From Bacteroidales bacterium (GTDB lineage: Bacteria; Bacteroidota; Bacteroidia; Bacteroidales; WCHB1-69): a DNA stretch of 64,000 nt. How positions within the stretch are numbered: the stretch's first letter is position 1; each line of letters opens with the position of its first letter. The translations under genes were made by a program, and so were the position numbers. The stretch is taken from contig JAFZZK010000035.1 in NCBI GenBank assembly GCA_017615795.1, positions 1-64,000 of the forward strand, written 5' to 3'. Below the pieces are notes generated by a model. That model was not told the DNA's origin. It searched no databases and saw only the letters and a program-made list of their open reading frames with translations. Below, piece after piece: positions 1 through 64,000 of this stretch.

Positions 1-1
1 G

Positions 2-1138
<1,137 letters not shown>

Positions 1139-1184
1139 TTTTACAGCATAATACTGAAGCAATTCGTGACGGCCATTATGAGGT

Positions 1185-2207
1185 TCAGTCACCAAATTGA
1201 TTTGTAAGGACATCGAACACGGGGACATCAACCACTTCCTGAAGGGCGTTGCGCAGGCGCTCCGACTCCACCATAAAACCTGACGGAGAGACAGGATTGA
1301 TACTAATAGCCAACAGATTGGGACGCTTTACCACCATGAGGCGACCGCCTTTTCGCAAGAATCCACCCAATACGATCGGAGAAACAAAAATCTTGGTGAA
1401 ATCCTTGACAATAAGACAAATATCTTTCACATTGGGTTGCACCCGCAAATATTCCAACATATTGTCGGTAATGATACCACTGACAAAGAGTGTCGTGCCG
1501 TGGCTGAAGAGTTTCTCCTTGCATTTCGTAAACAAGAGTGGCGATTCTATGGGGAGTTTATGCAAAACATCATCTTCGACAGCGCAGATACCCGGGTCGG
1601 CGAGCATCAGCTCTTCCGCCATAGATGTCCCATATTCGGGCAGTTGCGTCAACTGATAGACAAACTTTGTCTTATTGACGATAGAAGCCAAATCAGGGGC
1701 GATGGCAGCCCCGGTGCTCAAGATCAAGCCCTCCGTAATGGCAGGCGAGGCGGGACTCACGCGCGAGAGGGCCCCGTCTACGATGGTCAGGTCCACGCCA
1801 TGCGCGGCCAGCTGCCCGATGAGAGCTTTCACGCGCGCTGTGGTGGCAGGCCCCGTCAGTATCACTTTGCCGCGCTGTAACACACGCGCTGTGACCAATC
1901 GGCCCAGCGAGGTCATCTCGCCCGACACATCGTATATCTCCGACAAAAGCCGGCGCTGACGGTAATGGTACTCCGACGTCACGAAGAACATCCCCTCCGT
2001 CAATTCAATCTCCGGTTTCTCGGTCTGCGTCACCTGGTCAGTCTTCTCCCCGTCCAGGCCTATGGAAGTCACCGCCACCACCTTGCCGGTATGTTGCAGT
2101 TGTTCCAACACATAGTTCAGACAGACCGTCTTGCCGGTATTTTTCGCCATACCGACAATCGACAGACTGCCCAAAGCTGCAATTCGAGAAATCAATTCGT
2201 TTTTCAC
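1185..2207 (-). CDS. P-loop protein resembling the aminomutase reactivase subunit KamB
   Basis: A 340-residue protein with an N-terminal P-loop (GMAKNTGKT, residues 19-27) and no signal peptide or membrane segment. The opening IVGMAKNTGKT and the overall length resemble the KamB family, an ATP-binding partner that reactivates adenosylcobalamin-dependent lysine 5,6-aminomutase. That resemblance is from memory and is not decisive. None of the other lysine-fermentation genes (kamA, kamD, kamE, kdd, kce) lies in the window, so context does not confirm it. It runs convergent to ettA and starts at an ATG preceded by a 188-bp spacer after pepP. It could instead be another MobB/DTBS-like P-loop GTPase or ATPase. 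Confidence 0.5.
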   Translation of the reverse strand: MKNELISRIAALGSLSIVGMAKNTGKTVCLNYVLEQLQHTGKVVAVTSIGLDGEKTDQVTQTEKPEIELTEGMFFVTSEYHYRQRRLLSEIYDVSGEMTSLGRLVTARVLQRGKVILTGPATTARVKALIGQLAAHGVDLTIVDGALSRVSPASPAITEGLILSTGAAIAPDLASIVNKTKFVYQLTQLPEYGTSMAEELMLADPGICAVEDDVLHKLPIESPLLFTKCKEKLFSHGTTLFVSGIITDNMLEYLRVQPNVKDICLIVKDFTKIFVSPIVLGGFLRKGGRLMVVKRPNLLAISINPVSPSGFMVESERLRNALQEVVDVPVFDVLTNQFGD

Positions 2208-2245
2208 AATACTATACTAATCTACGTTACGCGAAAGGAGAAATT

Positions 2246-2327
2246 TGGTTTCAGGTTTCAGGTTTCAATGTTTATATCTTTAACATGAAACTTTAAACTT
2301 GAAACTTGAAACATGAAACTATAAACC
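2246..2327. repeat. Intergenic GTTTCA/TGAAAC inverted repeat region
   Basis: The spacer between the KamB-like gene and pepP holds three GGTTTCA-type units on the left and a run of TGAAACT/TTGAAAC units on the right. Together they could fold into a long imperfect AU-rich hairpin. It lies downstream of pepP and upstream of the KamB-like gene on the minus strand, so it may help end the pepP transcript. I see no gene in this 188-bp spacer. Confidence 0.5.
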
Positions 2328-2395
2328 ACTTACCAACCAACCTGATATGAACAAACACGCAAGACTTGAATTTTTAAGGTATGACCGATGGGGCA

Positions 2396-3685
2396 TCAAG
2401 CATCCCGCATCAATGATTCAATTTCCTCCACCTCCACGGGCGTACCTGCGAAGAGATCGATGGGCGTGTCCGCGACGACGACATCGGTTTCGATGCGCAC
2501 GCCGATGCCCTCCTCGGCAATGTAGATACCCGGCTCGCAGCTGAGCACGTTGCCAGGTTGGAACACCCAGTCGCGCTGGCCCACGTCGTGCACATCAAGC
2601 CCTATGAAATGGCTGGTGTTGTGCATGTAATACTTTTTGAAAAGCGGAGCGGCAGGATCTTGGTTCTGAACATCCTTGCGCGTGTAAAGGCCCAGCTTGA
2701 TGAGTTCCTCATCCATCCGTTTGAAGACAAAGTCATTGATTTTATGGATGGTCATGCCGGGGCGGAATCGAGGAATAGTCTCTTTGTAGATAGACAAGAC
2801 CGCCTCATACACCTGGCGTTGTCGCGGGGTGAAGGCACCGTTGACGGGCACGGTACGGGAGCAGTCGCCGGCATAATTGGCGTACTCAGCGCCAAAGTCC
2901 ATCAGCAGCAGGTCACCGTCCTGCATCTGCTTGTCATTCTTGATATAGTGAAGGATGCAAGTGTCGGGACCGGCGGCCACGATGGGTGCGAAGGAGTGGG
3001 TCGTGGCACCGTTGCGAATCATCTCGTAGGTCAACTCTGCCTCGATCTCATACTCATAACGTCCCGGGCGGATGGCGCTCAGCGCACGCTCGAAAGCCTG
3101 GCGCGTGATTTGGCAAGCCTTCCTGAGGGCTGCCAGTTCTTCGGGGGCCTTCACGGCACGCAACGGATAGAGGATCGGGGCCAGGCGGCGATAGTCGTGC
3201 AGCGGGTAGTCCTTCTTCAACTGCGCAGCAAAGCGCACCTCGTGGGTGGGAAACGTCGGCTTGATGCGCGGATCCTCCGGAATGTGGAGGTAAACATGCT
3301 CCGCATGCATCATCAGGTCATTGAGCACGCTCTCGAAAGATTCCGTGAACATCACCGTGCGCACGCCCGACAACTCTGACGCCTGCTCCTTGCTCAGCCG
3401 GTGTCCGAACCAGACGATCTTCTCGGGTGAAGGGTTCTTGATGAAGAGAATCTCCCGATAGTCAGGGTTGGGATGCCACGGTGCCAAAGTCAGGAAAGTC
3501 TCTTCCTGGTCGATGCCGCACAAGTAAAGTAAATCGGAATTCTGGCGGAAAGGGTGTGTCGTGTCGCCGCAACGCGGATATTCGTCGTGGGACACCAATA
3601 CGGCGACAGAGTTCTGGGCCATTTCGCTCACCACGCGTTTGCGGTTGCGAGTATAGAAACGAGAATCCAAAGGTTGATATCGCAT
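2396..3685 (-). CDS. pepP: Xaa-Pro aminopeptidase (M24 family)
   Basis: A 429-residue cytosolic metallopeptidase that removes N-terminal residues preceding proline. It has the N-terminal aminopeptidase P domain (about 1-165) and the pita-bread M24 domain (about 175-425). All five metal ligands can be read: D263 in LLMDFGAEY, D274 in AGDCSRT, H359 in HNTSHF, E384 in SCEPGIY and E399 in RIETDV. The length fits bacterial PepP. It is transcribed from the divergent spacer shared with tpiA, where a minus-strand TACTTTTG element lies 23 bp upstream of the start codon. Confidence 0.93.
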   Translation of the reverse strand: MRYQPLDSRFYTRNRKRVVSEMAQNSVAVLVSHDEYPRCGDTTHPFRQNSDLLYLCGIDQEETFLTLAPWHPNPDYREILFIKNPSPEKIVWFGHRLSKEQASELSGVRTVMFTESFESVLNDLMMHAEHVYLHIPEDPRIKPTFPTHEVRFAAQLKKDYPLHDYRRLAPILYPLRAVKAPEELAALRKACQITRQAFERALSAIRPGRYEYEIEAELTYEMIRNGATTHSFAPIVAAGPDTCILHYIKNDKQMQDGDLLLMDFGAEYANYAGDCSRTVPVNGAFTPRQRQVYEAVLSIYKETIPRFRPGMTIHKINDFVFKRMDEELIKLGLYTRKDVQNQDPAAPLFKKYYMHNTSHFIGLDVHDVGQRDWVFQPGNVLSCEPGIYIAEEGIGVRIETDVVVADTPIDLFAGTPVEVEEIESLMRDA

Positions 3686-3707
3686 AGTCGTAATTTTTAT
3701 CAGGCTG

Positions 3708-3715
3708 CAAAAGTA
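3708..3715 (-). promoter_or_regulatory. pepP promoter -7 element
   Basis: On the minus strand this reads TACTTTTG followed by C, matching the Bacteroidota TAnnTTTG -7 consensus, about 23 bp before the pepP ATG. No clean -33 TTTG was seen at the usual distance. Confidence 0.6.
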
Positions 3716-3788
3716 CGAAAAAATAGCGATTGAACGTTAGCATTGGGTTACCGACATCGGCTATTTGATAGGCAGCGAAGTGCAAACG

Positions 3789-3821
3789 TTTGTCCTCATG
3801 TTGTTTTTTTATATATTTTTG
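3789..3821 (+). promoter_or_regulatory. tpiA promoter (TTTG - 21 bp - TATTTTTG)
   Basis: TTTG at 3789-3792 and TATTTTTG at 3814-3821 are separated by 21 bp, the classic Bacteroidota -33/-7 pair. It predicts a start site near 3828 and a leader of about 50 nt before tpiA. This supports the ATG at 3877 rather than the in-frame ATG at 3790, which lies upstream of the promoter's -7 element. Confidence 0.75.
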
Positions 3822-3876
3822 CAGGCGTAAATGCAAGTTAATCAAATCTGAAATATCATCAACTAAATCATTGAAT

Positions 3877-4659
3877 ATGAAACCGAAGATTGTCATTGGA
3901 AACTGGAAAATGAACAAGAATTTCGACGAGGCCGAAGAACTCATCACCGAAATCACCGAAAAGCTTGAAGGTTACAACCTGGAGACCGAAGTCGTGCTTT
4001 GTCCGCCTCTCGTCTATGCGGAATTGGTCACTGACCACGCGAACGAGGAGGGTGCACCCTTCTATGCCGGTGTGCAGAATGTCAGCGAATATGAGAACGG
4101 CGCCTACACGGGCGAAGTCTCCGCCGAGATGCTGGCCAACATGGATGTTTCTTTCTGCATCGTGGGCCACTCTGAGCGCCGCAAATATTTCGGAGAGACC
4201 AACGCCATCGTGCTCAAGAAAATGCAGCGTCTTTTGGTCAACGATATCGTGCCTGTGATGTGCTGCGGCGAATCTTTGGAGGAGCGCAAGGCCAACCAGC
4301 ATTTTTCTGTTGTTCAAAAACAGGTAGAAGAGACATTATACCAACTCACGCCCGAACAGATGGAGCGCGTCATGGTAGCCTACGAGCCCATCTGGGCCAT
4401 TGGCACCGGCGAGACCGCCACGCCTGAGCAGGCGCAGGAGATGCTCGCTTTCATCCGCAGCGTCATCGAGAAGAAATTCGGCACCGAAATGGCCGTCAAC
4501 ACCTACATCCTTTACGGTGGCAGCTGCAACGCGAAGAACGCCCTCGAACTTTTCTCCCAGCAAGACGTGGATGGCGGACTTATCGGCGGCGCCTCGCTCA
4601 AAGCCGACGACTTCGTCAAAATCATCGAGGCCGGAGAGACCGTCACCAAAGACAACTAG
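3877..4659 (+). CDS. tpiA: Triose-phosphate isomerase
   Basis: A 260-residue glycolytic enzyme interconverting dihydroxyacetone phosphate and glyceraldehyde 3-phosphate. Active-site residues are all present: K11 in NWKMN, H98 in VGHSERR and E170 in AYEPIWAIGTG. The C-terminal phosphate-binding GGSC and GGLIGGASL segments are intact. The start at 3877 gives the normal family length; the longer in-frame frame from 3790 adds 29 residues with no family similarity and begins before the promoter. The next gene starts 17 bp downstream on the same strand, so the two may share a transcript. Confidence 0.97.
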   Translation: MKPKIVIGNWKMNKNFDEAEELITEITEKLEGYNLETEVVLCPPLVYAELVTDHANEEGAPFYAGVQNVSEYENGAYTGEVSAEMLANMDVSFCIVGHSERRKYFGETNAIVLKKMQRLLVNDIVPVMCCGESLEERKANQHFSVVQKQVEETLYQLTPEQMERVMVAYEPIWAIGTGETATPEQAQEMLAFIRSVIEKKFGTEMAVNTYILYGGSCNAKNALELFSQQDVDGGLIGGASLKADDFVKIIEAGETVTKDN

Positions 4660-4676
4660 GAATCACGCCCGCCGCC

Positions 4677-6701
4677 ATGAAGTCTTGGATTTTACCGTTA
4701 CTCGCAAGTGTGCTGTTCTGCGCATACCCTTTTGTCGTTCTCGCACAGGACGATGCGGGGGACCCATGCGAGCAGACGATGGACAAGACTTCTGAGAAAC
4801 TCTTCAAGAAAGCCCGGGATTTCCACAAGAGCGGCAAGAAGGATGAAGCCTACGAGCTCTATGACCAGATCTTGGAGGAACATCCCGAGTACTTGGAAGT
4901 CAACTACTACTATGCCCTCGGGCTGTATTTGCCGCTGGAGGCCAACGACCTGCAGTCGCGCACGCAAAGCAAGTCGGACGTGAACCGCGCGTTGGCAGCT
5001 TTCGGCCGCATTTACGACGTCTGCCCGTACTACAAGATCCACTGCAACTATTATGCAGCGCGCTTGGCCTACGCCCAGGAACGTTTTCCCGAGGCCATCA
5101 AGTTCGCGAAAGTGGTGGTGGAGAATCCTGACGCCTTCACGGGCACCCGCGACACCATGTTGCAAGAGTGCGAACTGCTCATACGCCGCGCCACCTTCTT
5201 CGACCAAGTGCTCAACAACCCCGTGCCTTTCGACCCCAAGGCTGTGGACGGCATCTCCACCAAGGCCGACGAGTACCTCGGCACCCTCTCTCCCGACGGC
5301 AATTTCTTTTATTTCACCCGTCGGCAAGATGTGAGCGAGGACAGCTTTTTCGGCAGCGAGAAGGTCAAACGTGAATTTTTCAGCGTCAGCGAAAAGAAAA
5401 ACGGCCAATTTCCCGCCGGCAAGCCGCTTGATTCGCCTTTCAACAACGCCAAGGGCGAAGGCAGCCCGACCATCAACATCACCAACGACCTCATCATTTT
5501 CGCCAAGTTGATGCCCACGACCGTCAAGGGCCACAACTACAACAACTACGACCTCTACTATTCCGAGCTTGTCGACGGCTCTTGGACGGAGCCACAGAGC
5601 TTGGGGGCCAGCATCAACCGCCCTGACTCCTGGGAATCGCAGCCCTCGCTCAGTTCCGACGGCAAAGCGCTATTCTTCGCCTCCGACCGGCCCGGCAGCA
5701 TCGGCGGCTCCGACATCTGGCTCTCCCGCCGCAACAGCGACGGCACATGGCGCAAACCCGTCAACCTCGGGCCCGTCATCAACACGGAACGCGACGAGCG
5801 ATCCCCTTTCCTGCACACCGACAGCAAGACGCTCTATTTCTCCTCCAACGGCCACGACTGCATCGGCGGACAAGACATCTTCTTCTCCAAGCTGAACGAC
5901 AACGGCAACTGGAACAAGCCCACCAACATCGGATACCCCATCAACTCCGATGGCGACGACGTCAACTTCTTCGTCAGCCTTGACGGCAAGACCGGCTATT
6001 TCTGTTCCCGCAAAATCAAGGAGGGCGACTGGAACTTCTATGAGTTTGAGCTATACGAGGACGCGCGTCCCCACACGATGGCCATCATCAAGGGATCCGT
6101 CACCGCCGACGACGGCGACTTGGAAGGCGCGACCGTCGAGATCCGGGACACCGCCGCCAACGTGGTCGCCACCGGCGTGGTCAGCGCCAACAACCAACAG
6201 TATGCTGTCGCCACCGAAGTGAAGAAAGACGACCCGCAACCGCTCATCGTCACTGTCAAGAAGGAGGGCCACTCCTTCGACTCGCAGGTCATCACTCCAG
6301 AGCAGCTTACCGAACCCATCGTTGTCAAGGACGCCGAGGTGAAGGCCATTGAGACCGGCAAGGTGTGCGACCTGCGCGACATCTACTACGAGACCAACTC
6401 CTACCAACTCACCGCCAATTCCAAAATTGTGCTGGCGCTCTTCATCGAGTTCCTCAAGGAGAACCCTACTGTAAAGGTGGAGATCCAAGGCCATACCGAC
6501 AACGTGGGCAACGACGACGCCAACCTCAAGCTCTCCCACCAACGCGCCAAGGCGGTATATGACTACGTGATCGACAAAGGCATCCCCGCCCACCGGCTAC
6601 GCTACAAGGGCTACGGCGAGTCGCAGCCCATTGCCGACAACAACACCGCCATCGGGCGCGCCAAGAACAGAAGAACCGTTTTCCTCATCTATGAAAAATA
6701 A
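4677..6701 (+). CDS. porE: PorE-like TPR/PD40/CRD/OmpA outer-membrane protein
   Basis: A 674-residue exported protein. It has a Sec signal peptide (about 1-24, cleavage near VLA-Q), TPR-like helices (about 35-165), a PD40/WD40-like beta-propeller (about 190-455, with repeated SSDGKALFFASDRPGS-type blades), a carboxypeptidase-regulatory-like domain (about 465-545) and a C-terminal OmpA domain. The OmpA domain carries the peptidoglycan-binding GHTDNVGNDDANLKLSHQRA segment. The same order and almost the same length define PorE of Porphyromonas, which links the T9SS to peptidoglycan. PorE there is a lipoprotein; here I see no convincing lipobox. Other Bacteroidota OmpA/PD40 proteins share the architecture, so the assignment is likely but not certain. 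murC overlaps its last 11 bases. Confidence 0.65.
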   Translation: MKSWILPLLASVLFCAYPFVVLAQDDAGDPCEQTMDKTSEKLFKKARDFHKSGKKDEAYELYDQILEEHPEYLEVNYYYALGLYLPLEANDLQSRTQSKSDVNRALAAFGRIYDVCPYYKIHCNYYAARLAYAQERFPEAIKFAKVVVENPDAFTGTRDTMLQECELLIRRATFFDQVLNNPVPFDPKAVDGISTKADEYLGTLSPDGNFFYFTRRQDVSEDSFFGSEKVKREFFSVSEKKNGQFPAGKPLDSPFNNAKGEGSPTINITNDLIIFAKLMPTTVKGHNYNNYDLYYSELVDGSWTEPQSLGASINRPDSWESQPSLSSDGKALFFASDRPGSIGGSDIWLSRRNSDGTWRKPVNLGPVINTERDERSPFLHTDSKTLYFSSNGHDCIGGQDIFFSKLNDNGNWNKPTNIGYPINSDGDDVNFFVSLDGKTGYFCSRKIKEGDWNFYEFELYEDARPHTMAIIKGSVTADDGDLEGATVEIRDTAANVVATGVVSANNQQYAVATEVKKDDPQPLIVTVKKEGHSFDSQVITPEQLTEPIVVKDAEVKAIETGKVCDLRDIYYETNSYQLTANSKIVLALFIEFLKENPTVKVEIQGHTDNVGNDDANLKLSHQRAKAVYDYVIDKGIPAHRLRYKGYGESQPIADNNTAIGRAKNRRTVFLIYEK

Positions 6702-8043
6702 GCAGATCTACTTTCTCGGCATCGGGGGCATCGGCATGAGCGCACTGGCGCAATATTTCTTAGCAGCAGGCGCATCCGTCCACGGCTACGACCTAACCCC
6801 TTCCGCCATCACGGAGATGCTGGAGCACAAAGGCGCCGTCATCCATTTCGACGACAACCCCGGGAAAATTCCACAAGGCTTGGATTACGCCGTTTACACC
6901 CCTGCCGTGCCCCGCAGCAACGCGGAATTCCAATTCTTGGAAGAGCAGGGAATCCCCCTGTACAAACGTTCCCAGGTCTTGGGACAGATAACGGAAAAGA
7001 TGCCGGCCGTGGCTGTGGCCGGCACACACGGCAAGACCACCACCACCTCAATGGTGGCACACCTGCTTTCACCACAAGTACCCTCTGTCGCGTTCATTGG
7101 CGGCATTGCCAAGAATTTCGACGACAACCTCGTGCTCGCCCCGCACCCCGTCATAGCCGTGGCCGAGGCCGACGAATACGACCGGTCCTTCCTCACCCTG
7201 CACCCCTCCACCGCAATCATCACCGCCATGGACGCCGACCATCTCGACATCTATGGCACTCACGAGAACCTCATCGCGGCTTTCCAGCAGTTTGCCCGAC
7301 AATCCAAGACCCTAATCATCGAAGAGAATGTCGCGACACACATCCAACACCCGAACAAACGTGTCTATGGCATCCAACCCTCCGCTGACTACCATGCGTA
7401 TAACATCACCTTGCGCCCCAACCGCGCCACTTTTGACCTGCGCTCGCCACACGGCACCCTGACAGGCCTGGAGCTACACGCCAACGGCTTGTACAACGTG
7501 CTCAACGCCACTGCCGCACTCGCCGCGCTCATGGAGGAATCCCAGCACAATCAGAATGTCCGTGATGCCCTGACAGAAACCCTGCTCCGCGAGAAACTCA
7601 ACACCTTCACAGGGGTAAAACGCCGTTTTGACTATATCGTGGACAACGGCAAGGTCGTCTTCATCGACGACTACGCACATCACCCTGAGGAGATGCACTC
7701 TTTCATCACAGCTGTACGCAAGATTTATCCGGGCAAACATGTCACAGGTATCTTCCAACCGCATTTGTACAGCCGCACCCGCGACTTTGCGCAGGCTTTC
7801 GCCGACGTGCTCGACCCTTTGGATCAGGTTATCCTTCTGCCCATATACCCTGCCCGCGAACAGCCCATTCCCGGCATCGACTCCGAGTATTTGCTCTCCC
7901 TCATCCACAATCCCAACAAACTCGTCCTCCAGAAGGAGGAACTGCTCCCCTACCTCGCCACCCATCCGCAGGAAGTGCTCCTCACCATCGGGGCCGGCGA
8001 CATTGACAGGATGGTGCCGAAAATCAAGAAACAACTGCTTTAG
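6691..8043 (+). CDS. murC: UDP-N-acetylmuramate--L-alanine ligase
   Basis: A 450-residue Mur ligase that adds L-alanine to UDP-MurNAc. It has the N-terminal Rossmann motif GIGGIGMSALA (10-20), the ATP loop GTHGKTTTTS (111-120) and the EADEYDRSFL segment typical of MurC. The start ATG at 6691 overlaps the OmpA-domain gene by 11 bases; the longer in-frame ATG at 6631 would add 20 residues of unrelated shadow sequence. No other division or cell-wall (dcw) gene is nearby, so murC appears to lie outside the usual dcw cluster. Mpl, the recycling ligase, is an alternative, but the length and motifs fit MurC better. Confidence 0.88.
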   Translation: MKNKQIYFLGIGGIGMSALAQYFLAAGASVHGYDLTPSAITEMLEHKGAVIHFDDNPGKIPQGLDYAVYTPAVPRSNAEFQFLEEQGIPLYKRSQVLGQITEKMPAVAVAGTHGKTTTTSMVAHLLSPQVPSVAFIGGIAKNFDDNLVLAPHPVIAVAEADEYDRSFLTLHPSTAIITAMDADHLDIYGTHENLIAAFQQFARQSKTLIIEENVATHIQHPNKRVYGIQPSADYHAYNITLRPNRATFDLRSPHGTLTGLELHANGLYNVLNATAALAALMEESQHNQNVRDALTETLLREKLNTFTGVKRRFDYIVDNGKVVFIDDYAHHPEEMHSFITAVRKIYPGKHVTGIFQPHLYSRTRDFAQAFADVLDPLDQVILLPIYPAREQPIPGIDSEYLLSLIHNPNKLVLQKEELLPYLATHPQEVLLTIGAGDIDRMVPKIKKQLL

Positions 8044-8062
8044 TTTACAAAAAAAATCACCT

Positions 8063-8398
8063 ATGAATTCCACAAGACAACAAAAAATCGCCTCGCTCCT
8101 GCAACGAGAACTGGCGACCCTTTTCCAGCAGGACGGCATCAACGTATATGGCTGCATGATCACCGTGACAAAGGCCACCATTACACCAGACCTGTCCATA
8201 GCACGCGCTTACCTCAGCATTTATATGGCACCCGACAAGGATGCCATCATCGCAGCAGTACGCGCCAACACCAAGGACATCCGCTATCGCCTTGGGCAGA
8301 GAGTCAAGGACCAGCTCCGCATCGTGCCCCAACTCGAATTCTTCATCGACGACACCCTCGACTATATCGAAAACATCGACCGATTGCTCAAACAATAA
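8063..8398 (+). CDS. rbfA: 30S ribosome-binding factor A
   Basis: A 111-residue protein of the RbfA family, which helps mature the 16S rRNA 5' region and is needed for cold adaptation. The start MNSTRQQKIASLLQRELATLF, the central YLSIYMAP strand and the C-terminal PQLEFFIDDTLDYIENIDRLL are characteristic of the KH-like fold. The reading frame has several upstream in-frame ATGs inside murC; I choose 8063 because it gives the family length and lies 19 bp after the murC stop. The next gene starts 3 bp downstream. Confidence 0.93.
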   Translation: MNSTRQQKIASLLQRELATLFQQDGINVYGCMITVTKATITPDLSIARAYLSIYMAPDKDAIIAAVRANTKDIRYRLGQRVKDQLRIVPQLEFFIDDTLDYIENIDRLLKQ

Positions 8399-8401
8399 AC
8401 C

Positions 8402-9640
8402 GTGAAGAACGCCACCCATAAAACGGCTATATTTGTCGCGTTGAGATACCTCTTCTCCAAGAAGCAGCACAACATCATCAACGTCATCTCTGCTGTGTCC
8501 GTGCTCGGCATCATGGTCAGCAGTGCGGCATTAGTCGTGGTCCTGTCTGTCTTCAACGGCATGCAGGAGATGATTGGCGGTTGGTTCAACGCATTCAACC
8601 CTGACTTCGAGATCACCCTCGTGGAGGGGAAATCCTTTCCGACAGACTCGTTCCCCATGGCGGAAATCGAGGCCCTGCCGGAAGTCAATGCCGTACAGGA
8701 AGTGGTCAGCGACCTGGTGTTGACAACCTATCAGGAGCGGCAAGAGCTATTGCGGCTCAAGGGCGTCGACAACTCTTACATCGCACAAAACAAACTCAAC
8801 AAAATGCTGATAGACGGCTCGTTCGACCTTCAGCGGGGCGAACAGCCCTGCGCTGTCATAGGATCCGTAGCCGCCGGCAAGTTGCTGCTGCAACTCAACC
8901 AATACGACCTGCTCAAACTTTACTACCCCAAACGCACCAAAAAGAATTTTGCCAACCCCACCGATGCCTTCCGCACACAAGTGCTCTTCCCTACCGGCGT
9001 CTTCAACACCAACACCGCATACGACCAGGAGATCGTCTTTTGTCCCGTCGAGTTCGCACGCGACCTGATGGATTACCACGGCGAGGCCACCTCTGTTGAA
9101 GTGCAACTCAAGGATCCCGGCACATTTTCCAAAGTCCAAGAAGAAGTCAGCAAGATTGCCGGGCCAAAGTTCAAGGTGCAGAACAAGTACCAGCAAGAAG
9201 CGAGCCTTTTCAGGACCATGCAGTCCGAGAAAATGGTCATCTATGTTATCCTGTCCTTCATCTTGTTGGTGGCTGCCTTCAACATCATCGGCTCCTTAGG
9301 CATGCTGGTGCTCGAAAAGCAGCGCGACACTGCCGTATTGCGCAGCATGGGAGCATCACAAGGGCTCATCCAGCGCATCTTCCTCTACGAGGGCATGGCA
9401 ACCTCCCTGTTGGGAGGATTAGGCGGATTGCTGCTCGGCTCCATTGTCTGCATCTTGCAACAAACCCTCCATATTGTCAAGCTCGGTGACGGCACCAATT
9501 ACCTTATCCCCTACTATCCTGTACAAATGCGACTTGTAGATTTCCTCATCGTGCTCGCCACTGTACTCGCCATCAGCTTGCTTACCTCCATTATCCCTGC
9601 AAGAAAACTCCGTAAATCATTTCAAAACAACACCTTATGA
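8402..9640 (+). CDS. LolC/LolE-type ABC transporter permease
   Basis: A 412-residue inner-membrane permease of the FtsX/MacB-PCD family. It shows one N-terminal membrane helix (about 22-47, IINVISAVSVLGIMVSSAAL), a long periplasmic domain and three C-terminal helices (about 280-405). This is the layout of LolC/E, which extracts lipoproteins from the inner membrane. The start is GTG at 8402, 3 bp after rbfA. The rbfA-permease pairing is common in Bacteroidota. Its last four bases (ATGA) overlap the start of porZ, suggesting translational coupling. No LolD-type ATPase is in the window. Confidence 0.85.
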   Translation: MKNATHKTAIFVALRYLFSKKQHNIINVISAVSVLGIMVSSAALVVVLSVFNGMQEMIGGWFNAFNPDFEITLVEGKSFPTDSFPMAEIEALPEVNAVQEVVSDLVLTTYQERQELLRLKGVDNSYIAQNKLNKMLIDGSFDLQRGEQPCAVIGSVAAGKLLLQLNQYDLLKLYYPKRTKKNFANPTDAFRTQVLFPTGVFNTNTAYDQEIVFCPVEFARDLMDYHGEATSVEVQLKDPGTFSKVQEEVSKIAGPKFKVQNKYQQEASLFRTMQSEKMVIYVILSFILLVAAFNIIGSLGMLVLEKQRDTAVLRSMGASQGLIQRIFLYEGMATSLLGGLGGLLLGSIVCILQQTLHIVKLGDGTNYLIPYYPVQMRLVDFLIVLATVLAISLLTSIIPARKLRKSFQNNTL

Positions 9641-11985
9641 AACATCTCATCCTTTTCATAGCAGGTCTTGTGCTCTTCGCATCCACTTTTGCGCAAATCC
9701 CCGTCGGGACGTTCCGCGCACATGTGCCCATGCACGCCTTCCACTCCGTGGCTGTGGCATACGATTACGTCTATGCCGCCACCTCCAACGGGCTGATGAT
9801 GCTCGACAAGAGCACCTTGAGCAACGAAAGCCCCGACCTCTCCTCCTGGACCAAAGTGGATGGATTATCAGACATCGACATCTCCAAGATTCTATACGAT
9901 GACCAGCACCAACTGTTGGTCGTGGCCTACGCCAACGGCAACTTGGATCTCATCAACGGAGACAAGCTCTACAATCTCAGCGACATCAAGAACAAGCAGC
10001 TTTCAGGCTCCAAGGAGCCGCTGCACCTCCGCGCATACAACAACCGTGTCTATATCGTATACGCCTTCGGGATCGTGGTACTTGATCCGGGGAGGCGCCT
10101 CATTGAGGACACATGGTTCACCAAACGCAATGGTGTTCAATACTATGCTAATGACATGGCCGCTTCCGACAGTCACTATTACGTAACCACTTCCAATGGC
10201 ATTTTCAGCATTTCCAAGGGCTCAGGCAACCCCGCCAATTTCCATGAATGGACCTTGGAGACAACGGATTCCGATTTCGACCATATCGTCGCCTTTGGCG
10301 GCACCGTATATGCCAACCGTAATGCGGGCGACGGCGCCATCGGTGCCGACACCCTCTATGCCCTGTCAAACGATGGATGGCAAGCCACTTCATACACCTA
10401 CACCGACATGCGTTCCCTTACCGCCAACAGCACAGAGATGGTGATCACCAACTGGGATCAAGTGCAGACTTTTGACGTCCAACTCAACCCCACATTCATA
10501 GCCTACTGGATTCAGAACAATCAATACCCCGATTGCTATGAAGCCTTTTTAGACGGTGATATAATCTGGGCTGCCGATGGTGCATACGGGCTCGTACAAT
10601 ACAATCGCGAGTACTACGCCTACAGATTCCATACCATGAGTGGTCCTTTTGCATCGACAGCGGAAGGCATCAGCAGCGTCAACGGTATCACAGTTACGGT
10701 GCCAGGCTCGCGCAAGGGGCCCGCTTTTGCACCCAGTTGGCTTTATCCGTCCGTAAGTTGGTTCAAAGACCAGCAGTGGTACTGCAATGCCACGGAATTT
10801 GTCAACTACGACCCACGGCGTGGCACATACGACCTCACCAACGTGGTCATCAACCCCAACAACGACGCAGAATGGTACATTGCCTCCTGGGGCAACGGAC
10901 TCTTCCGATGCAAAGACGGGCACGTAACGGATCATTACACCGCCTTCAACTCCCTTATCGACTCCACGTCTGACGGCAACACATACGTTTCTGGCCTTGG
11001 CTTTGATTCCAAGGGAAACCTCTGGATCACCAACAGCCAATGCGGCAAGATGCTCAAAATGATGGAGCCTGACGGCACATGGCACGCATATAACATCGGC
11101 AGCGGTGTCATCACCGCATCCCCCGACCTCGTCGTAGCCGAAGACCTGCTGGTTGACTCTCGCGGCTACAAATGGGTGACCTATCCCCGCGACGACAACT
11201 TCAACCGATACCATCTCATCGCCTTTTATGACAACGGCACCTACGATGACATCAGTGACGACAAATTCGCCCGTATCGACATGAACATCGCCGCCGAGGT
11301 GAATTCCTCCACCGTCCATTGCATCGCCGAGGACTTGGATGGCGAGATCTGGATTGGCACCGACAAAGGTGTCAAGGTCATCTATTACCCTTCAAAAGTG
11401 TTTGAAGGCACAGCGTACCCACGCAACATCCTGCTGGAGCAGGACGGATATGTCTCGGTACTGCTCGAATGGGAAGATGTCAGCGCCATCGCCGTGGACG
11501 GCGCCAACCGCAAATGGATCGGCACCACCAAGGCCGGCGTGTTCCTGATGAGCGACGACGGACAAGAGCAGTTGCTGCACTTCACTGCGGAGGACAACCC
11601 CCTCTTTTCCAACCAGATCACCAACATCAAGATAGACCCCATCAGTGGTGAAGTCTTCTTCTGCACCCCCAAGGGCGTGACCAGTTACCGTGGCACCGCC
11701 ACCGCCGGACACGAAAGCTACGAAGACCTTCCCGTCTTCCCCAATCCTGTGCGCCACGACTATAATGGCGCAGTCACCGTACGGGGGCTTAAGGAGAACT
11801 CCTTATGCAAGATCACGGACGCCTCGGGCAAGCTCGTATGGCAAGGCTACAGCAACGGCGGCGAGCTGATTTGGTATTGCCAGGACTTCTTCGGCCAACG
11901 TCCCGCCACCGGTGTCTATTACGTCATGTGCTCTGACAAAGATGGCAAGGAGAAAATCGTTACCAAGTTCTTGTTTGTCAAATAA
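9637..11985 (+). CDS. porZ: Type IX secretion system protein PorZ
   Basis: A 782-residue exported protein with a signal peptide (about 1-19, ending FAQ) and two beta-propellers built of two-component-regulator-type blades (LWITNSQCGK, EIWIGTDKGVKVI, RKWIGTTKAGVFL). A T9SS-type C-terminal domain (about 695-782, starting VFPNPVRHDYNGAVTVRG) ends in FLFVK. Length and architecture match PorZ, the surface component that delivers anionic LPS to the PorU sortase in Porphyromonas. The opening IPVGTFRAHVPMHAFHSVAV followed by VYAATSNGLMMLDK is also PorZ-like. It overlaps the upstream permease by 4 bp and is followed 12 bp later by recO, a neighbourhood often seen for porZ. Confidence 0.85.
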   Translation: MKHLILFIAGLVLFASTFAQIPVGTFRAHVPMHAFHSVAVAYDYVYAATSNGLMMLDKSTLSNESPDLSSWTKVDGLSDIDISKILYDDQHQLLVVAYANGNLDLINGDKLYNLSDIKNKQLSGSKEPLHLRAYNNRVYIVYAFGIVVLDPGRRLIEDTWFTKRNGVQYYANDMAASDSHYYVTTSNGIFSISKGSGNPANFHEWTLETTDSDFDHIVAFGGTVYANRNAGDGAIGADTLYALSNDGWQATSYTYTDMRSLTANSTEMVITNWDQVQTFDVQLNPTFIAYWIQNNQYPDCYEAFLDGDIIWAADGAYGLVQYNREYYAYRFHTMSGPFASTAEGISSVNGITVTVPGSRKGPAFAPSWLYPSVSWFKDQQWYCNATEFVNYDPRRGTYDLTNVVINPNNDAEWYIASWGNGLFRCKDGHVTDHYTAFNSLIDSTSDGNTYVSGLGFDSKGNLWITNSQCGKMLKMMEPDGTWHAYNIGSGVITASPDLVVAEDLLVDSRGYKWVTYPRDDNFNRYHLIAFYDNGTYDDISDDKFARIDMNIAAEVNSSTVHCIAEDLDGEIWIGTDKGVKVIYYPSKVFEGTAYPRNILLEQDGYVSVLLEWEDVSAIAVDGANRKWIGTTKAGVFLMSDDGQEQLLHFTAEDNPLFSNQITNIKIDPISGEVFFCTPKGVTSYRGTATAGHESYEDLPVFPNPVRHDYNGAVTVRGLKENSLCKITDASGKLVWQGYSNGGELIWYCQDFFGQRPATGVYYVMCSDKDGKEKIVTKFLFVK

Positions 11986-11997
11986 TTTGCAAAGGCC

Positions 11998-12711
11998 ATG
12001 ATGGTATCCACCCCCAGTATTGTGCTCCATGGCACCAAATACTCGGACACCTCGCTCATTGTCAAGCTTTTCACGCGCGAACACGGCGTGAAGTCCTTCA
12101 TCGTCAAGGGAGCCTACAGCAAGAAAAGCCGTTTCCGAGCATCGCTTTTCTCCCCCCTGTCGATCCTGCATGTCACATACGACGACCGCCACAGCGACCA
12201 CCTGATGTACCTCCGCGACGTGCAACGCGACATCTCCGCCGCCGAGCAACTCTACGACCCTGCACGCAGCTCGCTGGTGATGTTCTACGACGAACTGCTG
12301 TACAAACTGCTTACAGATGCCGGAGAGGATAAAGTGCTCTATGATTTCCTTGAAGGTGAGATCCTTCGCATCTATGAGCCAGACATCGACTTGGTGGACT
12401 TACCCTTGCGTTTTCTGCTCCGTCTGAGCATCGTGCTTGGATTCTTCCCCGAAAACAACTTCTCCGACACAAATCGCCACTTTTCGCTGCAAGAAAGTCG
12501 TTTCCAGCCCTACTGCGTGGACGAGAACAACGAGCTGCCCTTAGAAGAGAGCCTGTATTTATCGCATTTGCTTAGACAAGAGGGAACAGTCCACGTCTCG
12601 CGCCACATCCGCAACAGCCTGTTACACTATCTGTTAAGATATTACAAAGTTCACAACGAACAACTACGGAACATCGATTCTGTGGAAATCCTTGCCAGCG
12701 TTTTACACTGA
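11998..12711 (+). CDS. recO: DNA repair protein RecO
   Basis: A 237-residue mediator that loads RecA onto SSB-coated DNA with RecR. The N-terminal OB-fold opens with PSIVLHGTKYSDTSLIVKLFTREHG, shown here in short as TSLIVKLFTREHG, and a helical C-terminal domain follows. The zinc-binding cysteines of some RecO proteins are not obvious, as is usual in Bacteroidota. It ends the operon-like run that starts at 4677; a strong terminator follows within 30 bp. Confidence 0.9.
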   Translation: MMVSTPSIVLHGTKYSDTSLIVKLFTREHGVKSFIVKGAYSKKSRFRASLFSPLSILHVTYDDRHSDHLMYLRDVQRDISAAEQLYDPARSSLVMFYDELLYKLLTDAGEDKVLYDFLEGEILRIYEPDIDLVDLPLRFLLRLSIVLGFFPENNFSDTNRHFSLQESRFQPYCVDENNELPLEESLYLSHLLRQEGTVHVSRHIRNSLLHYLLRYYKVHNEQLRNIDSVEILASVLH

Positions 12712-12740
12712 CTGAAAACTTGTAAATCACCCATAAAGAA

Positions 12741-12778
12741 ACCGCATTAACTCATAATGCGGTTATTGATATTTTTTT
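12741..12778 (+). terminator. Rho-independent terminator after recO
   Basis: A perfect 9-bp stem ACCGCATTA / TAATGCGGT (12741-12749 and 12755-12763) with loop ACTCA is followed by a T-rich tract that runs into the next promoter's -7 element. It separates the envelope operon from the polyene-type cluster. Confidence 0.85.
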
Positions 12779-12786
12779 TATTTTTG
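12779..12786 (+). promoter_or_regulatory. Promoter -7 element of the aryl polyene-type cluster
   Basis: TATTTTTG followed by CGACCCT, overlapping the terminator's T tract. It predicts a leader of about 45 nt before the ammonia lyase gene and is the likely main promoter of the downstream biosynthetic genes. Confidence 0.75.
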
Positions 12787-12837
12787 CGACCCTAATACGC
12801 GCACTATATATTTGAATTAAAAATATAAAAATTAGAT

Positions 12838-14349
12838 ATGCAATTTACTGATATTGAAGACGTTTTATTCAACAACAAACCTTTACACATACCAGAGGAG
12901 ACCAAGCATAGAATTGCAGAAAGTCATAAATTTTTGACAGAATTTGCAAAAGACAAAGTCATTTACGGCATCAACACCGGATTCGGCCCTATGGCGCAAT
13001 ATCGTGTCAAGGACGAGGACATCAAAGCTCTTCAATACAACATCATCCGCAGCCACTCTTGCGGTGCGGGTGAACCGTTTTCCGAGATATACGTGCGTGC
13101 CGCCATGCTGGCGCGCTATTTCACGTTCGCTTCCGGCAAGTCCGGTGTGGATCCCTACGCCCTCGACCTGCTGCAAGAGTTCATCAACAAAGGCGTCTAC
13201 CCGGTCATTCCCCAGCACGGCAGTGTGGGATCCTCCGGCGACCTGGTTCAGCTTGCCCACCTCGCGCTGGCACTTATCGGCGAGGGTGAAGTCTTCTACC
13301 AAGGCAAGCGTCGTCCCTGCGCTGAAGTGATGGCCGAGTTGGGCTTAACCCCGCTCAAGCCCACCCTGCGCGAGGGACTCGCCCTCAACAACGGCACGGC
13401 CATGATGACCGGTGTGGGTTTGGTAAACCTCCACTACGCCAAGATGCTCCTGCAATACGCCATCATCGCCTCCGTGATGATGAACGAAATCGCCGCCTCC
13501 TACGACGATTTCATGGCGCCCCAACTCAACGACCTCAAAAACCACGAGGGACAATCCGCCGTGGCACGCATGATGCTGCAGGTTGCCCATGACAGCCAAT
13601 GTCTGCGCAAGCGCGACATCGAGATGTTCCACCACCACGAGGAGAAAGTTTTCGAGCACAAGGTGCAACCCTACTACTCGCTGCGCTGCGTGCCCCAAGT
13701 GCTTGGTCCCGTCTACGACGCCCTGGCCTTTACGGAGAAAATCCTCATCGAAGAATTCAACGGCGTCGACGACAACCCCATCGTCGACATGGACACCGAA
13801 ACCGTTTACCACGGCGGCAACTTCCACGGCGACTACGTCAGCTTTGAGATGGACAAGATGAAAATCGCCATCACCAAGCTGACCATGCTCATGGAACGCC
13901 AAATCAACTATCTCTGCCACGACCGCATCAACGGCATCCTGCCCCCGTTCCTGAACCTCGGCACGTTAGGCCTCACCTACGGCATCCAAGCCATGCAGTT
14001 CACCGCATGCTCCACCACCGCAGAATGCCAAACGCTGTCCAATCCCATGTACGTGCACAGCATACCCAACAACAACGACAACCAAGACATCGTCAGCATG
14101 GGCACGAATGCGGCCATCTTAGCCAAGCGGGTCATCGACAACAGTTTCCAGGTGATGGCCATCCATTACATCAGCCTGGCACAAGCTGTGGATTGTCTTG
14201 AGATTGCCGACCAGCTCTCTCCTTTCACGAAGGAGATTTACAAGGAGGTGCGCGCGATTGTGCCCAAATTCATCGAAGATGCGCCGAAGGATCACGACAT
14301 CCAGCACGTTATCGACTATCTTCTCAACAAAAAAATCCAGATTCTGTAA
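12838..14349 (+). CDS. HAL/PAL-family aromatic amino acid ammonia-lyase
   Basis: A 503-residue member of the histidine/tyrosine/phenylalanine ammonia-lyase family, which removes ammonia non-oxidatively to give an aryl acrylate. The MIO cofactor segment reads GSVGSSGDLV with S132-S133-G134 where most members have Ala-Ser-Gly. The substrate-selectivity pair is S72-H73 (RSHSCGAGE), as in histidine lyases rather than His-Leu or Phe-Leu. The catalytic GINTGFG loop is near residue 45. Gene context argues against histidine breakdown: no hutU, hutI or hutG is present and ketosynthase genes follow. It probably makes a starter or tailoring acid for an aryl polyene or flexirubin-like product. The ketoreductase gene begins 3 bp downstream. 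Confidence 0.85.
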   Translation: MQFTDIEDVLFNNKPLHIPEETKHRIAESHKFLTEFAKDKVIYGINTGFGPMAQYRVKDEDIKALQYNIIRSHSCGAGEPFSEIYVRAAMLARYFTFASGKSGVDPYALDLLQEFINKGVYPVIPQHGSVGSSGDLVQLAHLALALIGEGEVFYQGKRRPCAEVMAELGLTPLKPTLREGLALNNGTAMMTGVGLVNLHYAKMLLQYAIIASVMMNEIAASYDDFMAPQLNDLKNHEGQSAVARMMLQVAHDSQCLRKRDIEMFHHHEEKVFEHKVQPYYSLRCVPQVLGPVYDALAFTEKILIEEFNGVDDNPIVDMDTETVYHGGNFHGDYVSFEMDKMKIAITKLTMLMERQINYLCHDRINGILPPFLNLGTLGLTYGIQAMQFTACSTTAECQTLSNPMYVHSIPNNNDNQDIVSMGTNAAILAKRVIDNSFQVMAIHYISLAQAVDCLEIADQLSPFTKEIYKEVRAIVPKFIEDAPKDHDIQHVIDYLLNKKIQIL

Positions 14350-14352
14350 TCT

Positions 14353-15081
14353 ATGAAATACGCCTTAGTCACTGGTGGTTCGCGCGGCATCGGACGTGCC
14401 GTATGCATCAAGCTCGCCCGAATGGGATACCCAGTCCTTATCAACTATCGTTCGCGCCAAGAGGCTGCCATGGAGGTCAAAGACCTTATCGAAGCAGAAG
14501 GCGGCAAAGCCGAGCTGCTTCCCTTCGACGTTGCCTCCCAGAGCGAGACAGAGCAGGCTATCGAGCAGTGGGGAAACAATCACCCCGACGACTACATCGC
14601 CGTGTTGGTCAACAATGCCGGCATCCGCAAAGACACGATGATGGTTTTCATGCAAGATGAGGATTGGCAGCAGGTTTTAGACACCACACTGAACGGCTTT
14701 TTCTATTTGACGCGCCGTTTGCTCAAGGAGATGCTCACCCATCGTGGCGGACGCATCATCAACATGGCCTCTTTGTCCGGCATCAAAGGACTGCCCGGAC
14801 AGGTCAACTATTCGGCTGCCAAGGCTGCCCTCATCGGCGCCACCAAGGCTTTGGCCCAAGAAGTCGCCGGCCGCAAGATCACCGTCAACGCGGTAGCTCC
14901 CGGCTTCATCGCCACAGACATGACCCAAGACCTTGACGAGGCGACCCTGAAGAACATGATTCCCGCCAAACGTTTCGGAACTCCCGAAGAGGTCGCCGCG
15001 CTGGTGGGCTTCCTCGCCTCCGACGAGGCCGCCTACATCACAGGGCAGGCCATTTCCATCAACGGCGGACTTTACACCTAA
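14353..15081 (+). CDS. FabG-type 3-oxoacyl-ACP reductase
   Basis: A 242-residue short-chain dehydrogenase. It has the NADP-binding TGGSRGIGRAV (7-17), NNAG near residue 90, the catalytic Ser-Tyr-Lys set (MASLSG, then YSAAK) and a C-terminal TGQAISINGGLYT ending typical of FabG. Three bases after the lyase and ahead of two ketosynthase/ACP genes, it is the likely ketoreductase of polyene chain assembly, comparable to ApeQ. It could also serve ordinary fatty acid synthesis, but the cluster context makes that less likely. Confidence 0.88.
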   Translation: MKYALVTGGSRGIGRAVCIKLARMGYPVLINYRSRQEAAMEVKDLIEAEGGKAELLPFDVASQSETEQAIEQWGNNHPDDYIAVLVNNAGIRKDTMMVFMQDEDWQQVLDTTLNGFFYLTRRLLKEMLTHRGGRIINMASLSGIKGLPGQVNYSAAKAALIGATKALAQEVAGRKITVNAVAPGFIATDMTQDLDEATLKNMIPAKRFGTPEEVAALVGFLASDEAAYITGQAISINGGLYT

Positions 15082-15114
15082 CCACAACCCTATCGTTAAA
15101 ACAACCGACCAAAC

Positions 15115-16338
15115 ATGAAGAGAGTAGTCATTACCGGCATGGGCATCTATTCTTGCCTGGGCAAGAACCTCGACGAGGTGCTTGCCTCGCTTCGCGCGGG
15201 CAAATCCGGCATCGGCATCGACCCCAAGCGCGTGGAGTACGGTTATCGTTCCCCGCTCACCGGCATCTTGGAACGTCCCGTTCTCAAGGGCATCCTGGAC
15301 CGCCGCTCGCGTGTGTGCCTGCCCGAACAGGGAGAATACGCCTACATGGCCACCGCGGAAGCTCTGCGCAACGCCAACATCGACCTCGACTATCTTGAGC
15401 ACAACGAGGTGGGCGTTCTTTACGGCAACGACTCGTCAGCCAAAGCCGTGATCGATGCGCACACGACCGCCATGGAGTACAAAGACACGCAGATGATGGG
15501 CTCCGGCGCCATCTTCCAGTCCATGAACTCCACGGTAACGATGAACCTGTCGACCATTTTCAAGTTGCGGGGTATAAACTTGACCATCAGCGCGGCCTGT
15601 GCCAGCGGCTCCCATGCCATTGGCTTGGGCATGATGTATATCCGCAACGGGCTACAGGATGTCATCATCTGCGGCGGCGCACAGGAGACCAACTACCTCT
15701 CCATGGGCAGCTTCGACGGCATAGCCGCTTTTTCCACCCGTGTGGACGAGCCCACCAAGGCCTCCCGTCCTTTCGACCGCGATCATGACGGGCTGGTGCC
15801 CAGCGGCGGGGCTGCGACGCTCATCCTCGAAGAATACGAGCACGCCGTCAAACGCGGAGCCCCCATCATCGCCGAGCTCATCGGATATGGATTCTCCTCC
15901 AACGGGGTGAACATCTCCCAACCCAGCGACCAAGGCTCCATCGTCGCGATGACGCGCGCCATGCTGGATGCCGGCGTCAATGCCAAGGACATTGACTATA
16001 TCAACGCACACGCCACCTCCACCATCCAAGGCGACCAGCTCGAGGCCAAGGCCATCGACACGCTCTTCGGCGAGTTGCGCACCCCCGTCAGCTCGACCAA
16101 GTCCATGACGGGCCACGAATGCTGGATGGCCGGCGCCAGCGAGATTGTCTATTCCAACTTAATGATGCTCAACAACTTCATCGCCCCCAACATCAACTTC
16201 GAAAATCCAGACGAATATTCACAAAACCTGAATATCATCAACATACCCACCGAGCACACCATCAACACCTATCTCTCCAACTCCTTTGGCTTTGGAGGAA
16301 CAAACAGTGCTTTGGTCGTCAAGAAATTCATAAAATAA
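15115..16338 (+). CDS. 3-oxoacyl-ACP synthase (ketosynthase 1)
   Basis: A 407-residue condensing enzyme of the FabB/FabF family. The nucleophile is in SAACASGSH, the first histidine in NAHATSTIQGD and the second in STKSMTGHECWMAGASE, so the Cys-His-His triad is complete. The TKSMTGH form and overall sequence are FabB-like. It starts 33 bp after the ketoreductase and precedes an ACP by 19 bp. In the aryl polyene pathway this would correspond to a chain-elongating ketosynthase such as ApeO or ApeR. Confidence 0.88.
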   Translation: MKRVVITGMGIYSCLGKNLDEVLASLRAGKSGIGIDPKRVEYGYRSPLTGILERPVLKGILDRRSRVCLPEQGEYAYMATAEALRNANIDLDYLEHNEVGVLYGNDSSAKAVIDAHTTAMEYKDTQMMGSGAIFQSMNSTVTMNLSTIFKLRGINLTISAACASGSHAIGLGMMYIRNGLQDVIICGGAQETNYLSMGSFDGIAAFSTRVDEPTKASRPFDRDHDGLVPSGGAATLILEEYEHAVKRGAPIIAELIGYGFSSNGVNISQPSDQGSIVAMTRAMLDAGVNAKDIDYINAHATSTIQGDQLEAKAIDTLFGELRTPVSSTKSMTGHECWMAGASEIVYSNLMMLNNFIAPNINFENPDEYSQNLNIINIPTEHTINTYLSNSFGFGGTNSALVVKKFIK

Positions 16339-16357
16339 CATATCAAAAACACTTTAC

Positions 16358-16600
16358 ATGCAAAGAGAAGAAATCGTCAAAACAGTCAACGACTTTTTAG
16401 TGAACGAGATTGAGATTGAAGAAGACTTGCTGAAAGAAGAGGCCCTGTTGAAAGAGGGACTCGGCATTGACAGCCTTGACTTCGTGGACATCGTCGTTAT
16501 CGTGGAAAAGAAATTCGGATTCAAGATCAAGCCCGAGGAGATGAAAGATGTCAAGACCTTGGGACAATTCTACGACTTCATCGTTGGAAAAGTAAACTAA
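16358..16600 (+). CDS. Acyl carrier protein 1
   Basis: An 80-residue acidic ACP. The phosphopantetheine attachment serine is S39 in GIDSLDFVDIVV. Its sequence differs clearly from the second ACP at 21276, which fits the two-ACP design of aryl polyene clusters. It lies 19 bp after ketosynthase 1 and 3 bp before the acyltransferase. Confidence 0.92.
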   Translation: MQREEIVKTVNDFLVNEIEIEEDLLKEEALLKEGLGIDSLDFVDIVVIVEKKFGFKIKPEEMKDVKTLGQFYDFIVGKVN

Positions 16601-16603
16601 TAC

Positions 16604-17488
16604 ATGGCCCAGACCCAAGACTGGAAAGGCAAGACCAATGGAGGGGCTTTTGGGCAACGTTTCCTGCTGCGCACCTTGCGGCACGTGCCCACAAGGGTGT
16701 TCTATCCCGTACTCTACCCCATCATTCCCTTTTGTCTTCTGTTTGCACGGAAGACCAATCGAGCCATATACCAGTATTACCGCAAGATTTGGGGGCTGAA
16801 CCGATGGAGATCCTTCACGGACAACGTTAAAACAGCCTTCGTTTTCGGACGCGTCGTCATTGACAAATTCGCCCTGTGGGCCGGCAACAAGGCACAATTC
16901 AAAATCACCATCCGGGAAGAGGACAGCAAACTGGTGGACCGCATGTTGGACCAAGAGAAGGGATTCATCCTCGCGGGTTCCCACATCGGCAATTTCGAGC
17001 TGATGGGGCAGGCGTTGGAACAAGACCGCAAGCCTTTCAACTGCATCATCTTCGGCGGCGAGAGCGAACTCCTTCAAGAACGCCGCAACACCATCTTCCA
17101 GGAAAACAACGTCAAGCTCATTCCTGTAACGGAAGACATGTCGCACCTCTTTGCCATCAAGGAGGCGCTCGACCATGGCGAGGTCGTCGCCATCCTTTGC
17201 GACCGCATGTTCACGGGGAACAAGAAAAAGAGCGTTGACTTTCTCGGGCACCCTGCTGATTTCCCGACCGGCATTTTCCGCATCGCCACACTCATGGAGG
17301 TGCCTGTCATCTCCGCCTTCATGATCAAGGACAAGAACAACCGCTATCACAGCCACTTAATTCCTTTGAACAGCAACAGCAGCGACGACCTTCTTCTCCA
17401 ATACGTTCATTCCTTGGAAGAAGTTTTGCACACCTGTCCTGAACAATGGTTCAACTTCTTCGATTTTTGGAAAATACAAGACAACTAA
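16604..17488 (+). CDS. LpxL/HtrB-type acyltransferase
   Basis: A 294-residue member of the lipid A acyltransferase family (LpxL/LpxM-like). One N-terminal membrane helix (about 30-50) anchors a domain with the HX4D/E-type motif SHIGNFELMG. Such proteins occur in aryl polyene and flexirubin clusters, where they probably attach the aryl polyene acyl group to a lipid or sugar-lipid anchor. The alternative, a late lipid A acyltransferase, is less likely in this position. It ends 32 bp before the methyltransferase. Confidence 0.85.
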   Translation: MAQTQDWKGKTNGGAFGQRFLLRTLRHVPTRVFYPVLYPIIPFCLLFARKTNRAIYQYYRKIWGLNRWRSFTDNVKTAFVFGRVVIDKFALWAGNKAQFKITIREEDSKLVDRMLDQEKGFILAGSHIGNFELMGQALEQDRKPFNCIIFGGESELLQERRNTIFQENNVKLIPVTEDMSHLFAIKEALDHGEVVAILCDRMFTGNKKKSVDFLGHPADFPTGIFRIATLMEVPVISAFMIKDKNNRYHSHLIPLNSNSSDDLLLQYVHSLEEVLHTCPEQWFNFFDFWKIQDN

Positions 17489-17520
17489 CTTTTCATCAAA
17501 TACTTAAAAAATTATCCACA

Positions 17521-18612
17521 ATGAAACTTGAAAATCCTCAAAAAAACATATACGCAAAGGAGCGATTCACGGCGTTGGAAGCCCAACGTTTAGCGCAAGA
17601 GATTGCATTCGGTCCCGTAGTGTTCCAAGTCTCCCGCCTGATGGTGAAGTTTGGGATTCTCCAGATGCTGGACGAGCACAAGGATGGCATGACCTTGGAG
17701 GAGATTGCACGCGAGGCCAAGCTATCGCGTTACGGTGCGCAAGTTCTCTTGGAATCCTCCCTCACCATCGGCACTATCCTGCTGAAAGAGGAGCGTTTCT
17801 TCCTGGCCAAGGCCGGTTGGTTCCTGCTGAACGATGAGATGGCGCGCGTCAACATGGATTTCAACCACGACGTGAACTATTTGGGGCTTTTCAACTTAGA
17901 GGAAGCCATTGTGAATGGGAAACCCGAAGGTCTCAAAGTCTTCGGCCAATGGCCCACCATCTACGAAGGGTTGTCGCAACTTCCCCCGCAAGTGCAGAAG
18001 AGTTGGTTCGGTTTTGACCATTTCTACTCCGACAATTCATTCCCCATGGCCTTGGACATCGTTTTCAGCCGCAAGCCCGCCCACCTGCTTGACGTAGGCG
18101 GCAACACCGGACGCTGGGCCGTCCAGTGTGTGGCACACGACCCCGATGTGCAAGTCACCATCATGGATCTGCCGCAACAGCTGGAAATGATGCGCCAGCA
18201 GACCCGCGACCTGGCGGGCGCAGACCGCATCCACGGCCACGGCTGCAACCTGCTTGACCGCAACGTGCCATTCCCCACAGGTTTCCAGGCCATCTGGATG
18301 AGCCAATTCCTCGACTGCTTCTCCGAAGACGAAGTCATCAGCATCCTCTCCCGCGCCGCGAAATCCATGGGCGACGACTGCCGGCTCTACATCATGGAGA
18401 CCCTTTGGGATCGCCAACGCTTCGAGACCGCCTCTTACTGTCTGGCTCAAATCAGCCTGTATTTCACTGCCATGGCCAACGGCAACAGCAAAATGTACTA
18501 CTCCGGCGACATGGAACGCTGCATCCACGAGGCCGGCCTAGTCATCGAGAAATATCATGACAACCTCGGTCTGGGCCATACCATCATCGAATGCAAAAGA
18601 CCTCAAAAATAG
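17521..18612 (+). CDS. SAM-dependent O-methyltransferase
   Basis: A 363-residue class I methyltransferase. It has an N-terminal winged-helix dimerisation domain (about 25-110) and a Rossmann domain with the SAM motif LLDVGGNTGRWA near residue 187. The layout matches the O-methyltransferase family that modifies aryl hydroxyl groups. A longer in-frame start at 17446 lies inside the acyltransferase gene; the ATG at 17521 gives the expected N-terminus. Methylation of the aryl head group is a known tailoring step of aryl polyenes. Confidence 0.85.
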   Translation: MKLENPQKNIYAKERFTALEAQRLAQEIAFGPVVFQVSRLMVKFGILQMLDEHKDGMTLEEIAREAKLSRYGAQVLLESSLTIGTILLKEERFFLAKAGWFLLNDEMARVNMDFNHDVNYLGLFNLEEAIVNGKPEGLKVFGQWPTIYEGLSQLPPQVQKSWFGFDHFYSDNSFPMALDIVFSRKPAHLLDVGGNTGRWAVQCVAHDPDVQVTIMDLPQQLEMMRQQTRDLAGADRIHGHGCNLLDRNVPFPTGFQAIWMSQFLDCFSEDEVISILSRAAKSMGDDCRLYIMETLWDRQRFETASYCLAQISLYFTAMANGNSKMYYSGDMERCIHEAGLVIEKYHDNLGLGHTIIECKRPQK

Positions 18613-18617
18613 AAGCA

Positions 18618-19019
18618 ATGACTCCTGCACTCCCCTTCATTCCACAACGACCCCCGTTCGTCATGGTGGACAACATCCTCCAATGCGACCCCGTGGTTGT
18701 CAGCACCGACTTCACCATCGGAGCCGACAACATTCTCGTGCAAGATGGACATTTCACGGAGGCAGGACTGATGGAGAACATTGCGCAGACCTGCGCCGCA
18801 CGCATCGGCTGGCTCAACCAAGACAAACCCGTACGCATCGGTGTCATCGGATCCATCAACAATTTCAAGGTGCTGCGCCTGCCCCTGGCGGGCGAGACCC
18901 TGCACACCACGGTCGTTGTAGGCTCAGAAGTGTTTGAAGCCATCATCGTGCATGCCGAAACCCTTGCCAATAACGAGAAAGTGGCAGAATGTGACATGAA
19001 AGTCTTTGTAATTGGCTAA
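18618..19019 (+). CDS. Hotdog-fold 3-hydroxyacyl-ACP dehydratase (ApeP-like)
   Basis: A 133-residue single hotdog domain. The opening FIPQRPPFVMVDNIL and the helix segment GHFTEAGLMENIAQTCAARIG, with a probable catalytic His in DGHF, match the dehydratase-like proteins of aryl polyene clusters. An alternative ATG at 18591 would add nine residues and overlap the methyltransferase gene by 22 bp; 18618 gives a 5-bp gap. A second dehydratase-like gene at 26323 completes the usual pair. Confidence 0.82.
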   Translation: MTPALPFIPQRPPFVMVDNILQCDPVVVSTDFTIGADNILVQDGHFTEAGLMENIAQTCAARIGWLNQDKPVRIGVIGSINNFKVLRLPLAGETLHTTVVVGSEVFEAIIVHAETLANNEKVAECDMKVFVIG

Positions 19020-19029
19020 AAAGATAAAA

Positions 19030-19458
19030 ATGGACGAGAAAAAGATATTGCGAGCAGAAAAGGACATCGACATCCGCTTCAACGAAGTGGACTCGATGGG
19101 CATCGTATGGCATGGCAACTACGCCTTGTACTTCGAGGATGCCCGGGAGACTTTCGGCAAGCTCTATCAGCTCGAGTATTTATATATGTATAGTATGGGC
19201 TTCTATGCCCCGCTCGTCGACCTGCACGTGCAGTATAAGCGAGCCATAAAATACCAGGATAAAATCAAGATAATCATAGAATACCACGACACCGAGGCTG
19301 CCAAAATCGTGTTCGACTACACCATTGTGAATCGTGAGACCAACGAGGTGATGGCATTGGGCCAGACCACGCAAGTCTTTTTGAATCACGATTATGAGCT
19401 CATGTTGCAAGTGCCGGAATTTTTCACGGAATGGAAGAAACTGAACGGAATCATATAA
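19030..19458 (+). CDS. 4-hydroxybenzoyl-CoA-type thioesterase
   Basis: A 142-residue hotdog thioesterase. The motif VDSMGIVWHGNYALYFEDARE is the YbgC/4-HBT active-site helix with the nucleophilic Asp. The ATG at 19030 is chosen over a TTG at 19012 that overlaps the upstream gene. It probably releases the finished polyene from its ACP, or edits stalled chains, as ApeK does. Its last 28 bases overlap the next ketosynthase. Confidence 0.82.
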   Translation: MDEKKILRAEKDIDIRFNEVDSMGIVWHGNYALYFEDARETFGKLYQLEYLYMYSMGFYAPLVDLHVQYKRAIKYQDKIKIIIEYHDTEAAKIVFDYTIVNRETNEVMALGQTTQVFLNHDYELMLQVPEFFTEWKKLNGII

Positions 19459-20630
19459 TCCACAAAATTGGCGAGGGGGTTGTCACCCCGTTAGGCTTCA
19501 CCGCCGATGCCGTCTACGCGGCCATACGGCGGGGAGAGCGCGGTGGTGTCTTGCACGAAGGCACTTTCGGCGTACCGGAACCATTTTTCGCTTCCATACT
19601 TGACAAGACACACCTCCGCAACTCTTTCAGTGCATTGACAGACTTCGGATGCGAGGGATTCACCCACGTGGAGATGGCCGCCATTCTGGCAGCCAACCAA
19701 GCCATCGAGGAAGCAAACATCGCCCCCGACCGCAGCGACGTACAGTTCATTCTCTCCACCACAAAAGGGAACGTGGACTTGCTGGAGTACAACCCCTACG
19801 AGCCGGAGCGTCCCTATCTATGGCATACCGCACAAATGGTGGCCGACTTTTTCGGCAATCCCAACCGACCCATCGTGGCAAGCAACGCCTGCATCTCCGG
19901 CTGTGCCGCACAAGTGGAGGCCTTCCGACAACTGCGTCAAGGCACCTGCAAGTACGCTGTCGTTGTGGGGGTTGACATGCTCTCCAAGTTCGTCGTGTCC
20001 GGATTCCAATCGTTCAAGGCTCTGTCGCCGGAATTATGCAAGCCGTTCGATGCCAACCGCCGCGGACTGAACCTCGGCGAGGCAGCTGCCGCGATAGTCT
20101 ATACCATAGACAAAGAAGAAAACGTACCCGCAGGCGAGCTTATCCCCGAAGGGTGGGCCATTCGCAATGATGCCAACCACATATCGGGGCCCTCGCGCAC
20201 CGGTGAGGGACTATTGCGCGCCATACAAGCCGCCACGCACGGCCATGACGCCACACGCATCGCCTTCATCAACGCCCACGGCACCGCGACACCCTACAAC
20301 GACGACATGGAATCCATGGCCATCAGCCGCGCCGGACTCACACATACGCCTGTCAACAGCCTCAAAGGCTACTTAGGGCACACATTGGGTGCCGCCGGCA
20401 TTCTCGAAGTCATCCTCTCGGCACACGCCCTGCGCGACCACGTGGCCATCCCGTCCGCCGGCACCGAAACGCCCGGCACTGTCGCCGAAATCAACATCTG
20501 CTATAACACAAACGATACCTTACATCAACAGGATGCGAACGCACACAGCATCCAAGGCGATCATTTTCTCAAGCTCATCTCTGGATTCGGAGGCAGCAAC
20601 GCCGCCCTCCTTTTTCGCATCAAACAATAA
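19431..20630 (+). CDS. 3-oxoacyl-ACP synthase (ketosynthase 2)
   Basis: A 399-residue ketosynthase more divergent than ketosynthase 1. The triad is still readable: Cys in SNACISGCAAQ, His in NAHGTATPYND and His in LKGYLGHTLGAAG. The start at 19431 overlaps the thioesterase by 28 bp, suggesting coupled translation. The small KS-like protein at 20644 follows within 13 bp. It is likely a dedicated elongating or initiating enzyme of the polyene pathway. Confidence 0.85.
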   Translation: MEETERNHIIHKIGEGVVTPLGFTADAVYAAIRRGERGGVLHEGTFGVPEPFFASILDKTHLRNSFSALTDFGCEGFTHVEMAAILAANQAIEEANIAPDRSDVQFILSTTKGNVDLLEYNPYEPERPYLWHTAQMVADFFGNPNRPIVASNACISGCAAQVEAFRQLRQGTCKYAVVVGVDMLSKFVVSGFQSFKALSPELCKPFDANRRGLNLGEAAAAIVYTIDKEENVPAGELIPEGWAIRNDANHISGPSRTGEGLLRAIQAATHGHDATRIAFINAHGTATPYNDDMESMAISRAGLTHTPVNSLKGYLGHTLGAAGILEVILSAHALRDHVAIPSAGTETPGTVAEINICYNTNDTLHQQDANAHSIQGDHFLKLISGFGGSNAALLFRIKQ

Positions 20631-20643
20631 CAAACTTTGAATT

Positions 20644-21264
20644 TTGAACTATAACTTCCACATAGAATCCCATTGTCGCATCACCAAAGAATTGGTGAGA
20701 CTGAATGACGAAACGGTCTGCCGCAATCAAGACGGGCAGGATTGGCTTGGCGACATTTACCACGCCATCGGCATGCAGTATCCCAAGTTCTTCAAGATGG
20801 ACCATCAGTGCAAGGCCGGAACGCTGGCCGCCGAGTTGCTGTTGCACGACAAGGAGTTCGACCGCGAAAACGTGAAAGCCGGATGGGGCATCGTCCTGAT
20901 GAACAGCGCCTCCTCCTTGGATGACGACCGTCGCTACGAAGAGACCATCCGCGACACGGGCAACTACTACCCCAGCCCCGCCATCTTCGTCTATACGCTG
21001 GCCAACATCGTAACGGGAGAGATTGCCATCCGACATAAAATCGGGGGCGAGAGTTCCTTCTATGTCTTTGAGAAATTCGATGGTGAACAGATGCTCGACT
21101 TGGCCGAACGTGCCTTCGCCGACACACCGGATTTAGACACGCTGCTGTGCGGATGGGTGGACTACGATGCATCCGTCCCCGACGTGTTGCTATGTCTGCT
21201 TCAACGAGATGAGAACGGCGCAGAAAAAAAACTTTCAGTCGATAAAATTAACAAACTATATTAA
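20644..21264 (+). CDS. Truncated ketosynthase-like protein (KS N-terminal half, no Cys)
   Basis: A 206-residue protein whose middle (SPAIFVYTLANIVTGEIAIRH) resembles the dimer-interface region of ketosynthases. It lacks the nucleophilic cysteine and the entire C-terminal half. This matches the Ketoacyl-synt_2 type of domain represented by ApeC in proteobacterial aryl polyene clusters. Its function there is not settled; a chain-length or structural partner of a real ketosynthase is plausible. The only usable starts are TTG at 20644 or ATT at 20641, because a stop codon lies in frame at 20638, so a weak start is unavoidable. It precedes ACP 2 by 11 bp. Confidence 0.75.
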   Translation: MNYNFHIESHCRITKELVRLNDETVCRNQDGQDWLGDIYHAIGMQYPKFFKMDHQCKAGTLAAELLLHDKEFDRENVKAGWGIVLMNSASSLDDDRRYEETIRDTGNYYPSPAIFVYTLANIVTGEIAIRHKIGGESSFYVFEKFDGEQMLDLAERAFADTPDLDTLLCGWVDYDASVPDVLLCLLQRDENGAEKKLSVDKINKLY

Positions 21265-21275
21265 TAAACAAGAAC

Positions 21276-21533
21276 ATGAAAGAACTTATAGAAGAATTAA
21301 AGAAAGAGATTATCGAAGTCCTGAACTTGGAAGGTATGACTCCTGCCGACATCGACGAGAATGCACCTTTGTTCGGTGAAGGTCTTGGCCTCGACTCCAT
21401 TGACGCTTTGGAACTCATCGTCTTATTGGAGAAGAACTACGGCATCAAGCTCAACAACGCCAACGAAGGCAAGGAGATCTTCAAGTCCGTGGCTGTCATG
21501 GCTGAATACATCGCCGCCCACAGAACGAAATAG
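21276..21533 (+). CDS. Acyl carrier protein 2
   Basis: An 85-residue ACP with phosphopantetheine serine S41 in GLGLDSIDALEL and acidic flanking helices. It lies between the KS-like fragment and the double-ketosynthase gene. Together with ACP 1 it gives the two carrier proteins typical of aryl polyene systems, one of which usually primes and one elongates. Confidence 0.92.
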   Translation: MKELIEELKKEIIEVLNLEGMTPADIDENAPLFGEGLGLDSIDALELIVLLEKNYGIKLNNANEGKEIFKSVAVMAEYIAAHRTK

Positions 21534-21536
21534 TTC

Positions 21537-23867
21537 ATGGAGAGGATAGTCGTAACAGGCACGGGCATAGTCACCTCGTTGGGGATGGGCAAGTCCGTCA
21601 CGTTGAAGATGCTCTTATCGGGGCAACGTGCCATTGGTACGCTGCAACATCTGCACACCAAGCACACTGACATCCCCGCCGGGGAAGTTCCCTACGACGA
21701 CGGTGAGCTGCGCGATTTTCTCGGCATCCCCGCCAACAAGAAGATCACCCGCACATCCTTGCTGGGACGCGTCGCCTTGAAGGAGGCCTTGGCTGAAGCA
21801 CATCTGCAAACCGCAAGCGACAAGCGTGTTGCCTTCATCAACGGCAACACGGTCGGCGGCATGGAAAAAAGTGAACGTTTCTATCATCACTTTTTGAACG
21901 ACAATGAGCGCAACGACTACATTGCCCTGCATGACTGCGGCGCCTGCACCGATCTCATCGCCGAGGAGTATGGCGGCAAGTTCGAGTTGATAACCACCAT
22001 TTCCACAGCCTGCTCGTCAGCGGCCAACGCCATCATCCTTGGTGCCAATCTCATCCGGGAGGGCAAGGCCGACATCGCGGTGGTTGGCGGCACAGAGTGT
22101 CTCTCACTCTTCCATCTCAACGGGTTCAACTCATTGATGATTCTGGACAACGATCCCTGCCGGCCTTTCGATGCGGAGCGCCACGGCCTCAATTTGGGCG
22201 AAGGCGCCGCCTACATCGTCATTGAGGGCGAATCCACTGCCGCACGTCGCGGCATTGCCCCGTTGTGCCAACTTTCGGGATACGGAAACGCCTGCGACGC
22301 TTTCCACCAGACTGCGACCTCCCCCAACGGCGAAGGCGCTTATCGCGCCATGCGACAAGCGCTTGCTTCGAGTGGACTAACGCCTGACGACATCGACTAC
22401 ATCAACGCTCATGGCACCGGGACGGACAACAACGACCTCTGTGAGGGCATCGCCATGATGCGTATTTTCGGCGATCAGATGCCGCCCGTCTCCTCCACCA
22501 AGAGCTACACCGGACACACCACCAGCGCTGCCGGCGGCGTGGAGAGCGTCATCTCCATATTGGCACTGCAGCACCAGTTCATCCCGGCGAACATAGGCTT
22601 CAAGACCCCTATTGCAGAACACAACTTCCGTCCTGTCGACCATGTGGTCAAGGATGCCGCACTTCAACATGTGCTCACCAATTCCTTTGGATTCGGAGGC
22701 AACGACTCGTCCTGCATCTTTTCAACATTGGACGCGGCGAAGCAGGCTTCAAACGCCATACAATCAGACATGGCAAGCCACGCCTCCACAGGCGAAGCAT
22801 ACATCCGCGCCATCTCACAGATTTCCGTGCAACAACCGCTCAGTGACGAGTGGTTCGAGCATCCTATCATGCCGGCACAGCCCTACAACGAGTCCATCGA
22901 GCCAGACTACAAGCCCTACTTCTCCCCCATTGCGGCACGCAGGATGGGCAAGCTCCTCAAGCGCGCCGTGGCCACCGCCGTCAGCGCCCTACAAAAAGCT
23001 GGCATGCCCACCGATGGCACAGCCCTGCTTGACGCCGTCATCACAGGCACGGGATTGGGTTGCATCGACAGCACCGAAAAGTTCCTCACGGCCATGCTCG
23101 ACAACGACGAGGAGTGCCTGCCACCCACTCATTTCATGCAGTCCACCCACAACACCATCGGTTCGCAAGTGGCCCTGCACCTGAAATGCCACGGCTACAA
23201 CTGCACCTATTCACACCGCGGGACATCCTTTGACAGCAGCTTGTTCGACGCCCTCTCGCAAATACGCCTCGGCCTTATCCACAACGCCCTCGTAGGCGGG
23301 CAAGACGAGATGACCCCTGCCTATTTCGACATGCTCGGCAAAATCGGCTATTGGAGAACGGGCGATGTAAGTCCTGACACGCTCCGCAAGGCCGACAACC
23401 CGGGCTCGCTTTCCGGCAGCTGTTCGTTGAACATGTTCGTCACGGATGTTCCAGACCGTGAATCGCTCTGTCGCATCGATGGCATGGACCTACTCAACAA
23501 GCCCACGCCCGACGAGCTACGCGAACATGTCAGACAACTGATTGCAAATGCCGGCCTCACGCCCGACGATGTGCCGTATCTCATGCTGGGGCTGAGCGGC
23601 GACAAGGAGAACGACGCCGTATATCGCGCCTTTTCCGCCGATATTATGCCGCAAAAAAACATTCTCTGGTACAAACACATTTTCGGGGAATCGTTCTGTT
23701 CCTCTGCATTTGGCGTATATGCCGCTGCACTCTGCCTGCACCGGAGTACCGTTCCAATGCACCTCTTCTACGGCAAGAACTATTCAAAAGCCTTGCCCAA
23801 ACATATACTCGTGTACAACCATTTTCACAACATAGACCACTCTCTACTCCTTCTGTCACAATGCTAA
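21537..23867 (+). CDS. Ketosynthase fused to a degenerate ketosynthase-like domain
   Basis: A 776-residue protein. Residues 1-400 are a complete FabF-type ketosynthase with C159 (STACSSAAN), H292 (NAHGTGTD), K322 and H327 (STKSYTGHTTSAAGG). Residues about 430-776 form a second, degenerate ketosynthase-like module. There the nucleophile segment reads TYSHRGTSFDSS, with Gly562 where Cys should be, and no histidine motifs are apparent. This resembles a KS and chain-length-factor pair joined in one chain. The start is 3 bp after the ACP 2 stop. The last 7 bases overlap the next gene. Confidence 0.85.
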   Translation: MERIVVTGTGIVTSLGMGKSVTLKMLLSGQRAIGTLQHLHTKHTDIPAGEVPYDDGELRDFLGIPANKKITRTSLLGRVALKEALAEAHLQTASDKRVAFINGNTVGGMEKSERFYHHFLNDNERNDYIALHDCGACTDLIAEEYGGKFELITTISTACSSAANAIILGANLIREGKADIAVVGGTECLSLFHLNGFNSLMILDNDPCRPFDAERHGLNLGEGAAYIVIEGESTAARRGIAPLCQLSGYGNACDAFHQTATSPNGEGAYRAMRQALASSGLTPDDIDYINAHGTGTDNNDLCEGIAMMRIFGDQMPPVSSTKSYTGHTTSAAGGVESVISILALQHQFIPANIGFKTPIAEHNFRPVDHVVKDAALQHVLTNSFGFGGNDSSCIFSTLDAAKQASNAIQSDMASHASTGEAYIRAISQISVQQPLSDEWFEHPIMPAQPYNESIEPDYKPYFSPIAARRMGKLLKRAVATAVSALQKAGMPTDGTALLDAVITGTGLGCIDSTEKFLTAMLDNDEECLPPTHFMQSTHNTIGSQVALHLKCHGYNCTYSHRGTSFDSSLFDALSQIRLGLIHNALVGGQDEMTPAYFDMLGKIGYWRTGDVSPDTLRKADNPGSLSGSCSLNMFVTDVPDRESLCRIDGMDLLNKPTPDELREHVRQLIANAGLTPDDVPYLMLGLSGDKENDAVYRAFSADIMPQKNILWYKHIFGESFCSSAFGVYAAALCLHRSTVPMHLFYGKNYSKALPKHILVYNHFHNIDHSLLLLSQC

Positions 23868-24214
23868 TTCTCATCATCCTTATCATCGTCCAGTCCATCC
23901 TGTTGGTGGCAGCCCAGAGCCTGCTTAAAATCTCCGTGGAGCTTTTTGGCGATTTCTCCTGGACGTGGGCCTATTTCAAGACCGTCTTCACCACCTGGCA
24001 GTTCGCGGCCTCCGGCATCTGTGCTCTCACGGCCATGCTGGTCTGGATGTACGTGCTCAAGCACTACCAGTTCAGCGTCGCCTACCCCCTGCTTTCCATC
24101 AGCTACATCATCGGCCTGTTGTCGGCGCATTTCGTCTTCCACGAGGCGGTGCCCTTCACCCGCTGGATCGGCGTGGTGATCGTGATGATAGGGGTGTTTT
24201 TCATAGTAAAGTAA
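23861..24214 (+). CDS. Small multidrug-resistance/EamA-type membrane protein
   Basis: A 117-residue protein with four predicted membrane helices in the SMR/EamA fold (AYPLLSISYIIGLLSAHFVF and a C-terminal WIGVVIVMIGVFFIVK). Size and pattern resemble ArnE/ArnF-like half-transporters, which flip lipid-linked sugars. It overlaps the upstream KS gene by 7 bp, so it belongs to the same transcript. It may flip a lipid-linked intermediate of the pathway; the substrate cannot be read from the sequence. Confidence 0.75.
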   Translation: MLILIILIIVQSILLVAAQSLLKISVELFGDFSWTWAYFKTVFTTWQFAASGICALTAMLVWMYVLKHYQFSVAYPLLSISYIIGLLSAHFVFHEAVPFTRWIGVVIVMIGVFFIVK

Positions 24215-24400
24215 GTGATGAGGTCGCCACGGTCCACCCCACACTCCCGTGTGGGGTTACACTGTAGTGGCTGACTTCGGCAGCGTGCTTCTCGCATCGC
24301 GCCGTACTGTAGTGCACGCTACTGTATGGGCGCGCCACCACCCACCACACTCCTCCACCACTCCCCGCTGCCGAAGGCAGCACCCTCTCTGTAACACCAC

Positions 24401-24454
24401 ACGGCAGTGTGGTGCAGCACGGTAGTATAGTGCAGCATGACAGTATGGTGACTG
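24401..24454 (+). repeat. 18-bp tandem repeats, first block
   Basis: Three successive 18-mers related to ACGGCAGTGTGGTGCAGC start at 24401, 24419 and 24437; the last two are diverged. Confidence 0.8.
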
Positions 24455-24559
24455 TACAACAGTGTAGCAGCAACAACCGTGACAACGCATATACAACGAC
24501 TCGCACCCCGCTCCTCCACTCCCCCGCTGCCGAAGGCAGCACCCTCTCTGTAACACCAC

Positions 24560-24613
24560 ACGGCAGTGTGGTGCAGCGCAGCAGTGTGGTGCAGCACGGC
24601 AGTGTAGTGCAGC
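24560..24613 (+). repeat. 18-bp tandem repeats, second block
   Basis: Three 18-mers start at 24560, 24578 and 24596: ACGGCAGTGTGGTGCAGC, then GCAGCAGTGTGGTGCAGC, then ACGGCAGTGTAGTGCAGC. Confidence 0.85.
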
Positions 24614-24707
24614 ATCCTCACCCTCGGGCTCTCGAAGAGAGCCACCCATACAATAACCCGACAAAAAACACGTTAACAAAAATCGAACAAAACTAAAATA
24701 CGACATT

Positions 24708-25157
24708 ATGAGCTACACACAACTTTACTATCACATTGTTATCCGTACACACTGCAGTTACCCCACCATTAAAGAGGAGTATGAACGGGAATTGTACAAT
24801 TTTATTTACGGTATGTGCAAAAACAGGGACGTCGAACTCCTCCGCATAGGTGGAATGCCCGATCATTTACACCTGTTTGTCGCACTGCCATCATTATTGC
24901 CTGTCGGGAGATTTGTGCAGGCAATCAAATCCGTGACCAGTGTATGGATGAAAGAGAACCCGCATTTCCCGGACTTTGACCGCTGGTCGAAAGAATATGC
25001 CGCCTTCACATACTCGACACGAGATAAAAATATGATCATTAACTATATCCGTAACCAGAAGAAGCACCACAAGAAGGTAGCATTCCGAGAAGAATACAGA
25101 CAGTTTTTATTGGACAACAAGGTGGAGATACAAGAGCAATTTTTCCTATTGGACTAG
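24708..25157 (+). mobile_element. REP-associated tyrosine transposase (IS200-like, Y1)
   Basis: A 149-residue single-domain Y1 transposase. The HUH metal-binding motif is in GMPDHLHLFVAL and the likely nucleophilic tyrosine is in INYIRNQKKHHKK. The size fits IS200/IS605 TnpA and RAYT proteins. There is no TnpB partner. The gene is bracketed by palindromes in opposite orientation: GAA-loop hairpins to the left and TTC-loop hairpins to the right. That arrangement favours a RAYT acting on REP sequences over a mobile IS200 copy. It sits between genes of the biosynthetic cluster. Confidence 0.85.
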
Positions 25158-25168
25158 TTTGTTGGGTT

Positions 25169-25184
25169 GCTCTCTTCGAGAGCC
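25169..25184. repeat. Right REP hairpin, inverted copy of the left one
   Basis: GCTCTCTTCGAGAGCC, the reverse complement of most of GGCTCTCGAAGAGAGCC at 24627-24643. It lies 11 bp after the transposase stop codon. Confidence 0.8.
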
Positions 25185-25581
25185 ACATCGCCACGGGCGC
25201 CGCGCTCTACCCCACACTCCCGTATGGGGTTACAAAGTAGTAGCTGCCTTCGGCAGCCGTATACTACGATTTCTTCACAATGCGAGACCTATGGACGCTT
25301 CGCACTATCGTACTCCACGGGTTAGACTGTACTGCCTCCGGCAGCGAGATTACCACGGGCACCGCGCTCTACCCCACACTTGGGTGGGGTTACAAAGTAG
25401 CAGCTGCCTCCGGCAGCCGTATACTACGATTTCTTCACAATGCGAGACCAATGGACGCTTCGCACTATCGTACTCCACGGGTTAGACTGTACTGCCTTCG
25501 GCAGCGAGATCACCTCGGGCACCGCGCTCCACCCCACACTTGGGTGGGGTTACAAAGTAGCAGCTGCCTCCGGCGGCGAGA
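25181..25581 (+). repeat. 160-bp tandem repeat array, about 2.5 units
   Basis: Units begin near 25181, 25341 and 25501; the spacing is 162 bp and then 160 bp. Each full unit carries a CCCCAC...GTGGGG hairpin, a GCTGCCTTCGGCAGC or GCTGCCTCCGGCAGC hairpin and a third ACTGCC(T/C)...GGCAG hairpin. The last unit is cut short before the lolA-like promoter. No gene is seen in 25158-25672; the open frames there follow the repeat. Confidence 0.9.
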
Positions 25582-25597
25582 TGTCTCGTATTTTTTA

Positions 25598-25605
25598 TAT
25601 TTTTG
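25598..25605 (+). promoter_or_regulatory. Promoter -7 element of the lolA-like gene
   Basis: TATTTTTG followed by CGGCCT, located just after the tandem array. The leader would be about 60 nt. It gives the genes after the transposase their own promoter. Confidence 0.7.
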
Positions 25606-25672
25606 CGGCCTGGATTAAACTTCGTAAAGTTTCTGATTTCTTAACGAATCATTTCTTCACTTTCCAACCCGT

Positions 25673-26308
25673 ATGAAAAAAACCATCATCTTTTTCACCA
25701 TAATCCTGGCCGTTTTTGCCACATACGCGCAAAGCAGTTACGGCACCGAAGTCACTGGCGACCAAAAGACTGCGTTGGTCTCAGCCATCGAGAAAGCGCA
25801 TAGCCAGTTGAGCACGCTCAGTGCGAACTTCACCCAAGAAAAGACATCCTCGCTCATGACCGACAAAGTGGTGCAAAAAGGCAAACTCCGCTACAAGTCG
25901 CCCAAACAACTACGCTGGGAATACACCTCTCCCAAAGCCATGGCTGTCATCTTCACCGATGGCAAAGTTTTATTAAAGACAGACAAGGGCAACGTCAACA
26001 ACCCCAACAAGATGCTCAACGAGATGGGGTCACTCATCATCAACACCATCAACGGCAGTTTCTTGAAAGAGAACAAGGATTTCAAAGTCACCTACTACAA
26101 GAATGCCAAAAACAGCAAGGTTATTGTCAAACTCGTGCCCCTCAACAAGCGCATCAAGGCCTACTACTCCAAGATGGTCATAGAACTGGATGGCAACACA
26201 CACTTGGCCGACAAAGTGGCGATGCACGAGGTGAACGGTGATATCACCACCATCACCTTCAGCGACAAGAAAAGCAACGGCACCATCCCTGAGGACGTTT
26301 TTAAATAG
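25673..26308 (+). CDS. LolA-like outer-membrane lipoprotein carrier
   Basis: A 211-residue periplasmic protein with a signal peptide (about 1-20, ending TYAQ). A LolA/LppX-type fold follows, recognisable from LSTLSANFTQEKTSSLMTDK and GKLRYKSPKQLRWEYTSP. LolA-like proteins are constant members of aryl polyene clusters (ApeL), where they probably carry the aryl lipid across the periplasm. That context makes a dedicated role likelier than general lipoprotein sorting. It is followed by the FabZ-like gene at 26323. Confidence 0.85.
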   Translation: MKKTIIFFTIILAVFATYAQSSYGTEVTGDQKTALVSAIEKAHSQLSTLSANFTQEKTSSLMTDKVVQKGKLRYKSPKQLRWEYTSPKAMAVIFTDGKVLLKTDKGNVNNPNKMLNEMGSLIINTINGSFLKENKDFKVTYYKNAKNSKVIVKLVPLNKRIKAYYSKMVIELDGNTHLADKVAMHEVNGDITTITFSDKKSNGTIPEDVFK

Positions 26309-26322
26309 AATACAATCGCAAC

Positions 26323-26694
26323 ATGTTCAAAGACACGCTTTTCACCATAGTCCAAATGACCATCGACGGTCCGCACGGAGAGTTCGACATCCGGCTCAAT
26401 GAAGGACACCCCATATATGCCGGCCATTTCCCTGGCGACCCCATAACACCGGGTGTCTGCATCGTTCAGATAACAACGGATCTTTTTGAGCACATCCAAG
26501 GGAAGCCCTGTGTGTTGACCGAGGCCAAGAACATCAAGTTCCTCAATCTTGTAAGACCTAAGGAACACGCCGACATCCACTACACAATGGATTGGGAGCC
26601 TGTGGATGCCAACCATTTCAAAGTGAAGTCCATGGTTACTGACGGCGACACGGTGTTCGCCAAAATGAGTGTCACCATAGCCCTACAAGCCTAA
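26323..26694 (+). CDS. FabZ-like hotdog dehydratase
   Basis: A 123-residue hotdog protein with GHPIYAGHFPGDPITPGVCI, which carries the FabZ catalytic His in GHFPG. It corresponds to the ApeI-type dehydratase and is the second dehydratase of the cluster. It is shorter than full FabZ and lacks an obvious catalytic Glu segment, so activity is not certain. It starts 14 bp after the LolA-like gene. Confidence 0.82.
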   Translation: MFKDTLFTIVQMTIDGPHGEFDIRLNEGHPIYAGHFPGDPITPGVCIVQITTDLFEHIQGKPCVLTEAKNIKFLNLVRPKEHADIHYTMDWEPVDANHFKVKSMVTDGDTVFAKMSVTIALQA

Positions 26695-26705
26695 CGCCCG
26701 CGCCT

Positions 26706-27467
26706 ATGCCCGAAGAGACCAAATCCTTGATGAAAAGCCAGCGCGCATGCGTTATCATCCCCACTTACAACAATGCCAGCACAGTGGTCGACGTAGTCCG
26801 CTCTGTGTTGCACTACTGCGAAGACGTGTTTGTCGTCAATGACGGCTGCACCGATGACACGATGATGGTATTACAGCAGGCAGCCCTGCCCATAAAAATA
26901 TTGGCTTACACACCCAACAAGGGCAAGGGAACGGCGTTGACCACTGGTTTCCGCGAGGCGCTACGCCAAGGCTTCCGCTACGCGCTGACCCTCGATTCCG
27001 ACGGGCAGCACAAAGCAGAGGACATTCCAACGTTCGCCGCCTATATCGCCCACCACGAAGACGCACTGCTCCTCGGCAGTCGCGGGCTCGAACATGAGAA
27101 CATGCCCCGCAAGAACACCTTTGCCAACCGTTTCTCCAATTTCTGGTTTACCGTGCAGACCGGCAAGCGGCTGCCAGACACCCAGACGGGCTTCCGTCTT
27201 TATCCGCTGCACAAGATGGGCAACATGCGCTTGTTCACCTCCCGTTATGAAGCGGAGCTGGAACTGCTCGTCTTCTCCGCCTGGCGCGGCATTGACATCG
27301 TGCCACTCCCCATCCATGTCTATTATCCGCCCGCCGAGGAACGCGTCTCCCATTTCCGTCCCGGCCCCGACTTTGCCCGCATCAGCCTCCTCAACACCTG
27401 CCTCTGCTTCATCGCTATCTTGTACGGCTACCCGTCCATGTTCATCCGGAAAGTCCTCAAGAAGTAG
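26706..27467 (+). CDS. Family 2 glycosyltransferase
   Basis: A 253-residue GT-A fold enzyme. It has ACVIIPTYNNAS near 14-25, VVNDGCTDDT and the LTLDSDGQHKAED segment containing the metal-binding DxD. It resembles dolichyl-phosphate-mannose-synthase-like transferases. In aryl polyene clusters a GT2 gene of this kind commonly accompanies the acyltransferase, probably helping to build the lipid anchor. Donor and acceptor cannot be told from the sequence. Confidence 0.88.
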   Translation: MPEETKSLMKSQRACVIIPTYNNASTVVDVVRSVLHYCEDVFVVNDGCTDDTMMVLQQAALPIKILAYTPNKGKGTALTTGFREALRQGFRYALTLDSDGQHKAEDIPTFAAYIAHHEDALLLGSRGLEHENMPRKNTFANRFSNFWFTVQTGKRLPDTQTGFRLYPLHKMGNMRLFTSRYEAELELLVFSAWRGIDIVPLPIHVYYPPAEERVSHFRPGPDFARISLLNTCLCFIAILYGYPSMFIRKVLKK

Positions 27468-27482
27468 CACACAACCCATAAC

Positions 27483-28415
27483 ATGCCCAAAGCCGACATC
27501 TTAAAAGGATACATTGCCATCTCCGTCTCCATGCTTTTCTGGGGATTCAGTTTCGTATGGAGCAAGCAGCTGCTCAATGCGGGATTCCCTGTGTTCACCA
27601 TCGTCTTCTTCCGGTTGCTTATCGCCTCCGTCATCTTCGTAACCCTGTTCCACTTCCAGCACAAATTAGAAAAGATTGCCAAGAAGGACCGGCGTTCGTT
27701 CTTCATGCTGGCTCTGTTTGAGCCTTTTCTCTACTTCATCGGAGAAGAGTACGGCCTCCAACAAGTGTCGGCGTCATTCGCGGCCGTCATCATCGGGCTG
27801 ATTCCCATTGTGGTGTCGGTCACGATGTATTTCGCCGAGAACGAGAAACTATCCTGGACATTGCTTTTGGGCACCATCGTCTCCATCATCGGCATCGGGG
27901 TGATGACCTTCGGGCCTGACAGCCAGGTGGTCTTCAACCTCAAAGGGTTGTTATGGCTGATGCTGGCACTTATTGCGGCGGGCGGCTACAGTGTCCTGTT
28001 AGCCAGATTAGTCCAGAAATACAGTCCCGTTACGGTCACCACCTACCAAAACCTGTTAGCCTTGCCGTTGTACATCCCGTTTGTATGCATCTTTGACCTC
28101 AGGCACTGGGGCAGCATCAACTGGAGCATCCAATCGCTGGTCAACCTGACCTGCTTGGCCATTCTCTGTTCGGCGGGAGCTTATATGCTCTACTCCTACG
28201 CGGCGAAGCACATTTCCATCACCAAATTGTCGGTATTCACCAACGCCATCCCCATTGTCACCATCTGCGGTGCCGCCCTGTTGGGACAGGAGGCGTTGAC
28301 ACTGCAGAAGTTCGTCGGAATCGCCATCGTCGTGGCAGGGGTCGTGCTTAGCCAGATGCGGCCGTATCGCCAGTTGTTTTGTGTCAACAAGAACAATGCC
28401 ACCCAAAAACAATAG
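27483..28415 (+). CDS. EamA/DMT-family transporter
   Basis: A 310-residue inner-membrane protein with ten predicted helices forming two EamA repeats (about 8-145 and 160-300). The N-terminal FWGFSFVWSKQLL is typical of the drug/metabolite transporter family. It ends the run of same-strand genes that began at 12838, 16 bp after the glycosyltransferase. It may export a pathway product or be an unrelated metabolite transporter; the sequence does not decide. Confidence 0.85.
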   Translation: MPKADILKGYIAISVSMLFWGFSFVWSKQLLNAGFPVFTIVFFRLLIASVIFVTLFHFQHKLEKIAKKDRRSFFMLALFEPFLYFIGEEYGLQQVSASFAAVIIGLIPIVVSVTMYFAENEKLSWTLLLGTIVSIIGIGVMTFGPDSQVVFNLKGLLWLMLALIAAGGYSVLLARLVQKYSPVTVTTYQNLLALPLYIPFVCIFDLRHWGSINWSIQSLVNLTCLAILCSAGAYMLYSYAAKHISITKLSVFTNAIPIVTICGAALLGQEALTLQKFVGIAIVVAGVVLSQMRPYRQLFCVNKNNATQKQ

Positions 28416-28424
28416 TGTTTTTTG

Positions 28425-28432
28425 TATCTTTG
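28425..28432 (+). promoter_or_regulatory. Promoter -7 element of the restriction operon
   Basis: TATCTTTG followed by CCACCT. The predicted transcript starts near 28439, leaving about 20 nt before the ATG at 28458, or about 10 nt before the in-frame GTG at 28449. Confidence 0.7.
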
Positions 28433-28457
28433 CCACCTCATTATATAGGTGACGAAT

Positions 28458-29933
28458 ATGTTGACTCTATCTCAAATAGAACAATACCTTTCCAAAGCCG
28501 CATGGATTCTAAAAGGACCTGTGGATGCGGCTGATTTCAAGGTGTATATCTTCCCCTTATTGTTTTTCAAGAGGATTTCGGATGTTTATGACGAGGAATA
28601 CAACGAGGCCTTGTCGGAAAGCGATGGCGACCACGAATATGCTTCTGGCGCCGAGATGCACCGTTTCATCATTCCAAAAGGTTGCCATTGGAAAGATGTC
28701 AGAGCTGTCACTACCAATGTGGGAAGCGCAATCAAAGGTGCTTTCTCACAAATAGAACAGGCAAATCCTCAATATTTAGCAAACATTTTCGGAGATGCAG
28801 CTTGGACCAACAAAGACAAGCTTTCCGATGAATTGCTAAGTCGGTTGATTGAGCATTATTCGCAATACAATCTGTCGAACTCCAATGTGGAACCTGATGT
28901 TTTAGGTCGTGCCTACGAGTATCTTATCAAGATGTTCGCCGACCAGACCAACAAGAAAGCTGGAGAGTTCTACACACCACGCTCCGTCGTGCATCTAATG
29001 GGCTTGATTGTCAATCCACAACCAAGTGAAACCATCTATGACCCTGCTTGCGGCACCGCTGGAATGCTGCTCGAATGTGTGGACCAAGTGAAGCAGAATG
29101 GCGGTGATTTCCGCACATTGAAACTTTACGGGCAAGAAAAGAACTTGACAACTTCTACCATTGCCCGCATGAATATGTTTCTGCACGGCATTGAGGACTT
29201 TCATATTGAAAGAGGCGACACTTTGCGTGAACCTAAGTTCTTTAAATACGATCAATTGCAACAATTCAATATCGTCATTGCCAATCCACCTTTTTCATTA
29301 AGCAACTGGGGAGCGGATATTTGGGCAGATGATTTATACGGACGCAACATCGCCGGCACACCGCCCAAAGGCAACGGTGATATGGCCTGGGTGCAGCACA
29401 TGATTAAATCCATGAATGAGAAAACAGGGCGTGTGGCGGTGGTATTGCCTCACGGGGCCTTGTTCCGCAAAAACGCCGAAGCCAAAATCCGTTCCGTGCT
29501 GTTGGAAAAAGATTTGTTGGAAGCTGTCATAGGCTTGGGCGAAAACATTTTCTATGGAGCAACACTCTCAGCCTGCATCTTGGTGTTCAGAGCACAAAAA
29601 GAGAAATCCAGAAAGGGCAAATTCCTGTTTATCGATGCCGCCGACCAAGTAAAGAAAGGTCGTGCACAAAACACGTTGGAACCAGAGCATATTGATACTA
29701 TATACAAATGGTATGCTGATTTCAAAGATGTGAAGAATCATGCCAAGGTGGTCGGTCTTGATGAGATTAAAGCCAATAGTTACAATCTAAACATTCCGCT
29801 TTATGTGGAGAAGGAAATGACCGACAATCTGCCGACTTTGGAGGAAGCCAAGGCTCAATTGAAAGTGGCCGTGGAAGAGGCGCACGAGGCGGAGGAACGT
29901 TTTATTCAACTGCTAAAAGAGTTTGCAAAATGA
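28458..29933 (+). CDS. hsdM: Type I restriction-modification methyltransferase HsdM1 (NPPF type)
   Basis: A 491-residue DNA methyltransferase subunit; the GTG at 28449 would give 494. An N-terminal helical HsdM domain (about 1-130) precedes the methylase domain. SAM motif I is DPACGTAGMLLE and catalytic motif IV is NPPF at 29283-29294. The NPPF group in type I systems methylates adenine to m6A. Its stop codon overlaps the start of hsdM2 by 4 bp. It differs clearly from hsdM2 in sequence despite the same layout, so it is not a recent duplicate. Confidence 0.93.
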   Translation: MLTLSQIEQYLSKAAWILKGPVDAADFKVYIFPLLFFKRISDVYDEEYNEALSESDGDHEYASGAEMHRFIIPKGCHWKDVRAVTTNVGSAIKGAFSQIEQANPQYLANIFGDAAWTNKDKLSDELLSRLIEHYSQYNLSNSNVEPDVLGRAYEYLIKMFADQTNKKAGEFYTPRSVVHLMGLIVNPQPSETIYDPACGTAGMLLECVDQVKQNGGDFRTLKLYGQEKNLTTSTIARMNMFLHGIEDFHIERGDTLREPKFFKYDQLQQFNIVIANPPFSLSNWGADIWADDLYGRNIAGTPPKGNGDMAWVQHMIKSMNEKTGRVAVVLPHGALFRKNAEAKIRSVLLEKDLLEAVIGLGENIFYGATLSACILVFRAQKEKSRKGKFLFIDAADQVKKGRAQNTLEPEHIDTIYKWYADFKDVKNHAKVVGLDEIKANSYNLNIPLYVEKEMTDNLPTLEEAKAQLKVAVEEAHEAEERFIQLLKEFAK

Positions 29934-31384
29934 CACAGAAAGAATTGGAATCTTATCTCTGGGGTGCGGCCACCTATCTGCGCGGTTTCATCGATGCCGG
30001 AGACTACAAGCAGTATATCTTCCCGTTGTTGTTTTACAAACGCATCTGCGATGTCTATGACGAAGAATACGAGGATGCCCTTGCCGAAAGCGACGGCGAT
30101 CTGGAATATGCAGCCTTCGATGAAAACCACCGCTTCAAAGTGCCTGCTGAAGCGCATTGGAATAAAGTAAGGCAGGTTACTGTAAATGTGGGGCAAGCCA
30201 TCAGTAAGGCCTTGAATGCCATTCAGAAAGTGAATGCGCAACAATTGCAAGGCATCTTCGGCGATGCCGACTGGACCAACAAGGAACGCCTTTCGGATGC
30301 GATGCTGTGCCAACTCATTGAGCATTTCTCCACCAAGAACCTCAACATCAAGAACGTGCCCAATGACGAGTTAGGTAACGCTTACGAGTTCCTGATCAAG
30401 AAGTTTGCCGACGACAGCGGTCACACGGCAGCCGAGTTCTATACCAACCGCACCGTGGTTCGTTTGATGACGCTTATTGCCGACCCGCTTGAAGGCGACA
30501 GCGTTTATGACCCCACCTGCGGCAGCGGCGGCTTGTTGCTCAACTGCGCCATGATGCTCAAAGACCAAGGCAAGGAATACCGCACCATGCGCCTTTTCGG
30601 GCAAGAAATCAACCTGATCACTTCTGGCATTGCCCGAATGAACATGCTGTTGCACGGCTTCGAAGAGTTCAACATTGTGCGAGGCAACACGTTGAGCAAT
30701 CCTATCTTTATGGAATATGACGAATTGCAGAAGTTCGATATTGTGCTGGCCAATCCTCCCTATTCCATCAAAAGCTGGGACCAGGCTGCCTTCACCGACG
30801 ACCCATACGGACGCAACATCTGGGGCACGCCACCACAGGGCTGCGCCGACTATGCATTCCAGCAGCACATCATGAAAAGCCTGAAACCCGATACGGGGCG
30901 TTGCGTGGTGCTATGGCCACACGGCATCCTTTTCCGTGATGCGGAACGCGACATGCGGCGCAAGATGATTGAAAGCGATTGCGTGGACTGTGTCATTGGC
31001 TTGGGACCGAATCTGTTCTACAACTCCCCCATGGAGGCCTGCCTGCTAATCTGCCGCACACGGAAACCCGAACAGCGGCGAGGCAAAATCCTATTCATCA
31101 ATGCCGTAGATGAAGTGAAACGCGACAAGACCATCAGCATGCTTGAAGAAAGGCATATTGACAAAATTTTCAAGGCATACAAAGCATACAAGGACATCCC
31201 CGGATTTGCCAAAGTGGTGACTAACGAGCAAATTTTGGAGAACGGTGCCACGCTCAATATTTCACAATATGTGTCGCGGTTGGAGGTGAAAGATGATGCG
31301 CCGAAACAGACTTTGGAAGAATTGCTGAATGTGTGGGAAAGAAACAGAGAAAAATTATACACTGAAATCAAGAATCTTATTTGA
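29930..31384 (+). CDS. hsdM: Type I restriction-modification methyltransferase HsdM2 (NPPY type)
   Basis: A 484-residue second HsdM with the same domains as its upstream neighbour. SAM motif I is DPTCGSGGLLLN and catalytic motif IV is NPPY at 30752-30763. In the M1M2S class described by Morgan and colleagues, the NPPY subunit makes m4C and pairs with an NPPF subunit on a single HsdS. The start ATG overlaps the hsdM1 stop by 4 bp, so the two are probably translated in fixed ratio. Its stop codon lies inside the first copy of the roughly 110-bp repeat that brackets the next gene. Confidence 0.93.
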   Translation: MTQKELESYLWGAATYLRGFIDAGDYKQYIFPLLFYKRICDVYDEEYEDALAESDGDLEYAAFDENHRFKVPAEAHWNKVRQVTVNVGQAISKALNAIQKVNAQQLQGIFGDADWTNKERLSDAMLCQLIEHFSTKNLNIKNVPNDELGNAYEFLIKKFADDSGHTAAEFYTNRTVVRLMTLIADPLEGDSVYDPTCGSGGLLLNCAMMLKDQGKEYRTMRLFGQEINLITSGIARMNMLLHGFEEFNIVRGNTLSNPIFMEYDELQKFDIVLANPPYSIKSWDQAAFTDDPYGRNIWGTPPQGCADYAFQQHIMKSLKPDTGRCVVLWPHGILFRDAERDMRRKMIESDCVDCVIGLGPNLFYNSPMEACLLICRTRKPEQRRGKILFINAVDEVKRDKTISMLEERHIDKIFKAYKAYKDIPGFAKVVTNEQILENGATLNISQYVSRLEVKDDAPKQTLEELLNVWERNREKLYTEIKNLI

Positions 31385-31484
31385 CGGTTATTTGATAAAA
31401 GGTCATATATTTGCCAAACGAACACTGATTATCAGCAAGTTGTTATTTGATGCTTATTTGACAAAAAGCGACAAAAGAATAAAG
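31374..31484 (+). repeat. Direct repeat copy A with four TTATTTGA boxes
   Basis: About 110 bp, alignable without gaps to 32953-33063. TTATTTGA occurs at 31377, 31388, 31443 and 31454, that is two pairs of boxes each 11 bp apart. The near-palindrome CTGATTATCAG lies between the pairs. It covers the end of hsdM2 and the spacer before the AlbA-domain gene. Confidence 0.8.
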
Positions 31485-31501
31485 TATAACTAATTTAGGA
31501 T

Positions 31502-32953
31502 ATGGAAATAATAGAATTGAGAAGGCTGGTTGACCGACTTGTTTCGCTATCTAAAGAATCAGAAACGGTGGAATTTAAGGCAAACTTTCACAGCAAGGAA
31601 GAGATTGGAGAGCGCATCTCTGCCTTGTCAAACAGCGCTTGTTTGCAGAATCAACCCTATTCCTATCTTGTCTTTGGCATAGAGAATGATACGCATCAGA
31701 TTATTGGAACGACATTTCGCTCCAAACAGCACATGGTCGGTAATGAAGAGCTAGAGGTTTGGCTCCTTAACAGACTTAATCCAAGAATAGATTTCCAATG
31801 TTTTGATTTCGAGTACCAAGATGGGGTTCAACTCGCTTTATATAAGATTCCTGCCACCGAAAATGTACCGGTAAAATTCCTGAATGTTGGTTATGTACGA
31901 GTCAACAGTTCTACAAGAAAACTGATTGATTACCCCGAAAAAGAGAAACAGATATGGAAGAATGAATTGACGGAAAAATTCATGCTTAATATTGCGCTAA
32001 AGAATTTATCCCTCTCCGATATACCAAAATACTTGAGCACCGAGACCTACTTTGACCTGATGCATTTGCCGTATCCTTCCAATTTGGAAAATGTCGCTCT
32101 CCGATTAAAAGAGGAAAACATCATCAACGAATACGAAGGGCAATATGCCATTACCAATCTTGGCGCGCTCCTGTTTGCCAAGAATCTAAAAGATTTCTCC
32201 ACTTTGACCAGAAAAGCCATCAGGGTCATCAAATACAAAGGCAACAACAAGGTGGAAACCGAAAGGGATATTATTGGCAGCAAAGGGTATGCCGTCGGTT
32301 TTACTGGTCTTTTGGAATGGATAAACGGGCAATTGCCAGCCAACGAGGAGATTGGAAAATCGTTAAGGAAAGATGTGCGCATGTATCCCGAAATCGCCAT
32401 TCGTGAACTTGTCGCCAACTCGATTATTCACCAAGATTTTTCTGTCAAAGGTTTTCCAACCATCGAAATCTATGATGATCGTATTGACATCTCCAATCCC
32501 GGACAGCCCATCATTCATTCTGACCGATTCATTGACGAATACGGATCGCGAAACGAGCGTTTGGCCGACATTATGAGAAGGATGGGGTTTTGTGAGGAAA
32601 AGGGCAGCGGCTTGGACAAAACCATTTTTTATGTGGAACTATATCAACTGCCACCTATCAAAATCACCATTCAGGAGAATAGGACCATTGTTACTCTTTT
32701 TGCCTATAAAGCCTTGAACAATATGGATAAATTGGAACGACAAAGCGCCTGCTATCAACATGCATGTCTGAAATATGTTTCCAACGAAAAAATGACCAAT
32801 CAAACGTTCCGTGACAGGCTTGGCATTGAAGAGCACAATTCAGCATTGGCCTCACGCATTATAAAGGACACGTTGGAGGCAAAACTAATCAAGGAAGAGA
32901 ACCCTGAGAATCAATCTCGAAAATACCGGAAATACATCCCTTGGTGGGCTTAA
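31502..32953 (+). CDS. Schlafen/AlbA-type protein with GHKL ATPase domain
   Basis: A 483-residue protein. An N-terminal AlbA_2/Schlafen-like domain (about 10-130, ESETVEFKANF...YLVFGIEND) is followed by a GHKL ATPase-like domain (about 270-400). That domain shows the N box RELVANSIIHQD, G1 SNPGQP and G2 EKGSGLDK. A C-terminal winged-helix-like part follows. Proteins of this type are frequent inside type I restriction loci in other bacteria. Their role is not settled; regulation or a second defence layer is usual speculation. It is bracketed by two copies of a roughly 110-bp repeat and is more AT-rich than the hsdM genes. Confidence 0.82.
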   Translation: MEIIELRRLVDRLVSLSKESETVEFKANFHSKEEIGERISALSNSACLQNQPYSYLVFGIENDTHQIIGTTFRSKQHMVGNEELEVWLLNRLNPRIDFQCFDFEYQDGVQLALYKIPATENVPVKFLNVGYVRVNSSTRKLIDYPEKEKQIWKNELTEKFMLNIALKNLSLSDIPKYLSTETYFDLMHLPYPSNLENVALRLKEENIINEYEGQYAITNLGALLFAKNLKDFSTLTRKAIRVIKYKGNNKVETERDIIGSKGYAVGFTGLLEWINGQLPANEEIGKSLRKDVRMYPEIAIRELVANSIIHQDFSVKGFPTIEIYDDRIDISNPGQPIIHSDRFIDEYGSRNERLADIMRRMGFCEEKGSGLDKTIFYVELYQLPPIKITIQENRTIVTLFAYKALNNMDKLERQSACYQHACLKYVSNEKMTNQTFRDRLGIEEHNSALASRIIKDTLEAKLIKEENPENQSRKYRKYIPWWA

Positions 32954-33063
32954 TCTTATTTGATGGTTATTTGACAAAACGCCCTGTTTTTATAAAATAG
33001 ATACTGATTATCAACGAGTTGTTATTTGATGGTTATTTGATAGAACGCACAAAACGAACAAGA
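32953..33063 (+). repeat. Direct repeat copy B with four TTATTTGA boxes
   Basis: Second copy of the repeat at 31374-31484, exactly 1,579 bp downstream. TTATTTGA boxes lie at 32956, 32967, 33022 and 33033, with identical spacing (0, 11, 66, 77). It overlaps the last base of the AlbA-domain gene and precedes hsdS. Confidence 0.8.
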
Positions 33064-33076
33064 TTGACTGAACAAG

Positions 33077-34228
33077 ATGAACGAACTAAACATAGATAAA
33101 ACCCTCTGGAAGAAATACAGGTTTGACGAGGTCTGCCGACAGGTGAACGAGGCCACAAAAGACCCTACTGCTGAAGGCTTGGACCATGTGATTGGACTTG
33201 AACATATTGAGCCCAACAACCTGCATATTACCCATTGGGACACTTTGGAGAAAGAAACCACCTTTACGCGCAAGTTCAAGAAAGGGCAAGTGCTGTTTGG
33301 ACGGCGGCGTGCCTACCAACGGAAAGTGGCGTATGCCGAGTTTGATGGCATTTGTTCCGGCGACATTCTTGTGTTTGAGGCTATTGAAAAGGTGATGTTG
33401 CCCGAATTGCTGCCATTCCTGATACAAAGTGAAGGTTTCTTCCAGAAAGCGTTGGCCACCTCTGCGGGTTCTTTGTCCCCTCGCACCAAGTTCAAGGAAC
33501 TGGCCGACTATGAATTCCTCCTCCCGCCCAAAGCCGAGCAGAAACGCATGGCCGAGCTGCTCTGGGCCGCCGATGAGGTGGTGGAGAAGGAGAAAAGGGA
33601 GTTACAAGGTTTGGAGAGATTATATTATAGTACAATATCAGATGTGTTTCATAATCAACAAAAACATTGCAAATTAGGATCATTGTGTGAAATCAAAAGC
33701 GGATTTGCGTTCCCACTAAAATATCAAGGCAAGAAAGATTTGTCAATACCATTTTTCAAGGTTGCAGACATGAACCATCCAAACAATAGATTTGAGATGA
33801 AGGAAAGCGATAATTATGTGGATGACAGTATTTTAAAAACAATAAAAGGACAAACTTATCCTGCTGGTTCACTCGTCTTTCCAAAAATTGGTGCAACAAT
33901 CAATACCGACAAAAAAAGGATGTTATCAATGAATTCGGTTGTTGACAATAATATAATGGTGCTAATACCAAACAAAAAACAATTAGATTCTCATTTCTTG
34001 TTCTACTTCTTCAATACATTTAAACTATCTGACATAATAAACACCGGTGCAGTTCCTACTATTTCAGCAGAAACTGTTCGCAATATCCAAATACCCGATT
34101 TAGATATAGCAGAACAAAATATTATAGCCAACCAAATTGATACAATCAGGTTGGCATTATCACAACAAGAACAACTCATAGAACAATCGCGACAAATAAA
34201 GCAGGAATTAATCAATAAAATAATGTAA
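33077..34228 (+). CDS. hsdS: Type I restriction-modification specificity subunit HsdS
   Basis: A 383-residue subunit that reads the two halves of the target. Target-recognition domain 1 is about 1-170, a coiled-coil spacer about 170-190 (AEQKRMAELLWAADEVVEKEKRELQGLERL), domain 2 about 195-350, and a C-terminal coiled coil follows. Base composition changes sharply near 33610. The first half resembles the hsdM and hsdR genes; the second half is AT-rich and continues that way into the next two genes. This suggests that domain 2 was swapped in by recombination, a common way for type I systems to change specificity. It starts 14 bp after repeat copy B. Confidence 0.92.
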   Translation: MNELNIDKTLWKKYRFDEVCRQVNEATKDPTAEGLDHVIGLEHIEPNNLHITHWDTLEKETTFTRKFKKGQVLFGRRRAYQRKVAYAEFDGICSGDILVFEAIEKVMLPELLPFLIQSEGFFQKALATSAGSLSPRTKFKELADYEFLLPPKAEQKRMAELLWAADEVVEKEKRELQGLERLYYSTISDVFHNQQKHCKLGSLCEIKSGFAFPLKYQGKKDLSIPFFKVADMNHPNNRFEMKESDNYVDDSILKTIKGQTYPAGSLVFPKIGATINTDKKRMLSMNSVVDNNIMVLIPNKKQLDSHFLFYFFNTFKLSDIINTGAVPTISAETVRNIQIPDLDIAEQNIIANQIDTIRLALSQQEQLIEQSRQIKQELINKIM

Positions 34229-34231
34229 AAT

Positions 34232-36616
34232 ATGAAAAGATATCGTGATATTAGAGATAGATTAATAGAAATTCAAAGAGGGAGCAACGAACCGGATTTA
34301 TTCCCTATTCTCAAACAACTATTCATAACAAAGCAATTCAACAATGTTGAAATAACCCATGGTCCGAACGAATATGGGAAAGATTTGGTGTTTAGTAAAT
34401 ATGATGCGGATTTAAATGATAATAACTGGTACGCTGTAGTTGTAAAGAACAAAAATGCAGAGATGAAAGATTTCGAAGACCAGGGAGAAATCATTCGACA
34501 AATCCAATTGTCATTTAAGCATCCATATACAGACAGTAAAGGAGTCGAACATTATATAAATAAGGTAATAGTTGTTATTAATGGAACTATTACAAATAAT
34601 GCAAAAGAGATTCTAAAAACAGATATTCCAGCTCATCAATTAAACAATGTATACCTTTGGAATTATCAAAGATTAGAAGAAGAAATCAGCAATAACATAA
34701 AGGATTTGTTTTTATCTGGCGAAACTGGTTCGCAAGAAGACTTTATCATTTCAACATATAAGAAAACACTAACAGATAAACTAATAAAACTTGATAATGC
34801 ACAAGAATTGTTTTCGGGCCTCAGTATAACTCAAATAAACGATATTTTTGTTAATGTCAGAACGGCTAACCAAAGGTATGAAACTGAGAAGCAAAGGTAT
34901 CAAACTAATACGAATGCAACCTATAAAGAAGAAATAGATGATTCCATTTCAATCATCAATTCAAATAAAAATACAATTATTCGTGGCATTCCAACTTCTG
35001 GAAAAACTCTATTGCTCAAAAGAATCGGAATAAATGCATTGAATAACTACAAAGATATTGGTGTCTTTTGGTTTAGATTTAGAGACATTCAAATAGATGG
35101 TTTTAATTTGCAAGAAGAAGTTTATAAACAATTCAATGAATTATCTGGCAACAATGAGCTTAATCATGATTATTTTAAAAAATACTTGTTCTTATTTGAC
35201 GCTTTAGATGAAATAACAGATAACGAAAAAAGAATTGCAATTATCAATCAATTACAAAAACAAGTTTCTTCATTTAATAACGGCTATTTAATCATTTCTG
35301 GAAGAAACATCGAGCTGTTTAAAGATATTTCATTATTTGATCCTTCAAATTATGAAACTGTGGATTTATTGCCTTTTGACATAGGACAAGCATTAAAATT
35401 GGTCAAGAAAATCATTCCAGACAACAAAGAAAAAAACAATCACTTTATTGCTGCCATCAAAAAACAACAGTTGTCAAATAGTTTGACGAGAACTCCGATG
35501 GCTTTGACACTAATGGCCATCATGTATAAAGATGATGCCATTGACCTAAAGGAATTGCCAGCAAACATTACAGAATTATATAATAAATTTAGTGATTATT
35601 ACTTAGACAAATGGGATGCCTCGAAAGGTATTACTTCTCAATATAAATACGAGGAATATAAACATATTGTAGGCTTTATTGCTCATTATCTTCATTCTAA
35701 TCATATACATGAAATCTTTTCACAAGACCTGAAGCACTATTTAGAAACGATAAAAGCAACCCACTCAACTTTTGAAGAACTCCAGGATATCGACAATTAC
35801 TTAAATGGATTAAAATGCAGAAACACACTTCTTCATTATGACCCAGATAGAGATACTTTCTATTTTAATAGTGGCGCTTTCCAAGAATACTTCACAAGCA
35901 TCTATTTTGATGATTCTAACGAGGATGAATTAATTGGTAACTTATACCAAGAATGGTGGCAAAATGTTATCATCTTTTACAACGGTAAAAACCAAAAAAG
36001 ATCAGTGTTTATTGAAAAAGCACTCATGTCTATTCCTATAGACTCAGTTTCTATGTTTTATCATTTGCAAATCATATCTAAGAGTTTGCAAGCAGCTCGC
36101 CTTGTTCCAAATAACATTGCTGAGAAAGCCATAAAAAATATGATTTACACTTTTGATGGGTTTTACAATTCATTATTATCAACAGCAACAAACAATCCAA
36201 TAGCATATCAATGGACCACGCTTGATATGATATTACAGTGTCGAAATTTATTTAATGATTTGTTTGATTCTAAACATATTAACACAGATATTGTTTCAAA
36301 TAATGCCATTGACATTTTGACTGATAACAATAGTCGATTTTCGGATGTCACCAAATACTGTTTAGCATATTACTTGGCCCACAAAACAAGAGATGCAGAG
36401 TACTTTTCAATGTTTTTATCAACACAAGACTTGAATACACGTTGGGATAGAATTGTACTTAGAGATGTTGAATACATGAAGATAAAAAACAGTTTGCCAG
36501 AAAAAACATATCGTAGAATAAAACGAAAACAAGAGTATAACAAGATTTATATTGATCAACAATTTAAAGAACCTGCCATATTGCATTTGTCAGATGGTAC
36601 AAAACTTGAAAAATAA
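34232..36616 (+). CDS. Nuclease-like NACHT NTPase (candidate defence STAND protein)
   Basis: A 794-residue protein in strongly AT-rich sequence. The N-terminus (about 1-140) resembles an Mrr/PD-(D/E)XK nuclease fold, with E20, the GKD segment around D51 and K72 in VVVK; the usual Gln or Glu before that lysine is replaced by Val, so activity is uncertain. A NACHT module follows, with Walker A GIPTSGKT at 252-259 and Walker B FLFDALDE around D323-E327. The rest (about 450-794) is helical and likely a sensor. This layout is that of bacterial NLR-like (bNACHT/Avs-type) anti-phage proteins. It begins 3 bp after hsdS. Confidence 0.8.
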   Translation: MKRYRDIRDRLIEIQRGSNEPDLFPILKQLFITKQFNNVEITHGPNEYGKDLVFSKYDADLNDNNWYAVVVKNKNAEMKDFEDQGEIIRQIQLSFKHPYTDSKGVEHYINKVIVVINGTITNNAKEILKTDIPAHQLNNVYLWNYQRLEEEISNNIKDLFLSGETGSQEDFIISTYKKTLTDKLIKLDNAQELFSGLSITQINDIFVNVRTANQRYETEKQRYQTNTNATYKEEIDDSISIINSNKNTIIRGIPTSGKTLLLKRIGINALNNYKDIGVFWFRFRDIQIDGFNLQEEVYKQFNELSGNNELNHDYFKKYLFLFDALDEITDNEKRIAIINQLQKQVSSFNNGYLIISGRNIELFKDISLFDPSNYETVDLLPFDIGQALKLVKKIIPDNKEKNNHFIAAIKKQQLSNSLTRTPMALTLMAIMYKDDAIDLKELPANITELYNKFSDYYLDKWDASKGITSQYKYEEYKHIVGFIAHYLHSNHIHEIFSQDLKHYLETIKATHSTFEELQDIDNYLNGLKCRNTLLHYDPDRDTFYFNSGAFQEYFTSIYFDDSNEDELIGNLYQEWWQNVIIFYNGKNQKRSVFIEKALMSIPIDSVSMFYHLQIISKSLQAARLVPNNIAEKAIKNMIYTFDGFYNSLLSTATNNPIAYQWTTLDMILQCRNLFNDLFDSKHINTDIVSNNAIDILTDNNSRFSDVTKYCLAYYLAHKTRDAEYFSMFLSTQDLNTRWDRIVLRDVEYMKIKNSLPEKTYRRIKRKQEYNKIYIDQQFKEPAILHLSDGTKLEK

Positions 36617-36620
36617 GTAC

Positions 36621-36655
36621 ATCATGTCCTTCAACGAAATAAACGCAGTGGAAAA
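36621..36655 (+). repeat. 35-bp exact direct repeat, copy 1 (hsdR start)
   Basis: Identical over 35 bases to 37615-37649, the true hsdR start region including its ATG. Copies are 994 bp apart and bracket the nucleotidyltransferase-TIR gene. Confidence 0.95.
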
Positions 36656-36677
36656 ACAAACAAATAAATATGTTTAA
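36624..36677 (+). pseudogene. Vestigial hsdR start (17-codon remnant)
   Basis: The ATG and first eleven codons equal or nearly equal the hsdR start (MSFNEINAVE), after which the frame diverges and stops at 36677. It lies directly after the NACHT gene, where hsdR would be expected if the next gene had not been inserted. Confidence 0.8.
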
Positions 36678-36690
36678 TCTATAAAACACT

Positions 36691-37605
36691 ATGAGTATGG
36701 AAAAAAGAGAAGATGTTAGAACGATACATTTAAAAGAACACATTGAAAAGATTGCACAAATAGATAATGTATTAGAAATCTATTTATTCGGTTCTCGTGC
36801 CTTTAAAACTATGTGCAAAACTTCTGATATTGATATTCTTATTTACTATAGAGATGGGATAGAAAACGATGAATTAAAAAACATTAGAGATGCTGAACAC
36901 GCCTTAGATCTTTTCAAAACACAGGATAAACATTATGCTGAAAGTTTTTGCAATGGAAGTCACATTTTGAATGATAATTTGATTCAATCTCTTCACGCCA
37001 AACTCTTGTGGTCAAAAGAAAAAGGGTATAACGACGAATTTCTTAACAGTTATGGCAAGATTGATGTTTTACGAAATATAGATTTTAAGATGTCTTATTG
37101 CTGTACTTATTCGTCAGAAGAAAAAAAGTTTTATAGCACATACGGGTATGATGCTATTTTTGTAATAATGCCATTCCGTGACGAATGTGAACCTGTTTAT
37201 AATACCATTAAAGATGTATTTGGTAAACACAATCTCAAAGTAATAAGGGCTTCCGATAAAGAATTTAAGGATAATCTTTGGGATAATGTACAGATTTATT
37301 TAGATTGTTGTAGAGCTGCAGTTTCAATATTCCATTATGACGAAAAAAAGGAGCGTTGTTTTGACCGTTTGAAAAAACTATTTACGACTCCTAATAAACA
37401 AGTATTCAACCCAAATGTGGCTATAGAAACAGGGTATATGATGGCAAAACAAGAGGAAAAAGATATTTGCATATTAAAAGATAAGCGATTGGAAAAACTA
37501 CCAACAGATTTTCTCGGGAAACTATATAAAGAATACGACATCAACAATCTTGATGACCTCAAAGAACAATTGAACGATTGGATTAGAGATCATTTAAACA
37601 TATAA
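36691..37605 (+). CDS. Nucleotidyltransferase fused to TIR/deoxyribosyltransferase-like domain
   Basis: A 304-residue AT-rich gene product. Residues about 15-110 form a minimal nucleotidyltransferase, with G34-S35-R36 and D46-x-D48 (LFGSRAFKTMCKTSDIDIL). Residues about 150-304 belong to the TIR-like/nucleoside-2-deoxyribosyltransferase-like superfamily, recognisable from DAIFVIMPFRDE and FNPNVAIETGYMMAK, with E246 as a candidate catalytic residue. I do not recognise this fusion as a named system. A plausible idea is a defence effector in which the second domain cleaves NAD or a nucleotide and the first modifies a target, but that is inference. It lies between two 35-bp copies of the hsdR start. 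An alternative start is ATG 36697. Confidence 0.75.
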   Translation: MSMEKREDVRTIHLKEHIEKIAQIDNVLEIYLFGSRAFKTMCKTSDIDILIYYRDGIENDELKNIRDAEHALDLFKTQDKHYAESFCNGSHILNDNLIQSLHAKLLWSKEKGYNDEFLNSYGKIDVLRNIDFKMSYCCTYSSEEKKFYSTYGYDAIFVIMPFRDECEPVYNTIKDVFGKHNLKVIRASDKEFKDNLWDNVQIYLDCCRAAVSIFHYDEKKERCFDRLKKLFTTPNKQVFNPNVAIETGYMMAKQEEKDICILKDKRLEKLPTDFLGKLYKEYDINNLDDLKEQLNDWIRDHLNI

Positions 37606-37607
37606 CA

Positions 37608-37618
37608 ACTGATTATCA
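37608..37618 (+). promoter_or_regulatory. ACTGATTATCA motif before hsdR
   Basis: The same 11-mer occurs at 31424 (before the AlbA-domain gene) and 33003 (before hsdS). Three copies in front of three genes of one operon suggest a shared regulatory site or the edge of a recombining segment. Confidence 0.5.
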
Positions 37619-37649
37619 TGTCCTTCAACGAAATAAACGCAGTGGAAAA
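37615..37649 (+). repeat. 35-bp exact direct repeat, copy 2 (hsdR start)
   Basis: Right-hand copy of 36621-36655; it covers the real hsdR ATG at 37618 and continues into the intact gene. Confidence 0.95.
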
Positions 37650-40599
37650 CTTCGTCATCCATACGATGACTGGGGTGAACTTGAACGACCTCTCCCCCGG
37701 GAGAGGGGAGCATAATGTGGTTTGTGAGCCACAAGTTCCCTACGGGGCGCAGTGGGAGTACCTACCCGCCACGGAGCTGCCGCGCGAGATTACCGAGGTG
37801 ATGGTGGAAACGGAGGTGAAAAACGCCCTCGTCCGCCTCAACCCTGAGATTGCTGCACAACCCGAACGCGCCGATGAGGTCATCTTCAAACTGCGTTCCA
37901 TTCTGCTGTCGGTACGCAGCACCGGCCTTGTGCGCGCCAATGAGGAGTTTGCCGAATGGCTCAAGGGCAACAAGACCATGCCCTTCGGCAAAAATTACGC
38001 CCATGTGCCGGTCCGCCTCATCGATTTCGAGCATATCGCCAACAACAAATTCCAGTTGGTCAACCAATTCAGCATCCGCAACCGCGAAACCAAACGTCCC
38101 GACATCGTGATGTTTGTCAACGGCTTCCCCTTGGTGGTGGGCGAAACCAAAACACCTGTCCGTCCATCTGTGTCGTGGTTGGATGCCGCCTCCGACATCC
38201 ACGACGGCTACGAAAACAGCGTGCCGGAACTCTTTGTGCCCAATGTGTTCAGCTTCGCCACCGAAGGACGCGAGTTGTTCTATGGCGCCGTGCGCACGCC
38301 GCTGGAGTTTTGGTCGGCATGGCGGCTCAATGAGGGCTGCGAAGACTCGGAAATGCCTGGTTTGGAAAATGTTTCCGCCGAGATGCGGCAGTTGTTGTCA
38401 CCCAAAACCTTGCTTGACATTCTATACAACTACACCACCTACACCACCAACAAAAGCCGTCAGCGCATCAAGGTGGTGTGCCGCTACCAACAATACGAAG
38501 GCGCCAACCGCATCGTGGAACGCGTGTTGGAAAACAAAATCAAACGCGGCCTGATATGGCATTTCCAAGGCTCGGGCAAGTCGCTGCTGATGCTCTTTGC
38601 CGCACAGAAGATGCGCCGTATGCCCGAACTGAAAAGTCCCACGGTGATGATTGTGGTGGACCGCATCGACTTGGACTCGCAGACGCAGAATGTCTTCAAG
38701 GAAGCGCCCAATGTGATGCCCACAGAGGACATCGACACGCTGAACAAGTTCTTGGAGAACGATTCTCGATATATTATCATCACCACCATCTTCAAGTTCA
38801 AGGACGCCAAGCCTAACATCAACCGCCGCGACAACATCATCGTGATGGTGGACGAGGCGCACCGCACGCAGGAAGGCGACCTCGGTCAGCGTATGCGTAC
38901 CGCCTTGCCCAATGCTTTCTTCTTCGGTCTTACGGGAACACCCATCAACAAATCGGAGCACAACACCTTCTGGACTTTCGGCGCACAAGAGGACAAAGGC
39001 GGATACATGAGCCGCTACTCCTTCGAGGACGCGCTGCGCGACAACACCATCCTGCCGCTGCATTTCGAGCCGCGCCTGTTGGACATCCACATCGACCGCG
39101 ACAAAGTAGATGAGGAATTTGAGCGCATCTCCAATGAATTGGATGAAGACGCCAAAATCACCCTCAGCAGCAAGGCCGCCAAGATGCTGGAGTTTTTGAA
39201 GTCGCCCGAACGCATACAGATTGTCTGCAAGGACATTGCCGAACACTATCGCGACAAGGTGGAGCCACAAGGCTTCAAAGCCATGATTGTCACACCCGAC
39301 CGTGAAGCCTGCCATCTCTACAAGATGGAGCTGAACAACTACTTCCCTGATTCCGCTTCGGCGGTGGTCATCTCCACCTCTGGCAAAGGCGAGGACGAGC
39401 TGAAACGGCTCTACAGCCTCACCAAAGACGAGCAGGAAAAGGTGATCGAGAAGTTCAACAAACCCGATTCGGAACTGAAATTCTTGATTGTCACTGCCAA
39501 ACTGCTCACGGGCTTCGACTCGCCCATATTGCAGACCATGTATTTGGACAAATCGTTGAAAGACCACACTTTGTTACAGGCCATCTGCCGCACCAACCGC
39601 AAGTTCCCGAATAAGACTTTCGGTCGCATTGTGGATTACTTCGGTGTGTTTGATGATGCCGCCAAGGCTTTGGAATTCGACGAGGATGTGATGAAGAAAG
39701 TCATCACCAACCTCAACGATTTGATTAACGAACTGCCGCAAGCCATGGCCGACACGCTGTCGCATTTCAAAGGCGTGGACCGCACCATTGACGGCTTCGA
39801 CGGTTTGCAAGCCGCACAGGAAGCCATCAACACCAACGAAAAGCGCGATGCCTTTGCCGCCGACTATCGCCGTCTGTCCAACATTTGGGAATCGCTTTCC
39901 CCCGACCCTGCTTTGGAACCTTATCGCGTAGATTACAAATGGCTTTCCAATGTATATCAATCCGTTAAACCCTCTGGTCCCGATGCTTTGGGCAAACTGA
40001 TTTGGCTCTCCTTGGGCGCACAAACCAAGAAAATCATGTACGACAACATCCATGTGGCAGGCATCCATACTGACATGGAGGAGGTGATATTGGATGAAAC
40101 TATGGTTTCTGCGTTGATGGGCAACAAGGATATGAAGGCTGCCAAACGAATGGAGCGTGAGCTTATCAAGCGTTTCAAGAAACATGCCGACAAGCCGAAA
40201 TTCATCGAATTGAGCAAACGCCTGGAAGCCCTGCGTGACAAAGCCGAACAAGGACTGATTTCGAGCATCGAGTTCATCAAGGAACTTTGTCAGATTGCCC
40301 GTGAAACCTTACAGGCCGAGAAACAGGAAGCCGAGGTGGAAGTCCGCAAAACCGGCAAAGAAGCTTTAACGGAGTTATTCTTGGAACTTCGCACCGAAGA
40401 CACACCTGCCGTAGTGGGCCGCATTGTCGCCGATATCGATAGCATCGTGAAGGTGGTCCGTTTCCCTGGCTGGCAAACCACCAATGCAGGCGAACGTGAA
40501 GTGCAAAAGGCATTGCGCAAGACCCTGTTGAAGTACAAACTGCACAAGGAAGAAGCGTTGTTCAACAAGGCGTATATGTATATTAGGGAATATTACTAA
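37618..40599 (+). CDS. hsdR: Type I restriction endonuclease subunit HsdR
   Basis: A 993-residue translocase-nuclease. The N-terminal PD-(D/E)XK nuclease is readable as RPDIVMF...LVVGETK near 160-180. The motor has Walker A FQGSGKS and the DEAH box VMVDEAHRTQ, then TGTPINK and the QAICRTNR helicase motif, and a C-terminal helical domain binds the methyltransferase. Length and order are normal. Near the start, an 18-bp palindrome (37689-37706) codes DLSPGRG, which looks like a small inserted element. Composition returns to the GC-richer style of hsdM, so it belongs with them rather than with the two genes just upstream. Confidence 0.94.
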   Translation: MSFNEINAVENFVIHTMTGVNLNDLSPGRGEHNVVCEPQVPYGAQWEYLPATELPREITEVMVETEVKNALVRLNPEIAAQPERADEVIFKLRSILLSVRSTGLVRANEEFAEWLKGNKTMPFGKNYAHVPVRLIDFEHIANNKFQLVNQFSIRNRETKRPDIVMFVNGFPLVVGETKTPVRPSVSWLDAASDIHDGYENSVPELFVPNVFSFATEGRELFYGAVRTPLEFWSAWRLNEGCEDSEMPGLENVSAEMRQLLSPKTLLDILYNYTTYTTNKSRQRIKVVCRYQQYEGANRIVERVLENKIKRGLIWHFQGSGKSLLMLFAAQKMRRMPELKSPTVMIVVDRIDLDSQTQNVFKEAPNVMPTEDIDTLNKFLENDSRYIIITTIFKFKDAKPNINRRDNIIVMVDEAHRTQEGDLGQRMRTALPNAFFFGLTGTPINKSEHNTFWTFGAQEDKGGYMSRYSFEDALRDNTILPLHFEPRLLDIHIDRDKVDEEFERISNELDEDAKITLSSKAAKMLEFLKSPERIQIVCKDIAEHYRDKVEPQGFKAMIVTPDREACHLYKMELNNYFPDSASAVVISTSGKGEDELKRLYSLTKDEQEKVIEKFNKPDSELKFLIVTAKLLTGFDSPILQTMYLDKSLKDHTLLQAICRTNRKFPNKTFGRIVDYFGVFDDAAKALEFDEDVMKKVITNLNDLINELPQAMADTLSHFKGVDRTIDGFDGLQAAQEAINTNEKRDAFAADYRRLSNIWESLSPDPALEPYRVDYKWLSNVYQSVKPSGPDALGKLIWLSLGAQTKKIMYDNIHVAGIHTDMEEVILDETMVSALMGNKDMKAAKRMERELIKRFKKHADKPKFIELSKRLEALRDKAEQGLISSIEFIKELCQIARETLQAEKQEAEVEVRKTGKEALTELFLELRTEDTPAVVGRIVADIDSIVKVVRFPGWQTTNAGEREVQKALRKTLLKYKLHKEEALFNKAYMYIREYY
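37689..37706. repeat. Palindrome inside the hsdR coding region
   Basis: CCTCTCCC-CC-GGGAGAGG, a perfect 8-bp stem with a 2-base loop, read in frame as part of DLSPGRG around residues 24-30 of HsdR. Confidence 0.8.
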
Positions 40600-40639
40600 A
40601 CGATGCAGCAATCCGTTCAAAAGTTTATTGTTTTTTGAG

Positions 40640-40647
40640 TATTTTTG
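40640..40647 (+). promoter_or_regulatory. ruvX-def promoter -7 element
   Basis: TATTTTTG followed by CGGCCT; about 30 nt leader to the ATG at 40678. It rules against the in-frame ATG at 40645, which lies within the -7 element. Confidence 0.75.
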
Positions 40648-40677
40648 CGGCCTCAAAAAGAAGGTTTGATTTACGAT

Positions 40678-41130
40678 ATGGGACGCATTTTAGCCATAGA
40701 TTACGGACAAAAGCGGGTCGGTTTCGCCGTCACAGACGAGCTGCAGATCTGCGCCAACGCATTAGACACCATCCCCGTGGCACAGGCATTCGATTTCCTG
40801 AAAGCTTATCTACAACGTGAGAAGGTCGACGTCGTGGTAGTGGGCGAGCCCCGCAAGCTCGACAACACCCCCTCTGATTCGGCGCGTTTCGTGGAGCCCT
40901 TCGTCAACCGCCTGCGCAAGGAGCTGCCAAACATCTCCCCCGGCACCACCCTCGCCCGCATGGACGAACGCTTCACCTCCCGTATTGCTTTCCAGACCAT
41001 GATCGACATAGGCTTGAGCAAAAAGGAGCGCCAGAACAAGGCTATGGTGGACAAAATCAGCGCGACCATCATCCTGCAGTCCTATTTAGAGCAACAAGAC
41101 ATGATTAAACAAAGAGAAAACGACTTATGA
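40678..41130 (+). CDS. ruvX: Pre-16S rRNA nuclease RuvX/YqgF
   Basis: A 150-residue RNase H-fold nuclease family member that trims the 16S rRNA 5' end (also described as a Holliday junction resolvase homologue). The start MGRILAIDYGQKRVGFAVTD holds the first catalytic Asp, VVVVGEPRKLDNTPSDSA the central loop and DKISATIILQSYL the C-terminal Asp. The chosen ATG gives the family N-terminus. Its stop overlaps the def start in ATGA, so the two are coupled. Confidence 0.92.
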   Translation: MGRILAIDYGQKRVGFAVTDELQICANALDTIPVAQAFDFLKAYLQREKVDVVVVGEPRKLDNTPSDSARFVEPFVNRLRKELPNISPGTTLARMDERFTSRIAFQTMIDIGLSKKERQNKAMVDKISATIILQSYLEQQDMIKQRENDL

Positions 41131-41681
41131 TACTACCTATTTACGTATACGGCGAACCCGTACTGAGAAAGACGGCCGAAGAGGTCGACGTGGAAAACAC
41201 CGACTGGAAGCCCTTGATTGCCGACATGTTCGAAACCATGTACCATGCCAACGGCGTTGGGTTAGCCGCGCCCCAGATCGGCAAGGCCATCCGCATTTTC
41301 GTCATCGACGCCGAACCGTTCCGCGAATCCTATCCGAACGACGACCTCCGCAAGGGTGCCTTCATCAACCCCGTCATCACCGAGGAGTGGGGCGACGACT
41401 TCGTCTTCAGCGAGGGCTGTTTGAGCCTGCCGCAAATCAGCGAGGATGTCACCCGCAAATCCAACATCCACATTGAATACTACGATGAGGAAGGGCAATT
41501 CCACGAAGAGGACATCCACGGCATCGTGGCCCGTGTCATCCAGCACGAATACGACCACCTTGAGGGGAAGGTTTTCGTGGACCACCTCTCCCCCATCAAG
41601 AAAATGGTCCTGAAGCGCCAGCTCAACGACATTGCTTCCGGCAAGACCAAGGCCAGTTACAAGACCGTTCACCACAAATAA
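41127..41681 (+). CDS. def: Peptide deformylase
   Basis: A 184-residue metalloenzyme that removes the formyl group from new proteins. All three motifs are present: GVGLAAPQIG, EGCLSLP (metal-binding Cys) and QHEYDHLEG (two His and the catalytic Glu). It overlaps ruvX by 4 bp and is followed 6 bp later by the TPR lipoprotein gene. Confidence 0.97.
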   Translation: MILPIYVYGEPVLRKTAEEVDVENTDWKPLIADMFETMYHANGVGLAAPQIGKAIRIFVIDAEPFRESYPNDDLRKGAFINPVITEEWGDDFVFSEGCLSLPQISEDVTRKSNIHIEYYDEEGQFHEEDIHGIVARVIQHEYDHLEGKVFVDHLSPIKKMVLKRQLNDIASGKTKASYKTVHHK

Positions 41682-41687
41682 GCCGCC

Positions 41688-42266
41688 ATGAAATACTTTT
41701 CGACCATTCTGCCACTCATCACAGCAGCCCTGCTGTTCACAAGCTGTCACAGCAACTCTTCCGAGCAGAGCGGGAAGAAGCGTTTCGGCCAGAAACAGCG
41801 CGACATTGTGGAGTTGTACAACATAGCCGACTCCGTCTACCATTTCGGCGGGCATGCCGACACGGCCCTCTTCGGGCGCTTCATCCGCAAGGCGGTAGAC
41901 TTCGCGAAAGCTTATCCCAAAGACGAAATTTCAGCCGAGATGCTCTACCGTGCAGGCGTGGGCAGCATGATTTTAGCAAAATCAGCCATTGACCGCGCAC
42001 AAACCGCCCAATACGCCAAGCAAGCCATCGCCATCTTCAACCAATATCAGGAACAATATCCCAAGGGCGACAAGGCTGAATTTTGCTTCTACCAGCGCGG
42101 CATCATCTACGACGACATCCTGGGCGACACGCGCAGCGCCGAAAACGAGTTCCGCGACTACATCAACCGAAACCCCGGCGACTCCCTTTCTGCCCAGTTA
42201 GAGCAATATATCAAACTGCTCGGCAAGAACGAAGGGGAGATTGAAGAGGCACTGGGACTGAAGTAG
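41688..42266 (+). CDS. TPR-type lipoprotein
   Basis: A 192-residue protein with a lipoprotein signal peptide; the lipobox LFTSC gives Cys20 as the lipidated residue. Helical repeats (about 55-175) resemble TPR units with alternating A/Y/F positions (IFNQYQEQYPKGDKAEFCFYQRG). It would sit at the outer membrane or in the periplasm. It ends the ruvX-def transcript. I do not recognise a named family. Confidence 0.75.
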   Translation: MKYFSTILPLITAALLFTSCHSNSSEQSGKKRFGQKQRDIVELYNIADSVYHFGGHADTALFGRFIRKAVDFAKAYPKDEISAEMLYRAGVGSMILAKSAIDRAQTAQYAKQAIAIFNQYQEQYPKGDKAEFCFYQRGIIYDDILGDTRSAENEFRDYINRNPGDSLSAQLEQYIKLLGKNEGEIEEALGLK

Positions 42267-42346
42267 TGGAGAGCGTTTGATTTACGGTTTACGATTTTCG
42301 ACTTTTGGTCTAAAAGCCATAAATTAACCATCTGTTTTAAAGCACG

Positions 42347-42949
42347 CTAAAACTCCAAGCTCAACTGATTCTTCAAGTGAAAACTGCGACGGTGGTACGG
42401 TGAATAGCCGTATTTCATCACGGCAGCGACATGCTCAGGCGTGGGATACCCCTTGTTTTTTTTCCAACCATACACGGGAAACTCGGCATCAAGGCGGTCC
42501 ATCAGTGCGTCGCGGTATGTCTTGGCCAGGATGGAAGCCGCTGCGATAGACAGGTATGTCGCGTCGCCCTTGACCACACACTTATAGGGAATACCCAGGC
42601 GATCTTTGAATCGGTTACCGTCGATCAAAAGCAACTCCGGTTCGATTGCAAGGCCTTCCACGGCATCATTCATACCTTGAATGGAAGTGTTGAGAATATT
42701 GATTTCATCAATCCGTTTTTCGGATACCTCAACCACGCAGAAAGCCAATGCATCGCGCTCAATAACAGCTCGCAGCTGTTCTCTCCTCGCTGCTGTCAGC
42801 TGTTTGGAGTCATTGATCTCCTTGTTGAAATAATCGTAGGGAAAAATCACGGCGGCGGCGCAGACAGGACCCGCCAGGCAACCGCGCCCGGCCTCGTCAC
42901 ACCCACACTCGACGCACAGAGTTTCCGAAAAATGAGATTTCAAAGCCAT
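42347..42949 (-). CDS. rnhB: Ribonuclease HII
   Basis: A 200-residue enzyme that cuts RNA in RNA-DNA hybrids and at single ribonucleotides. The metal-binding GCDEAGRGCLAGPV (D18, E19), LLIDGN and SIAAASILAKTYRDALM segments give the four acidic residues. Its first 10 bases overlap the end of the membrane-protein gene that precedes it on the minus strand. Confidence 0.95.
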   Translation of the reverse strand: MALKSHFSETLCVECGCDEAGRGCLAGPVCAAAVIFPYDYFNKEINDSKQLTAARREQLRAVIERDALAFCVVEVSEKRIDEINILNTSIQGMNDAVEGLAIEPELLLIDGNRFKDRLGIPYKCVVKGDATYLSIAAASILAKTYRDALMDRLDAEFPVYGWKKNKGYPTPEHVAAVMKYGYSPYHRRSFHLKNQLSLEF

Positions 42950-43902
42950 AACAAAACAATTGATGCCACAATGAGCACATCATGGAAGAACCTCCGCTTT
43001 TTCATGAGAGAAATCATGCTATAAATCATCACCAACGGCACCACCATATAGACCAGGCTTTGCTGCAATTCCAGGTTGGAAAAGACGACCATCACCGCCA
43101 TGACAAGATTCAAGAACACCGTGATCTGGAAACGTTTGCGCAGGACAATGAGTTTGTTGTCGAAATAAAGTTTCAATACCGCGCTGAAATATATCGTCAC
43201 AAGCAAAACAACCCCTATCGTCACCCAGTCCACAACCTGGTCGCGGACAGCTGCGGTACTATGGAACAACTTGAAGAAGGTCAATTCCTTATAGGAGCCA
43301 AACAAGGCTGGCAACGTATCAGTGAGGTAGTGGAATGAAAAGAGATATATGGCCACAATCAAAATGCCGGAAAGGAGCACAAACGTATCCTTTGGACGAT
43401 AGACGTTGCCTGTAAACATCGCGAAAATCAGGAAGGGGAACAGCCACAAGGCATTGACATCGAGCAGAGAAGCCAGACCGATGATGATACCCGACGCGAA
43501 AATCCGGTTCTTGCCATGCGACTCGAAATCCGTGTTGACCAACATGACGAGCGAAAGGGCGAACATGGTGAAAAACGCCGGCGTAAATGTATTGAAGAAT
43601 TTGATGACATTCAGAAGCAGCAACAGAAAAAACACAGGCATGACCGTCCGGTTTTCTGCAAACTTGTTCACGGAATAGAAGCGCTGCACCAGCAGTATTT
43701 CCAGCAACAGCATCACCATGGCAATGATGCGCACTGCCAAAAGGTTATCAACGCCGAAGCGACAGAAGGACCGGAACAATGCCATTTGTCCCTCGGAGGA
43801 ACAGAGCGTCATCTGCGTAAAAATGGTAAACGCAGCCCATACGAGCAGGGGCAGCGACAGCAACAGCTGCAAATTCTTGTATCTATTCAGCAGATAAAAC
43901 AT
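42940..43902 (-). CDS. Multi-pass membrane protein of unknown function
   Basis: A 320-residue inner-membrane protein with about nine predicted helices and short loops; it may belong to the Bacteroidota DUF6427-type family, but I cannot confirm it. The ATG at 43902 is preferred over 43929 because a minus-strand -7 element occupies 43910-43917, between the two. It overlaps rnhB by 10 bp, so they are cotranscribed. No catalytic motif was recognised. Confidence 0.7.
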   Translation of the reverse strand: MFYLLNRYKNLQLLLSLPLLVWAAFTIFTQMTLCSSEGQMALFRSFCRFGVDNLLAVRIIAMVMLLLEILLVQRFYSVNKFAENRTVMPVFFLLLLLNVIKFFNTFTPAFFTMFALSLVMLVNTDFESHGKNRIFASGIIIGLASLLDVNALWLFPFLIFAMFTGNVYRPKDTFVLLSGILIVAIYLFSFHYLTDTLPALFGSYKELTFFKLFHSTAAVRDQVVDWVTIGVVLLVTIYFSAVLKLYFDNKLIVLRKRFQITVFLNLVMAVMVVFSNLELQQSLVYMVVPLVMIYSMISLMKKRRFFHDVLIVASIVLLWL

Positions 43903-43909
43903 TGGCGTG

Positions 43910-43917
43910 CAAAAATA
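43910..43917 (-). promoter_or_regulatory. Promoter -7 element for the membrane protein-rnhB pair
   Basis: TATTTTTG followed by CACG on the minus strand, ending only 8 bp before the ATG at 43902. The transcript would be nearly leaderless. Confidence 0.65.
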
Positions 43918-43997
43918 CAAAAAAGGCAATTACAAATCTGTTGATAAAATGCCTTTAAAAAAGGGATTTTTAACGGTTATGCAAAGGGGAAAAATAG

Positions 43998-44005
43998 TAT
44001 TTTTG
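43998..44005 (+). promoter_or_regulatory. Promoter -7 element of the giant adhesin gene
   Basis: TATTTTTG followed by CGGCCT, about 40 bp before the start. It is divergent from the membrane protein-rnhB promoter in the same 135-bp spacer. Confidence 0.75.
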
Positions 44006-44045
44006 CGGCCTTTATTAATTTTGAATATAATATAATATGCATACA

Positions 44046-47000
44046 ATGAAAAATCTACGCTTTTTGTTAACGCAACTTGCTTTTATCCTTGTGCTTAACA
44101 TATTACAAATCAATGCATCAAACGCAGCCGCATCCAACAGCAGCGCCCCCATTGACACCACTCGGAAAACCCTATGCGTCAAGAATTTCCCCACGACGGA
44201 ATCTGGCGTTCTGATCACACAACCAGGTGTCTATTACACAAACCCGTTCGTCCGTCCTAATGACACCCTTTCCATTTTGGAAATGACCGTCTATGCCTGC
44301 TTCAAGGACACCATAAATCTGAGTGCCTGCGCGGAAGATTTTCCGATTTCATACGGCGATCTTTTATTCAACCGTCCCACTCGCCAAGAGATGAGTTCCG
44401 AGCGAGACAGCAATGGATGTCCCATCTACCATTTTTTTGCCGTCGAGCAATATCCATCCTATCACAACCACATCGTGCAAAATGTTTGTTTGCCGGACTT
44501 GCCCTTTATTTTCAACGGGGACACCCTGACGACAACGGGCATCTACACTTACAACGACACCACCGTATTGGGTTGCGACAGCATCACGGTTTTAGATCTC
44601 CGGGTGCATCAAGTTTATGACATCCACGACACCCTCATCGTGAACGTTTGTTCGTTCAACCTCCCCTATACCGTGGGTGACAGCAGCTTCACCCAGACTG
44701 GCATTTACGATTTCCCCATCCATTCCGCCGGTGGCTGTGACAGCGTTTTCTATCATCTCGACCTCACCGTCACGCAAACGCAATACGACACCCTGACGGC
44801 ATCCATCTGCCACAACGATTTCCCATACGCCGTCGACAGTCTGCACACTTACTCTGCCGCCGGCACCTACTACATTGAACATGCCGACACCACTTTGTGT
44901 CCTTCCGTGACAGTTGTCATGCTTGAAGACAAGCCCGTCTACAGCGACACCGTCCGCGCCAGTATCTGCGCTTCGGATGCGCCCTACATCTTCTTGGACA
45001 CCAATTTTTCAACCTCCATCGTCTATACCCACCACGACACCACACAGCTGGGATGTGACAGCAACACGACCCTCGTGCTGACCGTTTGGGATGTCTACCA
45101 AGACACGCTCTACGATACCCTGCATCTATGTGCATACGACATGCCCTACACGTATGGCGACACCGTCTTCGCACAAGCCGGCACCTTCGTCTTCGAGAAT
45201 CAGACACAGTATGGTTGCGACAGCACCACGTTCATCATGGAGGTTCTTGTCGCGCCCATTCCGCGTGACACGGTCACCTTGACCTTGTGCCAAAACGACG
45301 TGCCATACCTCTATGGCGACACGCTCATTCCTGCATTCGGCACCTACGACCTCATCTTTCCTGACACCGTCACCTTCGGCTGCGACACATTCCGACATCT
45401 TGTGGTTGACTCCCTGCCCATCTATTTCGACACTTTGGAAGTCACCGTCTGCGAGAACACCACCTATATGGTGGGCGACTCCGCGCTAACCGAACCGGGC
45501 GTCTACGACATCCTGCTGAAGACTGTGGATGGCTGCGACAGCCTGATAACCATCACCTTCAATCATTTCCCGACCTATCGCGCCGACACTTTGACCTTCG
45601 AGACCTGCGTGTACGACCTGCCGTTTGTGTATGCAGACACATCTTTCAGCACTGCGGGCTTCCATGAAGTCTGGTTGGAGAGCGTCAACGGCTGCGACAG
45701 CATCATCCCCCTCAACTTGACCATCTGGCCCGTCATTTACAACAGCGACACATTGCGGGAGGAGATTTGCGCATCGCAATTGCCTTACACCACCGCATTC
45801 GGGCGCACCTACACCGCAGCAGGCCTATACAGCGACACCACGACATCCTTGATCACGGGCTGCGACTCCATCTTCTACTATCGCCTCACTGTTCATGCCA
45901 ACCCCACGCCGACCATCAGCGGGCAGAATCACCTCTGCCAAGGCACCAGCACCCAACTCACCGCGACAGGCGACATGATTGCCTACGCCTGGAACAATGG
46001 CGCCTCCAGCCAAGTCATCGATATTACGGCGGCCAACACGTACCGTGTAACAGTCACAGACCATCACAACTGCCAAGGCACGGCATCCCACACGGTCACC
46101 GCCGCCGCATTGCCATCATTGGTTCTGTCGAGCACGCAGACTATCTGCAAAGGTTCCACTGCCACCCTGACCGCATCGGGTGCTGACCACTACGTATGGG
46201 ACAACGCCAGCACCAGCACCAGCATCACCGTGCAGCCGGCAACCACGACCACCTACCACGTAACGGCCTACAGCAACCTTGCCTGCCAGCGTACGGGCAA
46301 CGTACAAGTGGTGGTCAACGACCTGCCCACACCTGTCATCACAGGTCCTGACGAGATATGCCAAGGCGCAAGTGCCACCATGATTGCCAGCGGTGGTGTC
46401 AGCTACCGTTGGTCCACTAATGCCACCGGCGACCGCATCACGGCCTACACCGACGGCGTTTACACCGTCACCGCCACTGACGCCAACAACTGCTCTAACA
46501 GCGTGAGCAAGACGCTGATCATGCATGCATTGCCGACTGTGGCCATCAATGGCCGCACGCCGTTCTGCCAAGGCGAGTCCACAACCCTCACTGCAACAGG
46601 CGCCGTCACTTATTCCTGGAGCACGGGTGAAACCACGCCTTCCATCACCACTTCCTACGCGAACACATACTCCGTCACAGGCACCGACATTCACGGTTGT
46701 TCATCCAGTGCCAACAAACAAATCACCATGTGGCAAGTAAGTGCCCAGATTGTGGGGACGCGCAATTTCTGCCAAGGAGGTCACACCACGCTTAGCGTCA
46801 CGGGCAATGAGACATACACTTATCACTGGAATGATGGCAGCACAGCCAGCTCATTAGACATCTACACGCCTGGCACCTACTCGGTGAGTGTCACCAACGC
46901 CTTGGGTTGTACCAACACCATCTCGGCCAACGTAAGCGAGAATCCCGCACCAACTGCCACCATCACAGGCACCACCACTATCTGTCAAGGCCGCACAGCC

Positions 47001-50000
47001 ATCCTGCGTGCCACCGGCGGCAACAGCTACCTTTGGAGCGACGGCACCACTAACGCTTACCTGTCCGCCACACAAACGGGCACCTATTTCGTCACCGTAA
47101 CCAATGCACAGGGCTGTACCGCCACTACATCGGAGACCATCATCGTCAACCCGCTGCCCGAAGTCACCATCAACGGCCTGACCGACATCTGTAGCGGCCA
47201 GCAAGTATCGCTCTTCGCCATGTCTCCCACTGCCATCCAATTCAACTGGCCGATGAGTGGACAACAAGGACAACTCATCACTGTCAATCCCTCCACCACC
47301 ACCCTGTACACTGTGATGGTCACCGACGACAATGGATGTACAAACACCGCCAGCACAACTATCAATGTGCAGTCCGTACCCACGCCCTACCTGAACGGCC
47401 CGACCGTGATTTGCCAAGGGGAGACCGCCACCTACACCATCTCCGGCGGCACCTCTTACCTTTGGAACAATGGCTCCACCGCGACCACGCTGAATGCCAC
47501 ACAAGCTGGACAATATTCGGTGACGGCATTCAACACATACGGATGTTCAGCCACTGCCAGCACCACATTGACCGTCAACGCGCTACCCGATGTAGACATC
47601 ACACCCGACACGGCTATATGTCAAGGAAGCTCTGTGCTTCTTGAGGTGGAAGCTCCTGTCGGTTGCACCTACCAATGGAGCAATGGCAGTCGTCGTTCCT
47701 ACATTACAGCCACAGCTGCCGGTATCTACACAGTCACAGTTACCAACAGCAACGGCTGCAGCACCATTCGTTCCACGGAGGTAACCATTCATGCACTTCC
47801 ACAAGTGACAATCAGCGGCATCACTCGTTTTTGCGATGGCGAGAGCACCACACTGACGGCCACTGGCGATGCGGGTAACAGTTATCTCTGGAACAACGGT
47901 GTCACAAACGCCCCTATAACAATCTCCTCTGCCGGCACCTACAGCGTGACGGCGACCAACGCATTCGGTTGTACGCAAAACGCCTCCATTACGGTGACCA
48001 AGCTCACCAACCCGACAGCAACAATTAGTGGTGGCAGCACCATCTGCCCTGGCAGCAGCGCATTGCTCACGGCCAACAATGCTGCCCACTATGCTTGGTC
48101 CACGGGCGACACCACCCGTTCCGTATCCGTGACGCCCACCACAACGACATCCTACACCGTGACCATCACTGATGGCAATGGATGCCATAACTCCACACAG
48201 GCCACAGTATCCATCGGTTCCGTGCCAACTGTTGCCATATCGGGCAATCTCAGTTTCTGCGAAGGAGGATCCACCCAATTGACGGCCACATCAGGTTATA
48301 GCTATCACTGGTCTACCAATGCCACCACCGCGACCATCACTGCCACGGCAGCAGGCACCTACAAGGTGACAGCCACCAACACGCTGGGTTGCACAGCCGT
48401 GGCCTCTGCCACCGTCACCACCCACGCACTTCCCGTGCTCAACTTCGGCATCCAGCATGCCATCTGCGCCGGTGAGAGCTACACCTACCAGTTGCCCAAC
48501 AACCTCAACTATCGCTGGTCCACCGGTGCCACAGGAAATCAACTCACCGTCTCTAACGCCGGCATATACCAGGTGACAGCCACGAACTCCTACGGCTGTA
48601 CCGCCACGGCTGCCGACAGTCTTGTTGTGAATGCACTGCCGACCCCCAGCATCGCCGGCGCAACCACAATATGTGCCAATGCCAATATCCTATTGACAGC
48701 CAGCAATGCCGCCCACTATCATTGGAGCACTGGGGATACCACACGAGTCATTTCAGTATCACCAGCCACCACAACCGCCTATATTGTGACGGTTACGGAT
48801 ATAAACGGATGCCAAGGGTCTACTACAGCCACTGTAAACATTGGAAGTGCCCCCTCCGTTGCAATATCGGGCAACTTAAGTTTCTGTGAAGGGCAATCCA
48901 CCCAGTTGACAGCCACTTCGGGTTACAACTACCGCTGGTCCAACAATGCAACTACTGCTTCCATCACGGTAAACACGCCAGGCACCTACAAGGTGACGGT
49001 CACCGATGCCATTGGTTGTACAGCTGTTGACTCCGCCGTGGTCACTGCCAATCCGTTACCATCGTTGAATTTCGGCATCCAACACGCCATCTGCGCAGGT
49101 GAGAGCTACACCTACCAGTTGCCCAACAACCTCAGCTATCACTGGTCCACTGGTGCCACCGGCAACCAACTCACCGTTTCCACCGCGGGCATTTATCGCG
49201 TCACGGCCACCAACACATACGGCTGCACCGCCACTGCTGCCGACAGTCTCATTGTTCACCCACTACCGACTCCTACCATTTCGGACAACACCGTCATCTG
49301 TCCCGGCACGTCCGCCACGCTGGTGGCCGGCAGCGCCACACATTATGTTTGGTCCAACGGGGACACCTCTCAAGTCATCACCGTATCCCCTGCAAGTACC
49401 ACCGTCTATAGCGTAACCATCACCGATCAGAATGGCTGTCACAACTCCACCCATTCCACTGTCTCCATTGGTTCCACACCAACCGTAAGCATTTCCGGCA
49501 CACCGAGTTTCTGTACAGGACAATCCACACAACTCACAGCTACGCCCGGTTACAATTACGTCTGGTCCAACAACGCGACGACCTCTTCCATCAATGTCAG
49601 CACGCCCGGCAAATACAAAGTCACGGCAACGAACGTTTTCGGTTGCACGGCCACCGACTCAGTGACAGTTGTCAGCCACCCGCTTCCGACATTGATTTTC
49701 GGCATGCAGCACACCATCTGCGAGGGCACAACCTACACTTATAGCATGCCGGGATCCCTGACCTATCATTGGTCCACCGGCGCCACGGGCAACCAACTTA
49801 CCGTCTCCACTGCAGGCATCTATCGCGTCACAGCCACCAACGAATATGGCTGCAGCACTACAGCTGCTGACAGTCTCATCGTCATCGCCTTGCCTGTTCC
49901 AACCATCAGTGGCAACACCACTGTTTGCCGTGGCAACAGCACAACACTCACCGCCGACGGCGGTATGGTCTACCAATGGTCAACTGGTTATACCGGACGC

Positions 50001-51845
50001 GAATGCACTGTTACCCCCAACACGAACACCCTGTACACCGTGACGGCATACAACCAATATGGTTGCAGTGCATCCACCAACACTACTGTAACCGTCAAAG
50101 CCTTGCCTACCGTGTCGTTCATTGGCAGCAACACGTTCTGTGACGGTTCAAGCACCACTATCACGGCACAAGGCGCTTCCATGTTCCTCTGGTCCACGGG
50201 TGCCAACACCAGTAACATCACCATCAACGTGCCCGGCACTTACTATGTGCAGGCCACCAACGCTTCCAACTGCACCAAAGTTGACTCCATCACTATCACA
50301 CGTCTGGACAACCCTGTGGTAACCATCAGCGGCGAAAACTTAGTGTGTGAAAGTACACCGCATATTCTGACAGCCTCCGGTGCCGACACTTATGTTTGGA
50401 GCACTGGGGAAAACACCGAATCCATCACAATCACACCCGCCGCGACAAACACCTACACCGTGACAGGTTCCAACGCCAACGGTTGTAGTACGGAAGTAAG
50501 CAAGGTTGTCAATGTTGAAGCACTGCCTGATGTCCACATCAGCGGTATCAATACCATTTGCCAAGGAGACTCCACAGTCTTTACCGCCTCCAACGGCAAC
50601 ACCTATCTGTGGAACACAGGAAGCACAAGCAACCACATCACGGTCTCCGTGGCTGGCAATTACTCCGTAACCGCGACCTCGGCCAACGGCTGCACAGCTT
50701 CTACTACTGCCACGCTGGCCGTCAATCCAACGCCTTCCGCTTCCATTTCCGGTTCGCCCACGCTATGCGAACACACCTCGCAAGAACTTGTGGCTAACGG
50801 AGGACAGACCTATCTTTGGAGCAATGGCAGCACCCAAAACGCCATCACCATCAACACGGGCGGCACCTATAGTGTCACCACCACCAACACATACGGATGC
50901 TCTACATCTGCCACACTCGATGTTACGACCTTGCCTGCACCTTACTTATTCCTCAATGGAAGTGTTCCCGTCTGTGAAGGCAACTCTGTCACGGTACAAA
51001 CCTTCGGCAACGGTGTACATTTCCAGTGGAGCAACGGCGACAGCACCCAGAACCTCACTGTCACTCCGACACACACCACCCTGTACTATGTCACCGCCAG
51101 AAGCCATGACAACTGCGCTTCCTTCGACAGTGTCCTGATTATCGTCAATCCGACTTACGAGCAGACCTTCACGGATGAAGTTTGCCAAGGTAATCCATAC
51201 TCCTTGCATGGCTTCAACCTGCCTGTCCAAAACGAGGTTGGCACTTTCACCCACAACCTGAACCTTCAAAGCGTCAATGGTTGCGACAGCATCCTCATAC
51301 TTAACCTCACCGTCAAGCCTCGTCCAGTACTGCCCAGCACCATTTCTGGCGAAAATCACATCACCAACTACGGCACCTACCTCTACAATGTCGACAGCAC
51401 CCTCTATGCCAACAGTTATGAATGGCGCGTCTCCAACACCAACTGGACACTGACCAACAGCAACACCAGCAGCGCATTCCTCACCATCAATGTCAACGGC
51501 AGCGGTTTGCTGACGGTCAAAGCCAACAACGAATGTGCCTCCGTGGAACGTTCCATCTCTATACTTTGCAATGTCGGTGTGGAAGAATATGTGAACGACA
51601 CCCATATCCTGCTCTATCCCGTGCCCACCCACGATCTTTTGAACATAGATCTCAGCGAGGCCGTCCTCCACGTCGAGCAGATTCTATTAGTCGACGCTCT
51701 CGGCCGTACACTGAACACGCTGCCTGCCACCGAAAGCAAGCTCCAACTCGACTGCACTGCACTTTCAACAGGACATTATTTCGTTCGCTTCCTCGACAAG
51801 AACGGCAAGATTATCGACACGAGAAAAATCATAGTCAACAGATAG
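44046..51845 (+). CDS. Giant T9SS-secreted repeat protein (adhesin-like)
   Basis: A 2,599-residue exported protein (2,602 from ATG 44037). A signal peptide (about 1-30) is followed by about ten N-terminal repeats of 55-75 residues with the pattern C-x-x-D-x-P-Y...GD...GCDS (to about residue 620). About 25 Ig-like/PKD-like repeats of 70-80 residues follow, each starting like LPTVAISGxxxFCxG and ending in NxxGC. One more first-type repeat comes near 51170, then a spacer and a T9SS type A C-terminal domain (LYPVPTHDLLNIDL...GHYFVRFLDKNGKIID). Three 209-residue supermodules repeat exactly in phase at 48009-49889. It is probably a surface adhesin or filament, but no ligand is predictable. Confidence 0.88.
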   Translation: MKNLRFLLTQLAFILVLNILQINASNAAASNSSAPIDTTRKTLCVKNFPTTESGVLITQPGVYYTNPFVRPNDTLSILEMTVYACFKDTINLSACAEDFPISYGDLLFNRPTRQEMSSERDSNGCPIYHFFAVEQYPSYHNHIVQNVCLPDLPFIFNGDTLTTTGIYTYNDTTVLGCDSITVLDLRVHQVYDIHDTLIVNVCSFNLPYTVGDSSFTQTGIYDFPIHSAGGCDSVFYHLDLTVTQTQYDTLTASICHNDFPYAVDSLHTYSAAGTYYIEHADTTLCPSVTVVMLEDKPVYSDTVRASICASDAPYIFLDTNFSTSIVYTHHDTTQLGCDSNTTLVLTVWDVYQDTLYDTLHLCAYDMPYTYGDTVFAQAGTFVFENQTQYGCDSTTFIMEVLVAPIPRDTVTLTLCQNDVPYLYGDTLIPAFGTYDLIFPDTVTFGCDTFRHLVVDSLPIYFDTLEVTVCENTTYMVGDSALTEPGVYDILLKTVDGCDSLITITFNHFPTYRADTLTFETCVYDLPFVYADTSFSTAGFHEVWLESVNGCDSIIPLNLTIWPVIYNSDTLREEICASQLPYTTAFGRTYTAAGLYSDTTTSLITGCDSIFYYRLTVHANPTPTISGQNHLCQGTSTQLTATGDMIAYAWNNGASSQVIDITAANTYRVTVTDHHNCQGTASHTVTAAALPSLVLSSTQTICKGSTATLTASGADHYVWDNASTSTSITVQPATTTTYHVTAYSNLACQRTGNVQVVVNDLPTPVITGPDEICQGASATMIASGGVSYRWSTNATGDRITAYTDGVYTVTATDANNCSNSVSKTLIMHALPTVAINGRTPFCQGESTTLTATGAVTYSWSTGETTPSITTSYANTYSVTGTDIHGCSSSANKQITMWQVSAQIVGTRNFCQGGHTTLSVTGNETYTYHWNDGSTASSLDIYTPGTYSVSVTNALGCTNTISANVSENPAPTATITGTTTICQGRTAILRATGGNSYLWSDGTTNAYLSATQTGTYFVTVTNAQGCTATTSETIIVNPLPEVTINGLTDICSGQQVSLFAMSPTAIQFNWPMSGQQGQLITVNPSTTTLYTVMVTDDNGCTNTASTTINVQSVPTPYLNGPTVICQGETATYTISGGTSYLWNNGSTATTLNATQAGQYSVTAFNTYGCSATASTTLTVNALPDVDITPDTAICQGSSVLLEVEAPVGCTYQWSNGSRRSYITATAAGIYTVTVTNSNGCSTIRSTEVTIHALPQVTISGITRFCDGESTTLTATGDAGNSYLWNNGVTNAPITISSAGTYSVTATNAFGCTQNASITVTKLTNPTATISGGSTICPGSSALLTANNAAHYAWSTGDTTRSVSVTPTTTTSYTVTITDGNGCHNSTQATVSIGSVPTVAISGNLSFCEGGSTQLTATSGYSYHWSTNATTATITATAAGTYKVTATNTLGCTAVASATVTTHALPVLNFGIQHAICAGESYTYQLPNNLNYRWSTGATGNQLTVSNAGIYQVTATNSYGCTATAADSLVVNALPTPSIAGATTICANANILLTASNAAHYHWSTGDTTRVISVSPATTTAYIVTVTDINGCQGSTTATVNIGSAPSVAISGNLSFCEGQSTQLTATSGYNYRWSNNATTASITVNTPGTYKVTVTDAIGCTAVDSAVVTANPLPSLNFGIQHAICAGESYTYQLPNNLSYHWSTGATGNQLTVSTAGIYRVTATNTYGCTATAADSLIVHPLPTPTISDNTVICPGTSATLVAGSATHYVWSNGDTSQVITVSPASTTVYSVTITDQNGCHNSTHSTVSIGSTPTVSISGTPSFCTGQSTQLTATPGYNYVWSNNATTSSINVSTPGKYKVTATNVFGCTATDSVTVVSHPLPTLIFGMQHTICEGTTYTYSMPGSLTYHWSTGATGNQLTVSTAGIYRVTATNEYGCSTTAADSLIVIALPVPTISGNTTVCRGNSTTLTADGGMVYQWSTGYTGRECTVTPNTNTLYTVTAYNQYGCSASTNTTVTVKALPTVSFIGSNTFCDGSSTTITAQGASMFLWSTGANTSNITINVPGTYYVQATNASNCTKVDSITITRLDNPVVTISGENLVCESTPHILTASGADTYVWSTGENTESITITPAATNTYTVTGSNANGCSTEVSKVVNVEALPDVHISGINTICQGDSTVFTASNGNTYLWNTGSTSNHITVSVAGNYSVTATSANGCTASTTATLAVNPTPSASISGSPTLCEHTSQELVANGGQTYLWSNGSTQNAITINTGGTYSVTTTNTYGCSTSATLDVTTLPAPYLFLNGSVPVCEGNSVTVQTFGNGVHFQWSNGDSTQNLTVTPTHTTLYYVTARSHDNCASFDSVLIIVNPTYEQTFTDEVCQGNPYSLHGFNLPVQNEVGTFTHNLNLQSVNGCDSILILNLTVKPRPVLPSTISGENHITNYGTYLYNVDSTLYANSYEWRVSNTNWTLTNSNTSSAFLTINVNGSGLLTVKANNECASVERSISILCNVGVEEYVNDTHILLYPVPTHDLLNIDLSEAVLHVEQILLVDALGRTLNTLPATESKLQLDCTALSTGHYFVRFLDKNGKIIDTRKIIVNR
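48009..49889 (+). repeat. Three tandem 627-bp supermodules inside the adhesin gene
   Basis: Units begin at 48009, 48636 and 49263 and end where the next repeat starts at 49890; every period is exactly 627 bp (209 codons). Each contains three Ig-like repeats of distinct type: one starting like TISGGSTICPG, one like AISGNLSFCEG and one like NFGIQHAICAG. Confidence 0.92.
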
Positions 51846-51851
51846 TACAAA

Positions 51852-54689
51852 ATGGAATACAAGTATCAAGAAATTGAAGCCAAATGGCAAAAAATCTGGA
51901 AGGAAAAACAGATTTACAAAACAGAGATTGACAAAGACAGACCTAAATACTACGTACTCGACATGTTCCCCTACCCTTCCGGAGCGGGACTGCATGTAGG
52001 CCATCCGTTAGGATACATCGCCTCCGACATCTTTTCCCGATACAAACGCCAAAAGGGATTCAACGTATTGCATCCCATGGGCTACGATGCCTTCGGACTG
52101 CCTGCCGAGCAATACGCCATCCAGACAGGTCAACATCCTGCCGTAACGACTGAAAAGAACGTCAACCGTTACCGCGATCAGCTTGACAAACTCGGATTCT
52201 GCTACGATTGGAGCCGCGAGTTCCGCACCTGCGACCCCGATTACTACAAATGGACCCAATGGACCTTCATCCAGCTGTTCAACTCCTACTATTGCAACCA
52301 AGCCAACCAGGCCCGCCCTATCGACGAACTTGTCGAGGCGTTCAACGCTTCTGGCACAGAAGGTCTGGATGTGGCGCAAACCAATCCACTGAGCTTTACT
52401 GCCGATGAGTGGAAAGGTATGAGCGAGAAGGAGCAGCAGGAGGTTCTGATGAACTATCGTCTGGCCTACCTCGCCGACACGTGGGTGAACTGGTGTTCCG
52501 GACTGGGCACCGTATTGGCCAATGACGAAGTGGTGAACGGGCTATCCGTACGTGGCGGTTTCCCTGTGGAACGCAAACAAATGAAGCAATGGATTCTGCG
52601 TGTCTCCGCTTACGCCGAGAGACTGCTTGCCGGATTGGAGAAGGTGAAATGGACCGACTCCTTGAAGGAAATCCAACGCAACTGGATCGGACGCAGCGAA
52701 GGCGCCGCCATCTGGTTCCCGTTGGCCACCGAAGATGAGTACAACTGGAAGAGAATCTACATGGGCGGGAACTATGACGGTGTGAAAAACGAGGTGACAT
52801 TCGAGATCTTCACCACACGTCCCGACACCATTTTCGGCGTCACCTTTATGGTGCTGTGCCCTGAACATGAGATGATAGAACAAATCACCACCCCCGGACA
52901 GGAGGAGGAGGTAAAAGCATACGTGACGTGGGCCAAAAACCGTTCCGAACGCGACCGTCAAGCTGAGGTCAAGAAGGTGAGCGGCGTCTTCACCGGCGCC
53001 TACGCCATCAACCCCATCACGGAAGAGCGCATCCCCATCTGGGTCAGCGACTATGTATTGTCAGACTACGGCACTGGCGCCATCATGGCCGTGCCTGCCC
53101 ACGACAGCCGTGACTTCGCTTTTGCCCGCCATTTCAACCTGCCCATCCGGCAGGTGGTCGCCCCCAATCCCAACGACCTGAGCGACCCCGACACTTGGAC
53201 CGAGAGTATGGACAGCAAGACAGGTTATATGGTCAACAGTGGCTTCATCAATGGCATGACCGTCAAGGATGGAGGAAAAGCCATCATTGAAAGAGTAAAA
53301 GAACAGAGCATCGGCTACGGCACTGTCAACTACCGCCTGCGCGATGCCATCTTCAGCCGCCAACGTTACTGGGGCGAGCCGTTCCCCATCTATTACAAGG
53401 ATGGCATGCCCTACCCCATTCCCGTTGAGGAGCTACCTGTTAAGCTACCCGAGATTGACGAGTTCAAGCCGACCGAGACCGGCGAGCCGCCATTGGCTCG
53501 TGCCGAGAACTGGACCTACAAAGGATACCCCATGGAATACAACACCATGCCCGGATTTGCCGGTTCTTCCGGCTATTATCTCCGCTACATGGATCCGCAC
53601 AACGACGAGCGCTATTTCTCCAAGGAAGCCAACGAGTATTGGCGCAACGTGGACCTTTACGTGGGCGGTGCCGAGCATGCCACCGGCCACTTGATCTATT
53701 CCCGTTTTTGGAACAAATTCCTGCATGACATCGGCCTCAGCTGCGAAGAAGAGCCCTTCAAGAAGCTCATCAACCAAGGCATGATACAGGGACGCACCAA
53801 TTTCGTGTACCGCATCGTCGGCACCAACAAGTATGTCTCCCTCGGATTGAAAGACCAGTACGACGTGACGCCTATCCGCGTCGATGTCAACATTGTGCGC
53901 AACGACGTGCTCGACACCGAGGCGTTCAAGAAATGGATGCCCGACTTCGCTGATGCAGAATTCATTCTCGAAGACGGCCAATACATCTGCGGCTGGGAGG
54001 TGGAAAAGATGTCCAAGTCCAAGTACAATGTGCAAAATCCCGACGACCTTGTGGAAAAATACGGCGCCGACACGCTCCGCATGTACGAAATGTTCCTCGG
54101 CCCCATCGAGATGGCCAAGCCGTGGGACACCAACGGCATCGAGGGTGTCTTCCGCTTCATCAAGAAGTTCTGGCGTCTCTTCCACGACAAGGATTTCAAC
54201 TGGTGCGTTTCCGACGAAGAGCCCACTCGTGAAGAGTACAAGATTCTGCACAAGACCATCAAGAAAATCGAGGAGGACAATGAGAAGTTCTCCTTCAATA
54301 CCGCCGTCAGTGCCTTTATGATCTGCACCAACGAGCTGGGCGATGCCAAATGCAACAAGCGCAAGATTCTGGAGCCGCTTTGCATTCTGATGTCCGCATA
54401 CGCACCCCACATCACCGAGGAGCTGTGGTCCATGCTTGGCCATCCGGATTCCATCGTGGACGCTACATATCCTGTCCATAACGAATCCTACCTGCAGGAA
54501 TCCGACTTCACCTATCCTGTCTCCTTCAATGGAAAAATGCGCGTCAAACTCTCCTTCCCTGTCACCTATACACAAAAGGAAATCGAGCCGATACTGCTGG
54601 AAAACGCGGATGTGCAGAAATGGCTCGACGGAAAGCAGCCCAAGAAAATCATCGTGGTGCCTAAGCGCATCATCAACATCGTTTTCTAG
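51852..54689 (+). CDS. leuS: Leucyl-tRNA synthetase
   Basis: A 945-residue class I synthetase. The HIGH motif appears as HVGHPLGY near residue 49, the editing domain is about 230-420 ([14 protein letters not shown]) and KMSKS is at 719-723 (KMSKSKYNV). The length is slightly above the E. coli enzyme (860) because of insertions common in Bacteroidota. It starts 6 bp after the adhesin gene. Confidence 0.97.
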
Positions 54690-54713
54690 CACTGATCCTG
54701 ACAACACCATCGA

Positions 54714-56168
54714 ATGAAACAGAAAGACTTCATCTTCAATATTTGTCTGCTTCTGTTTCTCAACCTGTTAGTAAAGCCCTTCTGGCTATTAGGCGTGGAA
54801 GTCGGGGTACAGAACCAGGTGGGAGCGGCTGACTATGGCTTGTACTTTGCCATTTTCAACTTCTCCTACGTCTTCTATATGCTGCTGGATATGGGCATCT
54901 GCAATTTCAACAACCGCACGATTGCCCGCAACAACCAGCTACTGGACAAATACCTGTCTTCCATCATCGTCTTGAGGTTCATCCTCTGTCTGGTCTATTT
55001 CGCGGTGATTTACACAGTTGCGCTGATCATTGGCTACCGGGGAATGCAGCTGAAACTCCTTTTCTGGATCGGCTTCAACCAGTTCCTGAATGCCACAATG
55101 CTCTATCTGCGCTCCAACGTGTCGGCACTGCTGATGTTCAAGACCGACAGCTGCCTTTCGGTGCTCGACCGCCTGCTGGCCATCCTCTTCTGCGGGTTGC
55201 TGCTCTGGGGCCACATCACCGACAAGCCCTTCCAGATCGAATGGTTCGTCTATTGCCAGACCGCCGCCTATCTGATAGCGATTGCGGTGGCACTGGTCAT
55301 CGTTCTGAAAAAGTCGAAGCTGCGCAAATTGGCGTGGAACAAGAAACTCTCGCTGCTCATTTTAAAGAAAAGCCTGCCCTTTGCCCTGCTCACCTTGCTG
55401 ATGGCTTTCTACAACCGCATCGACTCTGTGATGATTGAGCGACTGCTACCGGTGGACATCGCCACCACGGAGGCAGGCATCTATGCCTCTGCATTCCGTC
55501 TGCTGGACGCGCTGGTGATGATTGCCTACCTCTTCTCCGTCATCCTGTTGCCGCTATTTTCCAAGATGATCAAGGATAACGAGAACATCCAGCCCATCGT
55601 GCGCACGGCGTTCTCATTCTTGTACGTCTTCGCCATCGGAGCCTCGGTGGTGTTGGTCTGCTACCGGGAACCCATCCTCTCATGGCTGTACAACGACCAC
55701 GTGGAGGCATCGGCAAACGTCTTTGCCATCCTGATCCCGTGCATCATTCCCATCGCCTTCACCTACGTGTTCGGCACCCTGCTGACCGCCAACGGCAGTC
55801 TGAAGAGACTCAACATCACGGCAATGGTGGGTATTGTGGTCAACATCCTGATCAACATCTTCCTGATACCGCGGTTCCAGGCGCGCGGTGCAGCCGTGGC
55901 GAGCCTCTGCACCCAGTCGGTTGTCTCCCTTCTGCAGTTTTTCATTGCCATCAAGGAGCTGCGCATACCCTTGCGCAGCATGCCGTGGATATCCTGTCTG
56001 CTCTTCACTGCCCTAATGATTTCCACAACTCTGCTCACCAGCCAACACCTGCACCTGCAACTCAAATATACCCTGGCGCTCCTTGTCGCCGTGACCCTGC
56101 TCTACGGCCTTGTCACGCGCCTCATCGACATCCGTGCCCTCCGCGAGACCATCACCCGAAAATCCTGA
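54714..56168 (+). CDS. Polysaccharide flippase (Wzx/MviN-like)
   Basis: A 484-residue inner-membrane protein with about 12-14 predicted helices of the oligosaccharide flippase/MATE-like superfamily. It resembles Bacteroidota exporters that move lipid-linked glycans. It begins 24 bp after leuS and is followed 6 bp later by tlyA. No glycosyltransferase genes are adjacent, so the glycan is unknown. Confidence 0.85.
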   Translation: MKQKDFIFNICLLLFLNLLVKPFWLLGVEVGVQNQVGAADYGLYFAIFNFSYVFYMLLDMGICNFNNRTIARNNQLLDKYLSSIIVLRFILCLVYFAVIYTVALIIGYRGMQLKLLFWIGFNQFLNATMLYLRSNVSALLMFKTDSCLSVLDRLLAILFCGLLLWGHITDKPFQIEWFVYCQTAAYLIAIAVALVIVLKKSKLRKLAWNKKLSLLILKKSLPFALLTLLMAFYNRIDSVMIERLLPVDIATTEAGIYASAFRLLDALVMIAYLFSVILLPLFSKMIKDNENIQPIVRTAFSFLYVFAIGASVVLVCYREPILSWLYNDHVEASANVFAILIPCIIPIAFTYVFGTLLTANGSLKRLNITAMVGIVVNILINIFLIPRFQARGAAVASLCTQSVVSLLQFFIAIKELRIPLRSMPWISCLLFTALMISTTLLTSQHLHLQLKYTLALLVAVTLLYGLVTRLIDIRALRETITRKS

Positions 56169-56174
56169 CTTACC

Positions 56175-56975
56175 ATGCGCCTTGACAAATATCTTGTAGA
56201 AAAGCAACTCTTCCCCTCCCGTGAAAAAGCCCAAACCGCCATCCGGCAGCGTACCGTCATGATCGACGGGCACATCGCCACGAAAGCATCGCAAGAGGTT
56301 AACGACAACATGTATGTGGAGGTCATCGACATCTTCAACAAGTACGTCAGCATGGGAGGACTGAAGTTGGAGAAGGCCATCCAGACCTTCGGGTTGGATT
56401 TCCACGACAAATGGGTGCTCGACATCGGCAGTTCCACGGGCGGATTCACCGACTGCGCCCTGCAGCATGGCGCCGCACACGTCGTGGCAGTGGACGTAGG
56501 AACCCAGCAACTGGCCGACAGCCTGCGACAGGACGAGTGCGTCACATCGCTCGAAAATCAAGATTTCCGGGAGCTGTCACCCTCCAAACTTGAGAATCGC
56601 CAATTCGACTTCATCGTCTCCGATGTCTCGTTTATCTCCCTCACCTACATACTCCCCTATTGCGCACAATTCCTGAAACCCGACGGGCTGATGATGCTGC
56701 TCATCAAACCGCAATTCGAGGCCGGTCCCTCATTTCTGAGTCGCGGCGGCATCGTCAACAATGAGAAAGGATACAAGGTTGCCGTCAGCAAAGTGGTGGA
56801 AGAAGCCCTCAACCAAGGATTTCACCTCCAAGACATCGCTGTTTCCACCCTTTTTGAAATCCACAAGAACGTGGAATTCCTGGCCCTCTTCGGCCGTCAG
56901 CCCAACGGTTTTCGATTAGACATGAACAAGCTCTGCAACGAAGTCAAGGAAACTAAAATGCATCTCAAGGGATAA
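56175..56975 (+). CDS. tlyA: TlyA-family rRNA 2'-O-methyltransferase
   Basis: A 266-residue protein with an N-terminal S4 RNA-binding domain (RLDKYLVEKQLFPSREKAQ) and a FtsJ-type methyltransferase domain (DIGSSTGGFTDCALQHGA near 80-95). TlyA methylates 16S and 23S rRNA cytidines and affects capreomycin sensitivity. It was formerly called hemolysin A, but it is not a toxin in this sense. It faces groEL convergently. Confidence 0.92.
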   Translation: MRLDKYLVEKQLFPSREKAQTAIRQRTVMIDGHIATKASQEVNDNMYVEVIDIFNKYVSMGGLKLEKAIQTFGLDFHDKWVLDIGSSTGGFTDCALQHGAAHVVAVDVGTQQLADSLRQDECVTSLENQDFRELSPSKLENRQFDFIVSDVSFISLTYILPYCAQFLKPDGLMMLLIKPQFEAGPSFLSRGGIVNNEKGYKVAVSKVVEEALNQGFHLQDIAVSTLFEIHKNVEFLALFGRQPNGFRLDMNKLCNEVKETKMHLKG

Positions 56976-56983
56976 AAACAAAA

Positions 56984-57009
56984 GAGGGATGACATTTCTG
57001 CCATCCCTC
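56984..57009 (-). terminator. groESL terminator
   Basis: On the minus strand GAGGGATG and CATCCCTC form an 8-bp stem with a 10-base loop, followed by a TTTTGTTTTT tract. It lies 30 bp after groEL; the tlyA side has no T tract. Confidence 0.8.
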
Positions 57010-57038
57010 CTGAAAAGCAATAGATAAAACAATGAATT

Positions 57039-58676
<1,638 letters not shown>

Positions 58677-58741
58677 TTATAGTTGTTGAATTGTTGATTT
58701 GATGATTTGATAAATTGTATGATTTTGAATCAAGCAGTGTG

Positions 58742-59017
58742 TTAGCAGATAGCGTAGATGTCACTCTCCTTCATGATGAGGTAAGTCTCGCCGTCAAGTT
58801 GGATTTCAGTGCCGGAATACTTGCCATAGAGCACATTGTCCTTCACTTTCACAGTCATCGGTTCGTCCTTTTTGCCAGGTCCCACGGCGACAACGACGCC
58901 CTTTTGGGGTTTCTCCTTCGCGGTATCGGGGATGATGATGCCGCCGGCAGTCTTCTGCTCAGCTTCTGCAGGCTTAACTAAAACCCTGTCTGCTAATGGT
59001 TTAATAGTACATTTCAT
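58742..59017 (-). CDS. groES: Co-chaperonin GroES
   Basis: A 91-residue co-chaperonin with the mobile loop region [20 protein letters not shown] and a C-terminal KESDIYAIC. It precedes groEL on the minus strand. A TATTTTTG element upstream at 59059-59066 serves as a standard promoter; I saw no CIRCE inverted repeat. Confidence 0.97.
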
Positions 59018-59058
59018 AATTCTGAGTTTTTAATTGGTTATTTTGAATATTACGTTTG

Positions 59059-59066
59059 CAAAAATA
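59059..59066 (-). promoter_or_regulatory. groESL promoter -7 element
   Basis: TATTTTTG followed by CAAACG on the minus strand, 42 bp before groES. A TTTG at 59083-59086 (minus) is 16 bp upstream, shorter than the usual spacing. Confidence 0.6.
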
Positions 59067-59178
59067 ATGCGCTATTGTTTTGCAAATTCTGTGCCAAAAA
59101 CCAAAATCGACCGACACTGACACGACATTCCTCAGCAGTCTGCCAAAATGTCACCTCCCCACAAATCCGAAAAAAAAC

Positions 59179-59186
59179 TATCTTTG
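59179..59186 (+). promoter_or_regulatory. Promoter -7 element for the small membrane protein-GH89 pair
   Basis: TATCTTTG followed by CCAATC, 34 bp before the ATG at 59221. Confidence 0.65.
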
Positions 59187-59220
59187 CCAATCGTTTCACG
59201 ACCCTTGACCATCAGGCCCT

Positions 59221-59643
59221 ATGTTTCGCAGAATCGTCTTTATGTTCCTCTTCGTATGGCAGCTGCCGCAAAATCTGGTGGCACTGGCCATTTTGCCCTT
59301 TTTAGGCAAACTCAAAGTGGTGGCCCGGCGAAATTACTGCATCGGATTTTCGGCCAGCCGGTTTCCGAACAAAGCCAGTGGCGTATCTTTGGGCAATTTT
59401 GTCTTTCTTCACCCCGAAAACATCCACGACGACTTCACCATTCGCCATGAAATGGACGGGCATACCGTCGACTCCAAACTTTTCGGACCTTTATACCTAT
59501 TTATTATAGGTATTCCATCCCTGTTGCACATCCTGCTCATGAAAAAAGGAAGCAACTATTATGATTTCTACACGGAACGAAGAGCCAACCGAAACGCAAA
59601 AATAGCGCCTCCAAACCAAATATCAAAAAAAAACATACAATGA
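59221..59643 (+). CDS. Small membrane protein with HExxxH-like motif
   Basis: A 140-residue protein with two or three predicted membrane segments. The segment RHEMDGHTVDSKLFGPLYLF resembles a Bacteroidota/Firmicutes family usually reading HEYGHT, a metallopeptidase-like motif. Here it is HEMDGHT, an insertion of one residue (HExxGH), so zinc binding is uncertain. Its stop overlaps the GH89 start in ATGA, so the two are coupled. Confidence 0.6.
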   Translation: MFRRIVFMFLFVWQLPQNLVALAILPFLGKLKVVARRNYCIGFSASRFPNKASGVSLGNFVFLHPENIHDDFTIRHEMDGHTVDSKLFGPLYLFIIGIPSLLHILLMKKGSNYYDFYTERRANRNAKIAPPNQISKKNIQ

Positions 59644-61805
59644 AAAAAACGATTCTGACTATGGCCTTCATACTCTCCCTGGCGTTGCTTTCCGGGCAAT
59701 CGAGGCCCATCGATGGCTTGGCAACGCGTATTCTGGGCGACAAAAGCACGAAATTCGAGTTCGTTTATCAATCAGACACCGCCGACTACTTTGTGCTTAG
59801 CCAGCATGGCGACAAAGTGCGCATTGTCGGCAACAACGACAACTCGTTGGCGATGGGGCTCAACCATTATCTGAAGTATTATGCAAAGACGCACGTCTCT
59901 TGGTCCCTGCGCGAGCCTGTCGAATTGCCCGACCTGTTGCCGCCCGTGGACGCGCCTGTGCGTCGCGAGGCACTTGTCAAGGACCGATTCTTCCTCAACT
60001 ATTGCACATACGGATACACCATGCCGTGGTGGAACTGGGAAATGTGGGAAAGATTCATCGACTGGATGGCTCTCAATGGAATCAACATGCCGCTGGCCAT
60101 CACCGGGCAGGAAGCCGTTTGGTATGAAGTCTGGCGCGAATTCGGGCTTACGGATGCCGAAGTGCGCAACTACTTCTCCGGTCCCGCACATCTGCCATGG
60201 CACCGCATGGCCAACTTGGACGGCTTTGGCGGCCCGCTGCCCATGTCGTGGCTGACTGGGCAGAAAGAACTGCAGAAAAAAATTGTCCAAAGAGAGCGGG
60301 AACTCAACATGACGCCCGTTCTGCCAGCCTTTGCTGGACACGTGCCTGCCCAAATCGCACAAAAATTCCCCCAGGCCGACATCCAGCAACTCAGCGCGTG
60401 GTGCGGCTTTGAGCCCACCTTTTTCCTCAACTCCAACGATTCGCTCTTTTCTGTCATCCAACGCATGTTCATGACCAAGATGACGGAAATGTTCGGCACC
60501 GACCACATCTACGGCGTGGACCCGTTCAACGAGATGGACCCTCCCAGCTGGGAGCCCGAATACCTGGCTGACGTTTCCAAACATATCTATTCCTCGCTAC
60601 GCGACGTGGACCCGCAGGCACGCTGGCTCCAGATGACGTGGGTCTTCTACTACAAACGCAAGTCCTGGACCCCAGAGCGCCTGCACGCCTATCTCACCGC
60701 CGTGCCCGCCGACCGGCTTGTACTGCTCGACTATTTCTGCGAGAAAACCGAAGTGTGGCGCACCACCGAAAGTTTCTACGGGCAACCCTTCGTCTGGTGC
60801 TACCTCGGCAACTTCGGCGGCAACACCATGCTGGTGGGTGATATCGTGGCGCTGGACCGCAAACTCGACACCGCTTTGCGCGAAGCCGGCCCCAACATGA
60901 CGGGCATCGGCTCCACCCTCGAGTCTTTCGACGTAAGCCCGCAAATCTTCGAATTTCTCTTCGAACGAGTCTGGAATCCCCATCTTGACATAAATGTCTG
61001 GACGGAGATGTGGGCTGACAAACGGTCTGGCCTCGCTGACGATGCGCTTTCGCGTACAGCCTGGCACAGTCTGGTGCAGAAAATCTATCACGACTGGTCG
61101 TTCTACGGTCTCGGCACACAGCTGGTAGCCCGGCCCTCGCTTGAGGGGCATGGCACCTATTACACCAAACCCTACTATTCTTACGACAACAAGGACTTGC
61201 GCATCGCGACCGCGGCGCTCCTGAACGCCGCGCAACAAGCCAAAAACAAAGGCATCAAACTTCGGGACAGCCAGCGCTACGATTTGGTCAATTTCGCCTC
61301 GCAGTATTTGGGCAACTGCTTCATGGACATCCGCAACGACTTCACGCAAGCCTACAAGCGTGGCGACGTGCCGGAGATGCGGCGGCAGGTTGACCTGGCC
61401 AACCAACTGTTCAACGACGTGGACGCCTTGCTCAGCACACACCCGTCATTCATGCTCGGACCGTGGGTCTCCGACGCGCGCGCCCTGGGAAGCACGCCCG
61501 AAGAGGCCGACTACTACGAGCGACAGGCCAAGACACTCCTCACCATCTGGGGAGGACCCGTCCTGAACGACTACGCCAACCGTATGTGGGGCGGACTTGT
61601 CAAAGACTACTACGCCGAACGATGGAACCGGTTTTTCTCCGCGGTCATCAAGGCTGCCGAAAAAGGGGTTGACTTCGACGAGAAAGCCTTCGGCGAAGAA
61701 CTCTCCAACTTCGAGAACGCATGGCCCGACATCCGCAAAAGCTACCCTACAGAACCAACCGGCAACACATTGGAAACTGTGGAAAAGATTCTGAGAAGAT
61801 ATTGA
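59640..61805 (+). CDS. Alpha-N-acetylglucosaminidase (GH89)
   Basis: A 721-residue exported glycosidase with a signal peptide (about 1-20). The family signature is clear: MPWWNWEMWERFIDWMALNGIN, PLAITGQEAVWYEVW and the acid/base segment YGVDPFNEMDPPSWEP. GH89 enzymes remove terminal alpha-GlcNAc from mucin-type and heparan-type glycans, which suggests a host-glycan-degrading lifestyle. It follows the small membrane protein with a 4-bp overlap. Confidence 0.92.
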   Translation: MKKTILTMAFILSLALLSGQSRPIDGLATRILGDKSTKFEFVYQSDTADYFVLSQHGDKVRIVGNNDNSLAMGLNHYLKYYAKTHVSWSLREPVELPDLLPPVDAPVRREALVKDRFFLNYCTYGYTMPWWNWEMWERFIDWMALNGINMPLAITGQEAVWYEVWREFGLTDAEVRNYFSGPAHLPWHRMANLDGFGGPLPMSWLTGQKELQKKIVQRERELNMTPVLPAFAGHVPAQIAQKFPQADIQQLSAWCGFEPTFFLNSNDSLFSVIQRMFMTKMTEMFGTDHIYGVDPFNEMDPPSWEPEYLADVSKHIYSSLRDVDPQARWLQMTWVFYYKRKSWTPERLHAYLTAVPADRLVLLDYFCEKTEVWRTTESFYGQPFVWCYLGNFGGNTMLVGDIVALDRKLDTALREAGPNMTGIGSTLESFDVSPQIFEFLFERVWNPHLDINVWTEMWADKRSGLADDALSRTAWHSLVQKIYHDWSFYGLGTQLVARPSLEGHGTYYTKPYYSYDNKDLRIATAALLNAAQQAKNKGIKLRDSQRYDLVNFASQYLGNCFMDIRNDFTQAYKRGDVPEMRRQVDLANQLFNDVDALLSTHPSFMLGPWVSDARALGSTPEEADYYERQAKTLLTIWGGPVLNDYANRMWGGLVKDYYAERWNRFFSAVIKAAEKGVDFDEKAFGEELSNFENAWPDIRKSYPTEPTGNTLETVEKILRRY

Positions 61806-61880
61806 TAAACACAAAATTCAAAGCACAAGGCGAATATTACCTTGATATTAATTTCCACAGACCCCATTCACTATTTTTTT

Positions 61881-61888
61881 TATCTTTG
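61881..61888 (+). promoter_or_regulatory. Promoter -7 element of the 61914 gene
   Basis: TATCTTTG followed by CACCCT, 25 bp before ATG 61914; an earlier in-frame ATG at 61842 lies upstream of it and is rejected as the start. Confidence 0.75.
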
Positions 61889-61913
61889 CACCCTAATTCT
61901 AACAAGACAACAC

Positions 61914-62588
61914 ATGGACGATTCATTGTGTAACCTACTGATTACCAAAGGACAACTCAAACAAGACATCTTCTCTATCACATTGGAGACGATGCAGCTT
62001 TTCAAAGAATGCGCCAAGAGCTTCGAAGATTTCTATCGCGTCAACTATGCAGACGACCACGAGGACATTCCCGTGCGCTACGACAACAAGACGCAATACC
62101 AGTTCCAGCTCAAATTCGCCGGCGACGTGCTGGTGTTCCTGATGCACAGCAACATTTTCGAGTTCTCACGCGATCACGAAGTTATGCGCACACCCTACAT
62201 CAAAGAGGATAAAACCCGTTCCTATTGCGGCATGATCCAAATCTTCAATTTCCTCGGCGACTCGTTCAAGTACAACCGCATCAACGACCTGGGTTATATG
62301 ATCGGCCGTATACTCATCAACAAGGACGGCCATTATTATATCGAAGGCAAACGCGAGCTGGCCCAAGTGCTGAACAATTTCAGCAGCAACAAAATCGACA
62401 AGGAGTCCGTCAAGGAGATACTCAAATCCGCGATAACTTACACCATAAACTTCGATTTGTTGGTCCCGGACTACGAGGAAACGAAGATAATTTCGGTAAA
62501 CGACATGCTCCAAATCGAGGACCAGAACAACATCAGAACTGCTAAACGTCTGGGATTCAGGTTTGAACAAGATAAAGACGAGGCATAG
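61914..62588 (+). CDS. Conserved hypothetical protein
   Basis: A 224-residue cytosolic protein, charged and mixed alpha/beta, with no signal peptide, membrane segment or recognised motif. It ends in an acidic tail (EQDKDEA). I do not recognise its family. It has its own promoter and lies just upstream of the tRNA-Glu gene. Confidence 0.7.
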   Translation: MDDSLCNLLITKGQLKQDIFSITLETMQLFKECAKSFEDFYRVNYADDHEDIPVRYDNKTQYQFQLKFAGDVLVFLMHSNIFEFSRDHEVMRTPYIKEDKTRSYCGMIQIFNFLGDSFKYNRINDLGYMIGRILINKDGHYYIEGKRELAQVLNNFSSNKIDKESVKEILKSAITYTINFDLLVPDYEETKIISVNDMLQIEDQNNIRTAKRLGFRFEQDKDEA

Positions 62589-62631
62589 GATTTTTTTATT
62601 CCGAGAAAAACGGAGGTAAAAGAAAAAAGTG

Positions 62632-62639
62632 TATTTTTG
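62632..62639 (+). promoter_or_regulatory. tRNA-Glu promoter -7 element
   Basis: TATTTTTG followed by CCGCGTC, 23 bp before the tRNA. Confidence 0.75.
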
Positions 62640-62662
62640 CCGCGTCAAAAAAGACACTTGTT

Positions 62663-62737
62663 GGCGAGTTCGTCTAGTTGGCCTAGGACGTCAGATTTTC
62701 ATTCTGAAGATCAGGAGTTCGAATCTCCTACTCGCTA
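62663..62737 (+). tRNA. tRNA-Glu (anticodon UUC)
   Basis: A 75-nt cloverleaf. The acceptor stem pairs GGCGAGT with ACTCGCT (one G-U at the end), the anticodon loop is TTTTCAT giving UUC, and the T loop reads GGAGTTCGAATCTCC. The 3' CCA is not encoded. Confidence 0.96.
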
Positions 62738-62752
62738 CAAAACCAAAACAAC

Positions 62753-62787
62753 ACGCTGAAAATCAAATTATAAGTGGTTTTCAGCGT
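62753..62787 (+). terminator. Terminator after tRNA-Glu
   Basis: A perfect 10-bp stem ACGCTGAAAA / TTTTCAGCGT with a 15-base loop, followed by TTTTG. Confidence 0.85.
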
Positions 62788-62858
62788 TTTTGTTGATACA
62801 GAATTGAGACAAACGGCAACCATTCCATCAGAAAGTCTTCCAGAAATAAGCGTTTGCT

Positions 62859-64000
62859 ATGGAAATCAACGAGGCGACACAGGCTTTTATCCACGCGCAC
62901 CAGAATGATGATGTACGAAAGTTGGCCTTGCAAGGTTGCAAAGACCCGCAAGTAAACATACCGCTCGCCCTGCAGCAAATCAAAGGGCGCCAAAAAGCCA
63001 AGGAAAAATTGCCGGAGCACTACGCCCACGACGGGATTCTATACCCTGCAACCCTTTCCTTAGAACAATGTTCATCCGCCGCAACCGCCCACTATAAGAC
63101 GAGTTTGGCGGATGGAGATTCCCTTGCCGACCTTAGCGGCGGGTTTGGCGTGGACATGTTCGCCTTCGCCCGCCATTTCACGCAGTGCATCTACATCGAA
63201 CCCAACGGCGAACTTTGCGACATCACACAACACAACGCACATGTTTTCGGACTAACCAACATCAAAGTGCTGCAAGGGACCCTGGAAGAGCATCTGGCGA
63301 ATATCGGCATGGTGGACTGGCTCTATGTGGATCCGTCGCGCCGCGACCCCGACGGGCACCGGGTCGTCACATTGGAAGAGTGCTCCCCGAATCTCACTGA
63401 ATGTTTGGACGAGCTGCGCACCCACACACGCAAAGGTATACTTGTCAAGCTGTCTCCACTTATTGACATCAAGCACACTCTCAAGCAGTTGCCAGGCACA
63501 CACACCATCCATTCGGTTGCCGTCAATGGCGAATGCAAAGAGGTGCTATTTCTCTTGGATGCAAATAAGACACCGGTGCAAAACACGACCTGTATTGCGG
63601 CAAACATCCTGCGAGACAATATCCAAAGTTTCACATTCACGATGCAAGAGGAGGCATCTGCCCAGCCCCGACTGGCCGATGCGCCCCTTCCTTACCTGTA
63701 CGAGCCCAATGCCGCCATCCTCAAAGCCGGAGCCTTCAAGTGCATCGCCACACGCTTCAACCTTCAAAAATTACACCCCCACACCCATCTTTACAGCAAC
63801 GACACGCTTTTATCCGATTTTCCCGGGCGGGTGTTCCGGATCGAAGAGACCATCCCCTTCGGCAAAAATGCCCGAAAGTCGGTTGCTGAACGCACCAACA
63901 AGGCCAATGTATCCGTCAGAAATTTCCCAATAACTGCGGAAGAACTAAAAAAGACACTAAAGTTGAAAGACGGTGGGGACACCTATATTTTCGGCGCCAC
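62859..64000 (+). CDS. SAM-dependent methyltransferase/THUMP-like protein, 3' partial
   Basis: An open frame of at least 380 codons that runs off the window. It has a methyltransferase core with SLADLSGGFGVDMFAFARH as motif I (about residues 85-105), VDWLYVDPSRRD as the motif IV-like segment, and a C-terminal region resembling the THUMP-like domain of Bacteroidota RNA or class I methyltransferases. The start at 62859 (MEINEATQAFI) gives the usual N-terminus. Substrate is unknown; an RNA base is likely from the family. Confidence 0.75.
   Translation, partial: MEINEATQAFIHAHQNDDVRKLALQGCKDPQVNIPLALQQIKGRQKAKEKLPEHYAHDGILYPATLSLEQCSSAATAHYKTSLADGDSLADLSGGFGVDMFAFARHFTQCIYIEPNGELCDITQHNAHVFGLTNIKVLQGTLEEHLANIGMVDWLYVDPSRRDPDGHRVVTLEECSPNLTECLDELRTHTRKGILVKLSPLIDIKHTLKQLPGTHTIHSVAVNGECKEVLFLLDANKTPVQNTTCIAANILRDNIQSFTFTMQEEASAQPRLADAPLPYLYEPNAAILKAGAFKCIATRFNLQKLHPHTHLYSNDTLLSDFPGRVFRIEETIPFGKNARKSVAERTNKANVSVRNFPITAEELKKTLKLKDGGDTYIFGA

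What the first reader, a model, noticed from the sequence alone, without database searches (positions are those of the whole stretch)
31374..37617. Three-gene defence island nested inside the restriction operon
An AlbA/Schlafen ATPase, a nuclease-NACHT protein and a nucleotidyltransferase-TIR protein are inserted between hsdM2, hsdS and hsdR, all on one strand with short gaps. Campylobacter hsd loci with intervening rlo genes are a precedent, but this particular set is not one I know. It could be a layered system in which restriction and abortive infection share transcription.
Basis: partly seen in the sequence, partly recalled or inferred. Interest (0 to 1): 0.8.

Follow-up and report, generated by a model that had tools for sequence, protein, structure and literature searches.

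The report
Swappable defence cassettes in restriction operon
A bacterial DNA-cutting defence operon carries extra, probably anti-virus genes in fixed gaps between its own genes, and copied scraps of the operon left between the cargo genes suggest that these were added one at a time, so the three genes look like exchangeable parts and not one new system.

Summary
The genes are there, on one strand: hsdM1-hsdM2-[SLFN_AlbA_2/HATPase]-hsdS-[Mrr-like?-NACHT]-[NTase-TIR]-hsdR. They are not a three-gene system. Among 82 loci with this hsdR lineage (some cut by contig ends), only the window shows all three. The NACHT gene recurs in one relative without the NTase-TIR, and the NTase-TIR in another without the NACHT, each in the same hsdS-hsdR slot. 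In the 12 near loci scored (window included), this slot is always occupied, and four hold pairs matching PARIS, Septu, SIR2-HerA and Hachiman. Between cargo modules lie relics of the hsdR 5' end. Here a perfect 35-nt repeat flanks the NTase-TIR gene. An hsdR-start anchor finds such relics in 8 of 75 loci (six strong), against 0 of 75 for each of four internal anchors. I read the locus as a mobile restriction platform whose slots gain cassettes stepwise at the hsdR start, probably by recombination anchored in hsdR. Embedding between hsdS and hsdR is already published (PMC12255303, PMC11411939, passages read); my searches showed no description of the relics. Function of the three genes is inferred only.

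The parts
28374..40676 (+). whole hsd operon as inserted between the EamA gene and ruvX; stands in place of 69 nt of the empty site
   Evidence: relative G015 (L165) has gtA-EamA-ruvX-def contiguous; flanks align up to 28373 and from 40677
28425..28433 (+). TATCTTTGC, match to the Bacteroidales -7 box (TAnnTTTG, recalled) just before hsdM1; candidate operon promoter
   Evidence: consensus recalled, function not tested
28449..29933 (+). hsdM1, N6-adenine methylase subunit, motif NPPF intact
   Evidence: PF02384 5.3e-103, HsdM_N 5.6e-19; motifs
29930..31384 (+). hsdM2, second methylase subunit, motif NPPY intact
   Evidence: PF02384 4e-85, HsdM_N 3.7e-22; motifs
31380..31413 (+). promoter-like TTTG-N22-TANNTTTG match in the hsdM2-AlbA gap
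   Evidence: 6 matches in the whole window, both strands, against 1.28 expected; one of the three on + strand outside other genes' flanks is this one
31373..31482 (+). repeat copy 1 (110 nt) flanking the AlbA gene on the left
   Evidence: D2, 77% to copy 2
31502..32953 (+). cassette 1 (hsdM2-hsdS slot): SLFN_AlbA_2 + HATPase_c_4 protein
   Evidence: PF04326 6e-16, PF13749 3.5e-17
32952..33061 (+). repeat copy 2; just after the AlbA stop it reads TCTTATTTGA like the hsdM2 3' end
   Evidence: D2, sequence
33077..34228 (+). hsdS specificity subunit
   Evidence: PF01420 1.4e-22; PADLOC Specificity_I 3.9e-105
34232..36616 (+). cassette 2 (hsdS-hsdR slot): NACHT/STAND ATPase with a weakly Mrr-like N-terminus; 31% GC
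   Evidence: 88% identical copy in L045, same slot
36621..36655 (+). relic of the hsdR start (ATC + first 32 nt of hsdR); by reading, it now opens a 17-codon mini-ORF
   Evidence: perfect 35-nt repeat D6; sequence
36656..36690 (+). possible decayed copy of an hsdS 3' end following the relic
   Evidence: weak here: 16, 63, 17 and 13 of 1000 shuffles reach the score in four comparisons; clear in L040 and L041
36691..37605 (+). cassette 3 (hsdS-hsdR slot, hsdR side): MNT-like nucleotidyltransferase fused to a CAP12/PCTIR-type TIR domain
   Evidence: PF18765 1.4e-9, PF01909 3.8e-9, PF10137 3.1e-10; 72-73% copy in G015/L046
37615..37649 (+). intact copy of the repeated hsdR start
   Evidence: D6
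37618..40599 (+). hsdR restriction subunit
   Evidence: TIGR00348 4.4e-159, above cut-off; HSDR_N 5e-31

Best explanation
A mobile type I restriction-modification operon (M1 M2 S R) works as a platform with two cargo slots, hsdM2-hsdS and hsdS-hsdR. The three inner genes are separate cassettes, probably defence genes, acquired in separate events. In the hsdS-hsdR slot cargo is stacked stepwise: the NACHT cassette once lay directly before hsdR; then a piece carrying the NTase-TIR gene and a new hsdR start joined 32 nt inside hsdR, leaving the first 32 nt as a relic. The likely route (inferred) is recombination with DNA of another hsd locus, homologous on the hsdR side and illegitimate on the other. 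Function (inferred): restriction is the first line; the NACHT protein and the TIR protein act as independent second lines, probably of abortive-infection type, expressed by read-through from the hsd promoter.
For: (a) Backbone constant, cargo variable: hsdR is 95-97% identical in the seven closest loci (L040-L046), while the S-R content differs. Over 82 loci, 54 of 64 scorable S-R slots hold cargo, 13 of 58 M2-S, 12 of 26 M1-M2; 155 of 159 cargo ORFs are on the operon strand, in 81 clusters. All 12 near loci scored have a filled S-R slot. (b) Cargo includes known defence pairs: PARIS (L040), Septu (L042), SIR2-HerA (L048), Hachiman (L052) by PADLOC profiles. (c) Independent assortment: NACHT in 2 of 40 genus genomes, NTase-TIR in 2 of 40, only the window's genome in both, all four copies in this slot. 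L044 and L049 share a cargo at 94.4% while hsdR is 87.7% and hsdS 40.5%. (d) Relics: hsdR-start anchor 8 of 75 loci, four internal hsdR anchors 0 of 75 each. L100 has two relics and two modules in alternation (the first relic seen by eye). In four of the seven relics placed the relic starts within 10 nt of a cargo stop. In L040 and L041 it runs straight into an hsdS 3' end. The window's 29-nt hsdR start (up to 3 mismatches) has 7 hits in 104 family genomes: four true starts, three relics, all in this locus. (e) In 10 of 11 near loci measured hsdR has 0.525-0.56 GC and the S-R cargo 0.29-0.35, except two L045 ORFs at 0.55 and 0.46. (f) Flush junctions: both gaps 20 nt or less in 35 of 53 S-R slots with + strand cargo. 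(g) The whole operon moves: empty site in G015.
Against: Relics are seen in only 8 of 75 loci, two of them weak (L055, L075). The hsdS-end part of the window's own linker is weak. No donor locus for the NTase-TIR piece was found, so the recombination route is inferred. The near loci are metagenome-assembled by their titles, one genome per species. L050 holds two IS200-like genes instead of defence genes, L051 a protein without Pfam match. In L052 hsdR itself has 0.41 GC. hsdR is not uniformly conserved: +101..+160 is 0.68 identical. Relics in L040 and L055 lie 164 and 269 nt after the last cargo stop, not flush. No expression or phage data.
Confidence: 0.85

Rival explanations
1. One integrated three-gene (or seven-gene) defence system in which restriction triggers the NACHT and TIR proteins.
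For: Same strand, short gaps, no + strand terminator-like site; precedent of a whole cluster protecting better than the embedded pair alone against several phages (PMC11411939, passages).
Against: The set is seen in 1 of 82 loci; NACHT and NTase-TIR each recur without the other; separate repeats mark separate insertions.
Confidence: 0.06
2. Cargo is placed by a site-specific recombinase or transposon that recognises the hsdR start; the relic is a target-site duplication.
For: Relics share end points in two groups: 32 nt (window, L040; L041 near it) and 42 nt (L042, L045), the latter followed by the same palindrome-rich sequence.
Against: End points differ between groups and lineages (about 22, 32, 42, at least 119 nt); no integrase among the cargo families that I saw (one search lists 25 of 65 families, IS200-like Y1_Tnp among them); in L040 and L041 the relic joins an hsdS 3' end, which a target-site duplication does not predict.
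Confidence: 0.12
3. The repeated hsdR start is a functional leader (mini-ORF or coupling element) kept by selection, not a scar.
For: It starts 7 nt after a cargo stop and opens a 17-codon ORF in the window (sequence).
Against: Not found in 67 of 75 loci; length and frame vary; L040 has TTG for the ATG and L041 has an in-frame stop at codon 10 (sequences); in L100 it runs for 119 nt or more.
Confidence: 0.05
4. Assembly artefact: strains with different cassettes were merged at the shared hsdR start.
For: Near loci are metagenome assemblies by their titles; the window's repeat is perfect.
Against: Relics in L040, L041 and L100 differ in letters from their hsdR and continue into other sequence; they occur in separately made assemblies and in another phylum (L100, Verrucomicrobiales).
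Confidence: 0.04

Closest known systems
DarTG2 between hsdS and hsdR in enteropathogenic E. coli (RRDM island; PMC12255303, passages read)
   Same: A complete second defence system embedded in the hsdS-hsdR interval of a type I operon; the authors call the site a potential recombination hotspot, from four further genomes with another gene pair there.
   Different: Other cargo; the passages I read describe no relics of hsdR or hsdS and no stacking.
TgvAB inside the type I cluster of VPI-2 (PMC11411939, passages read)
   Same: Embedded genes with anti-phage activity of their own; the paper cites C. jejuni RloF between hsdR and hsdS.
   Different: GmrSD-like pair, not NACHT or TIR. GmrSD-type genes do occur here in the M1-M2 slot of two Bacteroidota relatives scanned (L062, L074).
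Putative defence candidates (PDC) found by guilt-by-embedding (Payne et al. 2024, preprint not held; known from PMC12988326 passages)
   Same: The three genes give weak PADLOC hits to PDC-S50, PDC-S60, PDC-S09 and PDC-S35.
   Different: E-values 2.9e-5 to 1.6e-9 over parts of the proteins; none is a clear member. The AlbA protein's best PADLOC hit is a short-Argonaute-associated profile (1.2e-12, partial).
bNACHT/STAND anti-phage proteins (recalled)
   Same: NACHT-like P-loop and Walker B motifs, N-terminal candidate effector.
   Different: Sub-threshold domains; no tested relative found here; catalytic motif of the nuclease part not canonical.
Type VII toxin-antitoxin HEPN-MNT (recalled) and Pycsar/CBASS TIR effectors
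   Same: MNT-like NTase with GSR...DID motif; CAP12/PCTIR-type TIR.
   Different: Here NTase and TIR are one chain; no separate HEPN or cyclase gene was recognised in the operon.

Membership tests
Type I restriction-modification system | hsdM, hsdS, hsdR in one operon with intact domain signatures | tested here: met
   N6_Mtase twice, Methylase_S, HSDR_N + SWI2/SNF2; TIGR00348 531 bits against 285. TIGR00497 hsdM is just below cut-off for both (231 and 218 against 243)
Type I restriction-modification system | active sequence-specific methylation and restriction | not testable with these tools
   needs methylome and plating data
Defence genes embedded between hsdS and hsdR | cargo between hsdS and hsdR on the operon strand, including defence systems | tested here: met
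   window and 53 further of 64 scorable slots hold cargo; named systems in four near loci
Single three-gene defence system | the genes co-occur in other genomes | tested here: not met
   1 of 82 loci; each S-R gene recurs without the other in 40 genus genomes
bNACHT / STAND | NACHT ATPase domain above curated cut-off | tested here: inconclusive
   22.2 bits against 26.7; P-loop and Walker B motifs present; 8 of 10 tblastn relatives annotated NACHT
Mrr-type nuclease | Mrr_cat domain above cut-off, D...[QE]xK motif (recalled) | tested here: not met
   18.6 bits against 21; D51 present but V-V-K at the expected motif (my reading of the sequence printed)
CAP12/PCTIR-type TIR protein | PF10137 above cut-off | tested here: met
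   40.5 bits against 24.7
Pycsar or CBASS | cyclic-nucleotide synthase beside the effector | tested here: inconclusive
   no cyclase family above cut-off in the seven operon proteins, but the NTase domain itself matches Adenyl_cycl_N below cut-off (19.7 against 27)
Type VII MntA antitoxin | NF047752 above cut-off (60 bits) | tested here: not met
   25.8 bits over part of the domain
Transposon or integron cassettes | encoded recombinase and conserved ends or attC sites | tested here: inconclusive
   no integrase among cargo families seen (25 of 65 families listed), IS200-like genes in L050; attC sites not searched

The most novel reading that the evidence does not exclude
The 3' end of hsdS and the 5' end of hsdR act as reusable homology arms: each captured cassette brings a new hsdR start, the old one stays as a relic, and relic linkers of the form hsdR-start|hsdS-end create a second slot. 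Type I loci would thus be cassette arrays of whole defence systems, growing towards hsdR without an integrase.
Probability: 0.4. Interest if true: 0.75.

Novelty: new variant of a known kind. Interest (0 to 1): 0.58.

Why it matters
Embedding of defence genes in restriction operons is known; in the papers that I could search I found no account of how the genes get there. Relics of hsdR and hsdS give a fossil record: they suggest the order of arrival, the side on which cargo is added and a candidate mechanism. They can be searched for in any genome and used to cut embedded genes into true functional units before testing, so that neighbours are not mistaken for one system.

Tried and rejected
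Rejected: the three-gene system (assortment and repeats). Rejected as general: target-site duplication by one element (relic lengths differ). Led nowhere: viral contigs for NACHT and NTase-TIR (none; for hsdR: one locus, L120); full-length NTase-TIR in 393 order and 395 phylum genomes (only the window's own full length, else partial matches; G015's copy was not in those samples' hits and came); NACHT in 395 phylum genomes (46 with a match, all partial besides the own copy); solved structures (2rff for the NTase, 1.8e-4, and 3lmm for the AlbA protein, 2.8e-6, were the only hits better than 0.03); Rfam on 27000-42000 (0); sigma-70 scan (30 against 26.4 expected, and that consensus is not the Bacteroidales one, recalled). 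A look for a decayed linker in L046 was borderline (42 against shuffle maximum 40 with L040, 38 against 37 with L041; with the window's linker 34 of 500 shuffles reach the score), so I do not count it. A simple pattern for the palindromes gave 0 matches in the window.

Dropped before counts: 7 of 82 loci with less than 400 nt upstream, slots whose flanking hsd gene was not recognised, and ORFs under 90 aa; four clusters with minus-strand members only before choosing 77 representatives. In A2 (78 members) L045's NACHT was replaced by the window's, and the window's AlbA added. PADLOC and Pfam over A2 return only the 25 commonest of 449 and 65 families, so I give no fraction of cargo that is defence. 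One search (threshold 40) gave 6 of 54 for the hsdR start, 2 of 54 for the next 120 nt (L045, L100), 0 of 54 for each of eight anchors further in, 2 of 54 for the hsdS end (L040, L093), and one stray at hsdS -600 (L073).
Full report
What is there. The window holds a type I operon with two hsdM genes, one hsdS and one hsdR, all on the + strand, and three further genes inside it. The AlbA/Schlafen-type protein lies between hsdM2 and hsdS; the NACHT protein and the NTase-TIR fusion lie between hsdS and hsdR. Domain support differs: SLFN_AlbA_2, HATPase_c_4, NTase and TIR pass Pfam's cut-offs; NACHT and Mrr_cat do not. The NACHT reading is kept because P-loop and Walker B motifs are present and 8 of 10 plasmid relatives are annotated so. 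Both S-R cargo genes have 31% GC beside 53% in hsdR.

Two repeats that the finding does not mention. A perfect 35-nt direct repeat lies at 36621-36655 and 37615-37649: the first 32 nt of hsdR plus three nt before it, flanking the NTase-TIR gene. A 110-nt repeat of 77% identity lies at 31373-31482 and 32952-33061, flanking the AlbA gene; its second copy reads TCTTATTTGA, like the hsdM2 3' end, just after the AlbA stop.

The same locus elsewhere. Any hsdR homologue was found in 98 of 148 related genomes, nine of them by the high scores of this lineage (66% identity or more, two partial). A scan of named genomes kept 80 loci of 160 confirmed, and viral contigs gave one more. With the window that makes 82 loci. 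Where hsdR is 95-97% identical (L040-L046) the inner genes differ: L040 PARIS-like pair plus a protease-like gene; L041 RhuM-cluster gene and an OLD/GajA-like fragment with unknown genes; L042 AlbA-type gene and Septu; L044 RhuM and a 645-aa ATPase of the L049 cluster; L045 AbiE genes, the NACHT gene (88%) and DUF559; L046 a shortened RhuM-cluster ORF, a 536-aa ATPase and the NTase-TIR gene (72-73%). L043's slot was not scored. A little further off are L048 SIR2-HerA and L052 Hachiman. Over 82 loci, 54 of 64 scorable S-R slots, 13 of 58 M2-S slots and 12 of 26 M1-M2 slots hold cargo; 155 of 159 cargo ORFs are on the operon strand, in 81 clusters. Cargo is often flush: both gaps 20 nt or less in 35 of 53 S-R slots with + strand cargo. 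Not all cargo is defence: L050 holds two IS200-like genes, L051 a protein without Pfam match.

The three genes assort. In 40 genus genomes the NACHT gene is in two (the window's and G017) and the NTase-TIR gene in two (the window's and G015), each time in this slot. Relatives of the AlbA protein are common (28 of 40 genomes; best outside the window 39% identity). hsdS of the window and of L046 are 88% identical in DNA and both loci have NTase-TIR next to hsdR, but the gene between is NACHT in one and an ATPase in the other. L044 and L049 share a 645-aa cargo at 94.4% although hsdR is 87.7% and hsdS 40.5% identical. So cargo moves apart from its neighbours.

Relics as a record of insertion. With the first 120 nt of each hsdR as anchor, a second copy upstream is found in 8 of 75 loci; four other hsdR anchors give 0 of 75 each. 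Six are strong (window, L040, L041, L042, L045, L100); L055 (22 nt) and L075 (25 nt, starting at nt 13) are weak. In the window, L041, L042 and L045 the relic starts within 10 nt of the preceding cargo stop, as expected if that cargo once lay directly before hsdR; in L100, L040 and L055 the distances are 29, 164 and 269 nt. In L045 the NACHT gene is followed by a 42-nt relic, then palindromic sequence, DUF559 and hsdR; in the window by a 32-nt relic, then NTase-TIR and hsdR. The same NACHT-hsdR junction was thus apparently opened by different later cargo. In L100 (Verrucomicrobiales) hsdR starts and cargo modules alternate: relic, module, relic, module, hsdR (the first relic seen by eye). In L040 and L041 the relic joins an hsdS 3' end; in the window this part is weak (16, 63, 17 and 13 of 1000 shuffles reach the score in four comparisons). 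In 104 family genomes the window's 29-nt hsdR start has 7 hits, four true starts and three relics, all in this locus; the reversed control has none in the genomes listed.

Mechanism. Supported by the comparisons: modular content, separate insertions, hsdR-start relics. Inferred: the incoming piece ends in hsdR on one side (homologous) and joins on the other side by short or no homology inside the first codons of hsdR. This resembles homology-facilitated illegitimate recombination (known to me; only a search listing was seen). Around the slot, identity falls from 0.85 (hsdR +1..+60) to 0.51 (-60..-1) among 14 near loci, though it is only 0.68 at hsdR +101..+160; and from 0.73 (last 45 nt of hsdS) to 0.51 after its stop in 12. 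The hsdS 3' end and hsdR 5' end could thus serve as arms. The whole operon is mobile too: G015 has the window's flanking genes side by side without it (contig C8) and carries its own hsd locus on contig C4.

Function. Restriction is supported by intact domains only. A STAND-type sensor for the NACHT gene and NAD-directed toxicity for the TIR domain follow from family knowledge (recalled), not from tests. The fused MNT-like NTase could hold the TIR domain inactive, as MNT proteins do to HEPN toxins (recalled), or make a signal (it has a sub-threshold match to Adenyl_cycl_N); this is speculation. No + strand terminator-like site was found in 28200-40800 (7 sites, all on the - strand, against 13 expected), but a Bacteroidales-type promoter match lies before the AlbA gene.

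Known and new. Embedding between hsdS and hsdR is published for DarTG2, with the site called a potential hotspot (PMC12255303, passages), and embedding in a type I cluster for TgvAB (PMC11411939, passages). Guilt-by-embedding is an established search method (PMC12988326, passages; the original preprint is not held). My searches of the paper library showed, in listings and the passages read, no description of hsdR or hsdS relics; most subscription papers and all preprints are outside that library.

Noticed in passing
window 28449-31384: Two different hsdM genes with intact motifs (51-53% alike in tblastn) and one hsdS; an M1-M2 pair was recognised in 26 loci. A heterodimeric M1-M2-S methylase is possible.
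   Followed up: partly
L062, L074, L079, L083, L092, L093 between hsdM1 and hsdM2: A gene of about 600-700 aa, GmrSD-type in the two scanned (L062, L074), occupies a third cargo slot.
   Followed up: partly
L051, L053: Gene order is permuted: hsdM1 and hsdM2 follow hsdR.
   Followed up: no
L055:6103-7590: S-R cargo with a deaminase domain (dCMP/AID-APOBEC-like) and a HATPase_c_4 domain in one protein.
   Followed up: no
window 37690-37709 (about hsdR codons 25-31): The window's HsdR has extra residues against most of the aligned orthologues, encoded by a palindromic CTCTCCCCCGGGAGAG stretch; similar palindromes fill the relic linkers of L042 and L045.
   Followed up: partly
window 24400-25574: IS200-like Y1 transposase (24708-25157) beside a 160-nt repeat array (2.4 copies) and 18-nt repeats.
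   Followed up: partly
window 44037-51845: 2602-aa Ig-like/PKD repeat protein with a Por secretion tail.
   Followed up: no
L038 (G088): hsdM1 start fused to hsdM2 end, as if by a deletion; an hsdR relative matching from residue 346 follows.
   Followed up: no
plasmids H1-H10: Ten enterobacterial plasmid records hold a stretch 35-37% identical to the TIR half of the NTase-TIR protein, annotated hypothetical in nine.
   Followed up: no
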